Source of the DNA: Thioalkalivibrio sp. XN8
Lineage (GTDB): Bacteria; Pseudomonadota; Gammaproteobacteria; Steroidobacterales; XN24
Direction of reading: 5' to 3'
Assembly (NCBI RefSeq): GCF_011058255.1
Contig: NZ_JAALFH010000061.1
Location: forward strand, 1-59,208
DNA length: 59,208 nucleotides
Shown: piece after piece, positions 1 to 59,208 of the stretch
Layout: each line of letters begins with the position of its first letter
Numbering within the stretch: position 1 is the stretch's first letter
The notes under the pieces: generated by a model
The model's database searches: none
Told to the model about the DNA's origin: nothing
What the model saw: the letters and a program-made list of their open reading frames with translations, nothing else
Position numbers and translations under genes: made by a program

Positions 1-2553
1 GCCCGGCGGCGGCTGGCCGAGGGCGACAACTCGCTGCCCGAGCCGGCCGAGGCCTCGTCGCTGGCCATGCTGGCGCGGCAGGTCAACACGCCGCCGGTCT
101 ACCTGCTGGGCGGGGCTGCCGCCATCTCGGTGGCGACCGGCGGCCTGGTCGACGCGCTTGCCATCGCCGTGGTGGTGGCCGCCAACACGCTCACCGGGTT
201 TCTGACCGAGCAGGCCAGCGAACGCACCATCCGCTCGCTGGCGCTCGGCGCCCCGCTGGCGGCGCGCGTGCGCCGGGGCGGCCGGACGGTCGAGATCCCG
301 CTGGTGGAGATCGTCCCCGGCGACCTGCTGCTGCTGGCTCCGGGCGACTACGTGCCAGCCGACGCGCGGCTGCTCGAGTCCGACCGGCTCTACCTGGACG
401 AGGCAGCGCTGACCGGCGAAAGCCTGCCCTGCCTCAAGGACGCCGCAGTCACGCTGGCGGCCGACACGCCGCTGGCCGCGCGGCGCAACCGCGTCTACCG
501 GGGCACGGTGGTGACCGGCGGTTCGGGCCTGGCCGTCGTGTGCGAGACCGGCCTGGCCACCGAGCTCGGCCGCATCCAGTCCGCCACTGAGCAGGCCAGC
601 GCCCCGACCACGCCGCTGGAACGCCAGCTCGAGCACCTTTCCTACCAGCTGACCCTGCTGAGCGGCGCGGCCTGCGCCGGGGTGTTCGGGGTGGGCGCGC
701 TGCGCCGCCTGCCCGCGCTGGAACTGCTGCGCTCGACCATTTCGCTGGGCGTAGCGGCCGTGCCCGAGGGCTTGCCGGCAGTGGCCACCTCGACGCTCGC
801 CATGGGCATCCGGCGCATGGGCCGCCAGCACACCAGCATCCGCCAGATGAACGCGGTCGAGACCCTGGGCGCCATCCAGGTGCTGTGCCTGGACAAGACC
901 GGGACGCTGACCCAGAACCGGATGCGGATGGCGGCCGTGGCCACCAGCGGCGCCGCGGCCGGGCCCGCGCTCGAGCGCCCGCTCGCCGAGTTGCCCGCGG
1001 GGGCGTTCAAGCGCCTGCTGGAGGCCATCGTGCTGTGCAGCGAGGCGGAGTCCGCCGACGGCTCGGGCTGGACCGGCTCGCCGACGGAGGTCGCGATGGT
1101 GCAGCTCGCCGAGGCGGAAGGCGTGGACGCCCGCCGGCTGCGCGCGGCCCGGCCGCGCCGCGCCCTGAACCACCGGTCCGACGCGCAGCGCTTCATGGTG
1201 TCGGTCCACGGCCGCAGCCGCGGCCGGCCGGTCGCGTACGTCAAGGGCAGTCCGGCGGAAGTGCTCGCGCTGTGCTCGCACGAGTTGCGGGGCGGCCGGC
1301 GCATGAAGCTGGACGCCGCCCGCCGCGCCCGGCTGCTGGCGGCGAACGATGCATGGGCCGGGCTGGCGCTGCGGGTGCTGGGCGTGGCCGACGGCCCGGC
1401 GCCTGCCAACGGCCAGGCGCTGCAGGGGCTCACCTGGCTGGGGCTGGTCGGGCTCGAGGACCCGCTGCGCCCGGGCAGCGCGCGCCTGGTGCGCGAGCTG
1501 CAGGACGCCGGGATCCGCCCGGTCATGATCACCGGCGACCAGGCCGCCACGGCCGAGGCCGTGGCCCGGCGCCTCGGGCTGGCGCGCGGCCGGCCGCTGC
1601 GCGTGCTGGAAGCGGCGCGCATCGGCGACATGGAGCCCGGCGTGCTGGCGGGCCTGGCGCACAACACCGACGTGTTCGCGCGGGTCACGCCGGCGGACAA
1701 GCTGCGCATCGTCACCGCCCTGCAGCGCGACGGCCGGGTGGTGGCCATGACCGGCGACGGCCTCAACGACGGTCCCGCCCTGAAGGCCTCGGACGTCGGC
1801 ATCGCCATGGGCGAGGCGGGCCAGGACGTGGCCCGGCGCGTGGCCGACGTGGTGGTCGAGGACAACCGGCTGGAGACGCTGATCGACGCGGTGGCACAGG
1901 GCCGCACCACCTACGGCAACATCCGCAAGTCGATCCACTACCTGCTGTCCACCAACCTGAGCGAGATCGGGCTGATGCTCGGCGCGCTGGCGCTCGGGCT
2001 GCCGTCGCCGCTGTCCCCGCTGCAGCTGCTGTGGATCAATCTCGCCACCGACGTCGCCCCGGCCATCGCCCTGGGCCTCGACCCGCCGGAGCCGGACGTG
2101 ATGGCGCAGCCGCCCCGCGACCCGGCGGCGCCGATGATCGGGCGGGCCGACCTGTGGCGGATTACGCGCGAGGGCGTCGTGATCACGGCCGGGGCGCTGG
2201 CCGCCTACCTGGCGGCGCGGCTGGTCCACGGGCCGGGCGCGCGCGCCGGCAGCGTGGCCTTCACCACCCTGACCAGCGCCCAGCTGCTGCACGCGCTGAA
2301 CTGCCGCTCGGAGCACTTCGGCTGCAGCGGCCTGCACCGGCTGCAGCCGAACCGGCTCCTGGCGCTGTCGGTCGGCGGCGCGCTCGGCCTGCAGGCGGCC
2401 GCGCTGCTGCTTCCGCCCGCCCGCCGGCTGCTCGGCACCGTGCTGCCGCTGCCGGTGGATCTCGCGCTCATCGCGGCCGGCAGCCTGCTGCCCCTGCTCG
2501 TCAACGACCGCCTGAAAATGCCGGCGGCTCCGCCCGCGGAGGTGTCCCCATGA
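1..2553 (+). CDS. P-type cation-transporting ATPase (5' partial)
   Basis: ATP-driven cation pump of the inner membrane, P2-like (Ca2+/Mg2+/Na+-type). The frame is open to the left window edge, so the N-terminus is missing; the first ATG at 67 is internal. Visible in order: a membrane pair with VPEGLPA in the ion-site helix, TGES in the actuator domain (about nt 412), the phosphorylation motif DKTGTLT (Asp at nt 892-894), the hinge motif TGDGLNDGPALK (about nt 1750), and C-terminal membrane helices. The stop overlaps the start of the MetK-like gene (ATGA), so the two are probably translationally coupled. The ion cannot be assigned from sequence alone. Confidence 0.93.
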   Translation, partial: ARRRLAEGDNSLPEPAEASSLAMLARQVNTPPVYLLGGAAAISVATGGLVDALAIAVVVAANTLTGFLTEQASERTIRSLALGAPLAARVRRGGRTVEIPLVEIVPGDLLLLAPGDYVPADARLLESDRLYLDEAALTGESLPCLKDAAVTLAADTPLAARRNRVYRGTVVTGGSGLAVVCETGLATELGRIQSATEQASAPTTPLERQLEHLSYQLTLLSGAACAGVFGVGALRRLPALELLRSTISLGVAAVPEGLPAVATSTLAMGIRRMGRQHTSIRQMNAVETLGAIQVLCLDKTGTLTQNRMRMAAVATSGAAAGPALERPLAELPAGAFKRLLEAIVLCSEAESADGSGWTGSPTEVAMVQLAEAEGVDARRLRAARPRRALNHRSDAQRFMVSVHGRSRGRPVAYVKGSPAEVLALCSHELRGGRRMKLDAARRARLLAANDAWAGLALRVLGVADGPAPANGQALQGLTWLGLVGLEDPLRPGSARLVRELQDAGIRPVMITGDQAATAEAVARRLGLARGRPLRVLEAARIGDMEPGVLAGLAHNTDVFARVTPADKLRIVTALQRDGRVVAMTGDGLNDGPALKASDVGIAMGEAGQDVARRVADVVVEDNRLETLIDAVAQGRTTYGNIRKSIHYLLSTNLSEIGLMLGALALGLPSPLSPLQLLWINLATDVAPAIALGLDPPEPDVMAQPPRDPAAPMIGRADLWRITREGVVITAGALAAYLAARLVHGPGARAGSVAFTTLTSAQLLHALNCRSEHFGCSGLHRLQPNRLLALSVGGALGLQAAALLLPPARRLLGTVLPLPVDLALIAAGSLLPLLVNDRLKMPAAPPAEVSP

Positions 2554-3752
2554 AAACCAACCGCCACGTCTTCGTCTCCGACTCGGTCACTCGCGGCCAT
2601 CCCGACAAGCTGTGCGACCAGGTCAGCGACGCCATCGTCGACCGCTACCTGGCGCGCGACCCGGCGGCGCGCGTCACCGCCGAGTGCGCCGTGGCCAGCG
2701 GCATCGTGTTCCTCGCCGCGCGCACCCGCAGCGAGGCGACGGTCGACCTGTCGGCGGTCGCGCGCGAGACCATCGACGCGGTCGGTTACCGCCCCGGCGA
2801 ATTCGACGGGCGGCAGTGCACGCTGATGACCACCGTGGTCGGGGCGGCGGACGAACGCATTCCGGTCGGGGCCGACGGCACGGCGCCGGAGGACCTGGCC
2901 GAGCGCATGGTCGCGCGCGAGCAGGTCACCGCCGCCGGCTTCGCCTGCCGCCAGACGGAGACGCTGATGCCGCTGCCGATCGTGCTGGCGCACGAGCTGG
3001 CGCGGGGCCTGGACGAGGCGCGCGCGGCCGGGTTGCTGCCGTGGCTGTCGCCGGACTGCAAGACCCAGGTGGCGGTCGAGTTCGAGGGCCGCGCGCCGCG
3101 GCGCGTGGTGGCGGTCGCCCTCACGCTGACCGGCGACCAGGAGACAGCACCGCCGCCGGCAGCCGCCCGGGCGCTGGTGCTGGAAACCGTCGTCGAGCCG
3201 GTGCTGGCAGCGAGGCCGGGGCTCTCGGACGGCAAGACCCGGCTGCTGGTCCAGCCGCTCACCGGGCTGTCGCCCGGCGGGCCCGCGCTGCACGCCGGCC
3301 TGACCGGGCGCAAGACGGCCGTGGACAGCTACGGCGAGTACGGCCACCATGGCGGGGCGGCGCTGTCGGGCAAGGACCCCTTCCGCATCGACCGGCTCGG
3401 CGCCTACGCGGCGCGCTACCTCGCGGCGAACATCGTCGCGGCGGGCCTGGCGGAGGAATGCGAGGTGCAGGTCAGCTACGGCATCGGCGAGGCCGCGCCG
3501 CTGAGCCTGTTCGTCCAGACCTTCGGCACCGGCCGGCTCGACGACCAGGCCATCGCGGCGGCCGGGCGCGAGTTCCTCGACCTGCGCCCCGGCGCCCTGC
3601 TGCGGACCCTGCGCCTGCCCGCGACGCAGCGCGGCGAGTTGCTGCAACAGCTCGCCGTCTACGGCCACATGGGCCGGGCCGACCTGGGCGCGCCGTGGGA
3701 GGACACCACGCGGGCGGTTGAACTGGAGGACCTGGCGGAGACGCTCACATGA
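2550..3752 (+). CDS. metK: Divergent S-adenosylmethionine synthetase (MetK-like)
   Basis: Predicted methionine adenosyltransferase (ATP + Met to SAM), 400 aa, close to normal MetK length. Recognisable are GHPDK near the N-terminus, LTGRK, HGG-x-ALSGKDP (canonical is HGGGAFSGKDP), AARYLAANIVAAGLA, and QVSYGIGEAAP near the C-terminus. The canonical catalytic-loop motif GAGDQG is not present; the region reads GADGTAPEDLAERM. It is therefore a divergent relative, either an accessory isoenzyme or an altered enzyme. Its ATG overlaps the ATPase stop and its TGA overlaps the EcsC start, which indicates a three-gene operon. Activity is inferred. Confidence 0.85.
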   Translation: MKTNRHVFVSDSVTRGHPDKLCDQVSDAIVDRYLARDPAARVTAECAVASGIVFLAARTRSEATVDLSAVARETIDAVGYRPGEFDGRQCTLMTTVVGAADERIPVGADGTAPEDLAERMVAREQVTAAGFACRQTETLMPLPIVLAHELARGLDEARAAGLLPWLSPDCKTQVAVEFEGRAPRRVVAVALTLTGDQETAPPPAAARALVLETVVEPVLAARPGLSDGKTRLLVQPLTGLSPGGPALHAGLTGRKTAVDSYGEYGHHGGAALSGKDPFRIDRLGAYAARYLAANIVAAGLAEECEVQVSYGIGEAAPLSLFVQTFGTGRLDDQAIAAAGREFLDLRPGALLRTLRLPATQRGELLQQLAVYGHMGRADLGAPWEDTTRAVELEDLAETLT

Positions 3753-4606
3753 ACACTCAACCCGTGCGCAAGATGCAGGCCGCCGACGTGGACAGCCTCC
3801 GGTTGGCCGTGCGCTACCTGGAGCACCCGAGCCTCGCGGCCCGCCTGACCAGCTTCATCGGCGCCCCGATCGAGGAAGGCTTCCGGCTCCTGCCGGCGCC
3901 GATGTACGAGCGGGTGCACGACACGGCCGTGGCGGTGGTGAAGCAGGCGCTCAACGTCGCCGTGGCCTCCATGCCCGGCCGCGCCCGTCCGGGCCCGTCC
4001 CGCGACGGGCTGCATCGTTACCTCGGCATGGGCACCGGCGCGGTGGGCGGCTTCTTCGGCCTGCCGGGCACGCTCGTGGAGCTGCCGTTCACCACCACCC
4101 TGATGCTGCGCTCGATCGCGGACATCGCGCGGGCGGAGGGCGAGGACTTCACCGACCCCTTGGCGCGGCTGGCCTGCGTGGAAGTGTTCGCCTACGGCGG
4201 CCGCCCGCGGGACGACGACGCCGCGGAGACCGGCTATTACGGCCTGCGCCTCGCCCTGGCCCTGCACTTCTCGACCGTCAGCGCGCGGCTGGTGCAGCGC
4301 GGGCTGGTGGAGCCGTCGCTGCCGGCCGTGGTGGCGATGGTGCGCGGGATCGCCGCGCGGTTCGGCGTGGCCATCGGCGACAAGCTCGCCTTCCAGCTGG
4401 TGCCGGTGTTCGGCGCCGCTACCGGGGCCATCGCCAATGCCGTGTTCATGGACCATTTCCAGGACATGGCCCGCGGCCACTTCACGGTGCGGCGGCTGGA
4501 GCGGGCCTACGGCCAGCCGCAGGTGCGCCGCGCCTACGAGAAGCTGCGGCTGGAGGACTTCCGGGAGCGGGAGGCCCGCCGGGCGGCGGTGCAGGCGAGC
4601 GCCTAG
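3749..4606 (+). CDS. EcsC family protein
   Basis: 285 aa, similar to the EcsC family, whose members accompany ABC transporters in Firmicutes but are of unknown biochemical role in proteobacteria. The Gly-rich segment GMGTGAVGGFFGLPG (about residues 91-105), followed by a hydrophobic stretch and ADIARAEGEDF, fits the family. A second hydrophobic region lies near residues 205-230. The start overlaps the MetK-like stop (ATGA) with GGAG upstream. It converges with and overlaps by 4 bp the PIN toxin gene. Function is not known. Confidence 0.85.
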   Translation: MNTQPVRKMQAADVDSLRLAVRYLEHPSLAARLTSFIGAPIEEGFRLLPAPMYERVHDTAVAVVKQALNVAVASMPGRARPGPSRDGLHRYLGMGTGAVGGFFGLPGTLVELPFTTTLMLRSIADIARAEGEDFTDPLARLACVEVFAYGGRPRDDDAAETGYYGLRLALALHFSTVSARLVQRGLVEPSLPAVVAMVRGIAARFGVAIGDKLAFQLVPVFGAATGAIANAVFMDHFQDMARGHFTVRRLERAYGQPQVRRAYEKLRLEDFREREARRAAVQASA

Positions 4607-5079
4607 GTGGCGTACATCGCCGGCAGTTCGGAGACCCGGCCGCTGGCGACCAGGAAGGGATTCACGGCGCGGACGCTGCCGTAGTGGCGACCGTGCTGGA
4701 AGTCCTCCGAGATAATTTCGGCCAGGCCGTTCACCTCGGCGCAGGCCCACAGGTGCGCGTCGAACCACTGCAGCCCGTACGTCGCTGCGCCGCGAATAGC
4801 TGTCCGCAGCATCTCCACGTTTGGGTACAGGACGGGAAACTCGGCCAGTAGTGCCTCTGCCTCGAGCAGCGCATCGCTTCGCTCGAGCAAGGGGGCGCCG
4901 TTGAGACCCGCCTGGGGACGCGTCACGGCAGCGACGAACTCGAGGACGGACTGGTGCGCAACGAACAACCGGTCCGCGCGGAGTCCGTCACGCAGCACGT
5001 CGATCGCGACCTGTTGCTTCAGCGCGTCTCGCGGGTCCACCCGGTAAACCAGGACGTTGGTGTCAACCAGGCTTGCCAC
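4603..5079 (-). CDS. PIN-domain toxin (VapC-like ribonuclease)
   Basis: 158 aa PIN domain starting VDTNVLVYRVD with the first catalytic Asp. A conserved Glu follows in the SVLEFVAAV segment, and acidic residues occur in the C-terminal WFDAHLWACAE and SEDFQHG segments. Such proteins are Mg2+-dependent endoribonucleases acting on tRNA or rRNA. The GTG start at 5077-5079 overlaps the end of the AbrB-type antitoxin gene, the usual antitoxin-first arrangement. Target RNA is unknown. Confidence 0.88.
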   Translation of the reverse strand: MASLVDTNVLVYRVDPRDALKQQVAIDVLRDGLRADRLFVAHQSVLEFVAAVTRPQAGLNGAPLLERSDALLEAEALLAEFPVLYPNVEMLRTAIRGAATYGLQWFDAHLWACAEVNGLAEIISEDFQHGRHYGSVRAVNPFLVASGRVSELPAMYAT

Positions 5080-5356
5080 GGGTATAGAGCTCTGCGCGGG
5101 TCCAGCCGCGGTCGGCCGGCGGATTGGCAGGAAGGTTCATGCGCGCCTGCCGTTGCCGCTGGCGCTCGTTAGCCTCGTCGAACAGGCGCAGGCGCTCGGC
5201 CACACCTAGCGTCGCTGCATTCGGGCGGCTGGCCGTGACGACCCGCAGCCCCTCCGCCGTGGCAACGAAATCGATCTCGTCGCCGGGCTTGATGGAGAAC
5301 TGCTCGGCGATGCGCTTCGGGATGGTGACCTGGAGCTTCGAGGTGACCTTGGACAT
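5063..5356 (-). CDS. AbrB/SpoVT-type antitoxin of the PIN pair
   Basis: 97 aa. The N-terminus KVTSKLQVTIPKRIAEQF-SIKPGDEIDFV is a classic swapped-hairpin AbrB/MazE DNA-binding fold. The C-terminal half is likely the toxin-neutralising tail. ATG at 5354-5356 with TAAGG four bases upstream. The gene overlaps the toxin gene by 17 bp. A near-consensus promoter ends almost at the start codon, and an inverted repeat inside it is a natural autorepressor site. Confidence 0.9.
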   Translation of the reverse strand: MSKVTSKLQVTIPKRIAEQFSIKPGDEIDFVATAEGLRVVTASRPNAATLGVAERLRLFDEANERQRQRQARMNLPANPPADRGWTRAELYTRGKPG

Positions 5357-5363
5357 ACGCCTT

Positions 5364-5391
5364 ACTTTAGCAAGGACGCTTTCCTTGTCAA
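5364..5391 (-). promoter_or_regulatory. Promoter with inverted repeat for the AbrB/PIN operon
   Basis: On the minus strand TTGACA (5386-5391) and TAAAGT (5364-5369) are 16 bp apart. The predicted transcription start falls at about 5357, only a base or two before the ATG, so the mRNA may have almost no leader. The spacer holds AAGGA-N5-TCCTT, a likely AbrB-type operator. Inferred from sequence only. Confidence 0.55.
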
Positions 5392-5392
5392 T

Positions 5393-7132
5393 TCATCCGG
5401 CTTCGTAGGGCGGGTACTCCGGCTCCCAGCGGGCGGCGTCGAGCCGGGCCTGGATGGCGGCCTCATCCAGTGGGGACTGTCCCGGGGACTGTCCCCGGGA
5501 CAGTCCCTCCTCCACCGCGGCGCGCATCACCGCGGCGGCGACCTGGCGGGTGGTGTCGCGCAGCCTGGCGATGCGGGGATACAGCCGGCTCTCGCCCAGC
5601 GACTCCTGGCGCACCACCTCGGCCAGCGTCCGGGCCGCAGCGGCGATCATGCCTTCGGAGACGGCCCGCGCCTCGCTCAGCAGCGCGCCCAGCCCGAGGC
5701 CGGGGAAGATGAACACGTTGTTGCCCTGGCCGATGGCGTGCCGGCGCCCGTCCAGCACCACGTCCGCGAACGGGCTGCCGGTGGCGACCAGCGCCCGGCC
5801 GTCGGTCCAGCGCAGCACTTCTTCCGGGCGGGCCTCGGCGTAATCGGTCGGATTGGAGAGCGGCATGATGATCGGCCGCGCGGCGTTCTGCGCCATCGCC
5901 CGCACCACCGGCTCGGTGAAGGCGCCGGGCTGGCCGGCCACGCCCACCAGGATCGACGGCTTGAACTTCTCCACCACCTCCAGGAGCGACGCGCCCGACT
6001 GCTCGCCGAAGCCGCGCGCGGCCGCCACCTCGGCCGGCCAGGCCAGCTCGACCTTGTACTCGTCGCGGAAGGTGTCGCCGACCAGCAGGCCGCGGCTGTC
6101 GAGCACGGCCACCGGGTACTCGTCCCCGCCGGCGGCGCGGATCGCGCCGGCCAGCTGGCGGGTGATGCCGAGGCCCGCGGCGCCCGCGCCGAGCACCACC
6201 GCCCGCTGCGCGGCCACGTCCTCGCCGCCGCCCATCAGGCCGGTGAGCACGCCGGCGAGGCACACTGCGCCGGTGCCCTGGATGTCGTCGTTGAACGAGG
6301 GCAGCCGGTCGCGGTACCGGTCCAGCAGCCGCGAGGCGTTGTCCTTGCGGAAGTCCTCCCACTGCAGCAAAGCGCCGGGAAAGACCTCGCACACCGCCTC
6401 GACGAACTCCTCCACGAGCGCGTCGTAGGCGTCGCCGCGCAGCCGGCGGGCCGGCCAGCCGAGGTAGATCTCGTCCTCCAGCAGCGAGGCGCTGTCGGTG
6501 CCGACGTCCAGGCTGACGGGGAGCGTGTAGACGGGATGGATGGCGGCGGCGGCGCAATACAGCGCCAGCTTGCCGATGGCGATGGCCATGCCGCCGGCGC
6601 CCTGGTCGCCGATGCCGAGGATCGACTCGTTGTCGGTGGCGACGATGAGCTTCACCGGCCGCCCCTGGGTCGCGTTGCGCAGCACCTCGGCCACGCGGCC
6701 GCGATGATCGGGCGTGATCCAGACGCCGCGGGCGCGCCGGAAGACGTGGCTGAACTCGCGCGTGGCCTTGCCGACGGTCGGCGTGTAGATCACCGGCATG
6801 AGCTGCTTCAGCTGGTCGCACAGCACGCGATAAAACAGCTGCTCGTTGCGGTCCTGCAGGGCCGACAGCTCGAGGTACTTGTCGAAGGGATCGCGCAGCC
6901 GGTCGAGGGTCATGTGCACCCGGCGCGCCTGCTGCGCCATGGTGTTGACCCGGCTGGGCAGCAGGCCATCGAGGCCGAGCAGCACCCGCTCCTGCGGGCT
7001 GAAGCCCGAGCCCTTGTTCAGGAGCGGGTCGCGATAGAGCTCGGCGCCGCGCGCCTTGACCTGCAGCGGCACGTCGGCCCGCGGCGCCTGCAGCGGCAGG
7101 TCGCCGGAAGAAATCCAGTTGAGCTTGGTCAT
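5393..7132 (-). CDS. maeA: NAD-dependent malic enzyme
   Basis: 579 aa; oxidative decarboxylation of malate to pyruvate with NAD(P). Family signatures are YTPTVG (about residue 118), the NAD-site region LGIGDQGAGGMAIAIGK, SFNDDIQGTGAV (metal/substrate loop), and a second Rossmann motif VLGAGAAGLGI. Length matches large bacterial malic enzymes. ATG at 7130-7132. Near the C-terminus the reading frame runs through a GGGGACTGTCCC repeat cluster (5472-5507), adding the peptide SRGQSPGQSPL. Transcribed away from the dodecin gene. Confidence 0.95.
   Translation of the reverse strand: MTKLNWISSGDLPLQAPRADVPLQVKARGAELYRDPLLNKGSGFSPQERVLLGLDGLLPSRVNTMAQQARRVHMTLDRLRDPFDKYLELSALQDRNEQLFYRVLCDQLKQLMPVIYTPTVGKATREFSHVFRRARGVWITPDHRGRVAEVLRNATQGRPVKLIVATDNESILGIGDQGAGGMAIAIGKLALYCAAAAIHPVYTLPVSLDVGTDSASLLEDEIYLGWPARRLRGDAYDALVEEFVEAVCEVFPGALLQWEDFRKDNASRLLDRYRDRLPSFNDDIQGTGAVCLAGVLTGLMGGGEDVAAQRAVVLGAGAAGLGITRQLAGAIRAAGGDEYPVAVLDSRGLLVGDTFRDEYKVELAWPAEVAAARGFGEQSGASLLEVVEKFKPSILVGVAGQPGAFTEPVVRAMAQNAARPIIMPLSNPTDYAEARPEEVLRWTDGRALVATGSPFADVVLDGRRHAIGQGNNVFIFPGLGLGALLSEARAVSEGMIAAAARTLAEVVRQESLGESRLYPRIARLRDTTRQVAAAVMRAAVEEGLSRGQSPGQSPLDEAAIQARLDAARWEPEYPPYEAG
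5472..5507. repeat. Triple palindromic GGGGACTGTCCC repeat inside maeA
   Basis: Three adjacent units: GGGGACTGTCCC (5472-5483), GGGGACTGTCCCC (5484-5496) and the inverse GGGACAGTCCC (5497-5507). Each is itself an imperfect palindrome and together they could fold as a long hairpin. The block keeps the malic enzyme frame open. It looks like an in-frame insertion of a dispersed repeat. Confidence 0.8.
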
Positions 7133-7278
7133 GGCTTGCGCCTGCGCCGCCCGGGGCTCCGGATTATAGGGCCTGCCCGGGCCCGGTCGCCTCAGGAAAA
7201 ACCGGGACGCGCCGCCTATACTTTTCCTACATTCGCAACAGGGGCCAGGCCACGGCGGCCGCTCCGGGAGATCAACCC

Positions 7279-7482
7279 ATGTCAGTCGTGAAAGTCACCG
7301 AAATCGGCGCCGCCTCGCCAAAAAGCTTCGAGGACGCCATCCGGAAAGGGCTCGACCGCGCCAGCAAGACCCTGAAGAACGTCAAGAGCGCGTGGATCAA
7401 GGAACAGGAAGTCGTGGTGGAGGACGGCGCGGTGAAAGAATTCCGCGTCTTCATGAAAGTCACCTTCGTGCTCGAGGACTGA
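7279..7482 (+). CDS. Dodecin family flavin-binding protein
   Basis: 67 aa, the standard dodecin size and pattern: VVKVTEIGAASPKSFEDAI, helix with Lys/Asn-rich turn, then WIKEQEVVVEDG and a final beta strand VFMKVTFVLED. Dodecins form hollow 12-mers that store FMN/FAD or CoA. The Trp that stacks on the flavin is present (SAWIKEQ). GGGAGA lies upstream of ATG 7279. It is divergent from maeA and convergent with the peptidase lipoprotein gene 3 bp away. Confidence 0.93.
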   Translation: MSVVKVTEIGAASPKSFEDAIRKGLDRASKTLKNVKSAWIKEQEVVVEDGAVKEFRVFMKVTFVLED

Positions 7483-7485
7483 GCC

Positions 7486-8457
7486 TCAGGGCAGCCGGCA
7501 GGCAGCGCCCTCCGCCGTTCCGGCGGACAACCCCGCCAGCGTGTCTTCGGCCGCGGCCGCGATCGCGCCGCCGGGCGCGGCGGCCGTGAGCGCCCGTTGC
7601 GCGAGCACGCGCGCCGCGACCGGGCAGCCGTGGCCGGCGAGCAGGTCGGCCAGGTTGTTGAGGCCGGCGGCGTGGGCGGGTTCGAGCACGAGCAGCGCGA
7701 GGTAGCCATCGTAGGCGGTGGCGTAGTCCCCGGCCAGGTGGCTGGCCGTGGCGCGACCGAACAGCGCCACCGTGTCATCGGGCCAGGGCGCGAGCGCCGC
7801 GGCCCAGGCCAGCGCGGCCTCGGCATGGCGTCCCGTGGCTTCCAGGCCCGCCGCCGCCTCGAAGTACCGCTTCCGGTCCAGGGCGGCCGGCAGCTCGCCC
7901 GGCGGCAGCAGCACCAGCCCCCAGCGCTCCGCCAGTGCCCAGCTGCGCATGAACTCGCCGGCGGGTGTCATGAGGCGTTCCTCCGTGCCCGAGCGCAGGA
8001 TCACGGTTTCGGTCGCCGGATCGGCGCCGACCACCACCGCGTAGTGCCAGGCCGGCAGCGTGCGCAGGCGCAGGTTCTGCAGCACCAGCACCGGGCGCCC
8101 GGCCACCAGCTCGGCGAACAGCGCGTCGGCCTCGGGCGGCAGCTCGTAGGGCACCAGCCCGCGCCCGCGCGCCGCCGCTACCAGCTCCAGCTGCAGGCTG
8201 CCGCCCAGCCCCGGGGTATAGACCTCGGTGGCAAGCTGCTCCGGCTGCGCCGGCACCCCTGCGGCGCCGAGCACCGTGGCCAGCGCCGCCGGCCCGCAAT
8301 GCATGGTGTCGTCAGGGAAGAAGGGCGTGGCCGCCAGCTCCACCGGGGTCGTCCGGCCCTGCATCGACGGCGCCCCGGAGACGAGTTCGCGCTGGGAGGC
8401 GCACCCTCCCAGCACGAGCGACAGCAGGAGTGCGAGCGCGCGCGACCACCGGGTCAC
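7486..8457 (-). CDS. C39-like cysteine peptidase lipoprotein with TPR tail (PA2778-like)
   Basis: 323 aa. N-terminal lipobox LVLGGCAS points to a lipoprotein. Residues about 45-180 form a C39-like papain fold: HCGPAALATVL has the Cys and WHYAVVVGAD the His. The rest is TPR-like (RYFEAAAGLEATGRHAEAALAWAAAL and following). This matches the PA2778 family of Pseudomonas. GTG start at 8455-8457, 17 bp after the PA2779-like gene, so the pair is an operon. Substrate unknown. Confidence 0.86.
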   Translation of the reverse strand: MTRWSRALALLLSLVLGGCASQRELVSGAPSMQGRTTPVELAATPFFPDDTMHCGPAALATVLGAAGVPAQPEQLATEVYTPGLGGSLQLELVAAARGRGLVPYELPPEADALFAELVAGRPVLVLQNLRLRTLPAWHYAVVVGADPATETVILRSGTEERLMTPAGEFMRSWALAERWGLVLLPPGELPAALDRKRYFEAAAGLEATGRHAEAALAWAAALAPWPDDTVALFGRATASHLAGDYATAYDGYLALLVLEPAHAAGLNNLADLLAGHGCPVAARVLAQRALTAAAPGGAIAAAAEDTLAGLSAGTAEGAACRLP

Positions 8458-8474
8458 CGGCCCGGCCGCGTTGC

Positions 8475-8855
8475 TCAGATGCCGCTGAAGACGTCGATGA
8501 CGCCCACGATCTCGAGAATCAGGAGCACCACGAACACGATGCCCACCACTTCGAGCACGCCGGCGCCCGCCGGCAGCTCGGCCAGGCGCCCGTCGAGCCG
8601 CTGCAGTTCGGCGTCGGAGAGCGCCGCGATGCGGGCCTTGGCGTCCGCCGGATCGACCCCGAGGGCCACCAGCTGCGCCTGCACGGCTTCGCGATCCAGC
8701 GCGGCATGCACCCGCTCCACGGTCTCGGCGCGCTCGGCCGCCAGCATCACGGCCTGGGTGCCGACGATGGCGCCGTGGGCCGGCGCCACCAGCCCGGCAG
8801 CGCTGAAGGCGGTCACGGCGAGGATGGCCACGGCTTTGACGAAACTCTGCTTCAT
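8475..8855 (-). CDS. PA2779-like small membrane protein
   Basis: 126 aa from ATG 8853-8855, chosen because GGAG lies just upstream; a longer frame to 8969 has no such site. N-terminal signal-like helix (AVAILAVTAFSAAGLVAPAHG), a helical middle with AQLVALGVDPADAKARIAALSD, and a C-terminal membrane segment EVVGIVFVVLLILEIVGVIDV. This pattern and its position before a PA2778-like peptidase fit the PA2779 family, of unknown function. The protein may be the peptidase's partner or substrate. Confidence 0.84.
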   Translation of the reverse strand: MKQSFVKAVAILAVTAFSAAGLVAPAHGAIVGTQAVMLAAERAETVERVHAALDREAVQAQLVALGVDPADAKARIAALSDAELQRLDGRLAELPAGAGVLEVVGIVFVVLLILEIVGVIDVFSGI

Positions 8856-8931
8856 GCTGTCGTTCTCCAAGGGTTGTTCTTGCGCCGAAATTACTGCATC
8901 GCCGGCGCAGGCGTCCACCCGCGACGCCGGC

Positions 8932-10296
8932 TCAAGCGACCCACAGCGTCTTGGCGTTGACGAATTCAAGCAGCCCGTGGCGCGACAGCTCGCGGCCGTA
9001 GCCCGAATCCTTCACCCCGCCGAAGGGCAGGCGGGGATCGCTCTTCACCATGCCGTTGACGAAGGCCGCGCCGCATTCCAGCCGCGCCGCCAGGGCCGCG
9101 CCGCGCTCGATATCCTGCGTCCAGACCGAGCCGCCGAGCCCGAGCGGGCTGGCGTTGGCCACCGCCACCGCGTGCTCGGCATCCTCGACGCGCACCACCG
9201 TGGCGACCGGGCCGAACAGTTCCTCGTTCCAGGCCCGCATGTCGGGCGTGATGCCGTCCAGCACCGTGGGCGCGTAGAAGGCGCCCGGGCCCTCGAGCGG
9301 CCCGCCCCCGGTCAGCACCCTGGCGCCGCGCTCGACGGCGTCCTGGACCTGCTGGTGCAGCTCGTCGCGCAGGCCGTGGCGCGCCATCGGCCCGAGCGTG
9401 GTGCCTTCGTCCGCCGGATCGCCGGGCACCAGCGCCTCGGCGCCGGCCACGAAGCGCTCGAGGAACGCGTCGGCGATATCGGCGTGCAGCAGGAAGCGCT
9501 TGGCCGCGATGCAGCTCTGGCCCGCGTTCTGGAAGCGTGACTTCAGGCCCTGCTCCACCGCGGCGTCGAGGTCCGCGTCCGCCAGCACGATGAAGGCGTC
9601 CGAGCCGCCCAGCTCGAGCACGCACTTCTTCAGGTGCTCGCCGGCCAGCGCCGCGACGGCCGCGCCGGCGGTGCCGCTGCCGGTGAGCGAAACGCCCTGC
9701 ACACGCGGGTCGGCGATCACGCGGTCCACGGCGTCGCTGCCGATCAGCAGGCTGCGGAACACGCCATCCCGGCAGCCGGCGTCGGCGAACACCCGCTCGA
9801 TGGCCAGCGCGCACTGCGGCACGCTCGAGGCGTGCTTCAACAGCACCGTGTTGCCGGCCGCCAGCGCCGGCACGGCACAGCGCAGGGCCTGCCAGAACGG
9901 GAAGTTCCAGGGCATGATGGCCAGCACCGTCCCGAGCGGCTGGTAGACGACCCGGCTGTCGCTGGCGTCGGTATCGATGCGCTCGTCGGCGAGGAAACCC
10001 TCGGCCTGCTCGACGTAGTAGTCGCAGGCCAGGGCGCACTTCTCGATCTCGGCCTGCGCCTCGGCCTTGAGCTTGCCCATCTCCATGGTGATCAGGCGCG
10101 CCAGCTCGTCGCGCTGCTGCCGCAGCACCCGGGCCACGCGGCGCAGCAGCTCGAGCCGCTCGGCCAGCGGCTGCGCCTGCCAGGCAGGCGCGGCAATCGC
10201 CGCCGCATCCAGGATGTCGTCGACCTGGACCGGCGCATGGCCCTCGGCGCGGAAGAACTCTTCGCCGGTGGCGGGATTGATTGAGACGAAGGGCAC
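8932..10296 (-). CDS. NAD(P)-dependent succinate-semialdehyde/aldehyde dehydrogenase
   Basis: 454 aa from GTG 10294-10296, preceded by AAAGGAGG at good spacing; the longer frame to 10359 lacks this site. Aldehyde dehydrogenase signatures: MPWNFPFWQ, LELGGSDAF (general-base Glu), NAGQSCIAAKR (catalytic Cys), EELFGPVATV. The N-terminus SINPATGEEF and short length resemble the Sad/GabD-like succinate-semialdehyde dehydrogenases of GABA degradation. Substrate is inferred from family only. Confidence 0.92.
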   Translation of the reverse strand: MPFVSINPATGEEFFRAEGHAPVQVDDILDAAAIAAPAWQAQPLAERLELLRRVARVLRQQRDELARLITMEMGKLKAEAQAEIEKCALACDYYVEQAEGFLADERIDTDASDSRVVYQPLGTVLAIMPWNFPFWQALRCAVPALAAGNTVLLKHASSVPQCALAIERVFADAGCRDGVFRSLLIGSDAVDRVIADPRVQGVSLTGSGTAGAAVAALAGEHLKKCVLELGGSDAFIVLADADLDAAVEQGLKSRFQNAGQSCIAAKRFLLHADIADAFLERFVAGAEALVPGDPADEGTTLGPMARHGLRDELHQQVQDAVERGARVLTGGGPLEGPGAFYAPTVLDGITPDMRAWNEELFGPVATVVRVEDAEHAVAVANASPLGLGGSVWTQDIERGAALAARLECGAAFVNGMVKSDPRLPFGGVKDSGYGRELSRHGLLEFVNAKTLWVA

Positions 10297-10371
10297 GGCT
10301 GCGCCTCCTTTATTCAGGGGTATGCCGCCCCAGTGTAGTCGGTGCGCTGCCGCCCGCACTGACGAAACGCA

Positions 10372-10839
10372 CTAGCTCCCCTCGCGGGAGGTCGACGCCG
10401 CTGCGGCCTCGACGCAGGCCGCGCCGATCGCAACTAGGTAACGCATGCTTGCCTGGGTTGCCGGAGCCAGGTCCTCGCGGGCGCGCGGCGCGACTTCCAG
10501 CCGGCCACCTTCATGCCGCTTGATCCAGCCGGCGGACTCCAGTTCGGCCACCTTGCGCCGCACGGTCTCGCGCGGGATGCCGGTGGAATCGGCAATCGAC
10601 TGGACATTGATCGGCCGTCCCTGCTCGGCCAGTTGCCCGGCCTGGAACTCGGTATAGGACCGCCCCTCGACGCGCCGTGGCGGCAGGGTCCGCAGGCCGA
10701 TCACAGCCAGCACCAGCATGCGGTCGAGGTCGCCGCCGAACTCCCGCCGCAGGGCGATCAACAGCTCGGCGAAGTGTTCGACGTGCACAGGCCAAATGTG
10801 GCCGAAGTTCGCCGCGAGCTCATCCTGACCGAAACGCAT
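10372..10839 (-). CDS. Winged-helix transcriptional regulator
   Basis: 155 aa from ATG 10837-10839 (AGG upstream); longer starts reach 11049 but would run into the divergent patatin gene. The C-terminal half has a helix-turn-helix, INVQSIADSTGIPRETVRRK, followed by a wing (SAGWIKRHEGGRLEV). The N-terminal half is helical. It is divergent from the patatin gene, and the shared intergenic region holds a CCCATT-type site, so it is a candidate for binding that motif. Ligand unknown. Confidence 0.8.
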   Translation of the reverse strand: MRFGQDELAANFGHIWPVHVEHFAELLIALRREFGGDLDRMLVLAVIGLRTLPPRRVEGRSYTEFQAGQLAEQGRPINVQSIADSTGIPRETVRRKVAELESAGWIKRHEGGRLEVAPRAREDLAPATQASMRYLVAIGAACVEAAAASTSREGS

Positions 10840-10870
10840 GGTTGATACCTGCAACGAGATAAGTACTTGC

Positions 10871-10882
10871 CCCATTCTGGGC
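10871..10882 (+). promoter_or_regulatory. CCCATT-N2-GGGC site, copy 1 (patatin promoter)
   Basis: CCCATTCTGGGC, followed by GGGTAAGATATT which contains a possible -10 box (TAAGAT). It ends 67 bp before the patatin GTG start. Three similar boxes sit in the same orientation upstream of other genes in the first 18 kb. Confidence 0.5.
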
Positions 10883-10949
10883 GGGTAAGATATTGCCTTC
10901 AACCCTGCCGGCTGCCAAAAATTACCGGCTACGACGCGAGGGCCAGGAA

Positions 10950-12134
10950 GTGCGCCAAAGCCCCACCCGCAACAAGGCCGCCACGGCGTCGATCCTGTTG
11001 GCGGCGCTGGCCGGCTGCGCCGCGCCCCCGGAGCGACTCGAGCCGCCACCGAAGGCGACGCTCATCTCCCAGGTGGCCGGCATCCCGGCCGCGCGCCAGT
11101 GGGGCGATGAAGCGCCGCGCGAGCTCCAGGCTTGGCTCACCCTCCCGGGCGAAACGCTGCAGCAGACCCACAGCGGCGTGATGGGCCGCGAGCACGACTA
11201 CCTCGTGCTCTCCGGCGGCGGCGGCAACGGGGCCTTCGGCGCGGGGCTGCTGTCGGGCTGGACCGCGCACGGCACCCGCCCCGAGTTCCAGATCGTCTCC
11301 GGCACCAGCACCGGCGCGCTGATCGCGCCCTTCGCCTTCCTCGGCCCGGCTTACGACCCGGTGCTGCGCGAGATTTACACGCGTTACTCGACCGCGGACC
11401 TGGTCGAGCCGCGCGGCCTGTTCGAATTGCTGCGCGGCGACGCAGCGCTGAGCACGGCCCGCCTCCGGGCGCTGATCGCCCACTACCTCGACGAAGAGGT
11501 GATCGCCGCCATTGCCGCCGAGGGCGCGCGGGGTCGCTCGCTGTTCGTCGGCACCACCAACCTCGACGTCGGGCGCCCCGTGGTGTGGGACATTACCCGG
11601 ATCGCGGCGCTCGGCACGCCCGCGGCGCGGGAACTCATCTACGACGTCATCCTCGCCTCCACCGCCATTCCAGGCGCCTTTCCGCCGGTGATGATCGAGG
11701 TCGAGGCCGACGGCCGGCGCTACGAGGAGATGCACGTGGACGGCGGCGTGACGTCGCAGCTGTTCCTGGCCTCCTTCGGCATCGACTGGGAGCGGGTCAC
11801 CGCACAACTGGACGTGCAGGGGGCACCGGACCTGTATGTCATCCGCAACGCCCGGATCCAACGCGACTCGGAGGCCGTGCCACGGCGACTGGTGCCCGTG
11901 CTGACCCGCACGGTCGCGACCCTGATCAACGCCCAGGGCATCGGCGACCTCGCGAAGCTCTACGGCACTTCGACCGAATACGGTTTCAACTACCGCGTAG
12001 CGTGGATCCCGGACAGTTTCGAGGGCAAGCCGGCCGAGACCTTCGATCGCGAGTACATGACCCGGCTGTTCGAGTTCGGCTACGAGCTCGCCCGCAGCGA
12101 CCGGCAGTGGACGCTGGTGCCAACCGGCGATTGA
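10950..12134 (+). CDS. Patatin-like phospholipase lipoprotein
   Basis: 394 aa from GTG 10950 (AGG upstream; gives a clean lipoprotein signal ending LLAALAGCAAP); a TTG at 10893 would lengthen it. Patatin acyl-hydrolase signatures: oxyanion loop SGGGGNGAFGAG, nucleophile elbow GTSTG, and catalytic DGG in HVDGGVTSQ. It probably hydrolyses membrane lipids from an outer-membrane-anchored position. Followed 28 bp downstream by a DUF3313 lipoprotein, so likely one operon. Confidence 0.9.
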   Translation: MRQSPTRNKAATASILLAALAGCAAPPERLEPPPKATLISQVAGIPAARQWGDEAPRELQAWLTLPGETLQQTHSGVMGREHDYLVLSGGGGNGAFGAGLLSGWTAHGTRPEFQIVSGTSTGALIAPFAFLGPAYDPVLREIYTRYSTADLVEPRGLFELLRGDAALSTARLRALIAHYLDEEVIAAIAAEGARGRSLFVGTTNLDVGRPVVWDITRIAALGTPAARELIYDVILASTAIPGAFPPVMIEVEADGRRYEEMHVDGGVTSQLFLASFGIDWERVTAQLDVQGAPDLYVIRNARIQRDSEAVPRRLVPVLTRTVATLINAQGIGDLAKLYGTSTEYGFNYRVAWIPDSFEGKPAETFDREYMTRLFEFGYELARSDRQWTLVPTGD

Positions 12135-12162
12135 CCCCTTCTGCGACTTTGAGGACACAACG

Positions 12163-12816
12163 ATGAGAACGCATCCTTGGCCGGTGCTGTCCGTGCTCGC
12201 GCTCACCCTGTCCGGCTGCGCCGTCACTGCCCCGCAGCAGGGTACTCCCGACTATCCCGTGCTCACCGTCAGCGCGGACGAGCCGAATACCCTGCTGTTC
12301 ACCCGCCCAGACATGCAGCTCGGCGGCTTCGACAAGATCCACGTCGCCCCGGTCATCGTCGCGATCCGCGGCGACCAGCAGCAAACCGAGGTCGCCACCG
12401 ACGAGGCCCGCCGCATCGGCATGCACGCGGAGACCGCGCTGAAGGAACAGCTCGGGCAGTACTTCGAGCTGGTGGACCGGCCGGCGGCCGACGCGCTGGG
12501 CGTGTACTTCCGGATCACCGAGCTGGAACCGACCGGCGCCGCGCAGGCGGCCATGATGCTACCGCCGTTTGCGCAGGTGAACGTGCTCAGTCCGAAGGGT
12601 CCGTCCCTCGGCTCGATCACCATCAGCGGGGAGATCTACGAGGGCCTCGCGGAGCAACCCAGCGTGGCCTTCCTCGCCACGCGCGGCCGCGCCGGTGTCG
12701 ACGCCACGGCGGCCTTCGGCCGCTGGGCCGTGGCCGAACAGGTGCTGGACCGGGCCGCCGCGCGGCTGGCGCAGGACCTCGACCAAGAACGGCGGCAGTT
12801 GCAGGACCGTCGCTGA
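12163..12816 (+). CDS. DUF3313-like lipoprotein
   Basis: 217 aa; signal with lipobox LTLSGCAV. The body (GGFDKIHVAPVIV, then YFELVDRPAADALGVYFRITELEP, then GSITISGEIY) resembles DUF3313 envelope lipoproteins. GAGGACA precedes the ATG at 12163. Its place after the patatin gene suggests a shared envelope role. Function unknown. Confidence 0.8.
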   Translation: MRTHPWPVLSVLALTLSGCAVTAPQQGTPDYPVLTVSADEPNTLLFTRPDMQLGGFDKIHVAPVIVAIRGDQQQTEVATDEARRIGMHAETALKEQLGQYFELVDRPAADALGVYFRITELEPTGAAQAAMMLPPFAQVNVLSPKGPSLGSITISGEIYEGLAEQPSVAFLATRGRAGVDATAAFGRWAVAEQVLDRAAARLAQDLDQERRQLQDRR

Positions 12817-12863
12817 GAGCTGCCGCGGCACCCCTCGCGGGCACAGAGCCAGGAGGCGTTGCC

Positions 12864-13895
12864 CTAGCGCCCGAAGAAGTAGGCCACGCCTACGCTGGCA
12901 GCGAAGGCGGAGGAATCGTGGAAATCGACGTCGGAATCGTTCTCCGCTTGAATGATGCTGGCGAAGGCCCGCCAGTCGCCCGTGCCGAGGTCCAGCTTGC
13001 GGAACGCGGAGAGCGAGACGGCGTACCCGTCCGCATCGGTCTTCACGCCATACACCGGGTTGGCTGCGTCGTATTCCCGCTGCGCGACCGACGCTGCGGC
13101 CACGAAGGTCCACAGGTCTCCGCGGTAGCCATACGACAGTTGCAGAGTCGTCGCCTCGCCCGCCACGGCATCGCCGTCCCGGTCTGCGCTGGCAAAGGTC
13201 AGCTGCGGCTGCCAGGTGTGGCGCCCGTTCTCCCAGCGGTAGCCAAGGGTCGCGCGGCTGTCCGTGCCGTCGCGCCTCAGCAGCAGGATCTCGTCAGCGC
13301 CCAGTCCCAGGGCCGGATCGGTGCCGCTGGCCTCTGACTCGACCTCGATGTCCCGGCTCTGGAGCTGGGCAAAGAAGCCGGTGCCGAAGATGCGCCACCA
13401 GTCGAGACGCAGCCCGCTGGAGTCCAGCTCCGTCGCGAGGCGGGGCGTCCCGACCAGGTAGGGATCCTCCCAGACCTCGGTGGGCAGCGCAGCCGTGGTC
13501 ACCAGGCTCGCGCCCAGGACGCCGACCCCGTCCCACTGCTTGCGCAGGCCGAGGCGCGTGGCGAAGTCCAGCGTCACATAGTCCTCGATATTGACGCCAA
13601 AGAACGCCTCCCACCGGTTGCCGAAGACATAGGACAGCTCGCCGCTGACGATGGCGTAGGTCGTGTCATTCGAGGGCGCCGGCTGCGTGACCGACCCAAT
13701 GGTGCTGGTGCTGGCGTCGATCAGGTCGTTCCCCGCCACCAGGTTGCTCTCGAGCTCGAAGTACCCGGCACCCAGCAGCACGTTGCCGTGAAAGCCCGGC
13801 TCCTGCGGCACCCGGTCGTCAGCCGCGTGCACCGGCGCCGCGGCCAAGCCGAAGGTGACAATCGTGAAGATCCCTGCAACAGCCAAAGTTCTCAT
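12864..13895 (-). CDS. DUF2860-like outer-membrane beta-barrel protein
   Basis: 343 aa from ATG 13893-13895 (GGGAG 8 bp upstream); a longer frame begins at 13925. Signal peptide ending APVHAADD, then alternating beta strands and a C-terminal aromatic pattern (VGVAYFFGR) typical of barrels. Segments PGFHGNVLLGAGYFE and EVWEDPYLVGTPR match the DUF2860 family. Probable porin or channel; substrate unknown. A CCTATT-type box lies 68 bp upstream in the same orientation. Confidence 0.82.
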   Translation of the reverse strand: MRTLAVAGIFTIVTFGLAAAPVHAADDRVPQEPGFHGNVLLGAGYFELESNLVAGNDLIDASTSTIGSVTQPAPSNDTTYAIVSGELSYVFGNRWEAFFGVNIEDYVTLDFATRLGLRKQWDGVGVLGASLVTTAALPTEVWEDPYLVGTPRLATELDSSGLRLDWWRIFGTGFFAQLQSRDIEVESEASGTDPALGLGADEILLLRRDGTDSRATLGYRWENGRHTWQPQLTFASADRDGDAVAGEATTLQLSYGYRGDLWTFVAAASVAQREYDAANPVYGVKTDADGYAVSLSAFRKLDLGTGDWRAFASIIQAENDSDVDFHDSSAFAASVGVAYFFGR

Positions 13896-13963
13896 AGCAC
13901 CGCTCCCGGTAAATTGCCGGCGCATGTTCAGCTAAGGCTGCGCGGTCCGGCAATCAGGTAACT

Positions 13964-13975
13964 GCCCAAAATAGG
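13964..13975 (-). promoter_or_regulatory. CCTATT-N2-GGGC site, copy 2 (DUF2860 promoter)
   Basis: On the minus strand CCTATTTTGGGC followed by AGTTAC. It lies 68 bp before the DUF2860 start, the same spacing as copies 1 and 3 relative to their genes. Confidence 0.45.
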
Positions 13976-14110
13976 CAACGGCGTTTGCTGCACTCACGCA
14001 GCCCGACAGCATGGGAGTCGTCGGGGCGCCCAGATTGGGTCGCCATGTTGCCGCCAAACGGTCCGGGCGATGGAAAATAGGCTGTTGCCACGGTCAACTG
14101 GAGCGCCTCC

Positions 14111-15811
14111 GTGTCCCACAAGCCGATCATGCCCGGGCGATGGCGATTGTGGCTGCTGCCGGTGCTGGCAGTGGTGGCGGTGCCGGCATCCTTCGCCCTG
14201 CTCCAACCGGCGACGGAACCCGGCCCGCCGGCCGGCATGGTGCAGCAGGACATTCGCCTGCGGTTGCAAGCGCTCGCTGCGTCGGGACAGGACGCCTCGC
14301 GACTGGTCGCCGACATCTACGCGCAGCGCGAATTCCGGCCCGCGTGGTCGTCCTCCGCGAACCGCCAGGCCCTGCTGCAGGCCATCGAGCAAAGTGAGGC
14401 ACACGGCTTCGACCCCGAGGATTTCCATCTCACTGCGATCCGGTCCCTCCTCGAGCAACTGGATCGCGAGCGCGGCAACAGCGGCCTGCACGCGGAGCTC
14501 GACCTGTTGCTGACCCGGGCCCTGGCGCGCCTCGCCTACCAGCACTACTTCGGTAAAGTCGATCCCGGCAGCCTCGACAGCGCCTGGAACTTCGAGCGCC
14601 CCCTGGTCGGGAGCGACCCCGCGGCAGCGCTCGGCGCGGTCCTCGAGCAGGAACGCCTCGAGGCTTTGCTCGATGAAGTGACCCTGGACTTTCCCACCCA
14701 GGACCGCCTGGTCGCCGCGCTGGCGCGCTACCGGGAGATCGTGCGCCAGGGAGGCTGGCCGCAGGTGCCGTCGGGCCCGCTCCTCAAGCCGGGCGCCCTG
14801 GATCCACGCGTCCCCACGCTACGCCGGCGGCTGGCCGCAACCGGTGACTTGGGAGACCCATCTGGCAGGTCGTCGCGTTACGACGACGGGCTGGCCGCAG
14901 CGGTCCGGCGCTTCCAGCGCCGGCACGGCCTTGATGATGACGGCGTGATCGGCCCGGCCACCCTCGCTGCAATGAACGCCCCTGTCGCCGACCGGATCGA
15001 CCAGCTGCGCGTCAACCTGGAGCGCGGTCGCTGGGTGCTGAGAGACCTGCCGCGCGATTTCGTCGTGGTCAATATCGCCGGGTTCGACGCCCGGCTCGTG
15101 CGCGACGGCCAGACGGCCTGGCGGACCCGTGCCATCGTCGGGCGGGACTATCGCCAGACGCCGGTTTTTCGGGATGCCATCCGGTACCTGGAGTTCAACC
15201 CGACCTGGACCGTGCCGACCACCATCCTGGTCAACGACATCGTGCCCAAGGTGCGCCAGGATCCCGGGTACCTCGCGCGGAACGATTTCGTCATCTACGG
15301 TCGCGACCGGCGCCAGGTGAATCCGGCCACCGTGGACTGGGTGGCAGCCGCGGCAGGACGCTTTCCCTACACCCTGGTGCAGGCGCCGGGACCCCGCAAT
15401 TCTCTCGGGCGGGTGAAATTCATGTTCCCGAACAGCCACGCCGTATACCTGCACGACACTCCTGCCCGGGAACTCTTCGACCGCTCGGAGCGCAGCTTCA
15501 GCTCTGGCTGCATCCGCGTGGAGCACCCCTTCGAGCTGGCCGAGTTGCTGCTGGTCGACCAGCCGGGCTGGAACCGGGCAGGCATCGATCGCGTCCTGCA
15601 GCAGGGCGAGACCACGGTGGTGAACCTGGCCAGGCCGATACCCGTGCTGATTACCTACGGCACGGCCTGGGTTGAGCCCGATGGCGAAGTCCACTTCCGG
15701 AAAGACCTGTACGGGCGCGACGCCAGGCTGCTCGAGGCACTGCACAGGGAATTTCGTCCGCAGCCGGTGGCTGCGTCCCCGACCCATTCTGGGCGGACAA
15801 CCTGTTGTTGA
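14111..15811 (+). CDS. L,D-transpeptidase, YcbB/LdtD type
   Basis: 566 aa; forms 3-3 peptidoglycan cross-links in the periplasm. N-terminal membrane anchor (WRLWLLPVLAVVAVPASFAL), a scaffold domain with AYQHYFGKVDP, a peptidoglycan-binding domain (RRFQRRHGLDDDGVIGPATLAAMN, about residues 255-290), and a C-terminal YkuD catalytic domain with SHAVYLHDTP and SSGCIRVEHP (Cys467). Length is close to E. coli YcbB. GTG start at 14111. The AlgE-like gene follows. Confidence 0.92.
   Translation: MSHKPIMPGRWRLWLLPVLAVVAVPASFALLQPATEPGPPAGMVQQDIRLRLQALAASGQDASRLVADIYAQREFRPAWSSSANRQALLQAIEQSEAHGFDPEDFHLTAIRSLLEQLDRERGNSGLHAELDLLLTRALARLAYQHYFGKVDPGSLDSAWNFERPLVGSDPAAALGAVLEQERLEALLDEVTLDFPTQDRLVAALARYREIVRQGGWPQVPSGPLLKPGALDPRVPTLRRRLAATGDLGDPSGRSSRYDDGLAAAVRRFQRRHGLDDDGVIGPATLAAMNAPVADRIDQLRVNLERGRWVLRDLPRDFVVVNIAGFDARLVRDGQTAWRTRAIVGRDYRQTPVFRDAIRYLEFNPTWTVPTTILVNDIVPKVRQDPGYLARNDFVIYGRDRRQVNPATVDWVAAAAGRFPYTLVQAPGPRNSLGRVKFMFPNSHAVYLHDTPARELFDRSERSFSSGCIRVEHPFELAELLLVDQPGWNRAGIDRVLQQGETTVVNLARPIPVLITYGTAWVEPDGEVHFRKDLYGRDARLLEALHREFRPQPVAASPTHSGRTTCC
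15783..15794 (+). promoter_or_regulatory. CCCATT-N2-GGGC site, copy 3 (AlgE-like porin promoter)
   Basis: CCCATTCTGGGC followed by GGACAA, identical in its 12-bp core to copy 1. It lies inside the last codons of the L,D-transpeptidase gene and 70 bp before the AlgE-like GTG. Confidence 0.5.
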
Positions 15812-15864
15812 CGAGCGACGCGGCGTCGACAATCAAGAGTCGTCTGCTGCATGAGAGGATCCCC

Positions 15865-17637
15865 GTGGCCCAGCTCGTCACAGACCGCCGTACCAGGCTG
15901 CTGCCATTGCTTCTCGCACTGGCAATCGCTGGATGCCCGGCCGCGGCGGCCGCGGCCGACGGCGGCGAACCGGGGCGCGGCGTCGAGATCCAGGCCGACA
16001 TCGCTGAAGGCCTGCCGATCGGGCTCGTCTACGTCCACCTGCTGGAATCGACCGAGGCTCCTGATAACGACGATGCACTGAAGAATGAGATCGCGAATGC
16101 CTTCGGCGTGCGGCCGGGCGGCACGTTCCGGATGCTGCCCGCCGAGGTCGGGCTGAACCAGGTACGCCAGCTTGCCACGGTGAACGCGGCCGAGCTCCGG
16201 CTCTACCGGATGGTCTCCGGCGGCCAGGTGGCGCTGGCCCTGCTCGTCAAGCCAGCCACGGTCGCGGCGCCAGCGCCCGGGCGAGCGAAAGGCATGCTCG
16301 AGACCCGCCGGCTGGCCGACTTCCCGACCCTCTACGAAGACGACCGCTCCAAGTTGGTCTTCATCCTCAACGGCGGCGTCGGCGCCTTCAGCGACGGCGA
16401 GCCCTGGTTCGGCGGCTACGGTGATGCGTTCAACGCCGGCAACCCCACCGCCGAAGACCCGGCGGGCGCCGGCACCACGACCTGGGCGGAGGCCTACCTT
16501 GAGCCCGGGCTCGCGGGCATCTCCCAGTTGGGCGACTACCCGCTGTACGCCTACGGCGAGCTGTCGTACCTGGTGTCCGGCTCGGCCGGCCAGGACATCT
16601 ACAACTCGGGCTCCCGGGGCTACGGCGATTTCGAGAAGCTGTATGCGGGCCTGCTATGGAACCTGCCCGGCGATGGCAACGTGGTGGACTTCACCTTTGG
16701 CCGGCAGGTCTACCAGCTGCGCGACGGCTTCCTGTTGTCGAAGATCCCGGTCTCCACTTCGATCGGCGAGCGCGCCGCGCTGTACCTCGGCCCGCGCCTG
16801 ACCTCGGACCGCACCGCGCTGCTCCAGGCGCGCATTGCCGGCTTCAGCGCCGACGCCTTCCTGATCGAACCCAGCGAAATCGACGAGATCGCCTCGGATA
16901 CGCGGCTGGCTGGCCTCAACCTGCAATACCAGTTCGCGGATGCCGAGGCGGCCTTCACCTATTTCTACGTTCCGGAATCGAAGTCCTCATTCCGGGCACC
17001 GGACGGGAGTCGCTTGCCGCGGGAAGGGCTGCGCACCTACAACCCGAGCCTGTCGCTGAAGAAGCTCTTCGGCGTCGAGGGCGCCTGGTTCAAGACCGAG
17101 TACGCCTGGCAGGACCACGAGGACTTCGACATGTCGGCCGATGCCGCCTACGTGTGGCTCGGCTACCGGATGTCCGAGACGCGCTGGCAGCCGGCGGTCA
17201 GCTACCGCTGGTCCACGTTCTCCGGCGACGATCCCGACACGCAGAGCTTCGAACGCTTCGACCCGCTGTTCTCCGGCGGGCTGGGCAACTTCCTGCCTGG
17301 CATCGTCTTCAGCAAGGTCTACAAGAACGCCAACCTGACCACCAACCGCGCGACGCTGAGCGTGAAGCCGAGGCCCGACCTCGAGCTGATCCTCGACTAC
17401 TTCCATCACCGGGCCGACGACCTGAACAACCTCGGCGGCATCGGCCCGCTGCAGACCCTGGCCTCGCGGGACATCGGCCAGGAACTCACCTTCTCCGCCT
17501 ACCACTACATCGGCCGGCATCTGTTCCTGCAGGGGATCGCCTCCGTCGGCATGCCCGGCGCTGCCATCGACCAGGCCCTGGGCGGCAACACAGAGAACTG
17601 GTACACGCTGCAGCTCGCGCTCTACATGTTCTTCTGA
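15865..17637 (+). CDS. Alginate-export (AlgE)-like outer-membrane porin
   Basis: 590 aa from GTG 15865, chosen because GAGAGG precedes it and it gives a proper signal (LLPLLLALAIAGCPAAAAAAD); the frame is open to 15805. After about 150 residues of periplasmic sequence, a beta-barrel follows with family-like segments (FTFGRQVYQLRDGFLLSK, LDYFHHRADDLNNLGG) and a terminal Phe (LQLALYMFF). AlgE-type barrels export anionic polysaccharide or take up solutes; the substrate here is unknown. No alginate genes are nearby. Confidence 0.82.
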   Translation: MAQLVTDRRTRLLPLLLALAIAGCPAAAAAADGGEPGRGVEIQADIAEGLPIGLVYVHLLESTEAPDNDDALKNEIANAFGVRPGGTFRMLPAEVGLNQVRQLATVNAAELRLYRMVSGGQVALALLVKPATVAAPAPGRAKGMLETRRLADFPTLYEDDRSKLVFILNGGVGAFSDGEPWFGGYGDAFNAGNPTAEDPAGAGTTTWAEAYLEPGLAGISQLGDYPLYAYGELSYLVSGSAGQDIYNSGSRGYGDFEKLYAGLLWNLPGDGNVVDFTFGRQVYQLRDGFLLSKIPVSTSIGERAALYLGPRLTSDRTALLQARIAGFSADAFLIEPSEIDEIASDTRLAGLNLQYQFADAEAAFTYFYVPESKSSFRAPDGSRLPREGLRTYNPSLSLKKLFGVEGAWFKTEYAWQDHEDFDMSADAAYVWLGYRMSETRWQPAVSYRWSTFSGDDPDTQSFERFDPLFSGGLGNFLPGIVFSKVYKNANLTTNRATLSVKPRPDLELILDYFHHRADDLNNLGGIGPLQTLASRDIGQELTFSAYHYIGRHLFLQGIASVGMPGAAIDQALGGNTENWYTLQLALYMFF

Positions 17638-17663
17638 GCGCGCGGGGCCTCGCGTCTGCCGCG

Positions 17664-17675
17664 CCCATTTCGGGC
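17664..17675 (+). promoter_or_regulatory. CCCATT-N2-GGGC site, copy 4 (redox operon promoter)
   Basis: CCCATTTCGGGC followed by AGTCAC. It ends 91 bp before the 4Fe-4S protein start. A second half-like box (CATTTTGCGGGC) follows about 18 bp downstream. Confidence 0.45.
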
Positions 17676-17766
17676 AGTCACCCGGTCATTTTGCGGGCAC
17701 TACTGACGTTGCCCGCCGCAGCACGGGCGTAGCTTCAACCGTGCACGGGGGCCGAAGGAGACGCCC

Positions 17767-18468
17767 ATGGCCTGTGATCGAAAATGCGAATCATCCTCGC
17801 CGGAATGTAGCTCGCCCCTGTACTCGCGCCGGGAGGTCCTCTCAGGGCTCGGCGTGCTCGGGATGGCGGCGGCCTTCGGCGCGCCGATCCTGCTGGCCGA
17901 CGACCGCCTGGTGATCCCGAACTCGGAAGGGTTCCTGGTCGTGGATCGCAAGAAGTGCCAGGGCTGCGGCACCTGCATGATGGCCTGCTCTCTGGCCCAT
18001 GCGGGCGTGTCTTCCTACAGCCTGTCACGCATCCAGGTGCTGCAGGATTCCTTTACCGACTGGCCGGACGACGTGCTGATCGCCACCTGCCGCCAGTGCC
18101 AGGACGCGCCCTGCGTCCAGGTCTGCCCCACGGGCGCGAACAGCCCCGACCGCGAGAACGGCTTCGTGCGGCGGATCGACCCGGAGCTGTGCATCGGCTG
18201 CAAGCTGTGCATCACGAGCTGCCCCTACACGCCGGTCCGGCTGCAGTGGGACAAGGAACACCGCAAGTCGCAGAAGTGCGACCTGTGCGTCGACACGCCC
18301 TACCTCGACGAGAAGGGCGGGCCCGGCGGCGTGCAGGCCTGCGTCCGCGCCTGCCCCGTGGGCGCTATCGCTTTCACCCGGACCATGCCCGACCAGTCCC
18401 GCAAGGATTCCTACGACGTGAACCTGCGCGACGCGGTCTGGAAACAGCTGGGCATGACGACCGACTGA
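17767..18468 (+). CDS. Tat-type 4Fe-4S ferredoxin partner of the aldehyde oxidoreductase
   Basis: 233 aa electron-transfer subunit. Near the N-terminus SRREVLSGLGVLGMAAAFGAP is a twin-arginine signal. Four cysteine clusters follow: CQGCGTCMMAC (about residue 64), CRQCQDAPCVQVCP, CIGCKLCITSCP, and CDLC with a late CVRACP, fitting four 4Fe-4S clusters as in YdhY/YdhX, HybA and DmsB proteins. GAAGGAGA precedes ATG 17767. First gene of a four-gene operon with the YdhV-like enzyme. Export to the periplasm is inferred from the signal. Confidence 0.9.
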   Translation: MACDRKCESSSPECSSPLYSRREVLSGLGVLGMAAAFGAPILLADDRLVIPNSEGFLVVDRKKCQGCGTCMMACSLAHAGVSSYSLSRIQVLQDSFTDWPDDVLIATCRQCQDAPCVQVCPTGANSPDRENGFVRRIDPELCIGCKLCITSCPYTPVRLQWDKEHRKSQKCDLCVDTPYLDEKGGPGGVQACVRACPVGAIAFTRTMPDQSRKDSYDVNLRDAVWKQLGMTTD

Positions 18469-18489
18469 CACCGCCGGAGGGCGTGCGCC

Positions 18490-20625
18490 ATGACGGGCTA
18501 TGTAGGGAAGATTCTCCGCCTCGACCTGACGGAGCGTCGGGCTATCGAGATCGACACCGAGCCGTACCGTTCCTGGGGCGGCGGCCACGGCCTCGGTGCC
18601 GCGTTGTTCTGGGACTTCTGCCAGGACAAGACCATCACCGACGGCCGTAATCCGGCCAACGTCTGCATCATCGCGACCTCGCCGCTGAACGGCACGCCCG
18701 TGCCCTCGGGCGGCGGCCGCTGCGAAGTGCTGGGCGTGGGCGTCGGCATGCACCCGGTGTCCTGGTTCACCCGATCGGGCTTCGGCGGCCGCTTCTCGAC
18801 CATGCTGAAGCAGGCCGGCTACGACGCTATCGTCATCGAGGGCCGCGCCTCGACCCCGGTGTGGATCGACATTCGCAACCGCAAGATCCAGATCCGCGAT
18901 GCCGGTGAACTCTGGGGCCAGGACACCTGGGCGACGCAGCTGGCGATCCGCGACCTCGTCGGCGCGCCCGCCGACCTCGAGAGCGGCTGGTGGGACCTGA
19001 ACGAGTCGGCCGCGGAAGCGCTGGACCCCGCACGCGACCAGGGCCGCACCACCCAGAAGCCCGCGATCCTCTCGATCGGTCCCGCCGGCGAGAACCAGAC
19101 GGCTGCAGGTTGCCTGCTGCACGACGCCGGCAACGGCGCCGGCCAGGGCGGCTTCGGCGCCGTGTGGGGCTCGAAGAACCTGAAGGCGATCAGCGTCGTC
19201 GGCACGGGCGCGGTCGCCGTCGCCGACGCCGCCGCCCTGCTGCACGCCCGCAACGTAACCCAGAAGAAATACGTTACCCCCATCAGCCAGCCCGACTTCG
19301 CCGCCTGGAGCAAGATCGGCGTCCTGCCGCGGCCGCTGTTCATGAACCCGCCGCCCACCGACCAGCGCCGGCCCCAGGCTTGCCAAGGCTGTATCGCCGG
19401 CTGCCGCTCCCGCTTCGCCATCGGCTACGGCAACGAGTCCACCTGCCAGGAAACCAACTGGTACCTGCCGGCGGTGCGGCGCGTGGCGAAGTCCCTCGAC
19501 GAACTGGTGGAGATCAACCTCAAGGCCGCCGACCTGGTGCAGAAGTACGGCTACAACTCCTTCCTGTTCCAGACCGGCCTGCACTGGCTCGAGCACCTGC
19601 ACGAGGAGGGCCTCCTCGGGCCCGGCAAGGCGATCAACTCGAACCTGCCGTGGGAGGAGTACGGCACGCTGGAATTCGCCGAGAAGCTGATCCATGCGCT
19701 CTCGCACCGGGAAGACATCGGTGCCGACCTGGCCGACGGGTGGGTCCAGGCCGCCTACAAGTGGGGCCGCCAGGATGACCTGCGCACCGGGCACCTGCAG
19801 TTCTCGTACTGGGGCATGCCTGAGCACGGCTACGACCCGCGCGCCGAGCTCGAATGGGGCTACGGCAGCATTCTCGGCGACCGGGACTGCAATGAGCACT
19901 GCTTCAACATCATCTTCACCAACATCACCGCCGCCTTCGCCTTCGCCAAGCCGATGCGGCTGCAGGCCGACGAGCTGGTGGGGATCATCGCGGAGAAGCT
20001 GTCGCCCTATGCGAAGAACCGGCCCGAGGTGCTGGATTTCGGCGACGCCAACATGTACTCGGAGGCGGTCGCGCAGCTCGTCCGCTGGCATCGCCATTAC
20101 ACGCGCTTCTACAAGCAGTCGGCCCTGTTCTGCGACCTCCGCTGGCCCGACTTCTACAACACCAACACGCCGGACCAGCGCGGCGCGACCGCCTCGGATG
20201 ATGCCGGCGAGCATGTCTTCTGGAACGCCGTGACCGGGGAAGCGCTCAGCTTCGAGGACGGCATCGAGCGCGGGCGGCGCATCTGGAACCTCGACAACGC
20301 CATCTGGACGCTGCAGGGCCGCCACCGCGACATGGTCCACTTCTCGCCCTATGTCTACGAGACGCGCTTCGAGAAAGGCGAGCTGTTCCCCTTCTACATG
20401 TGGCCCGTCCGCAACGAGCAGGGTGAGTGGTCCTACGGCGACCTGATGGGACGCTCGCTGGACAAGGACAAGTTCGAGCAGTTCAAGACGACGTTCTACC
20501 TGCTCGAGGGCTGGGACACCGCGTCCGGCTGGCCGACCCGCGCGCTCCTGGAGAGCCTCGACCTGGCCAAAGTCGCCGACACCCTCGAAGTTGCCGGCCG
20601 CCTCGGCCAGGAGCGTGCATCATGA
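18490..20625 (+). CDS. Aldehyde:ferredoxin oxidoreductase family enzyme (YdhV-like)
   Basis: 711 aa, near the length of E. coli YdhV. The N-terminus YVGKILRLDLTERR and GGHGLGAALFWD is the family's tungstopterin-binding domain. Cluster-ligand motif CQGCIAGC (about residues 298-305) and a later DRDCNEHCFN (about 464) fit a single 4Fe-4S site next to the W/Mo-pterin. GGAGGG precedes the ATG. There is no signal peptide, although the partner ferredoxin has a Tat signal and a periplasmic-type cytochrome follows. Substrate unknown; aldehyde to acid is the family reaction. Confidence 0.92.
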   Translation: MTGYVGKILRLDLTERRAIEIDTEPYRSWGGGHGLGAALFWDFCQDKTITDGRNPANVCIIATSPLNGTPVPSGGGRCEVLGVGVGMHPVSWFTRSGFGGRFSTMLKQAGYDAIVIEGRASTPVWIDIRNRKIQIRDAGELWGQDTWATQLAIRDLVGAPADLESGWWDLNESAAEALDPARDQGRTTQKPAILSIGPAGENQTAAGCLLHDAGNGAGQGGFGAVWGSKNLKAISVVGTGAVAVADAAALLHARNVTQKKYVTPISQPDFAAWSKIGVLPRPLFMNPPPTDQRRPQACQGCIAGCRSRFAIGYGNESTCQETNWYLPAVRRVAKSLDELVEINLKAADLVQKYGYNSFLFQTGLHWLEHLHEEGLLGPGKAINSNLPWEEYGTLEFAEKLIHALSHREDIGADLADGWVQAAYKWGRQDDLRTGHLQFSYWGMPEHGYDPRAELEWGYGSILGDRDCNEHCFNIIFTNITAAFAFAKPMRLQADELVGIIAEKLSPYAKNRPEVLDFGDANMYSEAVAQLVRWHRHYTRFYKQSALFCDLRWPDFYNTNTPDQRGATASDDAGEHVFWNAVTGEALSFEDGIERGRRIWNLDNAIWTLQGRHRDMVHFSPYVYETRFEKGELFPFYMWPVRNEQGEWSYGDLMGRSLDKDKFEQFKTTFYLLEGWDTASGWPTRALLESLDLAKVADTLEVAGRLGQERAS

Positions 20626-21005
20626 TCGCCCAGATGGACCGCGCGACGGCCGAGCGCGTCGTGGCGCGCCTGCCGCATGCCAGCCGCTTCCCGGTCGGCC
20701 GCCTCGTGCCGCCCGTCGGCCTGCTGCAGAGTTCCGTCCGCAGCCTCGGCGAGCTCGAGCTGGCCCTGCGACCCGAGCCGCGTTCGCTGGCCGGCCTGAA
20801 CCTGGAGCGTCTCGCCGACTGGATCGAGCAGGAGGTCGGCGACCCGGTCGCCGCGGCCGAGGTCCGCACGACCACGGCGGCCGCGCCGAGCTACGTCGAG
20901 GCCTGCCAGGCGATCTACCAGCTGGTCCACGACCGGGTCGCCCTGGCACAGGAGGTGCTCGGTTCGATGCCGGCCGCGGCAGCGTCCGGGCCCGACGCGC
21001 GCTGA
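20622..21005 (+). CDS. Small protein of the aldehyde oxidoreductase operon
   Basis: 127 aa, mostly helical, with no signal peptide, cysteines or recognisable domain. ATG 20622 overlaps the oxidoreductase stop (ATGA), so expression is probably coupled to it. Its position suggests an assembly or maturation chaperone for the enzyme, as small cytosolic proteins often are in Tat-exported metalloenzyme operons. That role is inference. Confidence 0.7.
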   Translation: MIAQMDRATAERVVARLPHASRFPVGRLVPPVGLLQSSVRSLGELELALRPEPRSLAGLNLERLADWIEQEVGDPVAAAEVRTTTAAAPSYVEACQAIYQLVHDRVALAQEVLGSMPAAAASGPDAR

Positions 21006-21016
21006 GGGGCATAGTG

Positions 21017-22063
21017 ATGCGAGACAAGCCAAAGTCATCCCGCCTTGCTTCCCTGGCCCTCGGGTCGCTGCTGGTCGCCGCCGCGGGCGTCGCCTCGGGC
21101 CAGGCCTGGCCCCCGCCGCCGGCGTCGATCAAGGGCACGCTGGCCTTCTCCGAGACGATTGTGTTCGACTACGACCGCGACGGCACGCAAGACCGCGTCC
21201 AGTTCTGGATCGAGCTGGAAGGCAAGCCGGCGACCGGGGAGCCCGGCAAGTTTGGGGCGGAAGAAGAAAGCGGCTCGGTAAGCTATTTCGTGCTGGACCT
21301 GGAGCGCCAGGAACGCATTGACGACTGGCTGCTCGGCTTCAACATGGCCGGCGGCGGTGGCGGCTTCCCAGTGGCCGGCCAGCCCTATCCCATCACCAAC
21401 ATCCGTATCGATGGCCGCACCGCCACCTTCGAATTGCAGGGTGCGAAATGGACCATCACGGACGGCGGCGACAGCTGGGAGAAGGACACCATCGAGATCG
21501 AGACCGGCGGCCGCAAGAAGGAAGGCAAGTTCTACGGCGGCGACATCACCGTGACGCCCGACCCCCAGACGATCTGGAAGCCCGTGGACATCACCGAGAA
21601 CCGCCGCTGCAACCGGTGCCATGAAGAGGCCGCCATCAGCATGGCCGCCGAGGGTGGCCCGCACGCCGAGCTCGAGTGCGCCGCCTGCCACGTCGAGCAT
21701 CCGCCGAAAGCGCCGGGGACGTTCCCGCAGTGCCTCGAGTGCCATTACCCGCACGACGACTCGATGGTCGCTGCATCCTGCGTGAGCTGCCATTCGAGCC
21801 ACAACGTGGACTTGGTGCAGTATGCGATCACTGTCCCGGACGAGCACTGCACTGCGTGCCACCAGGAAGCCGCCGCGAGCCTGCAGGCGAGCGGCACGCG
21901 GCACATGGGGCTGGACTGCGTCATCTGCCACCAGGCCGAGCACGGCGCGATCCCGACCTGCGTGGATTGCCACGGGGCGCCGCACCCGGAGAACATGATG
22001 GCCCGGCCCGAGCGCTGCTTACGCTGCCACGTAGGCGCCCACGAGACTAAGGTCAGGCGCTGA
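21017..22063 (+). CDS. Octahaem c-type cytochrome
   Basis: 348 aa. Signal peptide (LALGSLLVAAAGVASGQA), then a beta-rich domain of about 170 residues with a DYDRDGTQD acidic loop. Residues about 198-338 hold eight CXXCH haem motifs: CNRCH, CAACH, CLECH, CVSCH, CTACH, CVICH, CVDCH, CLRCH. It is a periplasmic electron carrier, probably linked to the upstream oxidoreductase. GAGGGG precedes ATG 21017; a GTG 3 bp earlier is also possible. The unusual N-terminal domain is not one I recognise. Confidence 0.9.
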   Translation: MRDKPKSSRLASLALGSLLVAAAGVASGQAWPPPPASIKGTLAFSETIVFDYDRDGTQDRVQFWIELEGKPATGEPGKFGAEEESGSVSYFVLDLERQERIDDWLLGFNMAGGGGGFPVAGQPYPITNIRIDGRTATFELQGAKWTITDGGDSWEKDTIEIETGGRKKEGKFYGGDITVTPDPQTIWKPVDITENRRCNRCHEEAAISMAAEGGPHAELECAACHVEHPPKAPGTFPQCLECHYPHDDSMVAASCVSCHSSHNVDLVQYAITVPDEHCTACHQEAAASLQASGTRHMGLDCVICHQAEHGAIPTCVDCHGAPHPENMMARPERCLRCHVGAHETKVRR

Positions 22064-22098
22064 GTCCGGACCTTCCGGACCGGGTCGCCGGGTGGAAG

Positions 22099-22518
22099 TC
22101 AGCGGGATGAGCCGACGACCACCAACTCGAGCCCGGGAATTCCATCGAAGTCGCCGGCGTTGCGAGTTACCAGCCCGACGCCGTGCTGGATGGCCTGGCT
22201 GGCCAGCCACAGATCCTGCACCCGGGTTCGATGCGAGCGGCGCTTGTTGCGCGCAAGCAGGCCGGCGATTTCCCCGAACACCTCCGCCGTGTCAGCATCG
22301 ATCGGCAGCAGTGGCTTGCGTTTCATCCGGCGGTACGTCGCGAGGCGCTTCTGGCGGATGCCCGCATCCTTCGCCATCTCGATGCCGAGGCGCAGCTCGG
22401 CGAGCGTGACGGGGGACAGGTAGACCGGCGCGTCGCCAGTGAAGGCCGCGACGTCGGCGGGTCCGAGCCGGCCCTGCTCCACATCGATCCAGATGCAGGT
22501 GTCGATCAGGAAGCCCAC
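22099..22518 (-). CDS. PIN-domain toxin of a Phd/PIN module
   Basis: 139 aa VapC-like PIN ribonuclease: FLIDTCIWIDVEQ (first Asp), LAELRLGIEMA (Glu), RVQDLWLASQA (Asp), LVTRNAGDFDGI (last acidic site). All four expected acidic positions are present. It overlaps the upstream antitoxin gene by 13 bp and is co-transcribed with it. Unrelated in antitoxin type to the AbrB/PIN pair at 4.6-5.4 kb. Confidence 0.92.
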   Translation of the reverse strand: MGFLIDTCIWIDVEQGRLGPADVAAFTGDAPVYLSPVTLAELRLGIEMAKDAGIRQKRLATYRRMKRKPLLPIDADTAEVFGEIAGLLARNKRRSHRTRVQDLWLASQAIQHGVGLVTRNAGDFDGIPGLELVVVGSSR

Positions 22519-22772
22519 GGGTCGCGCAGCTCATCGTCCAGCGTTTCATTTCCGCGGCGGGCGTCCTCCAACCAGCCTTCCGCCGCCTCGGGCGACAGCG
22601 TGCGGTAAAGATCGGCGAGCGCCTGCTGGGCGTCCTGGCGACCGGGCGTCGGCGAGACCTGGACCACAGGCTGGCCGCCCCGCTCCACCACATAGGATTC
22701 GCCCGACTCGCGTACCCGGTCGAGCACCGCGCGGAGATTGCGCGCCAGTTCGGTTGCCGTTATCTTGCGCAT
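22506..22772 (-). CDS. Phd/YefM-type antitoxin
   Basis: 88 aa. The N-terminus KITATELARNLRAVLDRVRESGESYVVERGGQPVVQV is the Phd/YefM DNA-binding fold; the acidic C-terminus (WLEDARRGNETLDDEL) is the toxin-binding tail. ATG at 22770-22772. An inverted repeat immediately upstream is the likely autorepression site. Confidence 0.92.
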   Translation of the reverse strand: MRKITATELARNLRAVLDRVRESGESYVVERGGQPVVQVSPTPGRQDAQQALADLYRTLSPEAAEGWLEDARRGNETLDDELRDPWAS

Positions 22773-22774
22773 GA

Positions 22775-22791
22775 CTGATCCCGATAATCAG
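22775..22791 (-). promoter_or_regulatory. Inverted repeat operator of the Phd/PIN operon
   Basis: CTGAT-N7-ATCAG directly before the antitoxin ATG, where Phd-type antitoxins bind. An AT-rich stretch with TATGAT lies just upstream as a possible -10. Inferred from position and symmetry. Confidence 0.5.
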
Positions 22792-22853
22792 ATGGAATCA
22801 TATTTTATGTATTCGGCATGGCGACTGCAACCGGGGCGACGACCGTCGGCCAG

Positions 22854-23852
22854 CTACCAGGCGTAAGCGCCGGGCGCCTCGCCGCCGGGACCGGGAAAGA
22901 TCACGTCCAACTCCGCCAGCGTCTCGCGGTCGAGCTCGATCGCCGCCGCACGCGCGGCGCTTTCCAATTGCGCGACGGTGCGCGGGCCGACGATGGGCGC
23001 GGTGACGACGGGGTTGTGCAGCAGCCAGGCGAGCGCGACTTCGCCAGGCGGGTGGCCGAGGCGGCGGCACAGGTCCTCCCAGCGCTTGAGCTGGTCGCGC
23101 TTGCTCTGGACGCGGTCGGCGAACTCGTCCCCCTTGCGCCGGCCGCCGTCGTGCTTCTCCAGCGCGCCGCCGAGGAAGCCGCCGGCCAGCGGGCTCCAGG
23201 GCAGCAGCCCCATGCCGTAATGGCGGCAGGCCGGGATGACTTCGAGCTCGACCATGCGGTTCTCGAGGTTGTAGATGCTCTGCTCGCTCACCAGCCCCAT
23301 GCGGCCGCGGCGCGCCGCTTCCTGGCAGGCCGTCGCGATGTCCCAGCCGGCGAAGTTGCTCGAGCCGACGTAGGTGATCTTCCCCTGCTGCGTCGCAACG
23401 TCGAAGGCCTGCCAGGTCTCATCCCAGGGGCAGTCACGGTCGATGTGGTGCATCTGGTAGAGATCGACGTGGTCGGCCTGCAGCCGGGCAAGACTGGCGT
23501 CGAGGTGCTTGCGGATCTTGTAGGCGCTGAGGCCGCCGGCGTGGCTGTTCGGTTCCGGCCGGGCGTCCTGGCGCTTCATCGTCCCGTAGACCTTGGTCGC
23601 CAGCACGATCGCTTCGCGGCGCCCGCCGCCCTGGGCCAGCCAGCGCCCGATGATCTCCTCCGTCGACCCGGGCTCGCCGCCCCAGCCATAGACGTCAGCG
23701 GTATCGAAGAAGTTGATGCCGAGCTCCAGCGCCCGGTCCATGATGCGGAAGGCGTCCTTCTCGGACGTGTGCCAGCCGAAGTTCATGGTGCCGAGGCAGA
23801 GGTTGCTGACGCGCACGCCGTGATTGCCGAGACGCTTGTGGGTTACGGACAT
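22854..23852 (-). CDS. Aldo/keto reductase
   Basis: 332 aa NADPH-dependent reductase fold. Signatures: FDTADVYGWGGEPGSTEEIIG (catalytic Asp/Tyr), VLATKVYG (catalytic Lys), VDLYQMHHIDRD (His), and the C-terminal NADPH-binding region VVTAPIVGPRTVAQLE. Length and motifs match the Tas/YghZ-like aldo/keto reductase group. AGGAG 8 bp before the ATG. No operon partner. Confidence 0.93.
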   Translation of the reverse strand: MSVTHKRLGNHGVRVSNLCLGTMNFGWHTSEKDAFRIMDRALELGINFFDTADVYGWGGEPGSTEEIIGRWLAQGGGRREAIVLATKVYGTMKRQDARPEPNSHAGGLSAYKIRKHLDASLARLQADHVDLYQMHHIDRDCPWDETWQAFDVATQQGKITYVGSSNFAGWDIATACQEAARRGRMGLVSEQSIYNLENRMVELEVIPACRHYGMGLLPWSPLAGGFLGGALEKHDGGRRKGDEFADRVQSKRDQLKRWEDLCRRLGHPPGEVALAWLLHNPVVTAPIVGPRTVAQLESAARAAAIELDRETLAELDVIFPGPGGEAPGAYAW

Positions 23853-24010
23853 GGTGCTAGCTCCTGCATTGCGGGCCCGAGGAACTCCTCCAGGAGAATC
23901 TCACCCGGATGGGAAGGATTCGCCGGCTGCTTGTGCCTGCGGTTAATCATATCGGCTCTACAGTGAAATCGTACTTTACAAATAGACGACTAAATGTATA
24001 GCATAGCAGC

Positions 24011-25144
24011 ATGATTGAACGTCCCCTCTGGCTGGAACGTGTGCAGCGCGGCTGGACACAGCGGCCTGTTGTCTGGCTGTCCGGCGTCCGCCGCGTCGGC
24101 AAGACGACGATTACGCGGATGCTGCCCGACGCGGTGTACATGAACTGCGATCTTCCCTCGTCCGTGCGCGCGCTGGAAGATCCGGAGTTGTTCCTCGGGA
24201 CGCAGGCCGCGGACGCGGTGCTGGTGTTCGACGAGGTGCATCGTCTCGATGATCCAAGCCGCCTGCTGAAGATTGCTGCCGACGAATACCCGCAACTGAA
24301 AATCCTCGCGACTGGCTCGTCCACGCTGGCGGCGACGCGCAAGTTCAGCGATTCGCTGGCCGGGCGGAAGCGGTCGATCCATCTGTGCCCCGTGCTCTGG
24401 GAGGAGTGTGCGGAACCTTTCCAGGTGCCGGATCTCGATCGCCGCCTCCTGCATGGCGGCCTGCCCGAGCTCCTGCTGGCGGGGCGGAAGAACCCCGAGT
24501 TCCTTAACGAGTGGATCGACAGTTTCTACGCGCGGGACATACTGGAACTCTTCGGCATTCGCAATCGCCAGGGTTTCCTGGCGCTCTTTCGCCTGCTGCT
24601 GCGCCAGAGTGGCGGCCAGCTCGACTACACCCAGCTGGCGAACCTGAGCGAAATGAGCCGGGTCACGGTCAAGTCGCACCTCGAGGCCATGCAAATTGCC
24701 CACGTGGTGCACCTGCTGCGGCCTTTCCATGGGGGCGGCAAGCGTGAAATTGTCAGTCGACCTAAATGCTACGGCTTCGACACGGGATTCGTCACCTTTG
24801 AAAAAGGGTGGGATGAGATCCGCGCCGAGGACCGGGGGCTGTTATGGGAACACCTGGTGCTAGACAGCCTGCGTTTTCACTATGCGGATGACCACATCTA
24901 CTACTGGCAGGACAAGTCGCACCGGGAAATCGACTTCGTCATCCGGCGCGGGCGCAACCGCGTTGATGTCGTGGAATGCAAGATCAACCCGGATCGCATC
25001 GACCCCAGGCCGATCGAAGCCTTCCGCGCCCTGTATCCCGCCGGCGACAACTACGTGGTCAGCCCGACAGTAAAGACACCGACCCTGCTGCGCCGCGGCG
25101 AGCTGATCATCAAGGCGATCGACACCCGCCACTTGCCGGTTTGA
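24011..25144 (+). CDS. AAA_14/DUF4143 ATPase
   Basis: 377 aa. Walker A GVRRVGKTT (residues about 24-32), Walker B-like VLVFDEVH, sensor LATGSS, then a helix-turn-helix-like segment (LANLSEMSRVTVKSHLEAM) and a C-terminal nuclease-like DUF4143 part with REIDFVIRRGRNRVDVVECK. Such ATPases are common orphan genes, sometimes linked to toxin systems or mobile DNA. The leader is AT-rich and no ribosome-binding site is evident. The Fic gene follows 53 bp later. Confidence 0.88.
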   Translation: MIERPLWLERVQRGWTQRPVVWLSGVRRVGKTTITRMLPDAVYMNCDLPSSVRALEDPELFLGTQAADAVLVFDEVHRLDDPSRLLKIAADEYPQLKILATGSSTLAATRKFSDSLAGRKRSIHLCPVLWEECAEPFQVPDLDRRLLHGGLPELLLAGRKNPEFLNEWIDSFYARDILELFGIRNRQGFLALFRLLLRQSGGQLDYTQLANLSEMSRVTVKSHLEAMQIAHVVHLLRPFHGGGKREIVSRPKCYGFDTGFVTFEKGWDEIRAEDRGLLWEHLVLDSLRFHYADDHIYYWQDKSHREIDFVIRRGRNRVDVVECKINPDRIDPRPIEAFRALYPAGDNYVVSPTVKTPTLLRRGELIIKAIDTRHLPV

Positions 25145-25197
25145 AAAAATGTCCTGAACGCCTCGAAAATGGGTGTAAATGGGCGTACTATTGGTTC

Positions 25198-26247
25198 GTG
25201 CTGCGAACCGACACCATCCAGATCACCCCGGAGATCCTCAGCCTCATCGCCAGGGTCGACGAGTTCAAGGGCGCCTGGCGCGCCCTGGGCACGCTCGCGC
25301 CCGATCGCCTGTCGGCCCTGCGCCACGTGGCCACCATCGAGAGCATCGGCTCGTCCACTCGCATCGAGGGCAGCAAGCTGTCCGACCGGGATGTGGAGCA
25401 ACTGCTGTCGAATCTCGAGATCAAGTCTTTTGCCACCCGCGACGAGCAGGAAGTGGCCGGCTACGCCGAACTGATGGACCTGGTGTTCTCCTCCTGGCAG
25501 GACATCCCGTTCGCTGAAAACCACATCAAGCAGTTGCACCAGGTCCTGCTGCGATACAGCGAGAAAGATACCCGGCATCGCGGCCACTACAAGACCCACT
25601 CGAACAGCGTCGCCGCATTCGACGAGGCCGGCGCGCAGATCGGCATCGTGTTCCAGACGGCGTCGCCCTTCGACACGCCCCGCCTGATGACCCAACTGGT
25701 GGCATGGCTGAACAATGAGCGCGAGACCGCCCGGCTGCACCCGCTGCTGATCATCGCTCTGTGCGTAGTCGTGTTCCTGGAGATCCACCCTTTCCAGGAT
25801 GGCAACGGACGGCTCTCCCGGGTGCTGACCACGCTCCTGCTGCTGCAGGCCGGGTACGCCTATGTGCCGTACAGCTCGCTTGAGAGCGTGATCGAACAGG
25901 ACAAGGAGACCTATTACTTGGCGCTGCGGCAGACCCAGGCCACAATCCGCACGGAGTCGCCGAACTGGCAGCCGTGGCTGATGTTCTTCCTGCGCGCCCT
26001 GGCCGAGCAGGTGCGACGCCTGGAGAAGAAGGTCGAGCGCGAGAGGATCGTGCTGGCGGCCCTGCCGGAACTCCAGCTCCAGATCGTGGAGTTCGCTCGC
26101 GAGCACGGCCGCGTCACCATTGGCGAGGCCATCAAACTGACCGGGGCCAGCCGCAACACGCTGAAGCAGCACTTCCGGGCACTGGTCCGACGCGGCACCC
26201 TCAACCAGCACGGCCGCGGCCGAGGGGTCTGGTACGACCTGCGCTGA
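25198..26247 (+). CDS. Fic family protein (predicted AMPylase) with N-terminal inhibitory motif
   Basis: 349 aa from GTG 25198. The active-site motif HPFQDGNGRLSR is intact, so nucleotidyl transfer to Ser/Thr/Tyr is expected. Upstream STRIEG fits the (S/T)xxxE(G/N) inhibitory helix of class II Fic proteins, meaning self-inhibition. The C-terminus has a winged-helix segment (RVTIGEAIKLTGASRNTLKQHF). It sits just before the tRNA insertion site and may form a pair with the preceding ATPase. Confidence 0.92.
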   Translation: MLRTDTIQITPEILSLIARVDEFKGAWRALGTLAPDRLSALRHVATIESIGSSTRIEGSKLSDRDVEQLLSNLEIKSFATRDEQEVAGYAELMDLVFSSWQDIPFAENHIKQLHQVLLRYSEKDTRHRGHYKTHSNSVAAFDEAGAQIGIVFQTASPFDTPRLMTQLVAWLNNERETARLHPLLIIALCVVVFLEIHPFQDGNGRLSRVLTTLLLLQAGYAYVPYSSLESVIEQDKETYYLALRQTQATIRTESPNWQPWLMFFLRALAEQVRRLEKKVERERIVLAALPELQLQIVEFAREHGRVTIGEAIKLTGASRNTLKQHFRALVRRGTLNQHGRGRGVWYDLR

Positions 26248-26318
26248 GGCCGGCTGGCTCGTTACCAGCCGTCAATCATCATGGCGATTCCCAAGGGTAT
26301 ACTTCCGCTACCTCTCGC

Positions 26319-26394
<76 letters not shown>

Positions 26395-26464
26395 ATGAAA
26401 TCATGGGCTTAGGGGGGTTATGCCGGGAGGCGAAGGGATTGGAATCCCTTGGTGTGGGCCATAG
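26395..26464 (+). repeat. Island left-end module, copy 1
   Basis: About 70 bp immediately after the tRNA, related to 51434-51502 and 58368-58435. All three contain TATGCCGGGA, then an inverted repeat around AAGGGATT-GG-AATCCCTT (one mismatch in copy 2), then CATAG. The rest of the gap to 26668 holds no recognisable gene. Confidence 0.75.
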
Positions 26465-26668
26465 GTGGGGATTCGGGCCTGAGGCAGGCGAGCGCTGCAA
26501 TTCCATGCTTAGCTCGGCGTTATGCCAATGCCTCGTATGCCCTGCAGCACTCGTGTTCACGTAGCGCAAGAATCCAAAAACTCAACTGGCTGGAAATGCA
26601 AGTAGGGGGCCGGAAGGGCGGACTGGGTCAGAGGTTACACAACAACCGACCTATGATCTAATTACGAT

Positions 26669-27397
26669 ATGTATCCGAGACTTACTAGGGCGCCGGTGCG
26701 CGAGGCGGTCATCGACGTTCGGGCCTCATTTGAGAAGCCCCCGCCAAGCGCATCTTATAAGAAATTTCAGGAAGCCCTTTCCGGGCAATTTCCCAAGGCG
26801 GCTCCCCTACAGCATGTGCAGCTCAGCTACAACTTAGACAGTCGAGAATCTAGTCAAAAGCATATCGAACTCGGAATGCGGCTGGACAACCCTGAAACTG
26901 CAGAGGTAGTCCAAGCAAAGCCTGAAGGGATCATATATAGCAAACTGGCTCCGTACGACACGTGGGACACGTTAGTTAGGTCTGCGCGCGAGGTGGCGGA
27001 GGTTTATTGGGAGATATTCTCTCCCAGGCAGGTCGCGAGAATATCGACGAGGTTCATCAATGTTATCAGCCTACCCGAGGGCCCAATCGACTTTGACGAA
27101 TACCTCGTGTTTGGGCCCCAGCTACCGAAGGGCCTGCCTCAGACCGTATCGGAATTCCAGAATCGCATCGTTTCGCCTCAGCCGGACGGCAAGACGTTGC
27201 TAGTAATAAGCACTAGATTCCCCGGGCCCGAAGTGGGCTCTGGTATATCAGTTGTATTAGATATCGACGCCGTAAGAAATGCTGTCTTTCGCGACTTGGC
27301 TAGTGCATTTGAGTCTCTTGGCGAACTCAGGAGTCTGAAGAACGCGGCCTTTTTTAACTCAATAACTGATTGCACCAGGGAACAACTAAATGGCTGA
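26669..27397 (+). CDS. TIGR04255 family protein
   Basis: 242 aa. The start RAPVREAVIDVRASF and the middle RISTRFINVISLPEGPIDFDEYL match the TIGR04255 family, soluble proteins of unknown function often in mobile regions. No Shine-Dalgarno is evident before ATG 26669, so translation may be leaderless. The end overlaps the next gene by 8 bp, indicating an operon. First gene of island 1; codon use is markedly less GC-rich than in the chromosomal genes to the left. Confidence 0.82.
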   Translation: MYPRLTRAPVREAVIDVRASFEKPPPSASYKKFQEALSGQFPKAAPLQHVQLSYNLDSRESSQKHIELGMRLDNPETAEVVQAKPEGIIYSKLAPYDTWDTLVRSAREVAEVYWEIFSPRQVARISTRFINVISLPEGPIDFDEYLVFGPQLPKGLPQTVSEFQNRIVSPQPDGKTLLVISTRFPGPEVGSGISVVLDIDAVRNAVFRDLASAFESLGELRSLKNAAFFNSITDCTREQLNG

Positions 27398-27863
27398 AGC
27401 TGCACTCAACTTAAGGTTCTCGCGGATGCCGCCATCTAGAGACGCCGTCACGGCGCCTGACGACCCACTTCATTCATTTGGGGGCCTCGACAGGTCACCC
27501 CCGTTGTTTGAGAGCGACCGCGATACCCGATTGATTACTCAACTCGTATCGGTAAGTCGCGCAATCGATGCGGATGGAGAAGAACCACCAACCCCCGCAG
27601 CAGTCTGGGCGGCAAATCAAATCATCGATTCGCTGCCAAGGTGGGCCGATGAGCCAGAAATTGACATTGACGGTCGGGGGGGCATTACTTTCGAATGGTA
27701 CCGAGATCCTACTGACGTCATTGTCGTAACTGCCGAAGGCCCGATAATCCGATGGGCCGCACTTCGGGGAAGCGCAGTCGCCCGTACTTCCGGATCAGCA
27801 TTCTTCACAGGGGATCTCCCAGAGGATTGTCTCCGTCTTATTCTGCGGCAGTCTCAGACCTGA
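27390..27863 (+). CDS. Hypothetical partner of the TIGR04255 protein
   Basis: 157 aa soluble protein, no domain recognised. Notable segments: an N-terminal charged stretch, then WAANQIIDSLPRW, and a GITFEWYRDPTDVIVV strand pair. It overlaps the TIGR04255 gene, as its usual short downstream partner does, suggesting the two proteins act together. Confidence 0.72.
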   Translation: MAEAALNLRFSRMPPSRDAVTAPDDPLHSFGGLDRSPPLFESDRDTRLITQLVSVSRAIDADGEEPPTPAAVWAANQIIDSLPRWADEPEIDIDGRGGITFEWYRDPTDVIVVTAEGPIIRWAALRGSAVARTSGSAFFTGDLPEDCLRLILRQSQT

Positions 27864-27874
27864 ATACGAATTGA

Positions 27875-28264
27875 GTGGCAGCAAATCCCGACAACCGATT
27901 CGCTCGTTACATTTCTGAACGTAACAAACTACGTAGCGACAATAGCGTCAAGCATCGGGCTTTCCTTCCAGCAAGGAAACACGGCAATAACACTTCGGTA
28001 TTCGCTGTAGGCGACCTAGTTCAGCATCAGGCATGCGATCTGGCAAAGGAGCATGTTGAGCCGAGCCTCGGCAGACCTGTGCTCGGCTACGCCGAATTTT
28101 GTCCGGCAGATGTTTTGAAGGCAGCCCTCGTCTGGCGCATTGATGAGCCACCACCGCGTCACAGAGTCATCGAAGGCTGGCCTGATGCGAGGGAGAAGCA
28201 GGACGAAGCCGCTCTCGCTTTAGCGAGCTGCTCCAAATTTTGTGGTTGTACAACGGGCAACTGA
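27875..28264 (+). CDS. Hypothetical protein, third gene of the TIGR04255 operon
   Basis: 129 aa from GTG 27875, 11 bp after the previous stop. Segments SVFAVGDL, GRPVLGYAEF and DEPPPRHRVIEGWPDAREKQ look like a conserved small-protein family that I have no name for. The last 20 residues are Cys/Ala-rich and may be the edge of the real gene. Probably co-transcribed with the two genes before it. Confidence 0.62.
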   Translation: MAANPDNRFARYISERNKLRSDNSVKHRAFLPARKHGNNTSVFAVGDLVQHQACDLAKEHVEPSLGRPVLGYAEFCPADVLKAALVWRIDEPPPRHRVIEGWPDAREKQDEAALALASCSKFCGCTTGN

Positions 28265-28455
28265 TCGCTGAATTACATCGTTGATATGTTGGCGCAGCAG
28301 CCATTCTCCCACGCCTAACGTGAACATGTGTGGGATGACATTATTGATCAGACTGACTGCTCGCTAATTCTCTCCACTCAGTTTTATCGCGAGGTCGATT
28401 GGGTCGGGAGGCCGCGACATTGAAGTGCCCGGGCTTTGACGGATTGGGCGAGCAA

Positions 28456-29403
28456 CTATCCTTGGAAGACCTGTTCCCGATGCCAATCAAGATAGTCTCG
28501 ATTTGGAATCCATTCGGGCCTGTCAGGACGCCGAATACCCGAACCATTCAGCGAATAGTAGCTACGACCGTTGTTGAATTCGGCTCGCAACCTATCTCCG
28601 ACGACGAACTTGTAGTCAGGGGACACGGTGACGTATCCGCGATCGAAAAGCCGGTGGAGGTCACTGCGTAACAGCAGGCCATTATCCACCCTGTGTTCCC
28701 CGCCCCGCCCGTAAGGCACGATGTGGGCTGCCTCGAGAACCGGCACCGAGTGTTCGCCCGTGACGGCGCATGCTCCTTCGTATGCCTCTCGAACGGCGAG
28801 ACTGAACAACCCCTGGCCAAGCCGTGGGCGAACCATGGTCGGTGTCCCATATCGGGGTCCAACGTCTCCTACTCGCTCGACGTTCCAGTATCTTGCTCCC
28901 GCCTCCGCGGCGCTTAGGCATTCACGGAACACACGCTCCCCCTCGCCTTCATCGAGACGATAGGTCTTGCCCTGCTGAATGCCCGTTTTGGCCCAGTCGG
29001 CCGGGGGACTAATCCATTGGTCCTGGGAGAAGAACACGGGCGCCGCAATCATAATGCAGCCGATCTTGAAGCGCCCGTCCGGAGAGCCGTTATCTCCCCT
29101 TAGACGGGAGATCCGGTCGATCATCTCGGCAAAGCTTGCGGCTCCGTTCATTTCGCCGAATGACTCCCATGCCAGCCAGGCCGGCAGGGCTTCGAACCGC
29201 TGAAAGAACCCAAACCCCGCTATCGCCTTGAGCGGGGCACGAAGCTTGAAGAAGAACGGATCGCCTGGGGTAAGAGCTCGGAACGCACGGTTTCCATGGG
29301 GCTGCCAGAAATTGACCTCATCGACCTTCGGCTTGCCGGCGAGAAACTCGTACCAGTCCGGGTCTGTAAGGCCTATGTATCCCTTCGGCATGTTCACTGC
29401 CAC
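28456..29403 (-). CDS. Predicted restriction endonuclease: EVE/PUA-like plus HNH domain
   Basis: Up to 315 aa. N-terminal half (YIGLTDPDWYEFL, then EVNFWQPHG, then GDPFFFKLRAPLKAIAGFGFF) has the look of an EVE/PUA-type modified-base reader. C-terminal HNH: CAVTGEHSVPVLEAAHIVPY, then NGLLLRSDLHRLFDRG. Such fusions are modification-dependent restriction enzymes (COG3440-like). The GTG start at 29403 overlaps the helicase stop; ATG 29391 is an alternative start. Last gene of the MazG-helicase cassette. Confidence 0.85.
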   Translation of the reverse strand: MAVNMPKGYIGLTDPDWYEFLAGKPKVDEVNFWQPHGNRAFRALTPGDPFFFKLRAPLKAIAGFGFFQRFEALPAWLAWESFGEMNGAASFAEMIDRISRLRGDNGSPDGRFKIGCIMIAAPVFFSQDQWISPPADWAKTGIQQGKTYRLDEGEGERVFRECLSAAEAGARYWNVERVGDVGPRYGTPTMVRPRLGQGLFSLAVREAYEGACAVTGEHSVPVLEAAHIVPYGRGGEHRVDNGLLLRSDLHRLFDRGYVTVSPDYKFVVGDRLRAEFNNGRSYYSLNGSGIRRPDRPEWIPNRDYLDWHREQVFQG

Positions 29404-31328
29404 CCAGGCTCCCCGCCCGGCGGCTCGGCTACCTTGAGGTACCGCTCCGCATGGGCCTCGCCCTCCGGCATGCGAGTTGCTCTCTGCCTGAAATACTCAC
29501 TTGTCTCGGGGTCCGTGCAGAACAGGTAGCAGCCCTTTTGACCACGGGTCATGAGGGTCCTGTAGGTGTTCTTGATGATCCTGTCCGCGATCTCGTTCGC
29601 TCGCTCAGGCTCGTCCTTAGCCATTTTTTTGAGGCCCCGAATCGACCTGTCCTGTGACGACCGCTTAGTGAAATCGGTAACAACGTGACCATCTCTGACC
29701 ACCAGGTCCGGGCCGATGATGACACCAACATAGTCCAGCTCCAGCCCTTGGCACGTATGGATACATCCGATCTCATTGATTGAATCGGGCTGGAGAATCC
29801 AGAGTCCGCCATCCTTGTCGAGGTTCCAACGCATGGCGAACCCATGCTCGGGTATCGCGACATCCCTGATCGTCGGGTCCTTCTTGCCCTTCCAGTCCCA
29901 ACAATACCCCGCCACCATGCGTGCCTTGTTGGCCACGCGGTTCTTCTCCTTGATGAGATCCTGGAGTTTGTTGGGCGAATCGCAAACCTGGAAATCAAAA
30001 TCGATGCCTTCGAGCGTCTCGTTGGCGGTCGGACGAATCTGCAGGGCGTGATCCACCCAGGCGAGATAGCCATCGGAGCCGTTACAGCGGAATTGGGAAG
30101 TAAGGTTGCCCGTGTGGACGTCGGCCCTGAGCGTCTCGGCCCAACGCGAAATCTCGTCGATGGTACCAATGTCATCGGTCGTGACGCGCTGGTCCTCATC
30201 AACGAAGAAGACGCAGACCTTGGCTGACTGTATCAACTCCTTGACCTGGTTCTCACCGAGATTCTTGTACATGCCGGATTTCTCATTCAATCGATGCGCC
30301 TCATCGACGACGAGAAAATCGATCATGTTGGGCCTGCAGTCGGTGTAAGACCCGGAGCCCTTGAATAGATTGGTGATTCGGGTCTTCTTCAGGGTGCCGG
30401 CCAGCTTGCTTTCATATACGGCCCGAGGCGCAGCGTTGCGGGTCACGTAGTGAACAACCTTCTCACGTTGAGTCAGTTCTACAAGGAGATTGATCGCAAC
30501 AACCGATTTCCCTGTGCCTGGGCCGCCTTCGACGATGAATACCTGCTTGCGTCCGTTGGCTGCTCTTTGCCAAAGCGACAGCGCATGCTCGTAGACGAGC
30601 TTCTGGTCATCGATCAGTGTGAATTCCCGGTTGCCCCGCAATAGGGAAGCGAGATGGTCGGCTAGGTTCTTGGACGGTTTCAACCGCCCATTGGCGATCC
30701 GATAGAGAACTTTGTTGCGATCACCAGTTCGAACGTGAGTCTTTATGAACTCTGCTAGCCGCTCGACATCCTGACGAATGAAAACCGGCGCCTGGTCGGT
30801 ATGTTCGGCATAGAACTCCGACTTCAGGGCGGTGCCGTCGGCACAGTTGTGAAGATACGCGCATGGCACCAACTGGATATCGTCAGCCTGAACAGCTTCG
30901 TTGTAGTCACGGATCAGCGCGGCGTAGGTCCAGGCCTGGTAAGACGGATGGGTAAGCTCGTGCCAACCTCGGCCGACCACGGCTTCAATGATTCCGTCTT
31001 TCTCGGTTGCCTTCGCATCGCTCCACTGTTTCAACTCAACTATGATCGCCGAGTCCCGACCCGCCTCGTCAGCGCCGGTTAAGATGAAATCGATGCGACG
31101 AGAAGTCAGGGGTATCTTGAACTCAACCGCGACCCCGGCGTCTGCGGCGATATCGGCGCTCATCAGCACGTTGTTCACGTACTGCATTGAATTACGCCAT
31201 GAATTGATCTCGCTTTCGGATGTCGAGATTCCCAAACGAAATCTGAACGCTTCCAGAATAACGTTCTCGATCCGGTTGCTGAGGACGTCCCTGGTGAACT
31301 GCTCTCGAGTCTCAGCGTAGACGAGCAT
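29394..31328 (-). CDS. DUF2075 superfamily-1-like helicase/ATPase with N-terminal nuclease-like domain
   Basis: 644 aa. Residues 1-200 contain SRRIDFILTG and AIIVELKQW, spaced like a PD-(D/E)xK nuclease (Asp, then Glu-x-Lys). Then Walker A EGGPGTGKSVVA (about residue 266), Walker B DFLVVDEAHRL, VFFVDEDQRV, and helicase motifs near the C-terminus (IHTCQGLELDYVGVIIG, TLMTRGQKG). This is the DUF2075 family, found in defence and mobile regions. It starts 3 bp after the MazG stop and overlaps the HNH gene, so the three are one operon. Confidence 0.88.
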   Translation of the reverse strand: MLVYAETREQFTRDVLSNRIENVILEAFRFRLGISTSESEINSWRNSMQYVNNVLMSADIAADAGVAVEFKIPLTSRRIDFILTGADEAGRDSAIIVELKQWSDAKATEKDGIIEAVVGRGWHELTHPSYQAWTYAALIRDYNEAVQADDIQLVPCAYLHNCADGTALKSEFYAEHTDQAPVFIRQDVERLAEFIKTHVRTGDRNKVLYRIANGRLKPSKNLADHLASLLRGNREFTLIDDQKLVYEHALSLWQRAANGRKQVFIVEGGPGTGKSVVAINLLVELTQREKVVHYVTRNAAPRAVYESKLAGTLKKTRITNLFKGSGSYTDCRPNMIDFLVVDEAHRLNEKSGMYKNLGENQVKELIQSAKVCVFFVDEDQRVTTDDIGTIDEISRWAETLRADVHTGNLTSQFRCNGSDGYLAWVDHALQIRPTANETLEGIDFDFQVCDSPNKLQDLIKEKNRVANKARMVAGYCWDWKGKKDPTIRDVAIPEHGFAMRWNLDKDGGLWILQPDSINEIGCIHTCQGLELDYVGVIIGPDLVVRDGHVVTDFTKRSSQDRSIRGLKKMAKDEPERANEIADRIIKNTYRTLMTRGQKGCYLFCTDPETSEYFRQRATRMPEGEAHAERYLKVAEPPGGEPGWQ

Positions 31329-31331
31329 CGA

Positions 31332-31697
31332 TCAGTACTCCGTGTACTTCCTCGGGTCTCCCTTGACCTTGGGCGCGGGATACTTCTGCTTGTTTTTCTC
31401 GAGCTTCGCTCTGGCCGCATCAAGCAAGTCGACACCAGTAACGCCGGCCAGTCGAACCAGATAGATCAGGATATCGCCGAGTTCATCGGCTAGCTCGTCT
31501 CGCTTCCTTTGGTCTAGCGACTGGCTCTGCTCAGGCGTCAGCCACTGAAAGATCTCAAGCAACTCCCCGGCTTCGGCCGTCAGTGCCATTGCGAGGTTCT
31601 TTGGCGTGTGGAACTGCTGCCAGTCACGCTCCTCGGCAAACTTCTCCAGTTCAGCTGCAAAGGCATCAAGTTGCGTGGGCGAGTTGCCTGATTTCAA
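31332..31697 (-). CDS. MazG-like nucleotide pyrophosphohydrolase
   Basis: 121 aa all-alpha NTP pyrophosphatase. Metal-binding motif EAGELLEIFQW paired with ELADELGDILIYL, as in the dCTPase/MazG-like group that cleaves (d)NTP to (d)NMP. TTG start at 31695-31697 with GGAG at good spacing. First gene of the operon with the helicase and the HNH enzyme; a nucleotide-depleting or house-cleaning enzyme fits an antiviral cassette. Substrate inferred. Confidence 0.88.
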   Translation of the reverse strand: MKSGNSPTQLDAFAAELEKFAEERDWQQFHTPKNLAMALTAEAGELLEIFQWLTPEQSQSLDQRKRDELADELGDILIYLVRLAGVTGVDLLDAARAKLEKNKQKYPAPKVKGDPRKYTEY

Positions 31698-31790
31698 CGT
31701 TCTGGCTCCTGCTTAAAGTCTTGAGCTGGTTGCTGAACGGCAAGTTCTGATCTCAGACGTGAGCGGGGCACGGGGCAATAACCTCGTGCA

Positions 31791-31896
31791 GATGCCCCGT
31801 TCGCTGAGGCTACGTTTGTCCACTTCCTTCGCCTTGGGGCCCATTTCGGGCTAACGGTCTGAAATATAACCTGAGATTGGGCTCGTGGGGTGAGCC
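31791..31896 (-). repeat. 106-bp direct repeat, copy 1 (upstream of the MazG operon)
   Basis: Ungapped match to 34839-34944 with only scattered mismatches. It ends 94 bp before the MazG start. It contains GCCCATTTCGGGC and a GGCTC-N7-GAGCC hairpin. The gap 31897-32020 beyond it has no gene. Confidence 0.85.
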
Positions 31897-32020
31897 CAGC
31901 TGGAGTCAATCACAGCGAACGATTCGTCTGAACAAGGCGGATTGAGTACATTTCATGGCCGTTACCGGCTGCCAAGGATCGGCTGATTGAATTCCGAGAT
32001 GGCATCGATGGGGCGCGAGC

Positions 32021-33310
32021 TTAAACCCTTTGTCCCCCCGGATTAGCCCAAGCATCCGTCGCGTTAGCGAGCTTCACCAGGCTCTCGCCAAGTTGGCTTG
32101 GATGAATCGCCAAGCGTCGCAAGAGCAGCAACACTTGTCTGCAATATTCGGCCGGGTTGAATTTCGCGGGCGATGCCGTCAGACGAGCCAGGTCCCCGGC
32201 ACGTGCGTCAAAGTAGCGAATCTCATCATCGAGGCGCTGGCTGACATACCGGACAACGTCAGTTGATCCGTTCTCTGGGGTTCGGGCGGATTCCACCTGT
32301 TCCTTCTTATCCGTCCATGCTTCCCGTTTGACCTGATAAGCCTCAAGCGCAGCTATGCCCACTTCCCTCGCGGCTGCCGCGGCTTCACGCGCCTCTCGGG
32401 TACCAATAGCGCGTAATGCACCTCGCGAGATCCTTGAACCCCCAATTCCACCTGCTACTACTCCCAGCGCACCGATCACGATGACGCCGGCAGGGCCGAA
32501 CAGATAGCTGCCCAATAGCGCGCCCGTCCATTGACCAGTGGCCCCGCCAGCAATCCGTCCCGACACATCACCGGAGATGTTGGTTATCAATTGTTCAAGA
32601 TTGCCGGACCCGTCGGCAAAGCGACGAAGCTCTGCAGCCGATGCAGCGACGAGAGCAATCCATGGAAGCTCGAAATCGCCAACCTCCACCCCTTGCTGCA
32701 GCGTAGATTCGGTCAGACCCCGAACTTCCTCCAGTGAAAGCAATGGATCAACATAAACACCTTCCATCCCCTCGACATCGGCGGCGCGTTCTGAGTTTAC
32801 GATGGTAGGAATATGGGGATTGATCGAAAGGTGTTCGTGGATCGCCTGGGGGCTCGAAACGCACTTGACCTGAAAAGGGCTTCCATCCACCAACAAGTCC
32901 CATCCCTGTTGGCTCGGGGAGGTTGGGAAGGTGACGTCATGCCCAGCGTCCATGAGATGCTGAGCTGCTATTCGCTCTGCAACATATCCATGCATCTGGC
33001 TGAGGGAGCCTTGAAACGCTTCCCCGCTAAGTTCGGCCTGGGCATCAGCAAAGGCTGCGAAACTGAATACGCCGGATAGATCCTGCGCCCTCGCAAAGTC
33101 GATGGCTTCAAGGACCATCGGATCTATGCGGGCGGCATCGTAGATTAGGTCGCCCACAGTTAGCGTGGTAAAAGTAAAATCGCTACTAGCTATCAACGCC
33201 CGGAGACGATCGCGTCGATTTGCCGACTGAATAGGGATTGAGAGCGCCTCTCTCGCATCACCTGCTGCAAGAAGTGCCTGGACTCGCGTTAGCAGTTCAC
33301 CGTTCGTCAT
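32021..33310 (-). CDS. Putative PD-(D/E)xK nuclease fused to a glycine-rich membrane segment
   Basis: 429 aa. After a helical N-terminus, YVAERIAAQHLMDAGHD, then QGWDLLVDG and FQVKCVS (about residues 128-165) resemble a restriction-type nuclease core: Glu on the first helix, Asp, then Gln-x-Lys. Then a Gly-rich hydrophobic stretch (LLGSYLFGPAGVIVIGALGV) that could cross a membrane, and a helical C-terminus. No named family recognised. It follows the coiled-coil membrane gene by 2 bp. The nuclease assignment is inference. Confidence 0.7.
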   Translation of the reverse strand: MTNGELLTRVQALLAAGDAREALSIPIQSANRRDRLRALIASSDFTFTTLTVGDLIYDAARIDPMVLEAIDFARAQDLSGVFSFAAFADAQAELSGEAFQGSLSQMHGYVAERIAAQHLMDAGHDVTFPTSPSQQGWDLLVDGSPFQVKCVSSPQAIHEHLSINPHIPTIVNSERAADVEGMEGVYVDPLLSLEEVRGLTESTLQQGVEVGDFELPWIALVAASAAELRRFADGSGNLEQLITNISGDVSGRIAGGATGQWTGALLGSYLFGPAGVIVIGALGVVAGGIGGSRISRGALRAIGTREAREAAAAAREVGIAALEAYQVKREAWTDKKEQVESARTPENGSTDVVRYVSQRLDDEIRYFDARAGDLARLTASPAKFNPAEYCRQVLLLLRRLAIHPSQLGESLVKLANATDAWANPGGQRV

Positions 33311-33312
33311 GT

Positions 33313-34743
33313 TCAGGTGATGTCCGCCAACCCGGGATACCGGTTCCGAGCAACATCCAGACGCGACTTCTTTTCCCTTAAGCTGGCGACTGCGTTTTTT
33401 AACTGGGTGTCGAGTAACCTCAACTGGCTCCGCGACCTTGATAGCTTGAGCTTGAGATCATTGCTTTCGGCCGTGAGCATATGAATCTCCTTCCTCATAG
33501 CCGAAAGGTCTGCGTCGGTAACCCTATTTGGAGTGGATCCCCCTCGTGGAGACTCTACCCCCGAGTATTTACTCCGCGGTTGCGATCCGACCGCCCTGTT
33601 TTCAGTCTGGCTATCAGTTTGGTCGCGTTGGGCCAATAGAATTTTTAGGGCGGTATTCTTGAGCTGGATGTCTTGGCTGACCCTACTGGCGGTTCGGGAT
33701 TGGGTTCGAACCTCCTGCGATAATTTGTCCCGGCGCTGTCTTAGCACCTTTCGCTCAGCCTCTGCCCGGTCAACCTTCTCCTGACAATCACGCACAGTCC
33801 GAATGGCGTTCTTCCATACATTCAGGCAGGTTTCGCCAGATTCGCCTGTTGCTTGCGGCGTGTCTTTCTGGGCACAGATTGCGATCTGTGTGACAACCAA
33901 AGGGATTAGCTTCTGTTGCAGCTTGCGTGTACCAGATCCGGTTAAGTAGAAGACGAATCCACCACCAAGGATCAGTAGAAACACGGGGTTTACCAGGACG
34001 GCTATAGTTGAGCTCAAGCCCGTGTACGCGGCGAACGGAAGGGTGATGCCAAGTATTCCTGCAGCCCCTGCCAGCATCGATACCGCAGCCGTGTAGAAAG
34101 CGAACCCGCCAACCTGGACTGCAGCCACCAGCGCGGCGCTGAGCGAGCCCGTCACCAAAGCCTTTCTGAGCACAGACCTGGTAATGCGGTCCGCACCCAT
34201 CGCCTCTTTGAGTGCCTGCTGTTGGTCCAATGGAAGGGCATCGATGAAGCTCTGGACCTTGTCCAGAAGAGCTTCCTGTTCGGAGTCAGTTAGCGATTCC
34301 GGGTCGCTATCTAATCCGCCGAAAATGCGGTGCAGTTGGTCGCGCGTCAGTTCCCCAAGCGTTGAACCAGCGAAAGTCTTGTACTGCTTTCTATGGATCT
34401 CGATTGCTCGACCGACGATATCTGCGGCATGGCCCTCGAAATCGCGCTCGGCCTGGTAGTCTTTCCCGCTGATATCACAGACCTGAGCCATTCGCCCCAA
34501 GAGGCTAAGGATCAGATCAGGTCGAGGTTTGGTTTCCAGTTGCGCGATGGCAGCCTGGAGAGAACGGTCTAATTGCCTGGCTCCGGCTGCTCCCCTTAGT
34601 CGGGACGTCACGAGCGGCCAAAGCTTGGTTTCATTCAACAGCGCAAGGCAGCCTGCAAGTTCGGTCGGCGAGAGTGCAAGCATGGAACGCCATAGATCGC
34701 GGCCGTCCGACTTGCTCTCTGCCATCATGGGTGGAGCACCCAT
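33313..34743 (-). CDS. Membrane protein with C-terminal coiled coil
   Basis: 476 aa. The helical N-terminal 190 residues (LLGRMAQVCDISGKDY and following) are weakly reminiscent of YaaW-type proteins. Then two or three membrane helices (residues about 195-275, ending PVFLLILGGGFVFYLTG), then a long charged coiled coil with a Gln/Ser-rich break to the C-terminus. ATG at 34741-34743. First gene of a two-gene operon with the nuclease-like protein. It may act as a membrane sensor or tether; function unknown. Confidence 0.72.
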   Translation of the reverse strand: MGAPPMMAESKSDGRDLWRSMLALSPTELAGCLALLNETKLWPLVTSRLRGAAGARQLDRSLQAAIAQLETKPRPDLILSLLGRMAQVCDISGKDYQAERDFEGHAADIVGRAIEIHRKQYKTFAGSTLGELTRDQLHRIFGGLDSDPESLTDSEQEALLDKVQSFIDALPLDQQQALKEAMGADRITRSVLRKALVTGSLSAALVAAVQVGGFAFYTAAVSMLAGAAGILGITLPFAAYTGLSSTIAVLVNPVFLLILGGGFVFYLTGSGTRKLQQKLIPLVVTQIAICAQKDTPQATGESGETCLNVWKNAIRTVRDCQEKVDRAEAERKVLRQRRDKLSQEVRTQSRTASRVSQDIQLKNTALKILLAQRDQTDSQTENRAVGSQPRSKYSGVESPRGGSTPNRVTDADLSAMRKEIHMLTAESNDLKLKLSRSRSQLRLLDTQLKNAVASLREKKSRLDVARNRYPGLADIT

Positions 34744-34838
34744 AGTCTTCTGATCACCCTGACCGAAGCGGACGATCCGATGTTCGGTAGTGACTCAGCC
34801 AGGCCCAGGCGGAGCGCCGGCGTGATGAACTTGGCAGG

Positions 34839-34944
34839 GATGTCCCGTTCGCTGAGGCTACGTTTGTCCATTTCCGTCGCCTTGGGGCCCATTTCGGGCT
34901 AACCCGCCGAAATATAACCCGAGATTGGGCTCGTGGGGTGAGCC
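34839..34944 (-). repeat. 106-bp direct repeat, copy 2 (upstream of the nuclease/coiled-coil operon)
   Basis: Same orientation as copy 1, offset 3048 bp with no gaps. It ends 95 bp before the start at 34743. The remaining gap to 35025 contains no other recognisable feature. Confidence 0.85.
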
Positions 34945-35025
34945 TGGCTTCATGGAATTGACGTAATTCGCAGTTTGTAAATCGCACCGTTGACGACACG
35001 TCGCACACTTTGTTACCCATGGCCT

Positions 35026-35955
35026 ATGGAGTTGCTCCACGCCATCGGTCTCTTGGTGGCCGCCATGACGATAGGGACCGTTTCGATTGCCCTGGTCATG
35101 TTTTCAATGAGGCTGATCAGCTTACCTGGGACGCTCATCTGGCATGCTGGCAGGCGGTCCGGTGAATCACCCGTTCTGGGTGGGGCGGGTCTACTCGTGT
35201 ATAGCTTTGCCGCTGCGTTTGTAGCCGGAGCATACATAGTCTTTGTCATAGGCGTTCTCCGACATATCGCGCAGGACAACCCATCCATGCCAACCTGGCC
35301 CCTATGGATTGGAGTCTGGTTCCATGCCTTGGCCCCCGCCGCTTTCATCGCCGGCGCCGATTACCCCCGATCCGAGCGTCCGGATACTCCCCCCTCTGGA
35401 CTTCTACAGCTGATAACACTCGGAATTTTCTTCACGGCTCTTCTATCGCCTGTGTCCTTGCAACCTCTCTATCACTGGGTGCCGCTAAGTGATTACGCCT
35501 CGGGTGCGGATACCGCCCCTGAGGCATCCAAGAATCAGGCACAGGTGGTCTTCGGGCCGGCACATACTGAGGCTGTCCAGTCTTTCTTCTTCGCATATCA
35601 GCTTACTCAGAGCGTCGGTCCCGAAGCAGCGAAGCTGGTTCGCGCAGTTACCGATTTCCAGCAGTACGTTGAGAGCGTCAAAGCCCCGCTCAAACAAGCG
35701 CGCGCCTATCTCGAGCAATGTGATCCACAGTTACTAAACGACGTATACGCCGGATGGGGTGATATCACCGAAGAGAAGTTCCAGCCCGGTGTGGAACATT
35801 TGCTCCGTGGAATCTCATCCGAGGTGGACCGGCAGGCTCTCGCCGAGGGGGATGAACTTCTAAGTGAATTTTCGGACTGGCTCGAAGCCAATTGGAATCG
35901 ACTTGGCCGACGCCTGGAGCAAGTTGATTTTGCCGAGCCCCACGCACCAGACTGA
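35026..35955 (+). CDS. Four-helix inner-membrane protein with soluble C-terminus
   Basis: 309 aa from ATG 35026. Four hydrophobic segments in the first 155 residues (LLHAIGLLVAAMTIGTVSIA, LLVYSFAAAFVAGAYIVFVI, WIGVWFHALAPAAFIAGA, LITLGIFFTALLSPVSL), then a helical soluble domain of about 150 residues. No family recognised. The next gene starts 18 bp downstream in the same direction. Confidence 0.7.
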   Translation: MELLHAIGLLVAAMTIGTVSIALVMFSMRLISLPGTLIWHAGRRSGESPVLGGAGLLVYSFAAAFVAGAYIVFVIGVLRHIAQDNPSMPTWPLWIGVWFHALAPAAFIAGADYPRSERPDTPPSGLLQLITLGIFFTALLSPVSLQPLYHWVPLSDYASGADTAPEASKNQAQVVFGPAHTEAVQSFFFAYQLTQSVGPEAAKLVRAVTDFQQYVESVKAPLKQARAYLEQCDPQLLNDVYAGWGDITEEKFQPGVEHLLRGISSEVDRQALAEGDELLSEFSDWLEANWNRLGRRLEQVDFAEPHAPD

Positions 35956-35973
35956 GAATCCAATAGGAAGGAT

Positions 35974-36672
35974 ATGAATCAACTCGTAAAAGGCTCAAAG
36001 AAACTTCCATATGTGATCGTCCTGATTGGATCGTGTGCTTCGATTCCCGCCGTCCAAGCCGACGAGTTTCCCTGGCTCATGACCGCCTACCACTATGCGG
36101 ATCTCTCAGAAGAGCAAGAAGCCATCTATCGAGACTCGTATCTCGAGACCATGGGCTTTCTACTTTATGGTTACGTTGACCCGAGAAACCCGGAAGCAGC
36201 ACGCGCGCTGAATGGCCTTATCGACTGCACTGAGCAAACACGTCAGAAAAATTCCTGGACCAACTACTTCAGCTGGTTCGTAGGGAAGCATGGCGAAAAG
36301 GCGGGAGCATGGCTTCTTTACAACGAAGTCACGCCCACTGTTTGCAGTGACTACTTCGAAAAGGCTGGGACTCAGCCGAGGGTGCTGCAGGTGCGATCGC
36401 ATAAGGAGTGGAAGAGCTGGTCGCAGGCAGATAGGTCAGTCTATGTTCAAGGCTACCTGGATACCGTCGCCGCCATGCAGTTCCGGCTAGAAGCACAAGG
36501 CCAGCCGAACGATCTGGACTTGATTGCCCAGCTAATTACGACGGTCGGTATAGAGGGAATACTCCGTGACGTCGAGGGAATCGAGTTTGAGTCGGAATAT
36601 CCTCTGCCTTGGTCGATATCACGTGGGCTGGGGCGTGCCAAGGACAGGATGCAGCAGGCCTCAGGCCCATAG
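35974..36672 (+). CDS. Secreted hypothetical protein
   Basis: 232 aa. Signal peptide with likely cleavage after VQA (SIPAVQA-DEFPW). AGGAAGG stands 4 bp before the ATG. Two similar blocks, YRDSYLETMGFLLYG and YVQGYLDTVAAMQFR, suggest an internal duplication of a helical unit, somewhat like Rap1a/Tai-type immunity proteins. Probably periplasmic and co-transcribed with the membrane protein upstream. Function unknown. Confidence 0.7.
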   Translation: MNQLVKGSKKLPYVIVLIGSCASIPAVQADEFPWLMTAYHYADLSEEQEAIYRDSYLETMGFLLYGYVDPRNPEAARALNGLIDCTEQTRQKNSWTNYFSWFVGKHGEKAGAWLLYNEVTPTVCSDYFEKAGTQPRVLQVRSHKEWKSWSQADRSVYVQGYLDTVAAMQFRLEAQGQPNDLDLIAQLITTVGIEGILRDVEGIEFESEYPLPWSISRGLGRAKDRMQQASGP

Positions 36673-36686
36673 ACCCATAGAACCCG

Positions 36687-37409
36687 CTACGACGCATCTT
36701 CTAGGGAGAGTGGATACAGTCGATACTCGGGGCCTGTGGGATCGTGACCGCTAGCCACGATCAAGGAGATCTCAAGCATGGACGGATCAGTTGGCTGAAT
36801 AATCCTGAAATTGCATTGTTGTGCCAATACAGGAAAGACCTCGGAATCCGAGGTCCGCAAGGACTCAAGCCACTCCACCTGCTCTTCCGGCGGTTCATCA
36901 AATTCGCTTCTCAACGCGCTTATGGGCGCGGACTTGACCCTGATCAGGATAGGGGCTGACCTCGCATTGAGGGCTTGCCATATCTTGGGGTACTGCTCTG
37001 GTACGGGGCCCGGAAGACCAGGGACCGATTTGATCAACATCGCTTCAAACAACGAAAGCGCATAGGACAGGATCTCCGATCCATGTCGATTGCTTAACGC
37101 GTACCTGACGGCAGTGAACTTTGACGGGGATGCGTATGTATTGCCGTGCTGGAAATTCATGCCCGCCCTCGACTGACTGAGCATCGTCCTGAACGCATCG
37201 ACTTGGACTAGATACTCGCTTCTCGCCTCGAGATATGCCTCTGCCAAAGGCAAGACATATCGGCCGAATTCCAGGATCCGCCAAGCGTCAACAGGGTTCT
37301 TTGCCCCCAGGCCGAACTCCTGGATGCTTCTCAGAAACAGGCTAGACGTACCATGGTAGAGGTCTAAGCCCGACGCGGACTGTACCGACCGCTTGTTCGG
37401 CGAATGCAT
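36687..37409 (-). CDS. Possible ADP-ribosyltransferase-fold protein
   Basis: 240 aa from ATG 37407-37409; the frame is open further upstream through a repeat and is not used there. LYHGTSSLFLRSIQEFGLG (residue about 17) and NTYASPSKFTAVRYAL (about 101) match the His-Gly-Thr and Tyr-x(n)-Ala-x-x-Tyr-Ala patterns of ART/PARP-like folds. A catalytic Glu/Gln cannot be fixed by eye. Convergent with the secreted protein gene. The call is tentative. Confidence 0.6.
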   Translation of the reverse strand: MHSPNKRSVQSASGLDLYHGTSSLFLRSIQEFGLGAKNPVDAWRILEFGRYVLPLAEAYLEARSEYLVQVDAFRTMLSQSRAGMNFQHGNTYASPSKFTAVRYALSNRHGSEILSYALSLFEAMLIKSVPGLPGPVPEQYPKIWQALNARSAPILIRVKSAPISALRSEFDEPPEEQVEWLESLRTSDSEVFPVLAQQCNFRIIQPTDPSMLEISLIVASGHDPTGPEYRLYPLSLEDAS

Positions 37410-37423
37410 TCTAATCAAACCGC

Positions 37424-37557
37424 CCCCGCGCGGGTCTTCTTTTGCCCACAACAAGGAGAACCCCGTGAAAATCTTCTCTTCCCTCGCCTCCCTGGATGAA
37501 CCCCGGGTAACCCCGCTGACGCCCGCCCTTGAGGGAACTTCGCCCGACGAGCTGTAG
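37424..37557 (+). repeat. Leader repeat with GC stem and mini-ORF, copy B
   Basis: CCCGCGCGGG followed by a T-rich tract, then ACAAGGAGAACCCC and a GTG mini-ORF (37465-37557, 30 codons) beginning VKIFSSLASLD. The same arrangement occurs at 46522-46681. The strong ribosome-binding site and shared first ten codons suggest a decayed copy of a common small gene or leader. Confidence 0.6.
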
Positions 37558-37603
37558 CAAGAGCCGTACGCTCCGCGAGCCGCGGACAATGCTTCAATGG
37601 AAT

Positions 37604-37975
37604 TCAGTTGCCTCTAACTTCCCCATCTCCCCTGGTTCCCTCCGAGTGCTCTTGCTGCCCGAATCTGATCGCCGACCAGAACACGGCAAGCGTTATGGCG
37701 TTCAGGATCACCCACAGCAACTTGCTATACAGGTAAATCGGGAAGATTGGGTTATACAGGACGGCTATACCTGCGAGCAGCCAAGTGAGCGGCCCGCCTG
37801 CGGCCCCTTGAGAGTGCAACTTCCAGATCAGCCATATTGCGACAAGACATGTCACGAGCCGGGTAATCGTGTAGTACCCGTACGGCAGGTCAGCGAGCCC
37901 TACGACATAAAACACAAGAACCACCCAGAAGGGGTCCGTCGGGAATTCCGTAGCCTTGGAACGCATCTGCATCAT
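37604..37975 (-). CDS. Small membrane protein, DUF6804-like
   Basis: 123 aa from ATG 37973-37975, which overlaps the previous stop (ATGA). Three hydrophobic helices: PFWVVLVFYVVGLADLPYGYY, then TRLVTCLVAIWLIWK, and LTWLLAGIAVLYNPIFPIYLYSKLLWVILNAITL in pieces. The LYNPIFPI turn is a DUF6804 hallmark. Last gene of the GrpE/Hsp70 operon. Function unknown. Confidence 0.72.
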   Translation of the reverse strand: MMQMRSKATEFPTDPFWVVLVFYVVGLADLPYGYYTITRLVTCLVAIWLIWKLHSQGAAGGPLTWLLAGIAVLYNPIFPIYLYSKLLWVILNAITLAVFWSAIRFGQQEHSEGTRGDGEVRGN

Positions 37976-38373
37976 CGGCACATCCGCGCCGCCTCCAGGG
38001 ATGTGGCTCGGGCAATACATCGCCGGACAGAGTCGAGGCGATTCCGGGTGGCTTCAAGCTCGGTCAGGAGGTTGTTGTACTTGGCAGCCAACTCATCGTG
38101 GTCGTATGCGACTGATCTGCACGTCCGTGCCAGGTCGTCATACTCGCTCACTACGTCGTCGAGCTTCGACTTACACACAAAGCCCCCGAAGCCACACGTA
38201 TAGGCGTCAAAGCAGACGGCATCGTCCGACACACATTTTGCAAACGAGTTGCATACCTTGTCTCCGTAATCGAGGCATGCCGCGCGCTTGCCAATCGGGC
38301 ACGAGAAAGTACTTTCGAACGCCTCTGAGGGCATAAGCCAGAGAATCAAGAAGACAGCGACGATTTGGCGCAC
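37972..38373 (-). CDS. Secreted cysteine-rich protein with coiled coil
   Basis: 133 aa from GTG 38371-38373, chosen because GGGGGAG lies just upstream and it gives a signal peptide (IVAVFLILWLMPSEAFE). The mature part has about ten cysteines in the first half (CPIGKRAACLDYGDKVC, CGFGGFVC) and a helical, coiled-coil-like second half. Likely disulphide-bonded in the periplasm. Eighth gene of the operon. Confidence 0.68.
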   Translation of the reverse strand: MRQIVAVFLILWLMPSEAFESTFSCPIGKRAACLDYGDKVCNSFAKCVSDDAVCFDAYTCGFGGFVCKSKLDDVVSEYDDLARTCRSVAYDHDELAAKYNNLLTELEATRNRLDSVRRCIARATSLEAARMCR

Positions 38374-38491
38374 TGGGATCTCCCCCTGAGCAAAACGGCT
38401 GGCTATAGGCTCGAACAGACCCATCGAGGCGTGGCTTGCACGGGCCCTCACCGCGCCGACGAATCCTCCAGTAATTCTGGGCGACGATGCC

Positions 38492-38755
38492 TCAACGAAT
38501 CATCGCCAGGATACCGATTGCCGCACCCATACCCGCGACGCCCGAAATAACTACTGCGCCGAATGTTCCCAACTTGGGCTGTAGCGCGTAGTAACAGCCG
38601 AGCGCGACCAGACCACCGACAACGCCGAAGAGCCTGACGATGATTACTACCAATAGGGTCGGCCAGATCCAGGCCCAAGAGCTGGTAGTGCTCTCTTCGC
38701 CTGGAGCCTGCGTTTGCGCTTCCACGGGTGGCGCATTGGAGTCCTGATAGGCCAT
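38492..38755 (-). CDS. Small two-helix membrane protein
   Basis: 87 aa. Pro/Gln-rich N-terminus, then two membrane segments (WAWIWPTLLVVIIVRLFGVV and FGAVVISGVAGMGAAIGILAM). ATG at 38753-38755. Lies 17 bp after the preceding gene in the operon. No family recognised. Confidence 0.68.
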   Translation of the reverse strand: MAYQDSNAPPVEAQTQAPGEESTTSSWAWIWPTLLVVIIVRLFGVVGGLVALGCYYALQPKLGTFGAVVISGVAGMGAAIGILAMIR

Positions 38756-38772
38756 GTTTATCTCCAGGATAA

Positions 38773-39441
38773 CTATCTGATCATGAAACTCTTTTTTACC
38801 CGGTCGTGGGCATCCCTCGCTGCCTGGTCGCCATCCACATACGAAAGCGTAATCAGGGCCTTCTCCGAGCCCAAGAGAACGTGATACTGACTCACCCGCA
38901 CTACTTCCAAGGGATCGACTGTCGATGTACGCGCGTATCGGATGACCAGGGCGAGTTGCCCTCCAAGCATCTCAGCGGTAACGCTTGATTGACCCACTTC
39001 CGAGATTCCTTGCTTCTCCATACCGGTCCACATCGTTGGCGCCATCTCCCGCCAGGCTTCCGCCAGACCGTTGAGAACTCCGCGTCGATCCGCCTCCAAC
39101 TCGCGCTGAAGCTCCGCCTGCGACACGGGCGGATCGACCGGGGTGATGGAAACTCGAACGATTACCCTGGAGGGCGCCGGATAGGACTGAACAGAAAGCG
39201 CCGCCATATGTGTGGCCGCGATTCCCGTTTGCTGCTCTGCGAGCTCCTTTACTCGCAGGCGCTGCTCGGCGTCACTGATTGACCAGGTGCCAGGGACTTC
39301 GAGCTGAACCCGGTTCTTCACGTTGAGCGTGGTGTAGCCCGCCGGTTGAGCGTTCGTGGCCTGATTCCAGGCCACCAGTGAACAAACCAGCGCTGCGCCA
39401 AAAGCCACTCCATACCTGAAACTCATCTCACGACCCCACAT
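38773..39441 (-). CDS. Exported protein, PsbP/DcrB-like fold suspected
   Basis: Up to 222 aa. The start at 39441 shares the A of TGATG with the upstream stop; ATG 39426 is an alternative. Signal peptide (VAFGAALVCSLVAWNQATNAQ), then VQLEVPGTWSISDA and SYPAPSRVIVRVSI, a pattern seen in PsbP/DcrB-type exported proteins. Sixth gene of the operon. Function unknown. Confidence 0.7.
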   Translation of the reverse strand: MWGREMSFRYGVAFGAALVCSLVAWNQATNAQPAGYTTLNVKNRVQLEVPGTWSISDAEQRLRVKELAEQQTGIAATHMAALSVQSYPAPSRVIVRVSITPVDPPVSQAELQRELEADRRGVLNGLAEAWREMAPTMWTGMEKQGISEVGQSSVTAEMLGGQLALVIRYARTSTVDPLEVVRVSQYHVLLGSEKALITLSYVDGDQAARDAHDRVKKSFMIR

Positions 39442-40862
39442 CAGTTCTGGGTGAGCAAGCTCGTCAGTAGTTCTTGCAGCACTGGCTGCAAGTTCTCTCG
39501 GCTTCGCGTCGAACCGGTACCCTCGTAGACATTGATCGCGATGGGCAGGGAGTTCAGCAGAGTCATGCCACTGAGGCCCGTGATCGTGCGGGTTGTGTCT
39601 TCGACAGACATATTCATTCGCATTGAGAAGTAGAACGCGTTTCCATCGCGACCAATCGGGTTGACTTCTGGCTGGGAAAGTTCGACCCGATACGTGTCAA
39701 ACGCGGCTTGGAGCCTTTTATTCAGTTCCTGAGGGCTTATGCGCGGGTTCGCCGAGGAGATACCGGCAAGAAATGCTTCACGGCCTACCTCGAACCGCTG
39801 AAAGTCGCCGCCTGGCCCCAGGAGTTGAATCTGAAGCCAGTGATCCAATGTGTCTCTCCGGCCGTTCTTGTATTCATCGAGCTCGGTACACTGCACAGCG
39901 GCATGCAACAGACGAACGTCCTTACCGAGTGACCGCTTGGTCAGGCTTAGCAGTTCCTCTTCACGCGGAGTCCCACCAAGGGTGCAATAGCCGTTTGGAT
40001 TGGAGAACACGAGGCGTTGCCCAAGCGCCTGGATCGTCTCCTTTGAAGCCCCAGACCTTGCCCGCTGATTGATGGCTTGCTCCAGCTGTCGCAACAAGTC
40101 CGGGGTCTCTCGACCGTCAACGCTGATGCCGTAGCTGCGCTGAAACGCTTCGATTGCTGACCTGGTCCGCTGGCCGTAGATTCCATCTGCGACACCAGGG
40201 TTGTATCCAAGCTCGGACAATGCATTCTGGATGGCGAGTGTGAGCTGCGATCTTTGGGCAGCGGGCTGTGCGGTCAACCCAGGGCTCGGCGAGAGCTCCC
40301 GCAAAGCTTCGGCCACAATCGCTGAACGAAGGGGCTCTACATCCCTTTTCGCGGCTGACAACGCACCACGCCGGTACTGGAAGCTCCCGCAACGCCTGTT
40401 GTAGTCCTCGACGGATAAATTGAACTTCGTTTGGATCGCGAGAGAGTTGACCTCGGGCCTGATGGCCTCGAGCCGGATATCCTCGCGCAGGCACCAACGA
40501 ATTTCGGCCACCGAGAGAATGCGATTGGAACCGGCCGGGGGCTTTGTGAAACTCGGAGTGGTTGGCTGCGCGGGCGCAGATTCTGGCGCATTCTGAGCCG
40601 ACGCAGGTGGCTGCCAGGTTGGCGGTTTCCGAGAGGCCTCGTCTACGACGCTCAGAATCCAAATTATTGTGACGGCGGCGATTGCGTACCAAACCCAGGC
40701 TTTGGACCCGCCGGTTTTCCTTTGTTGGCTACTACGCCAGGTGTTCTCAGATGAACTGCTCCGAGGGCGTGTCTCGGATGCAGTGTTTCTCCGATCTTCC
40801 TGCGTGGGAACACCGGCGTCTTTAAAGCCAGCGAAATCTACAGCTTCCCGTTCGTCTGACAT
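39441..40862 (-). CDS. Membrane-anchored protein with peptidoglycan-binding domain
   Basis: 473 aa. Ser/Arg-rich cytosolic N-terminus, one membrane helix (KAWVWYAIAAVTIIWILSVV, about residues 54-73), a Pro-rich linker, and a PG_binding_1 domain (IQNALSELGYNPGVADGIYG, about 210-260). The C-terminal 170 residues are unrecognised. The protein could link the inner membrane to the wall. It begins 3 bp after the M48 protease stop in the operon. Confidence 0.78.
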   Translation of the reverse strand: MSDEREAVDFAGFKDAGVPTQEDRRNTASETRPRSSSSENTWRSSQQRKTGGSKAWVWYAIAAVTIIWILSVVDEASRKPPTWQPPASAQNAPESAPAQPTTPSFTKPPAGSNRILSVAEIRWCLREDIRLEAIRPEVNSLAIQTKFNLSVEDYNRRCGSFQYRRGALSAAKRDVEPLRSAIVAEALRELSPSPGLTAQPAAQRSQLTLAIQNALSELGYNPGVADGIYGQRTRSAIEAFQRSYGISVDGRETPDLLRQLEQAINQRARSGASKETIQALGQRLVFSNPNGYCTLGGTPREEELLSLTKRSLGKDVRLLHAAVQCTELDEYKNGRRDTLDHWLQIQLLGPGGDFQRFEVGREAFLAGISSANPRISPQELNKRLQAAFDTYRVELSQPEVNPIGRDGNAFYFSMRMNMSVEDTTRTITGLSGMTLLNSLPIAINVYEGTGSTRSRENLQPVLQELLTSLLTQN

Positions 40863-40865
40863 AGC

Positions 40866-42008
40866 TCAGTGTCTTTGTGCGGCCAGACCCAGGCGGTCTT
40901 CGACAATCGTCAACACGCGGCCGAACTGACTCTCCTCGATGCCCAGAGTAGAGAGGTCATTGCGAAGACGCTGCCAGAATTCCCGTCGCCCGGTCTCGGG
41001 GTGGAAGCGGACCTCGCGGATAGCATCCTCAAACTGGATGCCGACCTTGCCAGGTCCGTTCTCGCGCACATAGGACAATGCGCTTTGTACCGCCGGACGC
41101 CCATAAAGACGTTCGATGCCGGCCTGCTCCTCCTTGCTGAACACGCCATCGGAGACTGCGGCGAACAGAACTGCCCACATAGCCGCTCGAGAAAAGCTTT
41201 CCGCCCGGACCCGGGCGAGCATCTGACCAGTCGCTTCTTCCAGCAGGCTTTCCACCCGCTTATCGACTCTCTCTAAAGCAAGGCCGTGAGTCCCCGTGCC
41301 ATTGAGGCGCCGGGCCGCCTCCGACATCTCGAACCACAAGAGCGCCTTCATGCGAACCGTCAGTATCGGGTGGGATGCAACGATGCCCGAAGCATGCCCG
41401 CCGATACTCTTCAGCCCCCTCAACTGGTCCAGGAAACTCGCCAGGTCGAAGCGCAAATACTCTTCGCTCAGCCCGGTACCCGTCTTCAAGATGGTCCGAT
41501 ATGCGACATCTATCGATCCACAGGCGAGTAGTCCGATCCGGTCCGCGCTTATTTCTCCAGCTCTTTGCAGTGCCAACCAATTGAGCCGCGTACCATCGCC
41601 TGTTGCATCGGTTGGCCTGGGATACAAATTGTGCTCGAAGAACATATGGCCGATCTCGTGGCCAATCACGAATGTGAGCTCTTCATCTGACATGAGTTGA
41701 ATAAGCCCGCTGGAAAGCATCAGAGCGGACTTGTCTTCGCCCCCTATGTGGACGCAAGCAGCCTGCGGGGAGGGGTCGCTGTAAACGTAGCCAGGAATCG
41801 CGCTTTGTAATCCAAGCCGGCTCGACGCGGCCCCTATTGAGGCATGCAAGGCAGGCATAAGCTCCGGGCCTATACTGATGGCATCGGCTAACAGCCGAGA
41901 CCGGGCACTTACATGGGCGTCTTTGGCGTGCTCGCGGTCCAGGTCGATCCCGAAGGTCTTTGGATCGTCCCCGGCGTAACGGCATCCCAGTAAATCGGCG
42001 ATCAACAT
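40866..42008 (-). CDS. M48-type zinc metallopeptidase with TerB-like tail
   Basis: 380 aa. HEIGH zinc motif in VIGHEIGHMFFEH (about residue 119), then a further Glu in GEISADRIG as third ligand, as in M48 peptidases. No clear membrane helix, unlike HtpX. The C-terminal part (AAMWAVLFAAVSDGVFSKEE and following) resembles a TerB-type helical bundle, echoing the next gene upstream. Fourth gene of the Hsp70 operon; it probably degrades clients of the chaperone, which is inference. Confidence 0.82.
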   Translation of the reverse strand: MLIADLLGCRYAGDDPKTFGIDLDREHAKDAHVSARSRLLADAISIGPELMPALHASIGAASSRLGLQSAIPGYVYSDPSPQAACVHIGGEDKSALMLSSGLIQLMSDEELTFVIGHEIGHMFFEHNLYPRPTDATGDGTRLNWLALQRAGEISADRIGLLACGSIDVAYRTILKTGTGLSEEYLRFDLASFLDQLRGLKSIGGHASGIVASHPILTVRMKALLWFEMSEAARRLNGTGTHGLALERVDKRVESLLEEATGQMLARVRAESFSRAAMWAVLFAAVSDGVFSKEEQAGIERLYGRPAVQSALSYVRENGPGKVGIQFEDAIREVRFHPETGRREFWQRLRNDLSTLGIEESQFGRVLTIVEDRLGLAAQRH

Positions 42009-42030
42009 GTGCGAACCTGAACGGACCTAT

Positions 42031-43245
42031 TCATGCAACGTGCTTCCGGCGGGCCGCTGCAATCCGGCTCAGCATCTCCTGCGCCTGCTCCCGCTTGCTC
42101 GGATCCGAGTGGCTGGCGAGGGAGTTCCACTTTCGATACTCCCGATTCAGATGCTTGCGAACCTCCTCCGGTGACATGGCGCCACTGATTCCCAGCAGGC
42201 CGTCATCATCGGCATCACCGACATGCATGGACACCGGGAGTATCTTCTCCTCCATGCCGCGAAGCCTGTCCAGGCTAACCCGCATCCACTCGCCAAGCTG
42301 GCGAATGGTATTTAGTTCAGCCTCTTCCGCTCGGCCATCCGCCGCTGCAACATGCAAGCACAGCTCCAACGCATCGTAGCGGCCTGCCGGATCTGATATC
42401 TCGGTGAGCTCACTGCACATCGCACGCATATCGAGTTCGCCGGCCGTCGCCTTCTGGTATGCCGCCGTTACAAGACCATTGAGCCGCCGCTTTTCCCTGG
42501 ACTTCTCCTCGTCATCCTCGATCGCTTCGACGCGCTTTCCTAACCAGGCGCGTATCACGGCTCCCTCGGCGCGATCCATACTTCCATCCGCCGCACTCAC
42601 GGCCATGGCAAGATCGAGGGTCAGTTCCTCGATCCGAGTGCGGCGTTCTCGCATTTCTTCATAGCCGATCTCAGCCCACTCCACTGAAGTCCGCACGGTT
42701 GCAGATGCGAGCACCACACCGCTCACTCTCTGTCCGAAGAAGTACTTGGCTTCGGGGTTCGCAGAAACGACGTCGACATGGAACTCGAGTCGCCGGGTGC
42801 CGGATCTCGGCAGCGAAACCATATCAATTGGGACGAACGCTCTCCTGGACCAGTCCGAGATGATCGCGTGCTGGTACGGTAGCGGGGCCGCTTCTGTTCG
42901 ATACTCGAGAAGGGGAGTATCCGCCTCCTGCATCCAGTCGAGGGCACAGAAGATGGGCTTCGCCTCTCCGTCGGTAATGTCCATGGCGTGGACGACAAAC
43001 TGAATCTCGAATCCAGCATACGGGGCAGTAATGGGGCCCCTTACCTCGATCTCGAATATGGGTGCCGTGTTGCCTTTGAGCTCTATGGTGGTCTGAGAGA
43101 CTCTGGCCTCGAATCTTCGTGCCGGTGGTTCTTCTCCTTTAACGGTGGCAACAGCCGACTTCGCGGCCGCGCCAATCGCTCTCAGAGCCCCTCCTAGCAA
43201 CCAAAAGGCGAACCATATGCCGGCTAACGTCAGAATGACTTCCAT
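42031..43245 (-). CDS. TerB-domain membrane protein with possible J-like C-terminus
   Basis: 404 aa. N-terminal membrane helix (TLAGIWFAFWLLGGALRAIG), a beta-rich middle (residues about 45-185), a TerB-type domain in two halves (LAMAVSAADGSMDRAE; CLHVAAADGRAEEAELNTI), and a C-terminal helix pair LNREYRKWNSLASHSDPSKRE that resembles helices II-III of a J-domain but has HSD instead of HPD. It lies directly after the Hsp70 gene, where a co-chaperone would be expected. Function inferred. Confidence 0.8.
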   Translation of the reverse strand: MEVILTLAGIWFAFWLLGGALRAIGAAAKSAVATVKGEEPPARRFEARVSQTTIELKGNTAPIFEIEVRGPITAPYAGFEIQFVVHAMDITDGEAKPIFCALDWMQEADTPLLEYRTEAAPLPYQHAIISDWSRRAFVPIDMVSLPRSGTRRLEFHVDVVSANPEAKYFFGQRVSGVVLASATVRTSVEWAEIGYEEMRERRTRIEELTLDLAMAVSAADGSMDRAEGAVIRAWLGKRVEAIEDDEEKSREKRRLNGLVTAAYQKATAGELDMRAMCSELTEISDPAGRYDALELCLHVAAADGRAEEAELNTIRQLGEWMRVSLDRLRGMEEKILPVSMHVGDADDDGLLGISGAMSPEEVRKHLNREYRKWNSLASHSDPSKREQAQEMLSRIAAARRKHVA

Positions 43246-43254
43246 TTCAAACCC

Positions 43255-44805
43255 TCACTCGATCTGGAATTCTTCGAGTGCAGCGCGGCTTTTTCTTTTT
43301 GTTTCAGCCTCCAGGGCGCCTTCGAGGGAAGAGAGCTCCACTGCCATCAGGTCGCCCGATTCGACGTCCCGGAAGCTGCATTCCATGCGCTGGTTCTTGT
43401 CGTACGAGTAGGTAACCTGGATCGGGCGCCCGGCAGGCCTGTTCGGCGGCAGCGGCATGTTTTCCTGATAGATGATGTTTACGTTATCAGGGTCCTTTGA
43501 CTCTCCCTGGGTGATCTGCACTTCGATCACATCCTGGCCATCTGCCATCGTGTAGTAGGTCTTGGTCTCACTGCACGGGAGTGATGAGCCCTTTGGAATC
43601 AGGATGTCGTTTGCAAGAATGCGGCGCCCGGTCTCCTCATCGGTAGATACGGTGATGGTGCCGTAGCTGTGGTTGGCAACCTCGACCAGCTGAACGTCGC
43701 TAAGCCCGCTTCGGACACCCGCCGGCACGAGGGCTGCGTTTTCTTTCAGCGCATTGAGGCCCGAGTAGAGCGCAGCCCCGCATGCGACCGCCTCGTCGAG
43801 ATTTACCTCCGTGACTGGGGCGAAACCGAAGATTGCCTCCAGCCGTCTCTGAACAAACGGAATCCTGGAGCTTCCGCCAACGAGGAGAACTTTGGAAATC
43901 TCGCCCGGGTCCAGCCTGGCTTCGTCAAGGACTGCTTCTACAAGCATCTCAGCCTTCGCCACGAGCGGCGATATCCCTTCCTCAAGCTCTTCTCTGCTCA
44001 CGGATACTTGCGCCCGTCCCGAATCGTTCTGGATGAGGACACGCTGATTTGGCCGGGTTGTGAGGGCCCGCTTTCTCTCCTCTGCCTGGTTCAGGAACTT
44101 CTGCAGCTCGATATCACTCGGGAAAGCAGGCGCGCCGGTTTCGAGCCGAGCCTTCTTGTTCACTATTTCTGCAAGAACCCGGTCGAAATCCGTGCCGCCG
44201 AGGTGGCGGTCGCCTTCAGAGGCGATGATGTCGATGTCTCGTCCCGCTACCCTCATCACGGTTACGTCGAACGTGCCGCCACCCAGATCGAAGACAACAA
44301 TCTTGCCGTTGACCTCATGGTTGGTGGCGTAGAAGAGGGCTGCCGCCGTAGGCTCGTTGATAATTGCTGACACGTTCAGACCAGCCAGTTCCCCGGCATC
44401 CATCGTTGCGCGCCGGTGGGATTCAGCGAAGTAAGCTGGGACAGTGATCACGGCATCCCGCACCTTCCCCAACTGGCTTTCAGCATCCAGGCTCAGTTTG
44501 CGGAGGATCAGCGATGACAATTCCTCCGGGCGATAGGTTCTGCCCCGGTATCGCCACTGCTTACTGCTTTCCCCCATGTCTCGCTTGACGTCGGTTACAA
44601 CATTCTGAGGCTCGAGATCGCGGAGGTGTTTTGCTTCTCGTCCGACCAATACGAGTTCAGGCGGGTCATTCTCTGCAAACGCAATGACCGAGGGAGTAAG
44701 CCTCTCGCCTTCACTATTTGGGACAATGCTCGCTTTACCTAACGAATCGAGAGCGGCTATCGCCGAATACGTCGTGCCAAGATCTATTCCAACGATTGGT
44801 TTCAC
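43255..44805 (-). CDS. Hsp70 family chaperone lacking the lid
   Basis: 516 aa, about 120 shorter than DnaK. ATPase domain intact: GIDLGTTYSAIA, VVFDLGGGTFDVTVM, LLVGGSSRIPFVQRRL. The beta substrate-binding domain is visible (SYGTITVSTDEETGRR), but the alpha-helical lid is absent. GTG start overlaps the GrpE-like stop (GTGA). Linkage to its own GrpE, a TerB protein and a protease suggests a dedicated Hsp70 system separate from housekeeping DnaK. Confidence 0.92.
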   Translation of the reverse strand: MKPIVGIDLGTTYSAIAALDSLGKASIVPNSEGERLTPSVIAFAENDPPELVLVGREAKHLRDLEPQNVVTDVKRDMGESSKQWRYRGRTYRPEELSSLILRKLSLDAESQLGKVRDAVITVPAYFAESHRRATMDAGELAGLNVSAIINEPTAAALFYATNHEVNGKIVVFDLGGGTFDVTVMRVAGRDIDIIASEGDRHLGGTDFDRVLAEIVNKKARLETGAPAFPSDIELQKFLNQAEERKRALTTRPNQRVLIQNDSGRAQVSVSREELEEGISPLVAKAEMLVEAVLDEARLDPGEISKVLLVGGSSRIPFVQRRLEAIFGFAPVTEVNLDEAVACGAALYSGLNALKENAALVPAGVRSGLSDVQLVEVANHSYGTITVSTDEETGRRILANDILIPKGSSLPCSETKTYYTMADGQDVIEVQITQGESKDPDNVNIIYQENMPLPPNRPAGRPIQVTYSYDKNQRMECSFRDVESGDLMAVELSSLEGALEAETKRKSRAALEEFQIE

Positions 44806-45599
44806 TGGACCACCTCATCCTGTCGCGCCTGGTACTGGAAGACCCCCACCTCTGCCGGCCTGATGAGCGGCGGCGGTTCAGCTCCCGTTTCACAGATGAA
44901 CCCCGGTCGGATCAGGCTCGCGATTCGGTCATTCTGTTCTTGGTCATGAGTCGATACCGGGATGGCTGTAGCGGTCTTTCGGTACTCGGAATACTTGCCT
45001 CCCAGGGGCGGCTCGAAGGAAACCACCCCCTCATTGCTCAGAAGAATCTCCAGATGATCTTTGATGAGATCGAGCGCCTCGGTACTCGAGTCGTTACCCG
45101 ATGCTTCGGCAAGCTCCATTTGCTCTCGGATCTCATCCAACGCCCTCAGGATTCCGAGGATCAGGGACTTGTTGATTGTCCAGTGGTATCCGTCCTGGAA
45201 CCGCCGCAGCTGGCGATCAGCATTGGAGGCTTGATCCCGGAGAGCCCCCAGGATCGCATCAATCTCGGCGAAGCGGCTGGCCTGCTCACCTAACAGGCGG
45301 ACCAGATTGTCCTGGACTCTCGCGGTTGTCTCAGAGCGTTTCAGGGAGTCGTCGAGAAGTTTCTCGAAACCTTCCTGGTTGACCTTGAGCAACGAATTGA
45401 TCGCCTCCCGGTGGCGAGCCTCGGAGGTCTTCCGGAGCTTCTCTACTTCACCCCTTAGTTTCTGCAGCTCCTGGTTGAGCGAGTCGGGTGAATCAATCAC
45501 CTTTGCATTGCGGTGAACCTTTGCGACGACCTTGAGCAGGTAAGCAATCGTTCCGAGCAGCAGCAGGGGAATTGCATATGTAGAAATGACCTCGCTCAT
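44802..45599 (-). CDS. Membrane-anchored GrpE-like nucleotide exchange factor
   Basis: 265 aa from ATG 45597-45599 with GGAGG 5 bp upstream. One N-terminal membrane helix (YAIPLLLLGTIAYLLKVVA), a long helical/coiled-coil middle (residues about 40-165), and a C-terminal beta part reading LIRPGFICETG then PPLIRPAEVGVFQ, matching the GrpE head that contacts Hsp70. Membrane anchoring is not usual for GrpE. First gene of a nine-gene operon. Confidence 0.8.
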   Translation of the reverse strand: MSEVISTYAIPLLLLGTIAYLLKVVAKVHRNAKVIDSPDSLNQELQKLRGEVEKLRKTSEARHREAINSLLKVNQEGFEKLLDDSLKRSETTARVQDNLVRLLGEQASRFAEIDAILGALRDQASNADRQLRRFQDGYHWTINKSLILGILRALDEIREQMELAEASGNDSSTEALDLIKDHLEILLSNEGVVSFEPPLGGKYSEYRKTATAIPVSTHDQEQNDRIASLIRPGFICETGAEPPPLIRPAEVGVFQYQARQDEVVQ

Positions 45600-45685
45600 C
45601 CTTGCCTCCAAAGATCCTTGAAGCGTTATCGGCAGATGCCTAGCCGGTGCAACGAGGACACCACGTTTGGTTGTCCAATTTTGTG

Positions 45686-45714
45686 ATATGGCTCAAAAAT
45701 CCCACATGTGGCAA
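45686..45714 (-). promoter_or_regulatory. Candidate promoter of the Hsp70 operon
   Basis: On the minus strand TTGCCA (45709-45714) and CCATAT (45686-45691) with a 17-bp spacer; leader about 80 nt. A perfect CCACATGTGG palindrome overlaps the -35. The CCATAT box faintly resembles a sigma-32 -10, but the match is too weak to claim heat-shock control. Confidence 0.3.
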
Positions 45715-46063
45715 TTAAGGGATTTACGTAGCCGGAAGGCGGGGCAACGGACGCGGCACGAAAGGGTCTTATGTCCCTCGCACCTTGAACCGCCAAAGCC
45801 CAACCGGAGGCCCGGACGGTGAACCCGCGTCACGCGCAAGACGTCATGGCCCTTACGTTCAGGGAAGGCCCCGTATGACGCATTCTGCAGACGCCATCAA
45901 TCGGGCGAGGGGCAGGCAATCAGTGGGAAGTACTTAGAAAAAGGGATTGGAATTTGTGAACGCCGTGCGGCCCGTGAACTGGAGTCTGACTTAAATTCGA
46001 TCTCGAGTTTGGGATCGATCAGACGGATTCTGAACGACGGTCAACGTTGAAGGAGTAACGCTT
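45715..46063. other. Intergenic region without recognised gene
   Basis: About 350 bp between the divergent Hsp70 operon and a small membrane protein gene. Moderately GC-rich; I see no ORF with a ribosome-binding site, no repeat shared with the rest of the window and no strong terminator. Confidence 0.5.
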
Positions 46064-46378
46064 ATGTCTCGCGAAAATCCGAATGATAAAGGGTTCACCT
46101 GGTGGTCAGTCTGGGCTTGGCTCGGTCTAACTCTCGGCAACCTTGTCACTTTTGCCCAGCTCGCTGAATTGCCGGAAGCGGCTTTGATTCTCGTGGGCTT
46201 GAATACGGTTCTCATGGTACTGGTTCTTCGATACAACAAGTATGCTTTCTTGATCGCCACGGTGCTCACGCTCAATCCCATCGTGTGGCTTATCAATGGC
46301 GTGTATCTGAAGAGGCGCTGGAATCATCCGCGTGTTAACAAGGGCTCAGCCACGACAGAATCCGTCGCTGCGTACTAA
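46064..46378 (+). CDS. Small three-helix membrane protein
   Basis: 104 aa. Hydrophobic segments WWSVWAWLGLTLGNLVTF, AALILVGLNTVLMVLVLRY and YAFLIATVLTLNPIVWLINGV. GAAGGAG 8 bp before the ATG at 46064 supports it as a real gene. Divergent from the Hsp70 operon. No family recognised. Confidence 0.7.
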   Translation: MSRENPNDKGFTWWSVWAWLGLTLGNLVTFAQLAELPEAALILVGLNTVLMVLVLRYNKYAFLIATVLTLNPIVWLINGVYLKRRWNHPRVNKGSATTESVAAY

Positions 46379-46521
46379 GTGGTATCTGGGGCGCATGTTC
46401 GGGTTCCCCTCGGCTTCGCTTTGTGGTCGCTCGTAGCCGCTTAGTAGGAACTGTTGCGATGCAGGATTTTGGGGTCTTGGCCTACCGCTCGCCTATCTGA
46501 CAGTTGCCTACCAGGCCTGAA

Positions 46522-46681
46522 CCCGTCGAGGGGCTATCTCCTCGGCGGGTTTTCATTTGCCGGCAACAAGGAGAACCCCATGAGAATCTGCTCTTCCCTC
46601 GGCTCCATGGACGCCGTAGGGGAATGCCGGCGGAGCCCGACTCAGGAGGGAAACGTCGTCTACATGCTGGGAACAGTGTAG
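46522..46681 (+). repeat. Leader repeat with GC stem and mini-ORF, copy A
   Basis: Inverted repeat CCCGTCGAGG/CCTCGGCGGG (46522-46549) with a T-run, then ACAAGGAGAACCCC and ATG mini-ORF 46580-46681 (33 codons, MRICSSLGSMD). The first ten codons and leader match copy B at 37424. The stem could be a terminator or attenuator; the mini-ORF start recalls type-B ribosomal protein L36, then diverges. Confidence 0.6.
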
Positions 46682-46727
46682 AACCCGTCCTCACCGTCAT
46701 CCATGGCTTGAAGCCCTCTGTCCTGGA

Positions 46728-47102
46728 TCAATTGAGCATGTTGCCAATGGTCATGGCCAGGAGAACAGCTGCACAGAAATACGCAAACGGCAGAACGGAC
46801 TTCAGTAGATTTCGCGTAAGGTTGGACCATTGGCGGGCATCGATATGACCAACAAGGACTTGGGACGCCTTGTATCCAGCCAATACGACACCGAGCAGGA
46901 CCAATACGCCCAGTGACGCAACAGATGTTGCCGCGTCATGGGATGGCCCTCGGAGAGGAGCCAAAATGGCGTTCGCCAAACCTGTTACGACGATGACGGA
47001 GTATAAACAAAGGCCACCCCATAAATGGAGCACGCACCATAAACTAGATCGCCGCGGCGTAGACAAGGCGTCTAGATCGTCTTCATCTCGCACAACTCGC
47101 AT
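46728..47102 (-). CDS. Membrane protein of unknown function
   Basis: 124 aa with three hydrophobic helices (LWCVLHLWGGLCLYSVIVVT, SLGVLVLLGVVLAGY, LPFAYFCAAVLLAMTIGNML) after an acidic N-terminus. ATG at 47100-47102. Lies 32 bp after the DegP-like protease gene in the same direction, so probably the same transcript. No family recognised. Confidence 0.68.
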   Translation of the reverse strand: MRVVRDEDDLDALSTPRRSSLWCVLHLWGGLCLYSVIVVTGLANAILAPLRGPSHDAATSVASLGVLVLLGVVLAGYKASQVLVGHIDARQWSNLTRNLLKSVLPFAYFCAAVLLAMTIGNMLN

Positions 47103-47134
47103 ACACTAACTCCTTAGCCCGGTCCAGTAGTGGC

Positions 47135-48358
47135 TCAGTCCTTGCGGAACATGAGAATGGTATACAGGCAGTCCGGAGCAGCACATTCATACATGTTCAC
47201 GCCCACCCAGTACTGTTGCCGATAGCCAACATCGAACTGCACGAAGGCTTCTGGATTGACTTCTGCATCAACGCCAACGAGCTCCTCCGCACTGTCCATG
47301 ACAATCAGGTCCAAGTCGATGCAGTCATCATCACAAACACCGACAGCCATGTAGTGTCCGGGCCCGAGGGATACATACCCGCCTTCCATCTCGTCTGGCT
47401 CGAGCGCCCCCGCTGACCCAAATTGATCCAAGTAAGTCCACCCTTCGTCTGCCGCAACGGCGGTGATCACGAGAGCCCTTACGGCCACCTGTTGACCATA
47501 CTCGTCAAGATCCTGGAGGCTTGCCAGCGTCTCGCGCGGCAGAACGTCCATGAGTTCTCTGGATTCGTCTGCACGGCTTTCAATCAATTTCTGTTCGTCC
47601 GTCTTGAGTTCGCTCGCCACCGTCTCAAACGGAGTCGGGGATGGCGCGAGCTGCAACATACCTCTCGCATGTCTCGCTGGTATTGCCATATTGAGGTTCT
47701 GGCCATCCTCATAGAACGCTGTCGCGACACCGATCACTTCGCCACGTTCGTTCATGACTGGCCCGCCCGACGAGCCTTCGGAGATCGGGGCGGTGATCTG
47801 AAGATAGGTCACACCATCCTCGACGCGCTTCGCGCTAACCAGGCCATCGCTGAACGTGCCCCTCAGGCCCAAGGGATTCCCGATGGCGTAGACGGCGTCG
47901 CCAACTTGAACACCCCTTTCATCGGCAATGGTGAGTGCAGTCACCTCTGCCACTGGGATCTGGAGGAGGATAAGGTCTCTTCGGGTATCCTTGGATAGCA
48001 CATAGACGGCATCGAAAACCTCACCGTCTGAGAGCTCCACAGAAAGGCTCTCCGCACCGGCAACGACGTGGAAATTAGTTACCAGGACGCCGTCGTTTTG
48101 GATGAAGAATCCAGTGCCTGACTGGATTATCTCGCCATCGCGATATGCGCTCAGCGTAACCACGGCATCGCGGGCCCGGGCTGCCAGTTCAGCGGGAGTA
48201 AGTCGAGTTGGGGCCGGTGCCGCAGCACCCTGTTCCAGGTGCAGGGGAGGCGAGACTTCGACCGAGCGGCGCTCGTGTGGTCTCGTTGTCGTGCAGCCCA
48301 CCGCGATCATAAGAGACGCGAAGAGAACCGCGCCGTAGGGCCTGATTGCTGGGCTCAT
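47135..48358 (-). CDS. DegP-like trypsin-family serine protease lipoprotein
   Basis: 407 aa S1C-type protease. Lipobox LMIAVGCTT; catalytic His in VTNFHVVAGAE, Asp in DTRRDLILLQI, Ser in EGSSGGPVMN. No PDZ domain; instead a C-terminal beta-rich domain of about 150 residues with four Cys (CDDDCIDLDLIV, MYECAAPDC). ATG 48356-48358. Envelope quality control or activation of a partner is likely. Upstream of the Hsp70 operon in the same island but in a separate transcript. Confidence 0.88.
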   Translation of the reverse strand: MSPAIRPYGAVLFASLMIAVGCTTTRPHERRSVEVSPPLHLEQGAAAPAPTRLTPAELAARARDAVVTLSAYRDGEIIQSGTGFFIQNDGVLVTNFHVVAGAESLSVELSDGEVFDAVYVLSKDTRRDLILLQIPVAEVTALTIADERGVQVGDAVYAIGNPLGLRGTFSDGLVSAKRVEDGVTYLQITAPISEGSSGGPVMNERGEVIGVATAFYEDGQNLNMAIPARHARGMLQLAPSPTPFETVASELKTDEQKLIESRADESRELMDVLPRETLASLQDLDEYGQQVAVRALVITAVAADEGWTYLDQFGSAGALEPDEMEGGYVSLGPGHYMAVGVCDDDCIDLDLIVMDSAEELVGVDAEVNPEAFVQFDVGYRQQYWVGVNMYECAAPDCLYTILMFRKD

Positions 48359-48899
48359 ATCCTTGCCTCACTAGCGTTCGTCCTATCTACGTCGACCATC
48401 CTGCCGCCGGCTGAAACCGGGTTGCGTTAAATGCGTCACAACATGGGCGGAATTTCCTACTGCGGGTCGCTCAAACCGACACAAATTACGTACTAACCAC
48501 GAGAAGCGTGGGAGCGGGGTTTGGCTGTCTGCGCATCCTTGCGTGCGGTAGAACATGGCTCTCGTTGAACACGAAGCGCGGCTAGCCGCGGGGCAGGGAC
48601 GTCCGCAGGTCGCCACCCACGGCCGCCTGAGGGGCCGCAGGCGGGACGCTTCCGGAGCCGGCCGCAGGGTTTGATGGGGCGACACTGGGCGCGAGGATTG
48701 CGCGATAGCGTGGGCGGCACAGAACTCGGCTCCCGGCGCGAAAGATCAAGATACTCGACGCCCGTCAGAGAAGCCTATAGCGCAGTTCCTAATATGGATT
48801 ATGCCGGATGTCGAGGAACTCGCCATGTCGCCTAGAATCAGCTGAGGTCAGCGAAAGGCGTGTCCGGGGAATCGCCCGGTAGGCCACGGAGGGATCAAA
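48359..48899. other. Intergenic region with one dispersed repeat
   Basis: About 540 bp between divergent genes. It contains the 61-bp repeat at 48584-48644 and, at its right end, the GGAGGG ribosome-binding site of the 200-aa gene. No convincing ORF. Confidence 0.5.
48584..48644. repeat. GC-rich dispersed repeat, copy 1
   Basis: Related to 51018-51079: AGCCGCGGGGCA, then a GTCGCCACCCA block and a terminal GCCGCAGGCGG. The interior GGCCGCC/GGCCGC segments are partly self-complementary. Confidence 0.65.
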
Positions 48900-49502
48900 G
48901 TGTTCAAGAAACTGAAAGAGTTCTTCGGCGAGCCGTCCGAGGAAGAGCGCTTGGGCCAAATATGCGCTTTGGTGCTAGCTCAAGATCAGTTCTCCGAGTT
49001 GAGAAAATCGGAGGCGATTGTTAAGACGATCACTGACCGAGTAGGCACCTCAGTGGCGACTATTCTGGAATCGAAGGAAGAAAGCTCAAGAGCTTACGCG
49101 GCTCGACTGGAACTATTAAAAGCCGCAAAGAGAATGGCCATGGCTAAGAGGTTCCCGTATCTCCCGGAGCGGGAACGCATTGAGCTAGCTGCGCGGCATT
49201 GGCCCGATCACGCATTGTCTCCAGAAGAAGCACTGAGTGCAGCGAACACAAATTATTGTGTCGCCTTCGGTGAAACCGTCTGTCTAGACATGATACTCGG
49301 TCAAATCGACACTACGGGAGAAAGGAACTGGTGGGCTGAGTACTTGATTCTTTGCATGGCTGATCCCGATGCCCCTGTCGTGGATTCCGCAGAGCAAGCA
49401 ATCCTTAACGGCAACGGGATGGAAGAGTTTTCATCAGAATTGGCAGAGGCCCAGGCTGCAGTTAAGGCCTTGGCGACGAATGCCGATAACAGGCAGGAAT
49501 AG
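48900..49502 (+). CDS. Hypothetical soluble helical protein
   Basis: 200 aa from GTG 48900 with GGAGGG upstream. Entirely helical and charged (KLKEFFGEPSEEERLGQI; ERIELAARHWPDHALSPEEA); no signal or domain recognised. First of three closely spaced plus-strand genes (next at 49560 and 49882), the other two encoding membrane proteins. Confidence 0.68.
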   Translation: MFKKLKEFFGEPSEEERLGQICALVLAQDQFSELRKSEAIVKTITDRVGTSVATILESKEESSRAYAARLELLKAAKRMAMAKRFPYLPERERIELAARHWPDHALSPEEALSAANTNYCVAFGETVCLDMILGQIDTTGERNWWAEYLILCMADPDAPVVDSAEQAILNGNGMEEFSSELAEAQAAVKALATNADNRQE

Positions 49503-49559
49503 CCTCCTCATACCGGCAAGGACTTTTCGCCCTCAACAGGACAAGCAGCGAGATCATCC

Positions 49560-49823
49560 GTGGACATCTTGGAGTCGCCCTTATTGCTATACCCCGTTCT
49601 CTATCTCGGGCTCGGAGTAATTGCGTTTGGCCTTATCTGGCTTTCAGACAAGCTGATCCTCGCCGTACAGGGTTTCTATGACGAAATCCCCTTAACCCTG
49701 TTCGGGGCATTAATCATAGTTTTGTTCTGGCCCATTGCTCTTCTAGGCCGACTCATAATGCTCCCAATGCAACTCTGGACTGCGTATGAACAGCGCGTGC
49801 TGTACCGGAGAGACAAGACCTAA
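49560..49823 (+). CDS. Small two-helix membrane protein
   Basis: 87 aa from GTG 49560. Hydrophobic helices LLYPVLYLGLGVIAFGLIWL and LTLFGALIIVLFWPIALLG, then a basic tail. No clear ribosome-binding site. Lies between two other plus-strand genes with gaps under 60 bp. Function unknown. Confidence 0.6.
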   Translation: MDILESPLLLYPVLYLGLGVIAFGLIWLSDKLILAVQGFYDEIPLTLFGALIIVLFWPIALLGRLIMLPMQLWTAYEQRVLYRRDKT

Positions 49824-49881
49824 GGATGTACGGCCCTAATCAGGCGGCGATCACTGAAACATTTTTGACGGAGAGAAATGG

Positions 49882-50496
49882 ATGTCTCAAGCAGAAGATC
49901 GATTCCCGAATCCTTGGCGTACGATTTGGACCGCGCCGCGATCCACTTTCAGACGACTGATCGACACGAGCCCAACTAGATCGGTAATTCTGCTGGCCGG
50001 CTTGGGCGGAATCTCTAATGGCCTCGACAGAGCGTCAGCTCAAAATCTCGGGGACGCCTATCCCTTACCCGAAATCTTGTTGATTATCCTATTCGCCGGC
50101 CCAGTCGGCGGTGTAATTGGCCTCTACCTGGTTTCCTGGCTGCTACGTCTTGTCGGGAACTGGCTGGGCGGCACAGCTACGTCAGAAACTGTTCGTACTG
50201 CAGTCGCCTGGTCGCAAGTTCCTTTAGTTGCGAGCTTAGTACTCTGGGTTCTAGCACTACCCGTTTTCGGCTCAGATCTCTTCTCTACCAACACCCCCAG
50301 GGTCGACGCGAATCCTATGCTTTTCTTGGAGTTCGGCTTAATCGATATCGCGTTGGCCATATGGGTGTTGGTGCTGACAGTGATCGGCTTGTCGGAAGCA
50401 AACCGCTTCGCCATATGGCGAGCAGTTACCAGCATACTATTGGCGATGGTCCTTGTTGTTGCTGCCGTTTCGCTGCCGATTCTATTGATTGGTTAG
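49882..50496 (+). CDS. Yip1-domain-like membrane protein
   Basis: 204 aa. The start FPNPWRTIWTAPRSTFRRLID is typical of bacterial YIP1-family proteins, followed by five hydrophobic segments (for example EILLIILFAGPVGGVIGLYL and SQVPLVASLVLWVLALPVF). ATG at 49882. Last of three plus-strand genes near the right end of island 1. Function unknown. Confidence 0.75.
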   Translation: MSQAEDRFPNPWRTIWTAPRSTFRRLIDTSPTRSVILLAGLGGISNGLDRASAQNLGDAYPLPEILLIILFAGPVGGVIGLYLVSWLLRLVGNWLGGTATSETVRTAVAWSQVPLVASLVLWVLALPVFGSDLFSTNTPRVDANPMLFLEFGLIDIALAIWVLVLTVIGLSEANRFAIWRAVTSILLAMVLVVAAVSLPILLIG

Positions 50497-50581
50497 GCGT
50501 TCTCGAGAGCACCCAGAATCGCACTCGGCGAAGGAGGCGCAACCTGATCTGCGAAGTGTACGATTGCTACAAGCCGGACGA

Positions 50582-50866
50582 CTAACCGGAATGACTGAAG
50601 TGCGCGCGAGCCTCACTAACCAGGAAGGTCACAGCCGTGTCCAGATTCTTGAACTTCGTCGGCTTTGTCGATCCGTTAGCGCTACTGCAAGAGACAAGCA
50701 CTAGCTCGCCCTTACCCTCAATTCGTATCAGGCGGACGATATAGAGCTTTTGCTCCTTTCCCGGCAGCCTCATGCCGATAGCTGATGAGCTGCAGAAAGC
50801 CTCGAATCCTGGCTTGGTCCCAAATTCCTCGTTCAGGGAAGCTGCTGCTTGCTCGGTTGGGTACAT
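50582..50866 (-). CDS. Hypothetical small soluble protein
   Basis: 94 aa. A beta-rich centre (KLYIVRLIRIEGKGELVLVS) and a helical C-terminus. ATG at 50864-50866; a weak GAAAGA lies upstream. No family recognised. Last gene before the right end of island 1; the gap 50867-51145 after it has one dispersed repeat and no gene. Confidence 0.55.
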   Translation of the reverse strand: MYPTEQAAASLNEEFGTKPGFEAFCSSSAIGMRLPGKEQKLYIVRLIRIEGKGELVLVSCSSANGSTKPTKFKNLDTAVTFLVSEARAHFSHSG

Positions 50867-51017
50867 TCTTTCGCGAAGATCAAGAGCTCGTCTATTGTCG
50901 GATTCCCCTGATAAGGCCCGCTCACAAATAGAGGCTTCGAGGTGATGGATCTGCCGATATTAGGCGGGCGCGAAGTCATTCAGGGAATTGTGTGGAACCT
51001 TCTCATTGTAGCCCCGA

Positions 51018-51079
51018 AGCCCGCGGGGCATGGACGCCCTCAGGTTGCCACCCAGGGCCGCCGGAGGAGCCGCAGGCGG
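51018..51079. repeat. GC-rich dispersed repeat, copy 2
   Basis: Related to 48584-48644, including GTTGCCACCCA and GCCGCAGGCGG. Copies lie about 2.4 kb apart in the right part of island 1. Confidence 0.65.
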
Positions 51080-51145
51080 CGCGATCGCCAGTCGGGCGCG
51101 GCAACGTAGTGCTCCCGACATTTGCGAGTCGCGAACTCTCGGCAA

Positions 51146-51307
51146 GTTCGGACGATGCTCGGGCCCTCTCGCACCGACCTTGGCCCAAGTTCGGACGGGT
51201 CAGCCCGGGGGAATTCGCTAAGCCGTTGAGCGGCATTTACCAAGGGATTCCCGGTCCCCTGGTTTCTGGCGGGGGGTTCGGGCGGTGGTTCGGACGCCAG
51301 TTCGGAC
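51146..51307 (+). repeat. Island 1 right end with GTTCGGAC iterons
   Basis: Five GTTCGGAC/GTTCGGGC octamers at 51146, 51189, 51276, 51288 and 51300; the last three are spaced exactly 12 bp. They stop 81 bp before the 45-bp tRNA repeat. The same pattern occurs at 58099-58238. Likely arm-type binding sites for an integrase or directionality factor. Confidence 0.65.
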
Positions 51308-51388
51308 GAGTCAGGGAGTCAATGAAGGGACCGAAAATCCCCTTACCTTTCTTCAGCTTTTCCGTTTAAAAACAAACAGTTCCAGATG

Positions 51389-51433
51389 CTCATAATCCCT
51401 TGGTTCCAGGTTCGAGTCCTGGCGGGCCCACCA
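51389..51433 (+). repeat. 45-bp tRNA 3'-end repeat, copy 2 (island 1/2 junction)
   Basis: Perfect copy of 26350-26394. Only the anticodon-to-CCA part is present, so it is not a functional tRNA gene. Right boundary of island 1 and left boundary of island 2. Confidence 0.9.
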
Positions 51434-51502
51434 TCAAAATCAAGGGCTTAGGGCAGCTATGCCGGGACGCGAAGGGATTGGAGTCCCTTGGGGTCGGCAT
51501 AG
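51434..51502 (+). repeat. Island left-end module, copy 2
   Basis: Shares AGGGCTTAGGG, TATGCCGGGA and the AAGGGATT inverted repeat with 26395-26464. It marks the left end of island 2. Confidence 0.75.
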
Positions 51503-51582
51503 GTGTGCGGATTCGTAACCGCAGCCGGTGGGGACGCCATATTGGCGACACCATTGATGCCTGCTTCCGACTAGGGCCAGCC

Positions 51583-51615
51583 AAAAAAAAAGCCCCGCAC
51601 TAGGCGGGGCCTTTT
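51583..51615 (-). terminator. Intrinsic terminator of the PEP-CTERM gene
   Basis: On the minus strand GGCCCCGC-CTAGT-GCGGGGC followed by nine T residues, 18 bp after the PEP-CTERM stop. Strong stem and U-tract. Confidence 0.88.
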
Positions 51616-51633
51616 GACGCGCTGATCCGAAAC

Positions 51634-52269
51634 TCAGGCTTTCTTCCTTCGGGCGGCGCCCATACCGATCAGGCCCAGGCCCAGAAGAGCCAGCGTGCCC
51701 GGCTCCGGCACAGCGATTCTATCCGCCGAGCCGCTCAACTCCGTCCTAAACGCCCCGATGACTCCATCGTCACGGATGACAAAGTCCAGCGTATTGATAC
51801 CAGCAACGAATCCGGTGCTGATCTGCCAGGCATGCAGCGTATTGAAGTTGTTAACGGTAACCCCAAGCAACTCGATGCCGGTGCTAACACCGTTGATCAA
51901 GATGTCGATCCCCTGATTGTCCGTCCCCCATGCTCCGTTCAATACGGCCGTAAGCGGGTCGAATCCGGTGAGATCGAAAGTCGTGCGGAAAGTGATAGTG
52001 GTGTTGATTGGCGTACCTGCGCCGGTCTGCCAAATCCACTGCGAGTTCGCATCGTTTGGCAGATACGTCCCTGCGGGATTCGTAACGACAACAGCAGGTG
52101 CATTTCCGTTCTCGATAACGGTGTAATTGGCATCTGCGCTACCTGGGGCAAGCGGATTGCCGTCGATATCGAGACCTGTACCGAAAACCGAAATCACACC
52201 AGCATTCGCTGCAATCGGTGAAATCACCAAGGCGATCAAGGCCAGACAAGCTCTTTTGGATCGTGTCAC
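51634..52269 (-). CDS. PEP-CTERM exported protein
   Basis: 211 aa. Signal peptide ending SPIAANAGV, a beta-rich body (a galactose-binding-like sandwich is possible; not certain), and the C-terminal sorting signal VPEPGTLALLGLGLIGMGAARRKK. Such proteins are processed by an exosortase, which is not in this window. ATG at 52267-52269. Divergent from the LuxR-type regulator, with a CCCCC-N4-GGGGG palindrome between them. Confidence 0.9.
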   Translation of the reverse strand: MTRSKRACLALIALVISPIAANAGVISVFGTGLDIDGNPLAPGSADANYTVIENGNAPAVVVTNPAGTYLPNDANSQWIWQTGAGTPINTTITFRTTFDLTGFDPLTAVLNGAWGTDNQGIDILINGVSTGIELLGVTVNNFNTLHAWQISTGFVAGINTLDFVIRDDGVIGAFRTELSGSADRIAVPEPGTLALLGLGLIGMGAARRKKA

Positions 52270-52455
52270 TACGGCATCTCCAACTGGGCAAAAACTCTTA
52301 CTCTGAAAGTGAACCGAGCAAGATCTATGCCAGACAATCCGACTCTCTATCTTTCAATCGTTTAGGTACTTGTGGGGCAGCCCAGCACGGAGAACATGTA
52401 AATTCTACCGACAATCAAGCCGACCCATACCTCGTTCAGAGCCTTATCGTGTGTT

Positions 52456-52473
52456 ATCCCCCAAACGGGGGAT
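52456..52473. promoter_or_regulatory. Palindromic operator ATCCCCC-N4-GGGGGAT, copy 1
   Basis: Perfect arms flank the AAAC centre between the divergent PEP-CTERM and LuxR-type genes. A near twin lies at 56844-56861 next to the paralogous regulator. Probable binding site of that regulator family. Confidence 0.6.
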
Positions 52474-52505
52474 TGCACGCATCGATCATTCGGGTGTATC
52501 GAAGT

Positions 52506-52533
52506 AAAAAAAACCGGCCTTTGGGGAGGCCGG
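52506..52533 (-). terminator. Minus-strand intrinsic terminator in the LuxR leader
   Basis: On the minus strand CCGGCCT-N6-AGGCCGG followed by eight T residues. It faces away from the LuxR-type gene and toward the operator, so it would block antisense transcription entering the PEP-CTERM promoter. Confidence 0.6.
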
Positions 52534-52555
52534 AGCCATACGGAATTGGCCGTAG

Positions 52556-53746
52556 ATGTCGAGCAGCCGTCCACCCGACTCGTTCGAACAACGTTACGAC
52601 GCTTGCGTCGAGGCGTTCTATGGCGCATCAGTCGGCAAGGTCAGCTGGTCCATCGCTTGTCAGAACCTGGCCGACCTGGTGGGCGTCTGGACCATCCAGA
52701 TCACCGGGATCGGCAAGCGCGCCATGGCCACCCGCTTCTCCTGGGACGGCGGATCCGTTCCCGCCCAGGTCTGGCTGGATTACTTCACCCGCTATCACGC
52801 GATCAATCCCCGCATCCCGCCCAGCGTGGGACTCGAGGTCGGGGGATGGCAGCATGACCATGAGCTGTTCCCGGCCGAGATCTACGAGGAGTCGCCGTTC
52901 TTCCGGGAGTTCCTGATTCCCTACGGCGCCAAGTACTGCTCGGCCACCAAGCTCATCGACGACGACGACATGGTCGTGATCCTCGCCGCGCATCTCAAGC
53001 GCGACCGGCCGCCGCTCACGGAAGCCCAGGTCGGCTTGCTGGATCGTGTCCGCTGCCACCTGGTCCAGGCCATCGAGGCGTATCGCTCGCTGCAACGCGG
53101 CTTGAGTGATTCGCTCATCGCCAGGACCATGCTCGACGCGCTGCCGCAACCAGTAATGCTGGTCGACGAAACCTTGTATCTGCATCATTTCAACCGCGCG
53201 GCCGCGGACATGCTGGGAGCCTCAGGCGCCGTGTTCGAACGCGGCGGCATGCTGCGCTTCAAGGAAAGGCAGGACTCGGACCGCACCGTGCTGGCCATCC
53301 GGGAGCTGGGCCTGACCGGCGCCGTGGCCCTGGATGAACGCCAGCATCAAGTTGTCTTTCGTCTCGGCGAGCAGGCGGGTCATGCCGAGCTCCTGGTGAT
53401 CGCAATCGGCGTTCACCCGGAGGAGACGATGGCGATGTTCGGCGGCGCTCCGCGAGCCATCCTCCTGTTCCACCGACTCGACGGCGAGGTCCGCCTGGAT
53501 CCGCTCATCATCGGCCACGCCTTCGGCCTGACTCCGGCCGAAGCGCAGGTCGCCGCCACCCTGGTCGCCGGGCAGACCATCGCCGAGGTTGCCAAGTCGC
53601 GATGCGTCAGCCTGGAGACCGTGCGCTCGCAGGTGCGCAGCATTTGCGCCAAGGTCGGCGTGTCCCGGCAGGCCGACCTGGCGCGCGTGCTCACCCAGCT
53701 GCCCCAGGTGAACCTGGAGCTCAGTCCGCGGACGTTCCTGAGGTAG
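52556..53746 (+). CDS. LuxR-type regulator with PAS-like sensor
   Basis: 396 aa. N-terminal sensor of about 170 residues (RFSWDGGSVPAQVWLDYF; YCSATKLIDDDDMVVIL), a PAS-like middle (PQPVMLVDETLYLHHFNRAAADML), and a C-terminal LuxR helix-turn-helix (FGLTPAEAQVAATLVAGQTI then VSLETVRSQVRSICAKVGVSRQADL). No phospho-receiver domain, so it is not a classical response regulator. It likely controls the neighbouring PEP-CTERM genes. Paralogue of the gene at 57003. Confidence 0.88.
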   Translation: MSSSRPPDSFEQRYDACVEAFYGASVGKVSWSIACQNLADLVGVWTIQITGIGKRAMATRFSWDGGSVPAQVWLDYFTRYHAINPRIPPSVGLEVGGWQHDHELFPAEIYEESPFFREFLIPYGAKYCSATKLIDDDDMVVILAAHLKRDRPPLTEAQVGLLDRVRCHLVQAIEAYRSLQRGLSDSLIARTMLDALPQPVMLVDETLYLHHFNRAAADMLGASGAVFERGGMLRFKERQDSDRTVLAIRELGLTGAVALDERQHQVVFRLGEQAGHAELLVIAIGVHPEETMAMFGGAPRAILLFHRLDGEVRLDPLIIGHAFGLTPAEAQVAATLVAGQTIAEVAKSRCVSLETVRSQVRSICAKVGVSRQADLARVLTQLPQVNLELSPRTFLR

Positions 53747-53765
53747 CTCTTCGCCTCGCAGCCCG

Positions 53766-54326
53766 CTATGCCGGCCTCCTCCGCGAGACTGAAAGAAGGA
53801 ACAAGGAAACAGCCAGCAGCCCCAGCGCGCCCGGTTCAGGTACCGCCGCTGGATCGCGGGGGCGGATATCGATCCGGGTTCCCGCCGTCTCGGCGATCAA
53901 CGGGTCCCCGAAGAAGTCACCCAGCTCGATCACGTCGAGGCCCACCTGGGCGCTGCCCGCCGCCAGCGCCGTGAAGGCCAGCGAGAACAGCCGGAAAGGC
54001 GCCCCGTCCTGGTTAAACAGACCGGACCACGAGAGCTCAAAGACCGATACAACTCCCGAACCCAGTTCGACCTCCTGGATCGAGTCGCCGGGTCCATCCA
54101 GGAAGATGTCGAACACGACTCCGGAGAACGCGAGGATCCCGGGATCGAAGAGGACGTCGATATCGAAGACACCGACCAGCTCGCCTACTGGGTCGATAAC
54201 CACATCGACGATGAACTCGTCGCCGACGAAGCCCTCCGTGGCATCCGGCTCCGCAGTGATCAATGCCGCCTGGGCGCCGCCGGAAGCAGCCAGGAGCCAT
54301 GCCAGAATCAAAGCTCGCATCTTCAT
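53766..54326 (-). CDS. Cohesin-like PEP-CTERM surface protein
   Basis: 186 aa from ATG 54324-54326 (GGGGGAG upstream). Signal peptide ending SGGAQAAL; then VGDEFIVDVVIDPVGELVGVF, FDIDVLFDPGILAFSGVVF and later LAFTALAAGSAQVGLDVIELGD, the strand order of a cohesin domain. It ends with VPEPGALGLLAVSLFLLSVSRRR, an exosortase signal. The dockerin-bearing gene ends 19 bp upstream on the same strand. The cohesin assignment is by pattern. Confidence 0.82.
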   Translation of the reverse strand: MKMRALILAWLLAASGGAQAALITAEPDATEGFVGDEFIVDVVIDPVGELVGVFDIDVLFDPGILAFSGVVFDIFLDGPGDSIQEVELGSGVVSVFELSWSGLFNQDGAPFRLFSLAFTALAAGSAQVGLDVIELGDFFGDPLIAETAGTRIDIRPRDPAAVPEPGALGLLAVSLFLLSVSRRRPA

Positions 54327-54345
54327 TGTCTCTCTCCCCCCTGAA

Positions 54346-56703
54346 TCACTGAATCGCGCAGCGCGGCGCGTCACACTGGATCACGCACTGGCGCGCGTCG
54401 AGTGCCGAGATCTGTCCGTCACCGTTCGCATCGCGCGGATCGTCCGGACCGCTGGACGCGGAACCACGCGCCCGAGATATCAAGCCGATGTCGAGTCGAT
54501 CGACATCGCCGTCACCGTCCGCATCGCAGGTCCGCACCTCGACGACCTGGCAGGCATCACCGGTGCCGTCTCCATCCGAATCCGCCTGGTCCGGGTTGGC
54601 CACAGCGGCACAGTTGTCGCAGGCGTCCCCGACCCCATCAGCGTCGGCATCGGCCTGGTCTGCGTTCGGAGTCGCTGGACAGTTGTCGCAGCTCTCGCCT
54701 ATGCCGTCGCCGTCACTGTCGAGCTGATCGGGATTGGGCCGGGCGGGGCAATTGTCACAAGCGTCGCCAATCCCGTCAGAATCGGCGTCCGCCTGGTCAG
54801 GATTGGCGGCACCGGGACAGTTGTCGCATGCATCGCCGACGCGGTCCCCATCGAGGTCCGCCTGGTCAGGATTAGGGACGGCGGGGCAGTTATCGAAGGT
54901 GTCACCGACGCCGTCCTGGTCTATGTCGTCGGTATCGATCACCACCGGCTTCATCGTGAAACTAACGTCTTCCGGCGTATCCCCGGAAAATGTCAGCCCG
55001 GTCACGAAAGCGGTGGCATCGTCCGGATCCAGGGCCTCTCCCTGGTCGATGCCGGCGATCCGAAACTCACGGACCGGCGCGGCGGAATGGTTTGCGAAAG
55101 TCACCGCCAGACCCGCCTGCATCGGTATGGAAAGACCATTGAACTCCACGGTGAACTCGGCGTCTCCGCCCGGCAAGGCTGCCGGAATCAGCGCTGAGGT
55201 GAAGGCGCCGGGGACACCCAGGTCGATCGCGTAGTCGTACCCCACGGCAATCGGAGGATCGAAGAAGGTGCGCCGGTCCGGGGGCGGGCAGAAATCGCCA
55301 CCGAGCACCGTGACCCAGCACCGACCCTGGAAGCGCCAACCGCCACCCTCTTCCGGAAGCAGAACGTTCTCGGGAGCAGGCAGCACCGGTCGGCCGGGCT
55401 CCGCTCCCACCGGCGGGGTCGCGATGAAGAGCGCATCAATGCTCGACTGTATTTGCGATCCTCCGGCATCGAGCAGTTGCCCGGATGCACTGGCAACTAT
55501 CTGGCCCGCATCGTTAAACGAACTAACACCAAGGTCGGTCACGTCGTTGGCGTAGCTTCCTGTCCTGAACGATCGTCCATCGTCGAATGGAACATCCAGG
55601 TCCACGGCCAGGAGCGGACCATCGCCGGATGCATCGCCGACGTAGATCCGCCCCACGCCAGACCCGATCGTGGTGTCCGTCTTCTGGCCCACGAACATGA
55701 CCCGGTTGAGATTGTTCAGGCTCGTGCCTTTGGACGTCTGGCCTCTTGCCTGGGAAAAATTGATGAACTCGTCCTGGCCGGCCTGCACGACGGGGAATAC
55801 ATCACCCTGTGGACTGATGAGCACCACGCGGGGGTTCGGATTAGTTATCGAGGTGTTTGAATTGAAAGAGAGGCTCGCCCATCCGTTGTCGTTGACACCT
55901 GGAGTAGGGAAATCCGTGTAACCGAGACCGACCCAATCACCAAGCGCCACGGACTGTACGCCACCCGGCGGTTGCCAAGTGAACAGTGCGGTTGCCCGCT
56001 CAACAGTGCTGGGATCAATAATGGGTCCCACCGCAAACACCTGACCGGCCTCGTTGATCTGGACAAAGCTCTGGTACCAAAAGTTGGGGTTTTGTCCCGT
56101 CTGCTCTTTCGTGAAGCCGTCCGACCGTTCGAGCTCCCTGGAATTCAAGCCCGTCGATGCCATCTGCAGGAGGGCGCTGACGCTGCCGGCGGACGATGGC
56201 GCGCGGAATAAGTCACGGATCTCCCGGATCAGGCTGCCGTCACGATCGAACAAGCCGTAGCCGATATCGTCGCGTATGACGGTCCCGGCAGCATCCCGGA
56301 TGCGCCACGTCAGCGGGACCGAGATGATCCCGTTGTCGTTGATGCCCAACAGGTGGAAATTGCCAGTCCATCGCGGGCCAATCTCCTCCAGGCGATCGGT
56401 CGTCTCGAACAAGACTTCCGCCGCTTCTCCCGGCGCCTTGTAGTAGACGCGGTACAGGTTGTACCCGGAGAACGTGGAGCCAATCCGCTGGCGGGTGACG
56501 AAGACAACCTCGCCGTTGTTGTTGATGGCCGACCCCGCCCCGACGATCTGTTCATCGAGGATGCTTGGGGACTGCTCCACGAAGATGGGTTCGTAGGTGT
56601 ACCCGTTCACCGCTCCCGCTGGCGTAGCCGGCGACATCAACGCCAACGCCAACAGTCCGAGCATCGTGACGCGAAGTCTTGAAATTCCTGCTGTCCCCAC
56701 CAT
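54346..56703 (-). CDS. Exported protein with thrombospondin-3 repeats and C-terminal dockerin
   Basis: 785 aa. Signal ([18 protein letters not shown]), a large N-terminal domain of about 430 residues with recurrent NNNGEV/NDNG motifs, a beta-sandwich-like middle, then about five DNCP...NPDQxDxDGDGxGD calcium repeats (residues about 595-725), and a dockerin-like end (726-785) with two calcium loops [13 protein letters not shown] and [13 protein letters not shown], closing with [13 protein letters not shown]. No PEP-CTERM signal. GGGGGAG upstream of ATG 56703. Co-transcribed with the cohesin-like gene. Confidence 0.86.
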
Positions 56704-56843
56704 GGTCCACTCTCCCCCCGATCACCGATTGCCTTGGCTTCTGTGCTGCTCGCGGTTTCCAGGTCGTTGGTCTTGTATTTCGACCGAACAAAGCAGCGAG
56801 CGACTGGAGAATGAGACGCTAGAGGATCGTGTGCGAGACGGTC

Positions 56844-56861
56844 ATCCCCCAGTTGGGGGAA
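56844..56861. promoter_or_regulatory. Palindromic operator ATCCCCC-N4-GGGGGAA, copy 2
   Basis: Near-perfect copy of 52456-52473 with AGTT centre, between the divergent dockerin gene (start 56703) and the second LuxR-type gene. It could serve both promoters. Confidence 0.6.
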
Positions 56862-56897
56862 GTAGCGAAAACTGGTGCTCGCTGCGGCCGATCAGTG

Positions 56898-57002
56898 ATG
56901 AAGGCGCAACCGGACCGACATTTGGACCAATGCGCGGCTCGGTTCCATGCCGCCGCGATCGACGGCGCCACGTGATCGGACGCGTGCAGAGCGCTGGCCG
57001 GG
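56898..57002 (+). other. N-terminal coding remnant of the second LuxR-type gene, interrupted by TGA
   Basis: Reading from ATG 56898 in the downstream frame gives a sequence that aligns without gaps to residues 13-50 of the paralogue at 52556 (shared FxxAA, ACxxLAxL and QITG positions). One codon, 56973-56975, is TGA where the paralogue has Trp. The original gene therefore began here. Confidence 0.72.
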
Positions 57003-58073
57003 TTGCTTGATGCCGGGTGCCTGCAGATCACGGGACTCGATCGCCGCACCGGTGCGGTCCGCTTTTCCTGGGATGGCGGTGTCGCGCCGCCGCAAGCCTG
57101 GCTCGATTACTTCACCCACTACCATCGGGTGAATCCCCGGCTGCCGTTCGGTCTGGAGCTGAAAGTCGGCACCTGGCAACACGACCACGAGATCCTGTCG
57201 CGGGCAGTGCTCGAGGAAGACCCGTTCTTCAAGGACTTTCTCGTCCCCTACGGCGGTCGGTACTGCTCGGCAACGAACTTGCTGGAAGATGACGAGATCG
57301 TGATCATCCTCGCAGCGATCGCCCACAGCGACCGGCCACCGCTGACCGAGGCAGAAATCTCGCTGCTGGAGCGCTTCCGGACTCACCTCATCCAGGCGAT
57401 CCAGGTCTACCGCACCCGCCAACGGGGCCAAGCCGAGTCGCTCGTCGCAAGGCAATTGCTCGATGCGCTGACCCAGCCGGTGCTCCTGATCGACGATACC
57501 CAGTACGTGCACCATGCCAATGCCGCGGCCCGCCAGTTACTGGATTCAGGCGGCGTGATGGCCGAGCGCCGCGGGACATTGAACCTGCGGCGCGCGCGAG
57601 ACTCGGGTCGGCTGAACGCAGCGCTGCGGCAGCTTGGCCTGACAGGGAATCTCGCTCCGGATGACACGAGCGCCAAAGTCGTCTTTCGCGTCGCCGACCA
57701 GACTGGCGAGGACAGTCATCTGGTTGTCGCGATCGCCGTGCGGCCAGACGAGACCATGGCCATCTTCGGCTTTTCACCGCGAGCAGTTTTGCTGTTCCAT
57801 CCTCTTAAGGGACCCCAAGGCCTGGATCCGTTGATTGTCGGCCACGCCTTCGGTCTCACCCCGGCGGAAGCGCAGGTAGCCGCCGCGATCGCCGGGGGCG
57901 CTTCGATCGGGAGCATAGCCGAGGCGCGCGCGCTGAGTCTGGAGACCATTCGCTCCCAGTTGCGCAGCATCTTCCTCAAGGTCGGAGTGAGCCGCCAGGC
58001 GGACCTGGCCAGGGTCCTCTCCACCCTGCCGCAGACGAATCTCGAGCACGGCAGGACCCTGATCATCCGCTAG
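57003..58073 (+). CDS. LuxR-type regulator, N-terminally interrupted paralogue
   Basis: 356 aa open frame; sensor (RFSWDGGVAPPQAWLDYF, YCSATNLLEDDEIVIIL), PAS-like region (TQPVLLIDDTQYVHHANAAA) and LuxR helix-turn-helix (LSLETIRSQLRSIFLKVGVSRQADL) parallel the gene at 52556. The TTG at 57003 is only the first possible start after an in-frame TGA; homology runs upstream of it. It is either a pseudogene, or translated from an internal start, or read through. The DNA-binding end is intact. Confidence 0.8.
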   Translation: MLDAGCLQITGLDRRTGAVRFSWDGGVAPPQAWLDYFTHYHRVNPRLPFGLELKVGTWQHDHEILSRAVLEEDPFFKDFLVPYGGRYCSATNLLEDDEIVIILAAIAHSDRPPLTEAEISLLERFRTHLIQAIQVYRTRQRGQAESLVARQLLDALTQPVLLIDDTQYVHHANAAARQLLDSGGVMAERRGTLNLRRARDSGRLNAALRQLGLTGNLAPDDTSAKVVFRVADQTGEDSHLVVAIAVRPDETMAIFGFSPRAVLLFHPLKGPQGLDPLIVGHAFGLTPAEAQVAAAIAGGASIGSIAEARALSLETIRSQLRSIFLKVGVSRQADLARVLSTLPQTNLEHGRTLIIR

Positions 58074-58098
58074 GTTGGGTCGGACAACGCTCGGAGAT

Positions 58099-58238
58099 GT
58101 TCGGACCGGCCTCGGCCCAGGTCCGGGCGGGTCAGCCGGGCGACTTCGCTAAACCGTTGACCGGCATGAACCGAGGGATTCCCGATCCCGCGGTCTCGGG
58201 CGAGAGGTTCGGACCGCGGTTCGGAAGCCAGTTCGGGC
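58099..58238 (+). repeat. Island 2 right end with GTTCGGAC iterons
   Basis: Octamers at 58099 (GTTCGGAC), 58121 (GTCCGGGC), 58207 (GTTCGGAC), 58219 (GTTCGGAA) and 58231 (GTTCGGGC); the last three have 12-bp phasing exactly as at 51276-51300. They end 84 bp before the tRNA repeat. Intervening sequence is also related to 51175-51320. Confidence 0.65.
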
Positions 58239-58322
58239 GGGAAACTCTGACTGATGCGGGCAGAGAAAAATCCCTTAGTTCTCGTCCAAATATCTCAACT
58301 AATCAAGGACTTGTGCCTGATG

Positions 58323-58367
58323 CTCATAATCCCTTGGTTCCAGGTTCGAGTCCTGGCGGGCCCACCA
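58323..58367 (+). repeat. 45-bp tRNA 3'-end repeat, copy 3
   Basis: Perfect third copy of the tRNA anticodon-to-CCA segment. Right boundary of island 2. Confidence 0.9.
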
Positions 58368-58435
58368 ACCTATTCAATGGGTTGGGGTTTTATGCCGGGA
58401 GGCGAAGGGATTGGAATCCCTTGGTGTGGGGCATA
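58368..58435 (+). repeat. Island left-end module, copy 3
   Basis: Contains TATGCCGGGA and the same AAGGGATT-GG-AATCCCTT inverted repeat as copy 1. Its presence after the last tRNA fragment suggests that a third element begins here. The stretch 58436-58543 has no gene. Confidence 0.7.
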
Positions 58436-58543
58436 GTCAGGGCCAATCGAACTTGTAAATCCCCTCGCACGCCGCAGTGAACCGGCCTACCGCTGACCGT
58501 ACCCCTTGAACCAAGCCGGCCTTGATGTGGGAAATTGAGCATA

Positions 58544-59208
58544 TCAGGCGGCTTCGCGAGCAAACACTGCCGGAGGCTTTTTGCCCAGAGAGCGATGCGG
58601 CCTGACGTGGTTGTAGTGGGTACGCCAGGCATCGATTGTTGATCCGGCATCCGCCAGCGTGGCGAACCAGTGCAGGTCCAGGCAGTACTCACGGAACTTG
58701 GCGTTGAAGCTCTCGACGAAGGCGTTCTGGGTCGGCTTGCCAGGCTGGATGAAGTGCAGCTTGACCCCACGCTCTTTGGCCCAGAAGAACATGGCTTTGC
58801 TGGTCAGCTCAGGACCGTTGTCCATGACGATCTGCCTGGCCAGGGGGCGGGATCGAGCTAACTGATCCAGTTCTCGAGCCAGACGCTCGCCGCTGATTGA
58901 GAAGTCGACGATCTGCAGCACGCACTCACGGCTGAAGTCATCGACGACGTTAAACACACGGAACCGTCGGCCATTCGCCAGTTGGTCTGAGACGAAGTCC
59001 ACGGACCAGCGCTCGTTGATGCGACTCGGCAGCGCTAACGGAACCCGAGGACGGGTCAGCTTCTTGCGGCGCTTCGTGCGGACCTGCAGGCCCTCTTCTC
59101 GATATACCCGATAGGTCCGCTTCGGGTTCACCACCAGGCCCTCCGTCTTGAGCATGTCATGCAGTGTCGGATAGCCATAACGGGGATAGCGTTCGGCCAG
59201 CGTCTTCA
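58544..59208 (-). mobile_element. IS3-family transposase, OrfB (5' partial)
   Basis: Frame continues beyond the right window edge, so only the C-terminal 221 codons are seen. The integrase core is visible: WSVDFVSDQL (first Asp), VMDNGPELTSKAMFFWA (second Asp), then QPGKPTQNAFVESFNAKFRE (Glu). The start of the fragment (RYPRYGYPTLHDMLK) and the ending HYNHVRPHRSLGKKPP are typical of IS3 OrfB. OrfA and the far inverted repeat are out of view. No clear terminal repeat was identified on the near side. Confidence 0.92.

Follow-up and report, generated by a model that had tools for sequence, protein, structure and literature searches.

The first four genes of an operon carried on a genomic island of Thioalkalivibrio sp. 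XN8 (positions 45599 to 40866) would encode a dedicated, membrane-tied Hsp70 machine whose clients are passed to an M48-type peptidase. On the sequence data, this reading is given a probability of about 0.55. The operon lies in a 59,208-nt stretch of contig NZ_JAALFH010000061.1 (the window), and its first four genes encode a GrpE-like protein, an Hsp70 lacking the α-helical lid, a protein with TerB and J-like regions (TerB/J) and the peptidase. This four-gene core is the conserved unit, and it is narrower and more conserved than first described: a first-pass annotation had taken nine genes together as one machine, a view that did not survive comparison with the other loci, which repeat the first four genes only. 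The occurrence of the core genes together in distant bacteria suggests an undescribed, membrane-linked branch of Hsp70 systems.

All nine operon ORFs lie on the minus strand between 37604 and 45611, with successive spacings of -4, 9, 22, 3, -1, 17, 40 and -49 nt, in agreement with the overlaps and short gaps originally described. The 45-nt tRNA-Met 3′ end that marks the left island boundary (Table 1) is repeated at 51389 and again at 58323, and the GC content is 0.53-0.59 over 26-51 kb versus 0.67-0.76 in the first 24 kb. These features support the annotated island-borne location in the window. Among the Planctomycetota loci, one lies on a 4.25-Mb contig and five have the same upstream gene, an arrangement that looks chromosomal. 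Since the host already possesses a canonical grpE-dnaK-dnaJ set and two further J proteins, the island Hsp70 set is an addition. Searches found neither a sigma-70-like site upstream of the operon nor a heat-shock-type (sigma-32-type) pattern across the window.

Table 1. Island boundaries and operon genes in the window, with the basis of each assignment
Feature	Positions	Strand	Basis
Left island boundary, tRNA-Met 3′ end, 45 nt repeated	26350..26394	+	
Right island boundary, identical 45-nt tRNA-Met 3′ end	51389..51433	+	
GrpE-like nucleotide exchange factor, one N-terminal TM helix	44802..45599	-	Pfam GrpE, hydropathy
Lidless Hsp70, NBD and beta SBD only	43255..44805	-	Pfam HSP70, residue alignment, tree
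TM, beta domain, TerB and degenerate J domain, DjlA-like	42031..43245	-	Pfam TerB, DjlA profile, model
M48-type metallopeptidase	40866..42008	-	Pfam M48, conserved motifs
TM protein with peptidoglycan-binding domain	39441..40862	-	Pfam PG_binding_1 6e-15; TM 55-73
Probable exported protein	38773..39441	-	Signal-like N-terminus by eye; no Pfam match
Small protein, two TM helices	38492..38755	-	TM 34-52, 68-86 (hydropathy)
Cys-rich, probably exported protein	37972..38451	-	Sequence by eye; no Pfam match above cut-off
DUF6804 membrane protein	37604..38020	-	Pfam DUF6804 2.4e-15, 56.9 bits; TM 100-118

A search for relatives using the TerB/J protein alone as query yielded 11 strong loci: the window, one gammaproteobacterium and nine Planctomycetota. 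The counts exclude 19 weak matches (E 1e-9 or worse) among the 28 from Planctomycetota; in one of these, G906 (L061), none of the nine operon proteins was found. The Hsp70 gene adjoins TerB/J in 11/11 loci. A GrpE-like gene lies upstream in all 11 by position and by its conserved C-terminal tail, and this assignment is firm in eight, including the window. For AqS3 and L054, position and tail are its only basis, and for L060 the Pfam score falls narrowly short of the cut-off; Pfam GrpE also fails to match the L053 protein. The M48 gene directly follows TerB/J in its four carriers, was not found in five loci, and could have been missed in L020 and L055, whose contigs end too soon. Conservation of the genes together, which the first-pass annotation had proposed to examine by a neighbourhood search, is thus borne out for the core. 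Plasmid searches with the TerB/J (P0003) and GrpE-like (P0001) proteins gave no matches, relaxed criteria with a segment of P0003 as query brought up a single Rhizobium DnaJ-type match (E 2), and the search with the Hsp70 (P0002) recovered distant Hsp70s (best 40%). Four viral scans returned no matches.

The window Hsp70 (Pfam HSP70, 2.1e-100) retains the ATPase residues D8, T11, K70, E171, D194 and T199, as well as the beta SBD. Only 18 residues follow DnaK position 507, compared with 131 in E. coli DnaK, which upholds the original description of an Hsp70 without a lid. The lid is absent in every one of the 11 loci, and the ATPase residues are kept wherever they can be read, the N-terminus of L060 being unreadable. 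In a tree of 18 sequences, midpoint-rooted for drawing only, the 11 Hsp70s form their own clade (support 100/99) apart from DnaK, HscA and HscC, and the window protein groups in neither the HscA nor the HscC branch. It also misses the NCBIfam cut-offs for DnaK (340 bits versus 822.55) and HscA (298.3 versus 708.55 bits). Bacterial Hsp70s are classed as DnaK, HscA and HscC in the available text of a recent review (PMC8215388).

The TerB/J protein carries a Pfam TerB domain (1.6e-9) and a TM segment predicted by hydropathy at residues 3-21; an N-terminal TM segment is predicted in 10 of the 11 loci, the exception being L056. Its TerB and C-terminal regions match a DjlA-type profile at 97.4% with the match running through the J region, and the J part adds score beyond 100/100 shuffles, in a profile of seven rows of which five came from searches with the TerB/J family itself. 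This match is firmer because the TerB context is included in the comparison; the J region alone against canonical J domains is suggestive only (35%, score 22.5 versus a best of 18.4 among 100 column shuffles), and Pfam DnaJ (PF00226) does not match the window protein. The annotated membrane TerB protein with a J-like C-terminus nevertheless stands. A structure model (mean pLDDT 67) contains a beta-rich domain of ~150 residues between the TM segment and TerB. Foldseek returned one match under 1e-3 for this model (7p2p_B, 9.3e-4), and in VIA-align the uncharacterised protein 2h5n ranked first (Z 10.3, model residues 80-337), a score in the range (Z < ~13) in which helical bundles may reflect mere common arrangement. 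The beta domain reached Z 7.7 at most and the P58IPK rows had an rmsd of ~12, so that the model-based fold search is no argument for or against a J domain.

Residue R167 of DnaK is a known contact of the J-domain HPD motif. In the window, HPD is replaced by HSD and the R167 equivalent is Ala. HPD survives in only four of the 11 J domains, and 10 of the 11 Hsp70s have lost the R167 equivalent, so that canonical J stimulation of the lidless Hsp70 is doubtful; two outgroup proteins, a Nostoc Hsp70 and a Pseudomonas HscC, lack the R167 equivalent as well. Clean covariation between HPD and R167 was considered and rejected, as G or A stands at R167 in the four HPD loci, L060 combines R with NKD, and the same two outgroups lack R. 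The ‘possible J partner’ of the first-pass annotation is better than possible by its DjlA-type match, but the window copy has a decayed HPD motif.

The window GrpE-like protein matches Pfam GrpE (PF01025) at 1.4e-10 (41.5 bits versus a cut-off of 25.8). Its probable start is the ATG at 45599, which has GGAGG in front as judged by eye, and hydropathy predicts a single TM helix at residues 4-22 of the protein so started. Two TM helices, separated by 89-144 residues, are predicted in eight of the 11 loci, and none in two. The family assignment and the window helix support a membrane-anchored GrpE-like factor as annotated, but the anchor is not universal. A low-confidence single-chain model (pLDDT 47) consists of long helices and C-terminal strands.

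The window peptidase matches Pfam Peptidase_M48 (1.5e-13, 51.4 bits versus a cut-off of 20.3) and has HExxH with a downstream Glu; the motifs HE(I/L)(G/A)H, EISADR and (S/T)HP are conserved in 4/4 M48 proteins. Hydropathy found no TM segment in the window protein. It had been annotated as an M48-type protease with a TerB-like tail; the protease holds, but the tail is not supported, as Pfam TerB gave no match and the comparison of four sequences only reached an hhalign probability of 0.7% and a pairwise E of 0.04.

In the proposed cycle, the TM-TerB-J protein would keep Hsp70 on the cytoplasmic side of the inner membrane and supply it with clients close to that membrane. The lidless Hsp70 would have a loose, brief grip on these clients, the membrane GrpE-like protein would reset the Hsp70 cycle locally, and released clients would refold or, in M48-bearing versions, go to the peptidase. 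Since the GrpE-like protein of most relatives has a segment between two predicted TM helices, nucleotide exchange could sense the outside of the membrane, a role that the peptidoglycan-binding and exported proteins may take over in the window. Such a machine is argued for by a neighbourhood kept over deep divergence in two phyla and found with the TerB/J query only, by a distinct Hsp70 clade without lids but with intact ATPase residues, by the DjlA profile match, the predicted TerB/J membrane segment and the M48 metal site, and by the canonical set that the host already possesses, which makes the island genes an addition. The HPD and R167 losses, the five loci in which M48 was not found, the weak GrpE identity in three loci and the lack of a sigma-70-like or heat-shock-type site weigh against it. 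A more specific version, in which the transmembrane GrpE-like factor links the outside of the inner membrane to the Hsp70 cycle and, rather than the decayed J domain, is the main control of a lidless Hsp70 passing clients to M48 or gating it, and in which the island's outside sensor has moved to the peptidoglycan-binding and exported proteins, is tentative and somewhat unlikely. If true, this would make GrpE-controlled Hsp70-M48 a new kind of sensory device built on a chaperone.

The genomic setting would also suit a conflict or defence system, in which Hsp70, GrpE and J would use ATP to sense when foreign or misfolded proteins pass a threshold, and M48, as the effector, would kill or arrest the cell. 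The tRNA-bounded island contains HNH and AbiO/Nhi-like PADLOC matches (putative defence genes), a SoFic-like PADLOC match lies just outside it, and Hsp70-GrpE sets are present on Rhodococcus and Nostoc plasmids. The available text of PMC7159879 likewise describes GAP1-N2 GTPase conflict neighbourhoods that combine HSP70 and GrpE with a protein bearing DnaJ or TPR; neither TerB nor M48 is mentioned in its main text. However, Pfam gave no GTPase or GAP1 match for any of 29 window proteins (the nine operon proteins and 20 neighbours), PADLOC matched none of the nine operon proteins at E 0.001 (best CapP for M48, 0.0019), and the upstream gene common to five Planctomycetota loci and the 4.25-Mb contig of one also weigh against this reading. 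A defence role is somewhat unlikely.

DjlA acts with DnaK and GrpE on the Rcs pathway, and an envelope-stress pathway, in which the J-like and transmembrane GrpE proteins report the envelope state and M48 cleaves a regulator, would draw on the DjlA likeness of TerB/J, the paired GrpE TM helices of eight loci and the peptidoglycan-binding partner in the window operon. The available text of one Rcs paper names DjlA 214 times and DnaK 17 times (PMC11709261). This reading is the least likely considered here, as none of the window operon genes was recognised by Pfam as a regulator or phosphorelay component and the window GrpE-like protein has only one TM helix. It is also unlikely, if less so, that Hsp70, GrpE and TerB/J are a real chaperone module with M48 and the downstream genes as unrelated passengers. 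The presence of M48 in only 4/11 loci, and of BLAST matches to the five downstream proteins (P0005-P0009) in 0/10 other loci, would fit passengers, but M48 is directly after TerB/J in every carrier. On the Hsp70 tree, the carriers L054 and L060 pair with each other, and the window and AqS3 are the other two. Under the midpoint root, chosen for drawing only, this distribution fits an old M48 lost once in a seven-member Planctomycetota group, with two contigs ending too soon. These readings overlap with one another, and their likelihoods need not sum to one.

Relative to known systems, the membrane-tied machine resembles DnaK-DnaJ-GrpE in its Hsp70 ATPase residues, GrpE-family exchange factor, J-type partner and gene clustering, but differs in its lidless Hsp70 of a separate clade, predicted membrane anchors on J and GrpE, decayed HPD, lost R167 and attached M48. 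E. coli DjlA is a membrane-anchored co-chaperone, matched in Pfam by both TerB and DnaJ, and shares with TerB/J the TM segment, TerB and C-terminal J region; TerB/J differs by its extra beta-rich domain, HSD for HPD, a longer helix II and an Hsp70 encoded alongside. The marker genes of the transmissible locus of stress tolerance are ClpG, sHsp, FtsH and YfdX, none of which is among the 29 Pfam-tested proteins, as the first-pass annotation had noted in setting that heat-resistance locus apart. That locus is likewise mobile with proteostasis genes (PMC8290217, available text). HscC with DjlB/DjlC is similarly a special Hsp70 partnered by J proteins other than DnaJ; it belongs to another clade and has 82 residues beyond DnaK position 507. 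Membrane-protein clients are proposed for HscC, and GrpE interaction is not expected, in the available text of PMC8215388. The Rhodococcus pseudokoreensis plasmid set (Hsp70-TPR-GrpE-FtsK) shares a lidless Hsp70 (40% identity) and a GrpE in the operon, but has TPR and FtsK/SpoIIIE genes in place of TerB/J and M48, and in the tree its Hsp70 falls outside the clade of 11. The core would be a further Hsp70 set, with its own lidless Hsp70, a predicted membrane-anchored exchange factor, a DjlA-like anchor and sometimes a protease, with a distribution covering Planctomycetota and, sporadically, Gammaproteobacteria. Such a set raises the questions of how Hsp70 is driven once the HPD-R167 contact is lost, and of whether clients near the membrane pass straight from chaperones to a protease of their own.

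Among the accessory downstream genes of the window, the annotated peptidoglycan-binding membrane protein and two small membrane proteins were recovered (Table 1). The two proteins annotated as exported (P0006, P0008) appear so by eye, from a signal-like N-terminus and a Cys-rich sequence, but the hydropathy scan shows no segment above threshold in either. The true start of the Cys-rich protein is likely further downstream.

All nine minus-strand ORFs of the operon described in the first-pass annotation are present, with spacings of -4, 9, 22, 3, -1, 17, 40 and -49 nt. The first four genes matched Pfam GrpE (1.4e-10), HSP70 (2.1e-100), TerB (1.6e-9) and Peptidase_M48 (1.5e-13) above cut-off, and genes downstream matched PG_binding_1 (6e-15) and DUF6804 (2.4e-15); the remaining three proteins had no Pfam match above cut-off. 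These parts and their order, which are directly observed, are most likely to represent a membrane-tied Hsp70 cycle. In the proposed scheme of binding, client flow and protease hand-over, the TerB/J protein (a membrane TerB protein with a degenerate DjlA-like J domain at its C-terminus) would anchor and load Hsp70, the lidless Hsp70 would bind clients loosely and briefly, GrpE would reset Hsp70 locally, and clients that fail would pass to the M48 protease. No description of this four-gene set was found in searches of a mainly open-access set of papers.

Gene order was compared across 11 strong loci: the window, the gammaproteobacterial-titled locus AqS3 and nine loci of Planctomycetota. They are not all independent, as the flanks of L057–L059 look alike by eye and L055–L059 have an upstream protein in common (described below). 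The claim that the genes are conserved together held for the core, since Hsp70 adjoins TerB/J in 11/11 and a GrpE-like gene, judged by position and tail, lies directly upstream of Hsp70 in every locus. It held in part for M48, which directly follows TerB/J in four of the 11 (window, AqS3, L054 and L060) and was not found in L053 or L056–L059; the contigs of L020 and L055 stop 837 and 345 bases past TerB/J, respectively. It did not extend to the five downstream genes: BLAST at 1e-3 gave no match to them in any of the ten other loci, some of them short, or in L061, a weakly matching Planctomycetota locus that could likewise be short. Between window and AqS3, identity is 26% for GrpE, 46% for Hsp70, 34% for TerB/J and 31% for M48. 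L055–L059 have in common a protein of ~620–640 residues with several transmembrane (TM) helices, encoded just upstream of GrpE; its tail is weakly TPR-like, scoring under the cut-off in L057, and it may be a module member there.

BLAST from the window protein backs the GrpE-like identity in 7/10 non-window loci. At E 0.1, Pfam GrpE matched five of the eight proteins tested (window, L020 and L055 above cut-off, L057 and L060 just below), with no match in AqS3, L053 or L054. The GrpE-like protein is predicted to have two TM helices in 8/11 loci; the window protein has one, and those of L054 and L060 have none. The window GrpE-like model is poor (pLDDT 47), with long helices and C-terminal strands visible. 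The M48 motifs HE(I/L)(G/A)H, EISADR and (S/T)HP are conserved in 4/4 proteins, and hydropathy indicated no TM segment in any of these copies. A TerB-like tail, previously assigned to the M48 protein, was not supported by comparison.

The Hsp70 ends 18 residues past DnaK position 507, compared with 131 in Escherichia coli DnaK, and therefore lacks the lid, as first annotated. In a tree of 18 sequences the 11 Hsp70s form a single clade (100/99), neighboured by a Rhodococcus plasmid Hsp70, with DnaK, HscA, HscC and a Nostoc Hsp70 more distant; the place of AqS3 is unsure because of its long branch. M48 is carried by the pair L054/L060, by the window and by AqS3, and the other seven loci form one group (100/100). 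Provided that the midpoint root is right and that the gene is really absent from L020 and L055, this pattern is consistent with one loss. PMC8215388 divides prokaryotic Hsp70s into three types, DnaK, HscA and HscC. Other plasmid Hsp70–GrpE sets occur in Rhodococcus (L012, with TPR and FtsK/SpoIIIE) and Nostoc (L013, with DnaJ and TPR), and mobile modules with Hsp70 and GrpE seem to form a broader theme.

Residues D8, T11, K70, E171, D194 and T199 are conserved wherever readable. The equivalent of R167 is lost in 10/11 clade members; outside the clade, the Nostoc Hsp70 and one HscC from Pseudomonas lack it too. According to PMC13012618, DnaK R167 contacts the HPD residue D35, and DnaJ D35N suppresses DnaK R167A.

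A profile of the TerB-to-C-terminus regions of the 11 TerB/J proteins matched that of a DjlA-type set of seven (the E. coli protein, one from the host and five recovered by earlier TerB/J-family searches) with a profile match of 97.4%, E 1.4e-11 and a score of 81.4, against at most 70.9 in 100 shuffles of the J columns only and 22.0 in 100 full shuffles. An HPD-like triplet aligns onto the DjlA HPD, and helix II is four residues longer. The triplet is HPD in L053, L055, L057 and L059, HSD in the window, absent in AqS3, and HPN, HDD, HRD, NPD or NKD in the remaining loci; Pfam DnaJ matched none of seven members tested. An AlphaFold model built from a three-row alignment (mean pLDDT 67) contains a TM helix, a beta domain (~46–190) with only middling VIA matches, the helices of TerB and, at the C-terminus, a pair of helices. 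The top VIA match of the model is 2h5n (Z 10.3, rmsd 3.6, 127 residues, model 80–337).

Distribution was assessed with the TerB/J protein or profile as the only query. Matches were obtained in 1/59 genomes among relatives of the host (its own), 2/369 in the class (its own and G497, 4e-44) and 3/114 among relatives of G497, two of them weakly. The class shared with G497 would make the host a gammaproteobacterium. A draw of the phylum gave 7/398, all except the host at E 1.9e-5 or weaker; four of these six other loci carry an HPD-bearing DjlA-type C-terminus. An 11-row profile matched 30/398, the host being the only strong one (next 9e-6). A contig scan found AqS3 (MEIF01000030), counted as one locus with G497, and L020 (QNBT01000184, Planctomycetota). 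A draw of Planctomycetota gave 28/392 matching genomes; nine of these, that of L020 among them, were strong (E 3e-39 or better). The set is rare in the window's phylum and uncommon in Planctomycetota.

The operon is indeed island-borne: tRNA-Met 3′-end repeats and a fall in GC (0.53–0.59 from 26 to 51 kb, versus 0.67–0.76 in the first 24 kb) together have the typical form of an island of ~25 kb integrated at a tRNA gene. Among the island proteins put to Pfam, none was recognised as an integrase. As the host has its own grpE, dnaK and dnaJ, clustered on contig C33, plus two further J proteins, the island set is an addition. Given this setting, with HNH and AbiO/Nhi-like PADLOC matches inside the island and a SoFic-like gene close beyond its boundary, the module may have a role in conflict. 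Neighbourhoods of GAP1-N2 GTPases hold HSP70, GrpE and either DnaJ or TPR proteins in a published survey (PMC7159879); unlike these, the window yielded no GTPase match among the 29 proteins put to Pfam. PADLOC matched none of the nine operon proteins at E 0.001, the best being CapP for the M48 protein (0.0019).

Coordinates of features in the window and in AqS3 (L016)
Feature	Position	Remarks
Operon, nine genes	37604-45714	minus strand
tRNA-Met gene	26319-26394	
Last 45 nt of tRNA-Met, identical repeats	51389-51433; 58323	three copies, with 26350, suggest two tandem islands (26.4-51.4 and 51.4-58.3 kb)
rve-type integrase core	58547	Pfam
67-nt repeat (87%)	37430; 46545	brackets operon; one more copy in host genome (contig C17)
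HNH endonuclease gene overlapping Schlafen-group-3 helicase gene	28456-31328	PADLOC AbiO/Nhi-like; possible two-gene defence unit
106-nt direct repeat (92%)	31791-31896; 34839-34944	around the next two genes
Two genes	32021-34743	weak PADLOC matches JukA, LmuB, PDC-M72B; may be a repeat-bracketed mobile cassette
Trypsin-like protease	47135-48358	same strand as operon and upstream of it; start lipoprotein-like by eye; PADLOC RT-Protease_XI
~1 kb repeat (67%)	52732-53720; 57059-58047	first copy overlaps gene with PAS and LuxR-type matches
AqS3, additional gene lying upstream of its GrpE-like gene	L016:3688-4455	by eye like the exported N-terminal half of the GrpE-like protein
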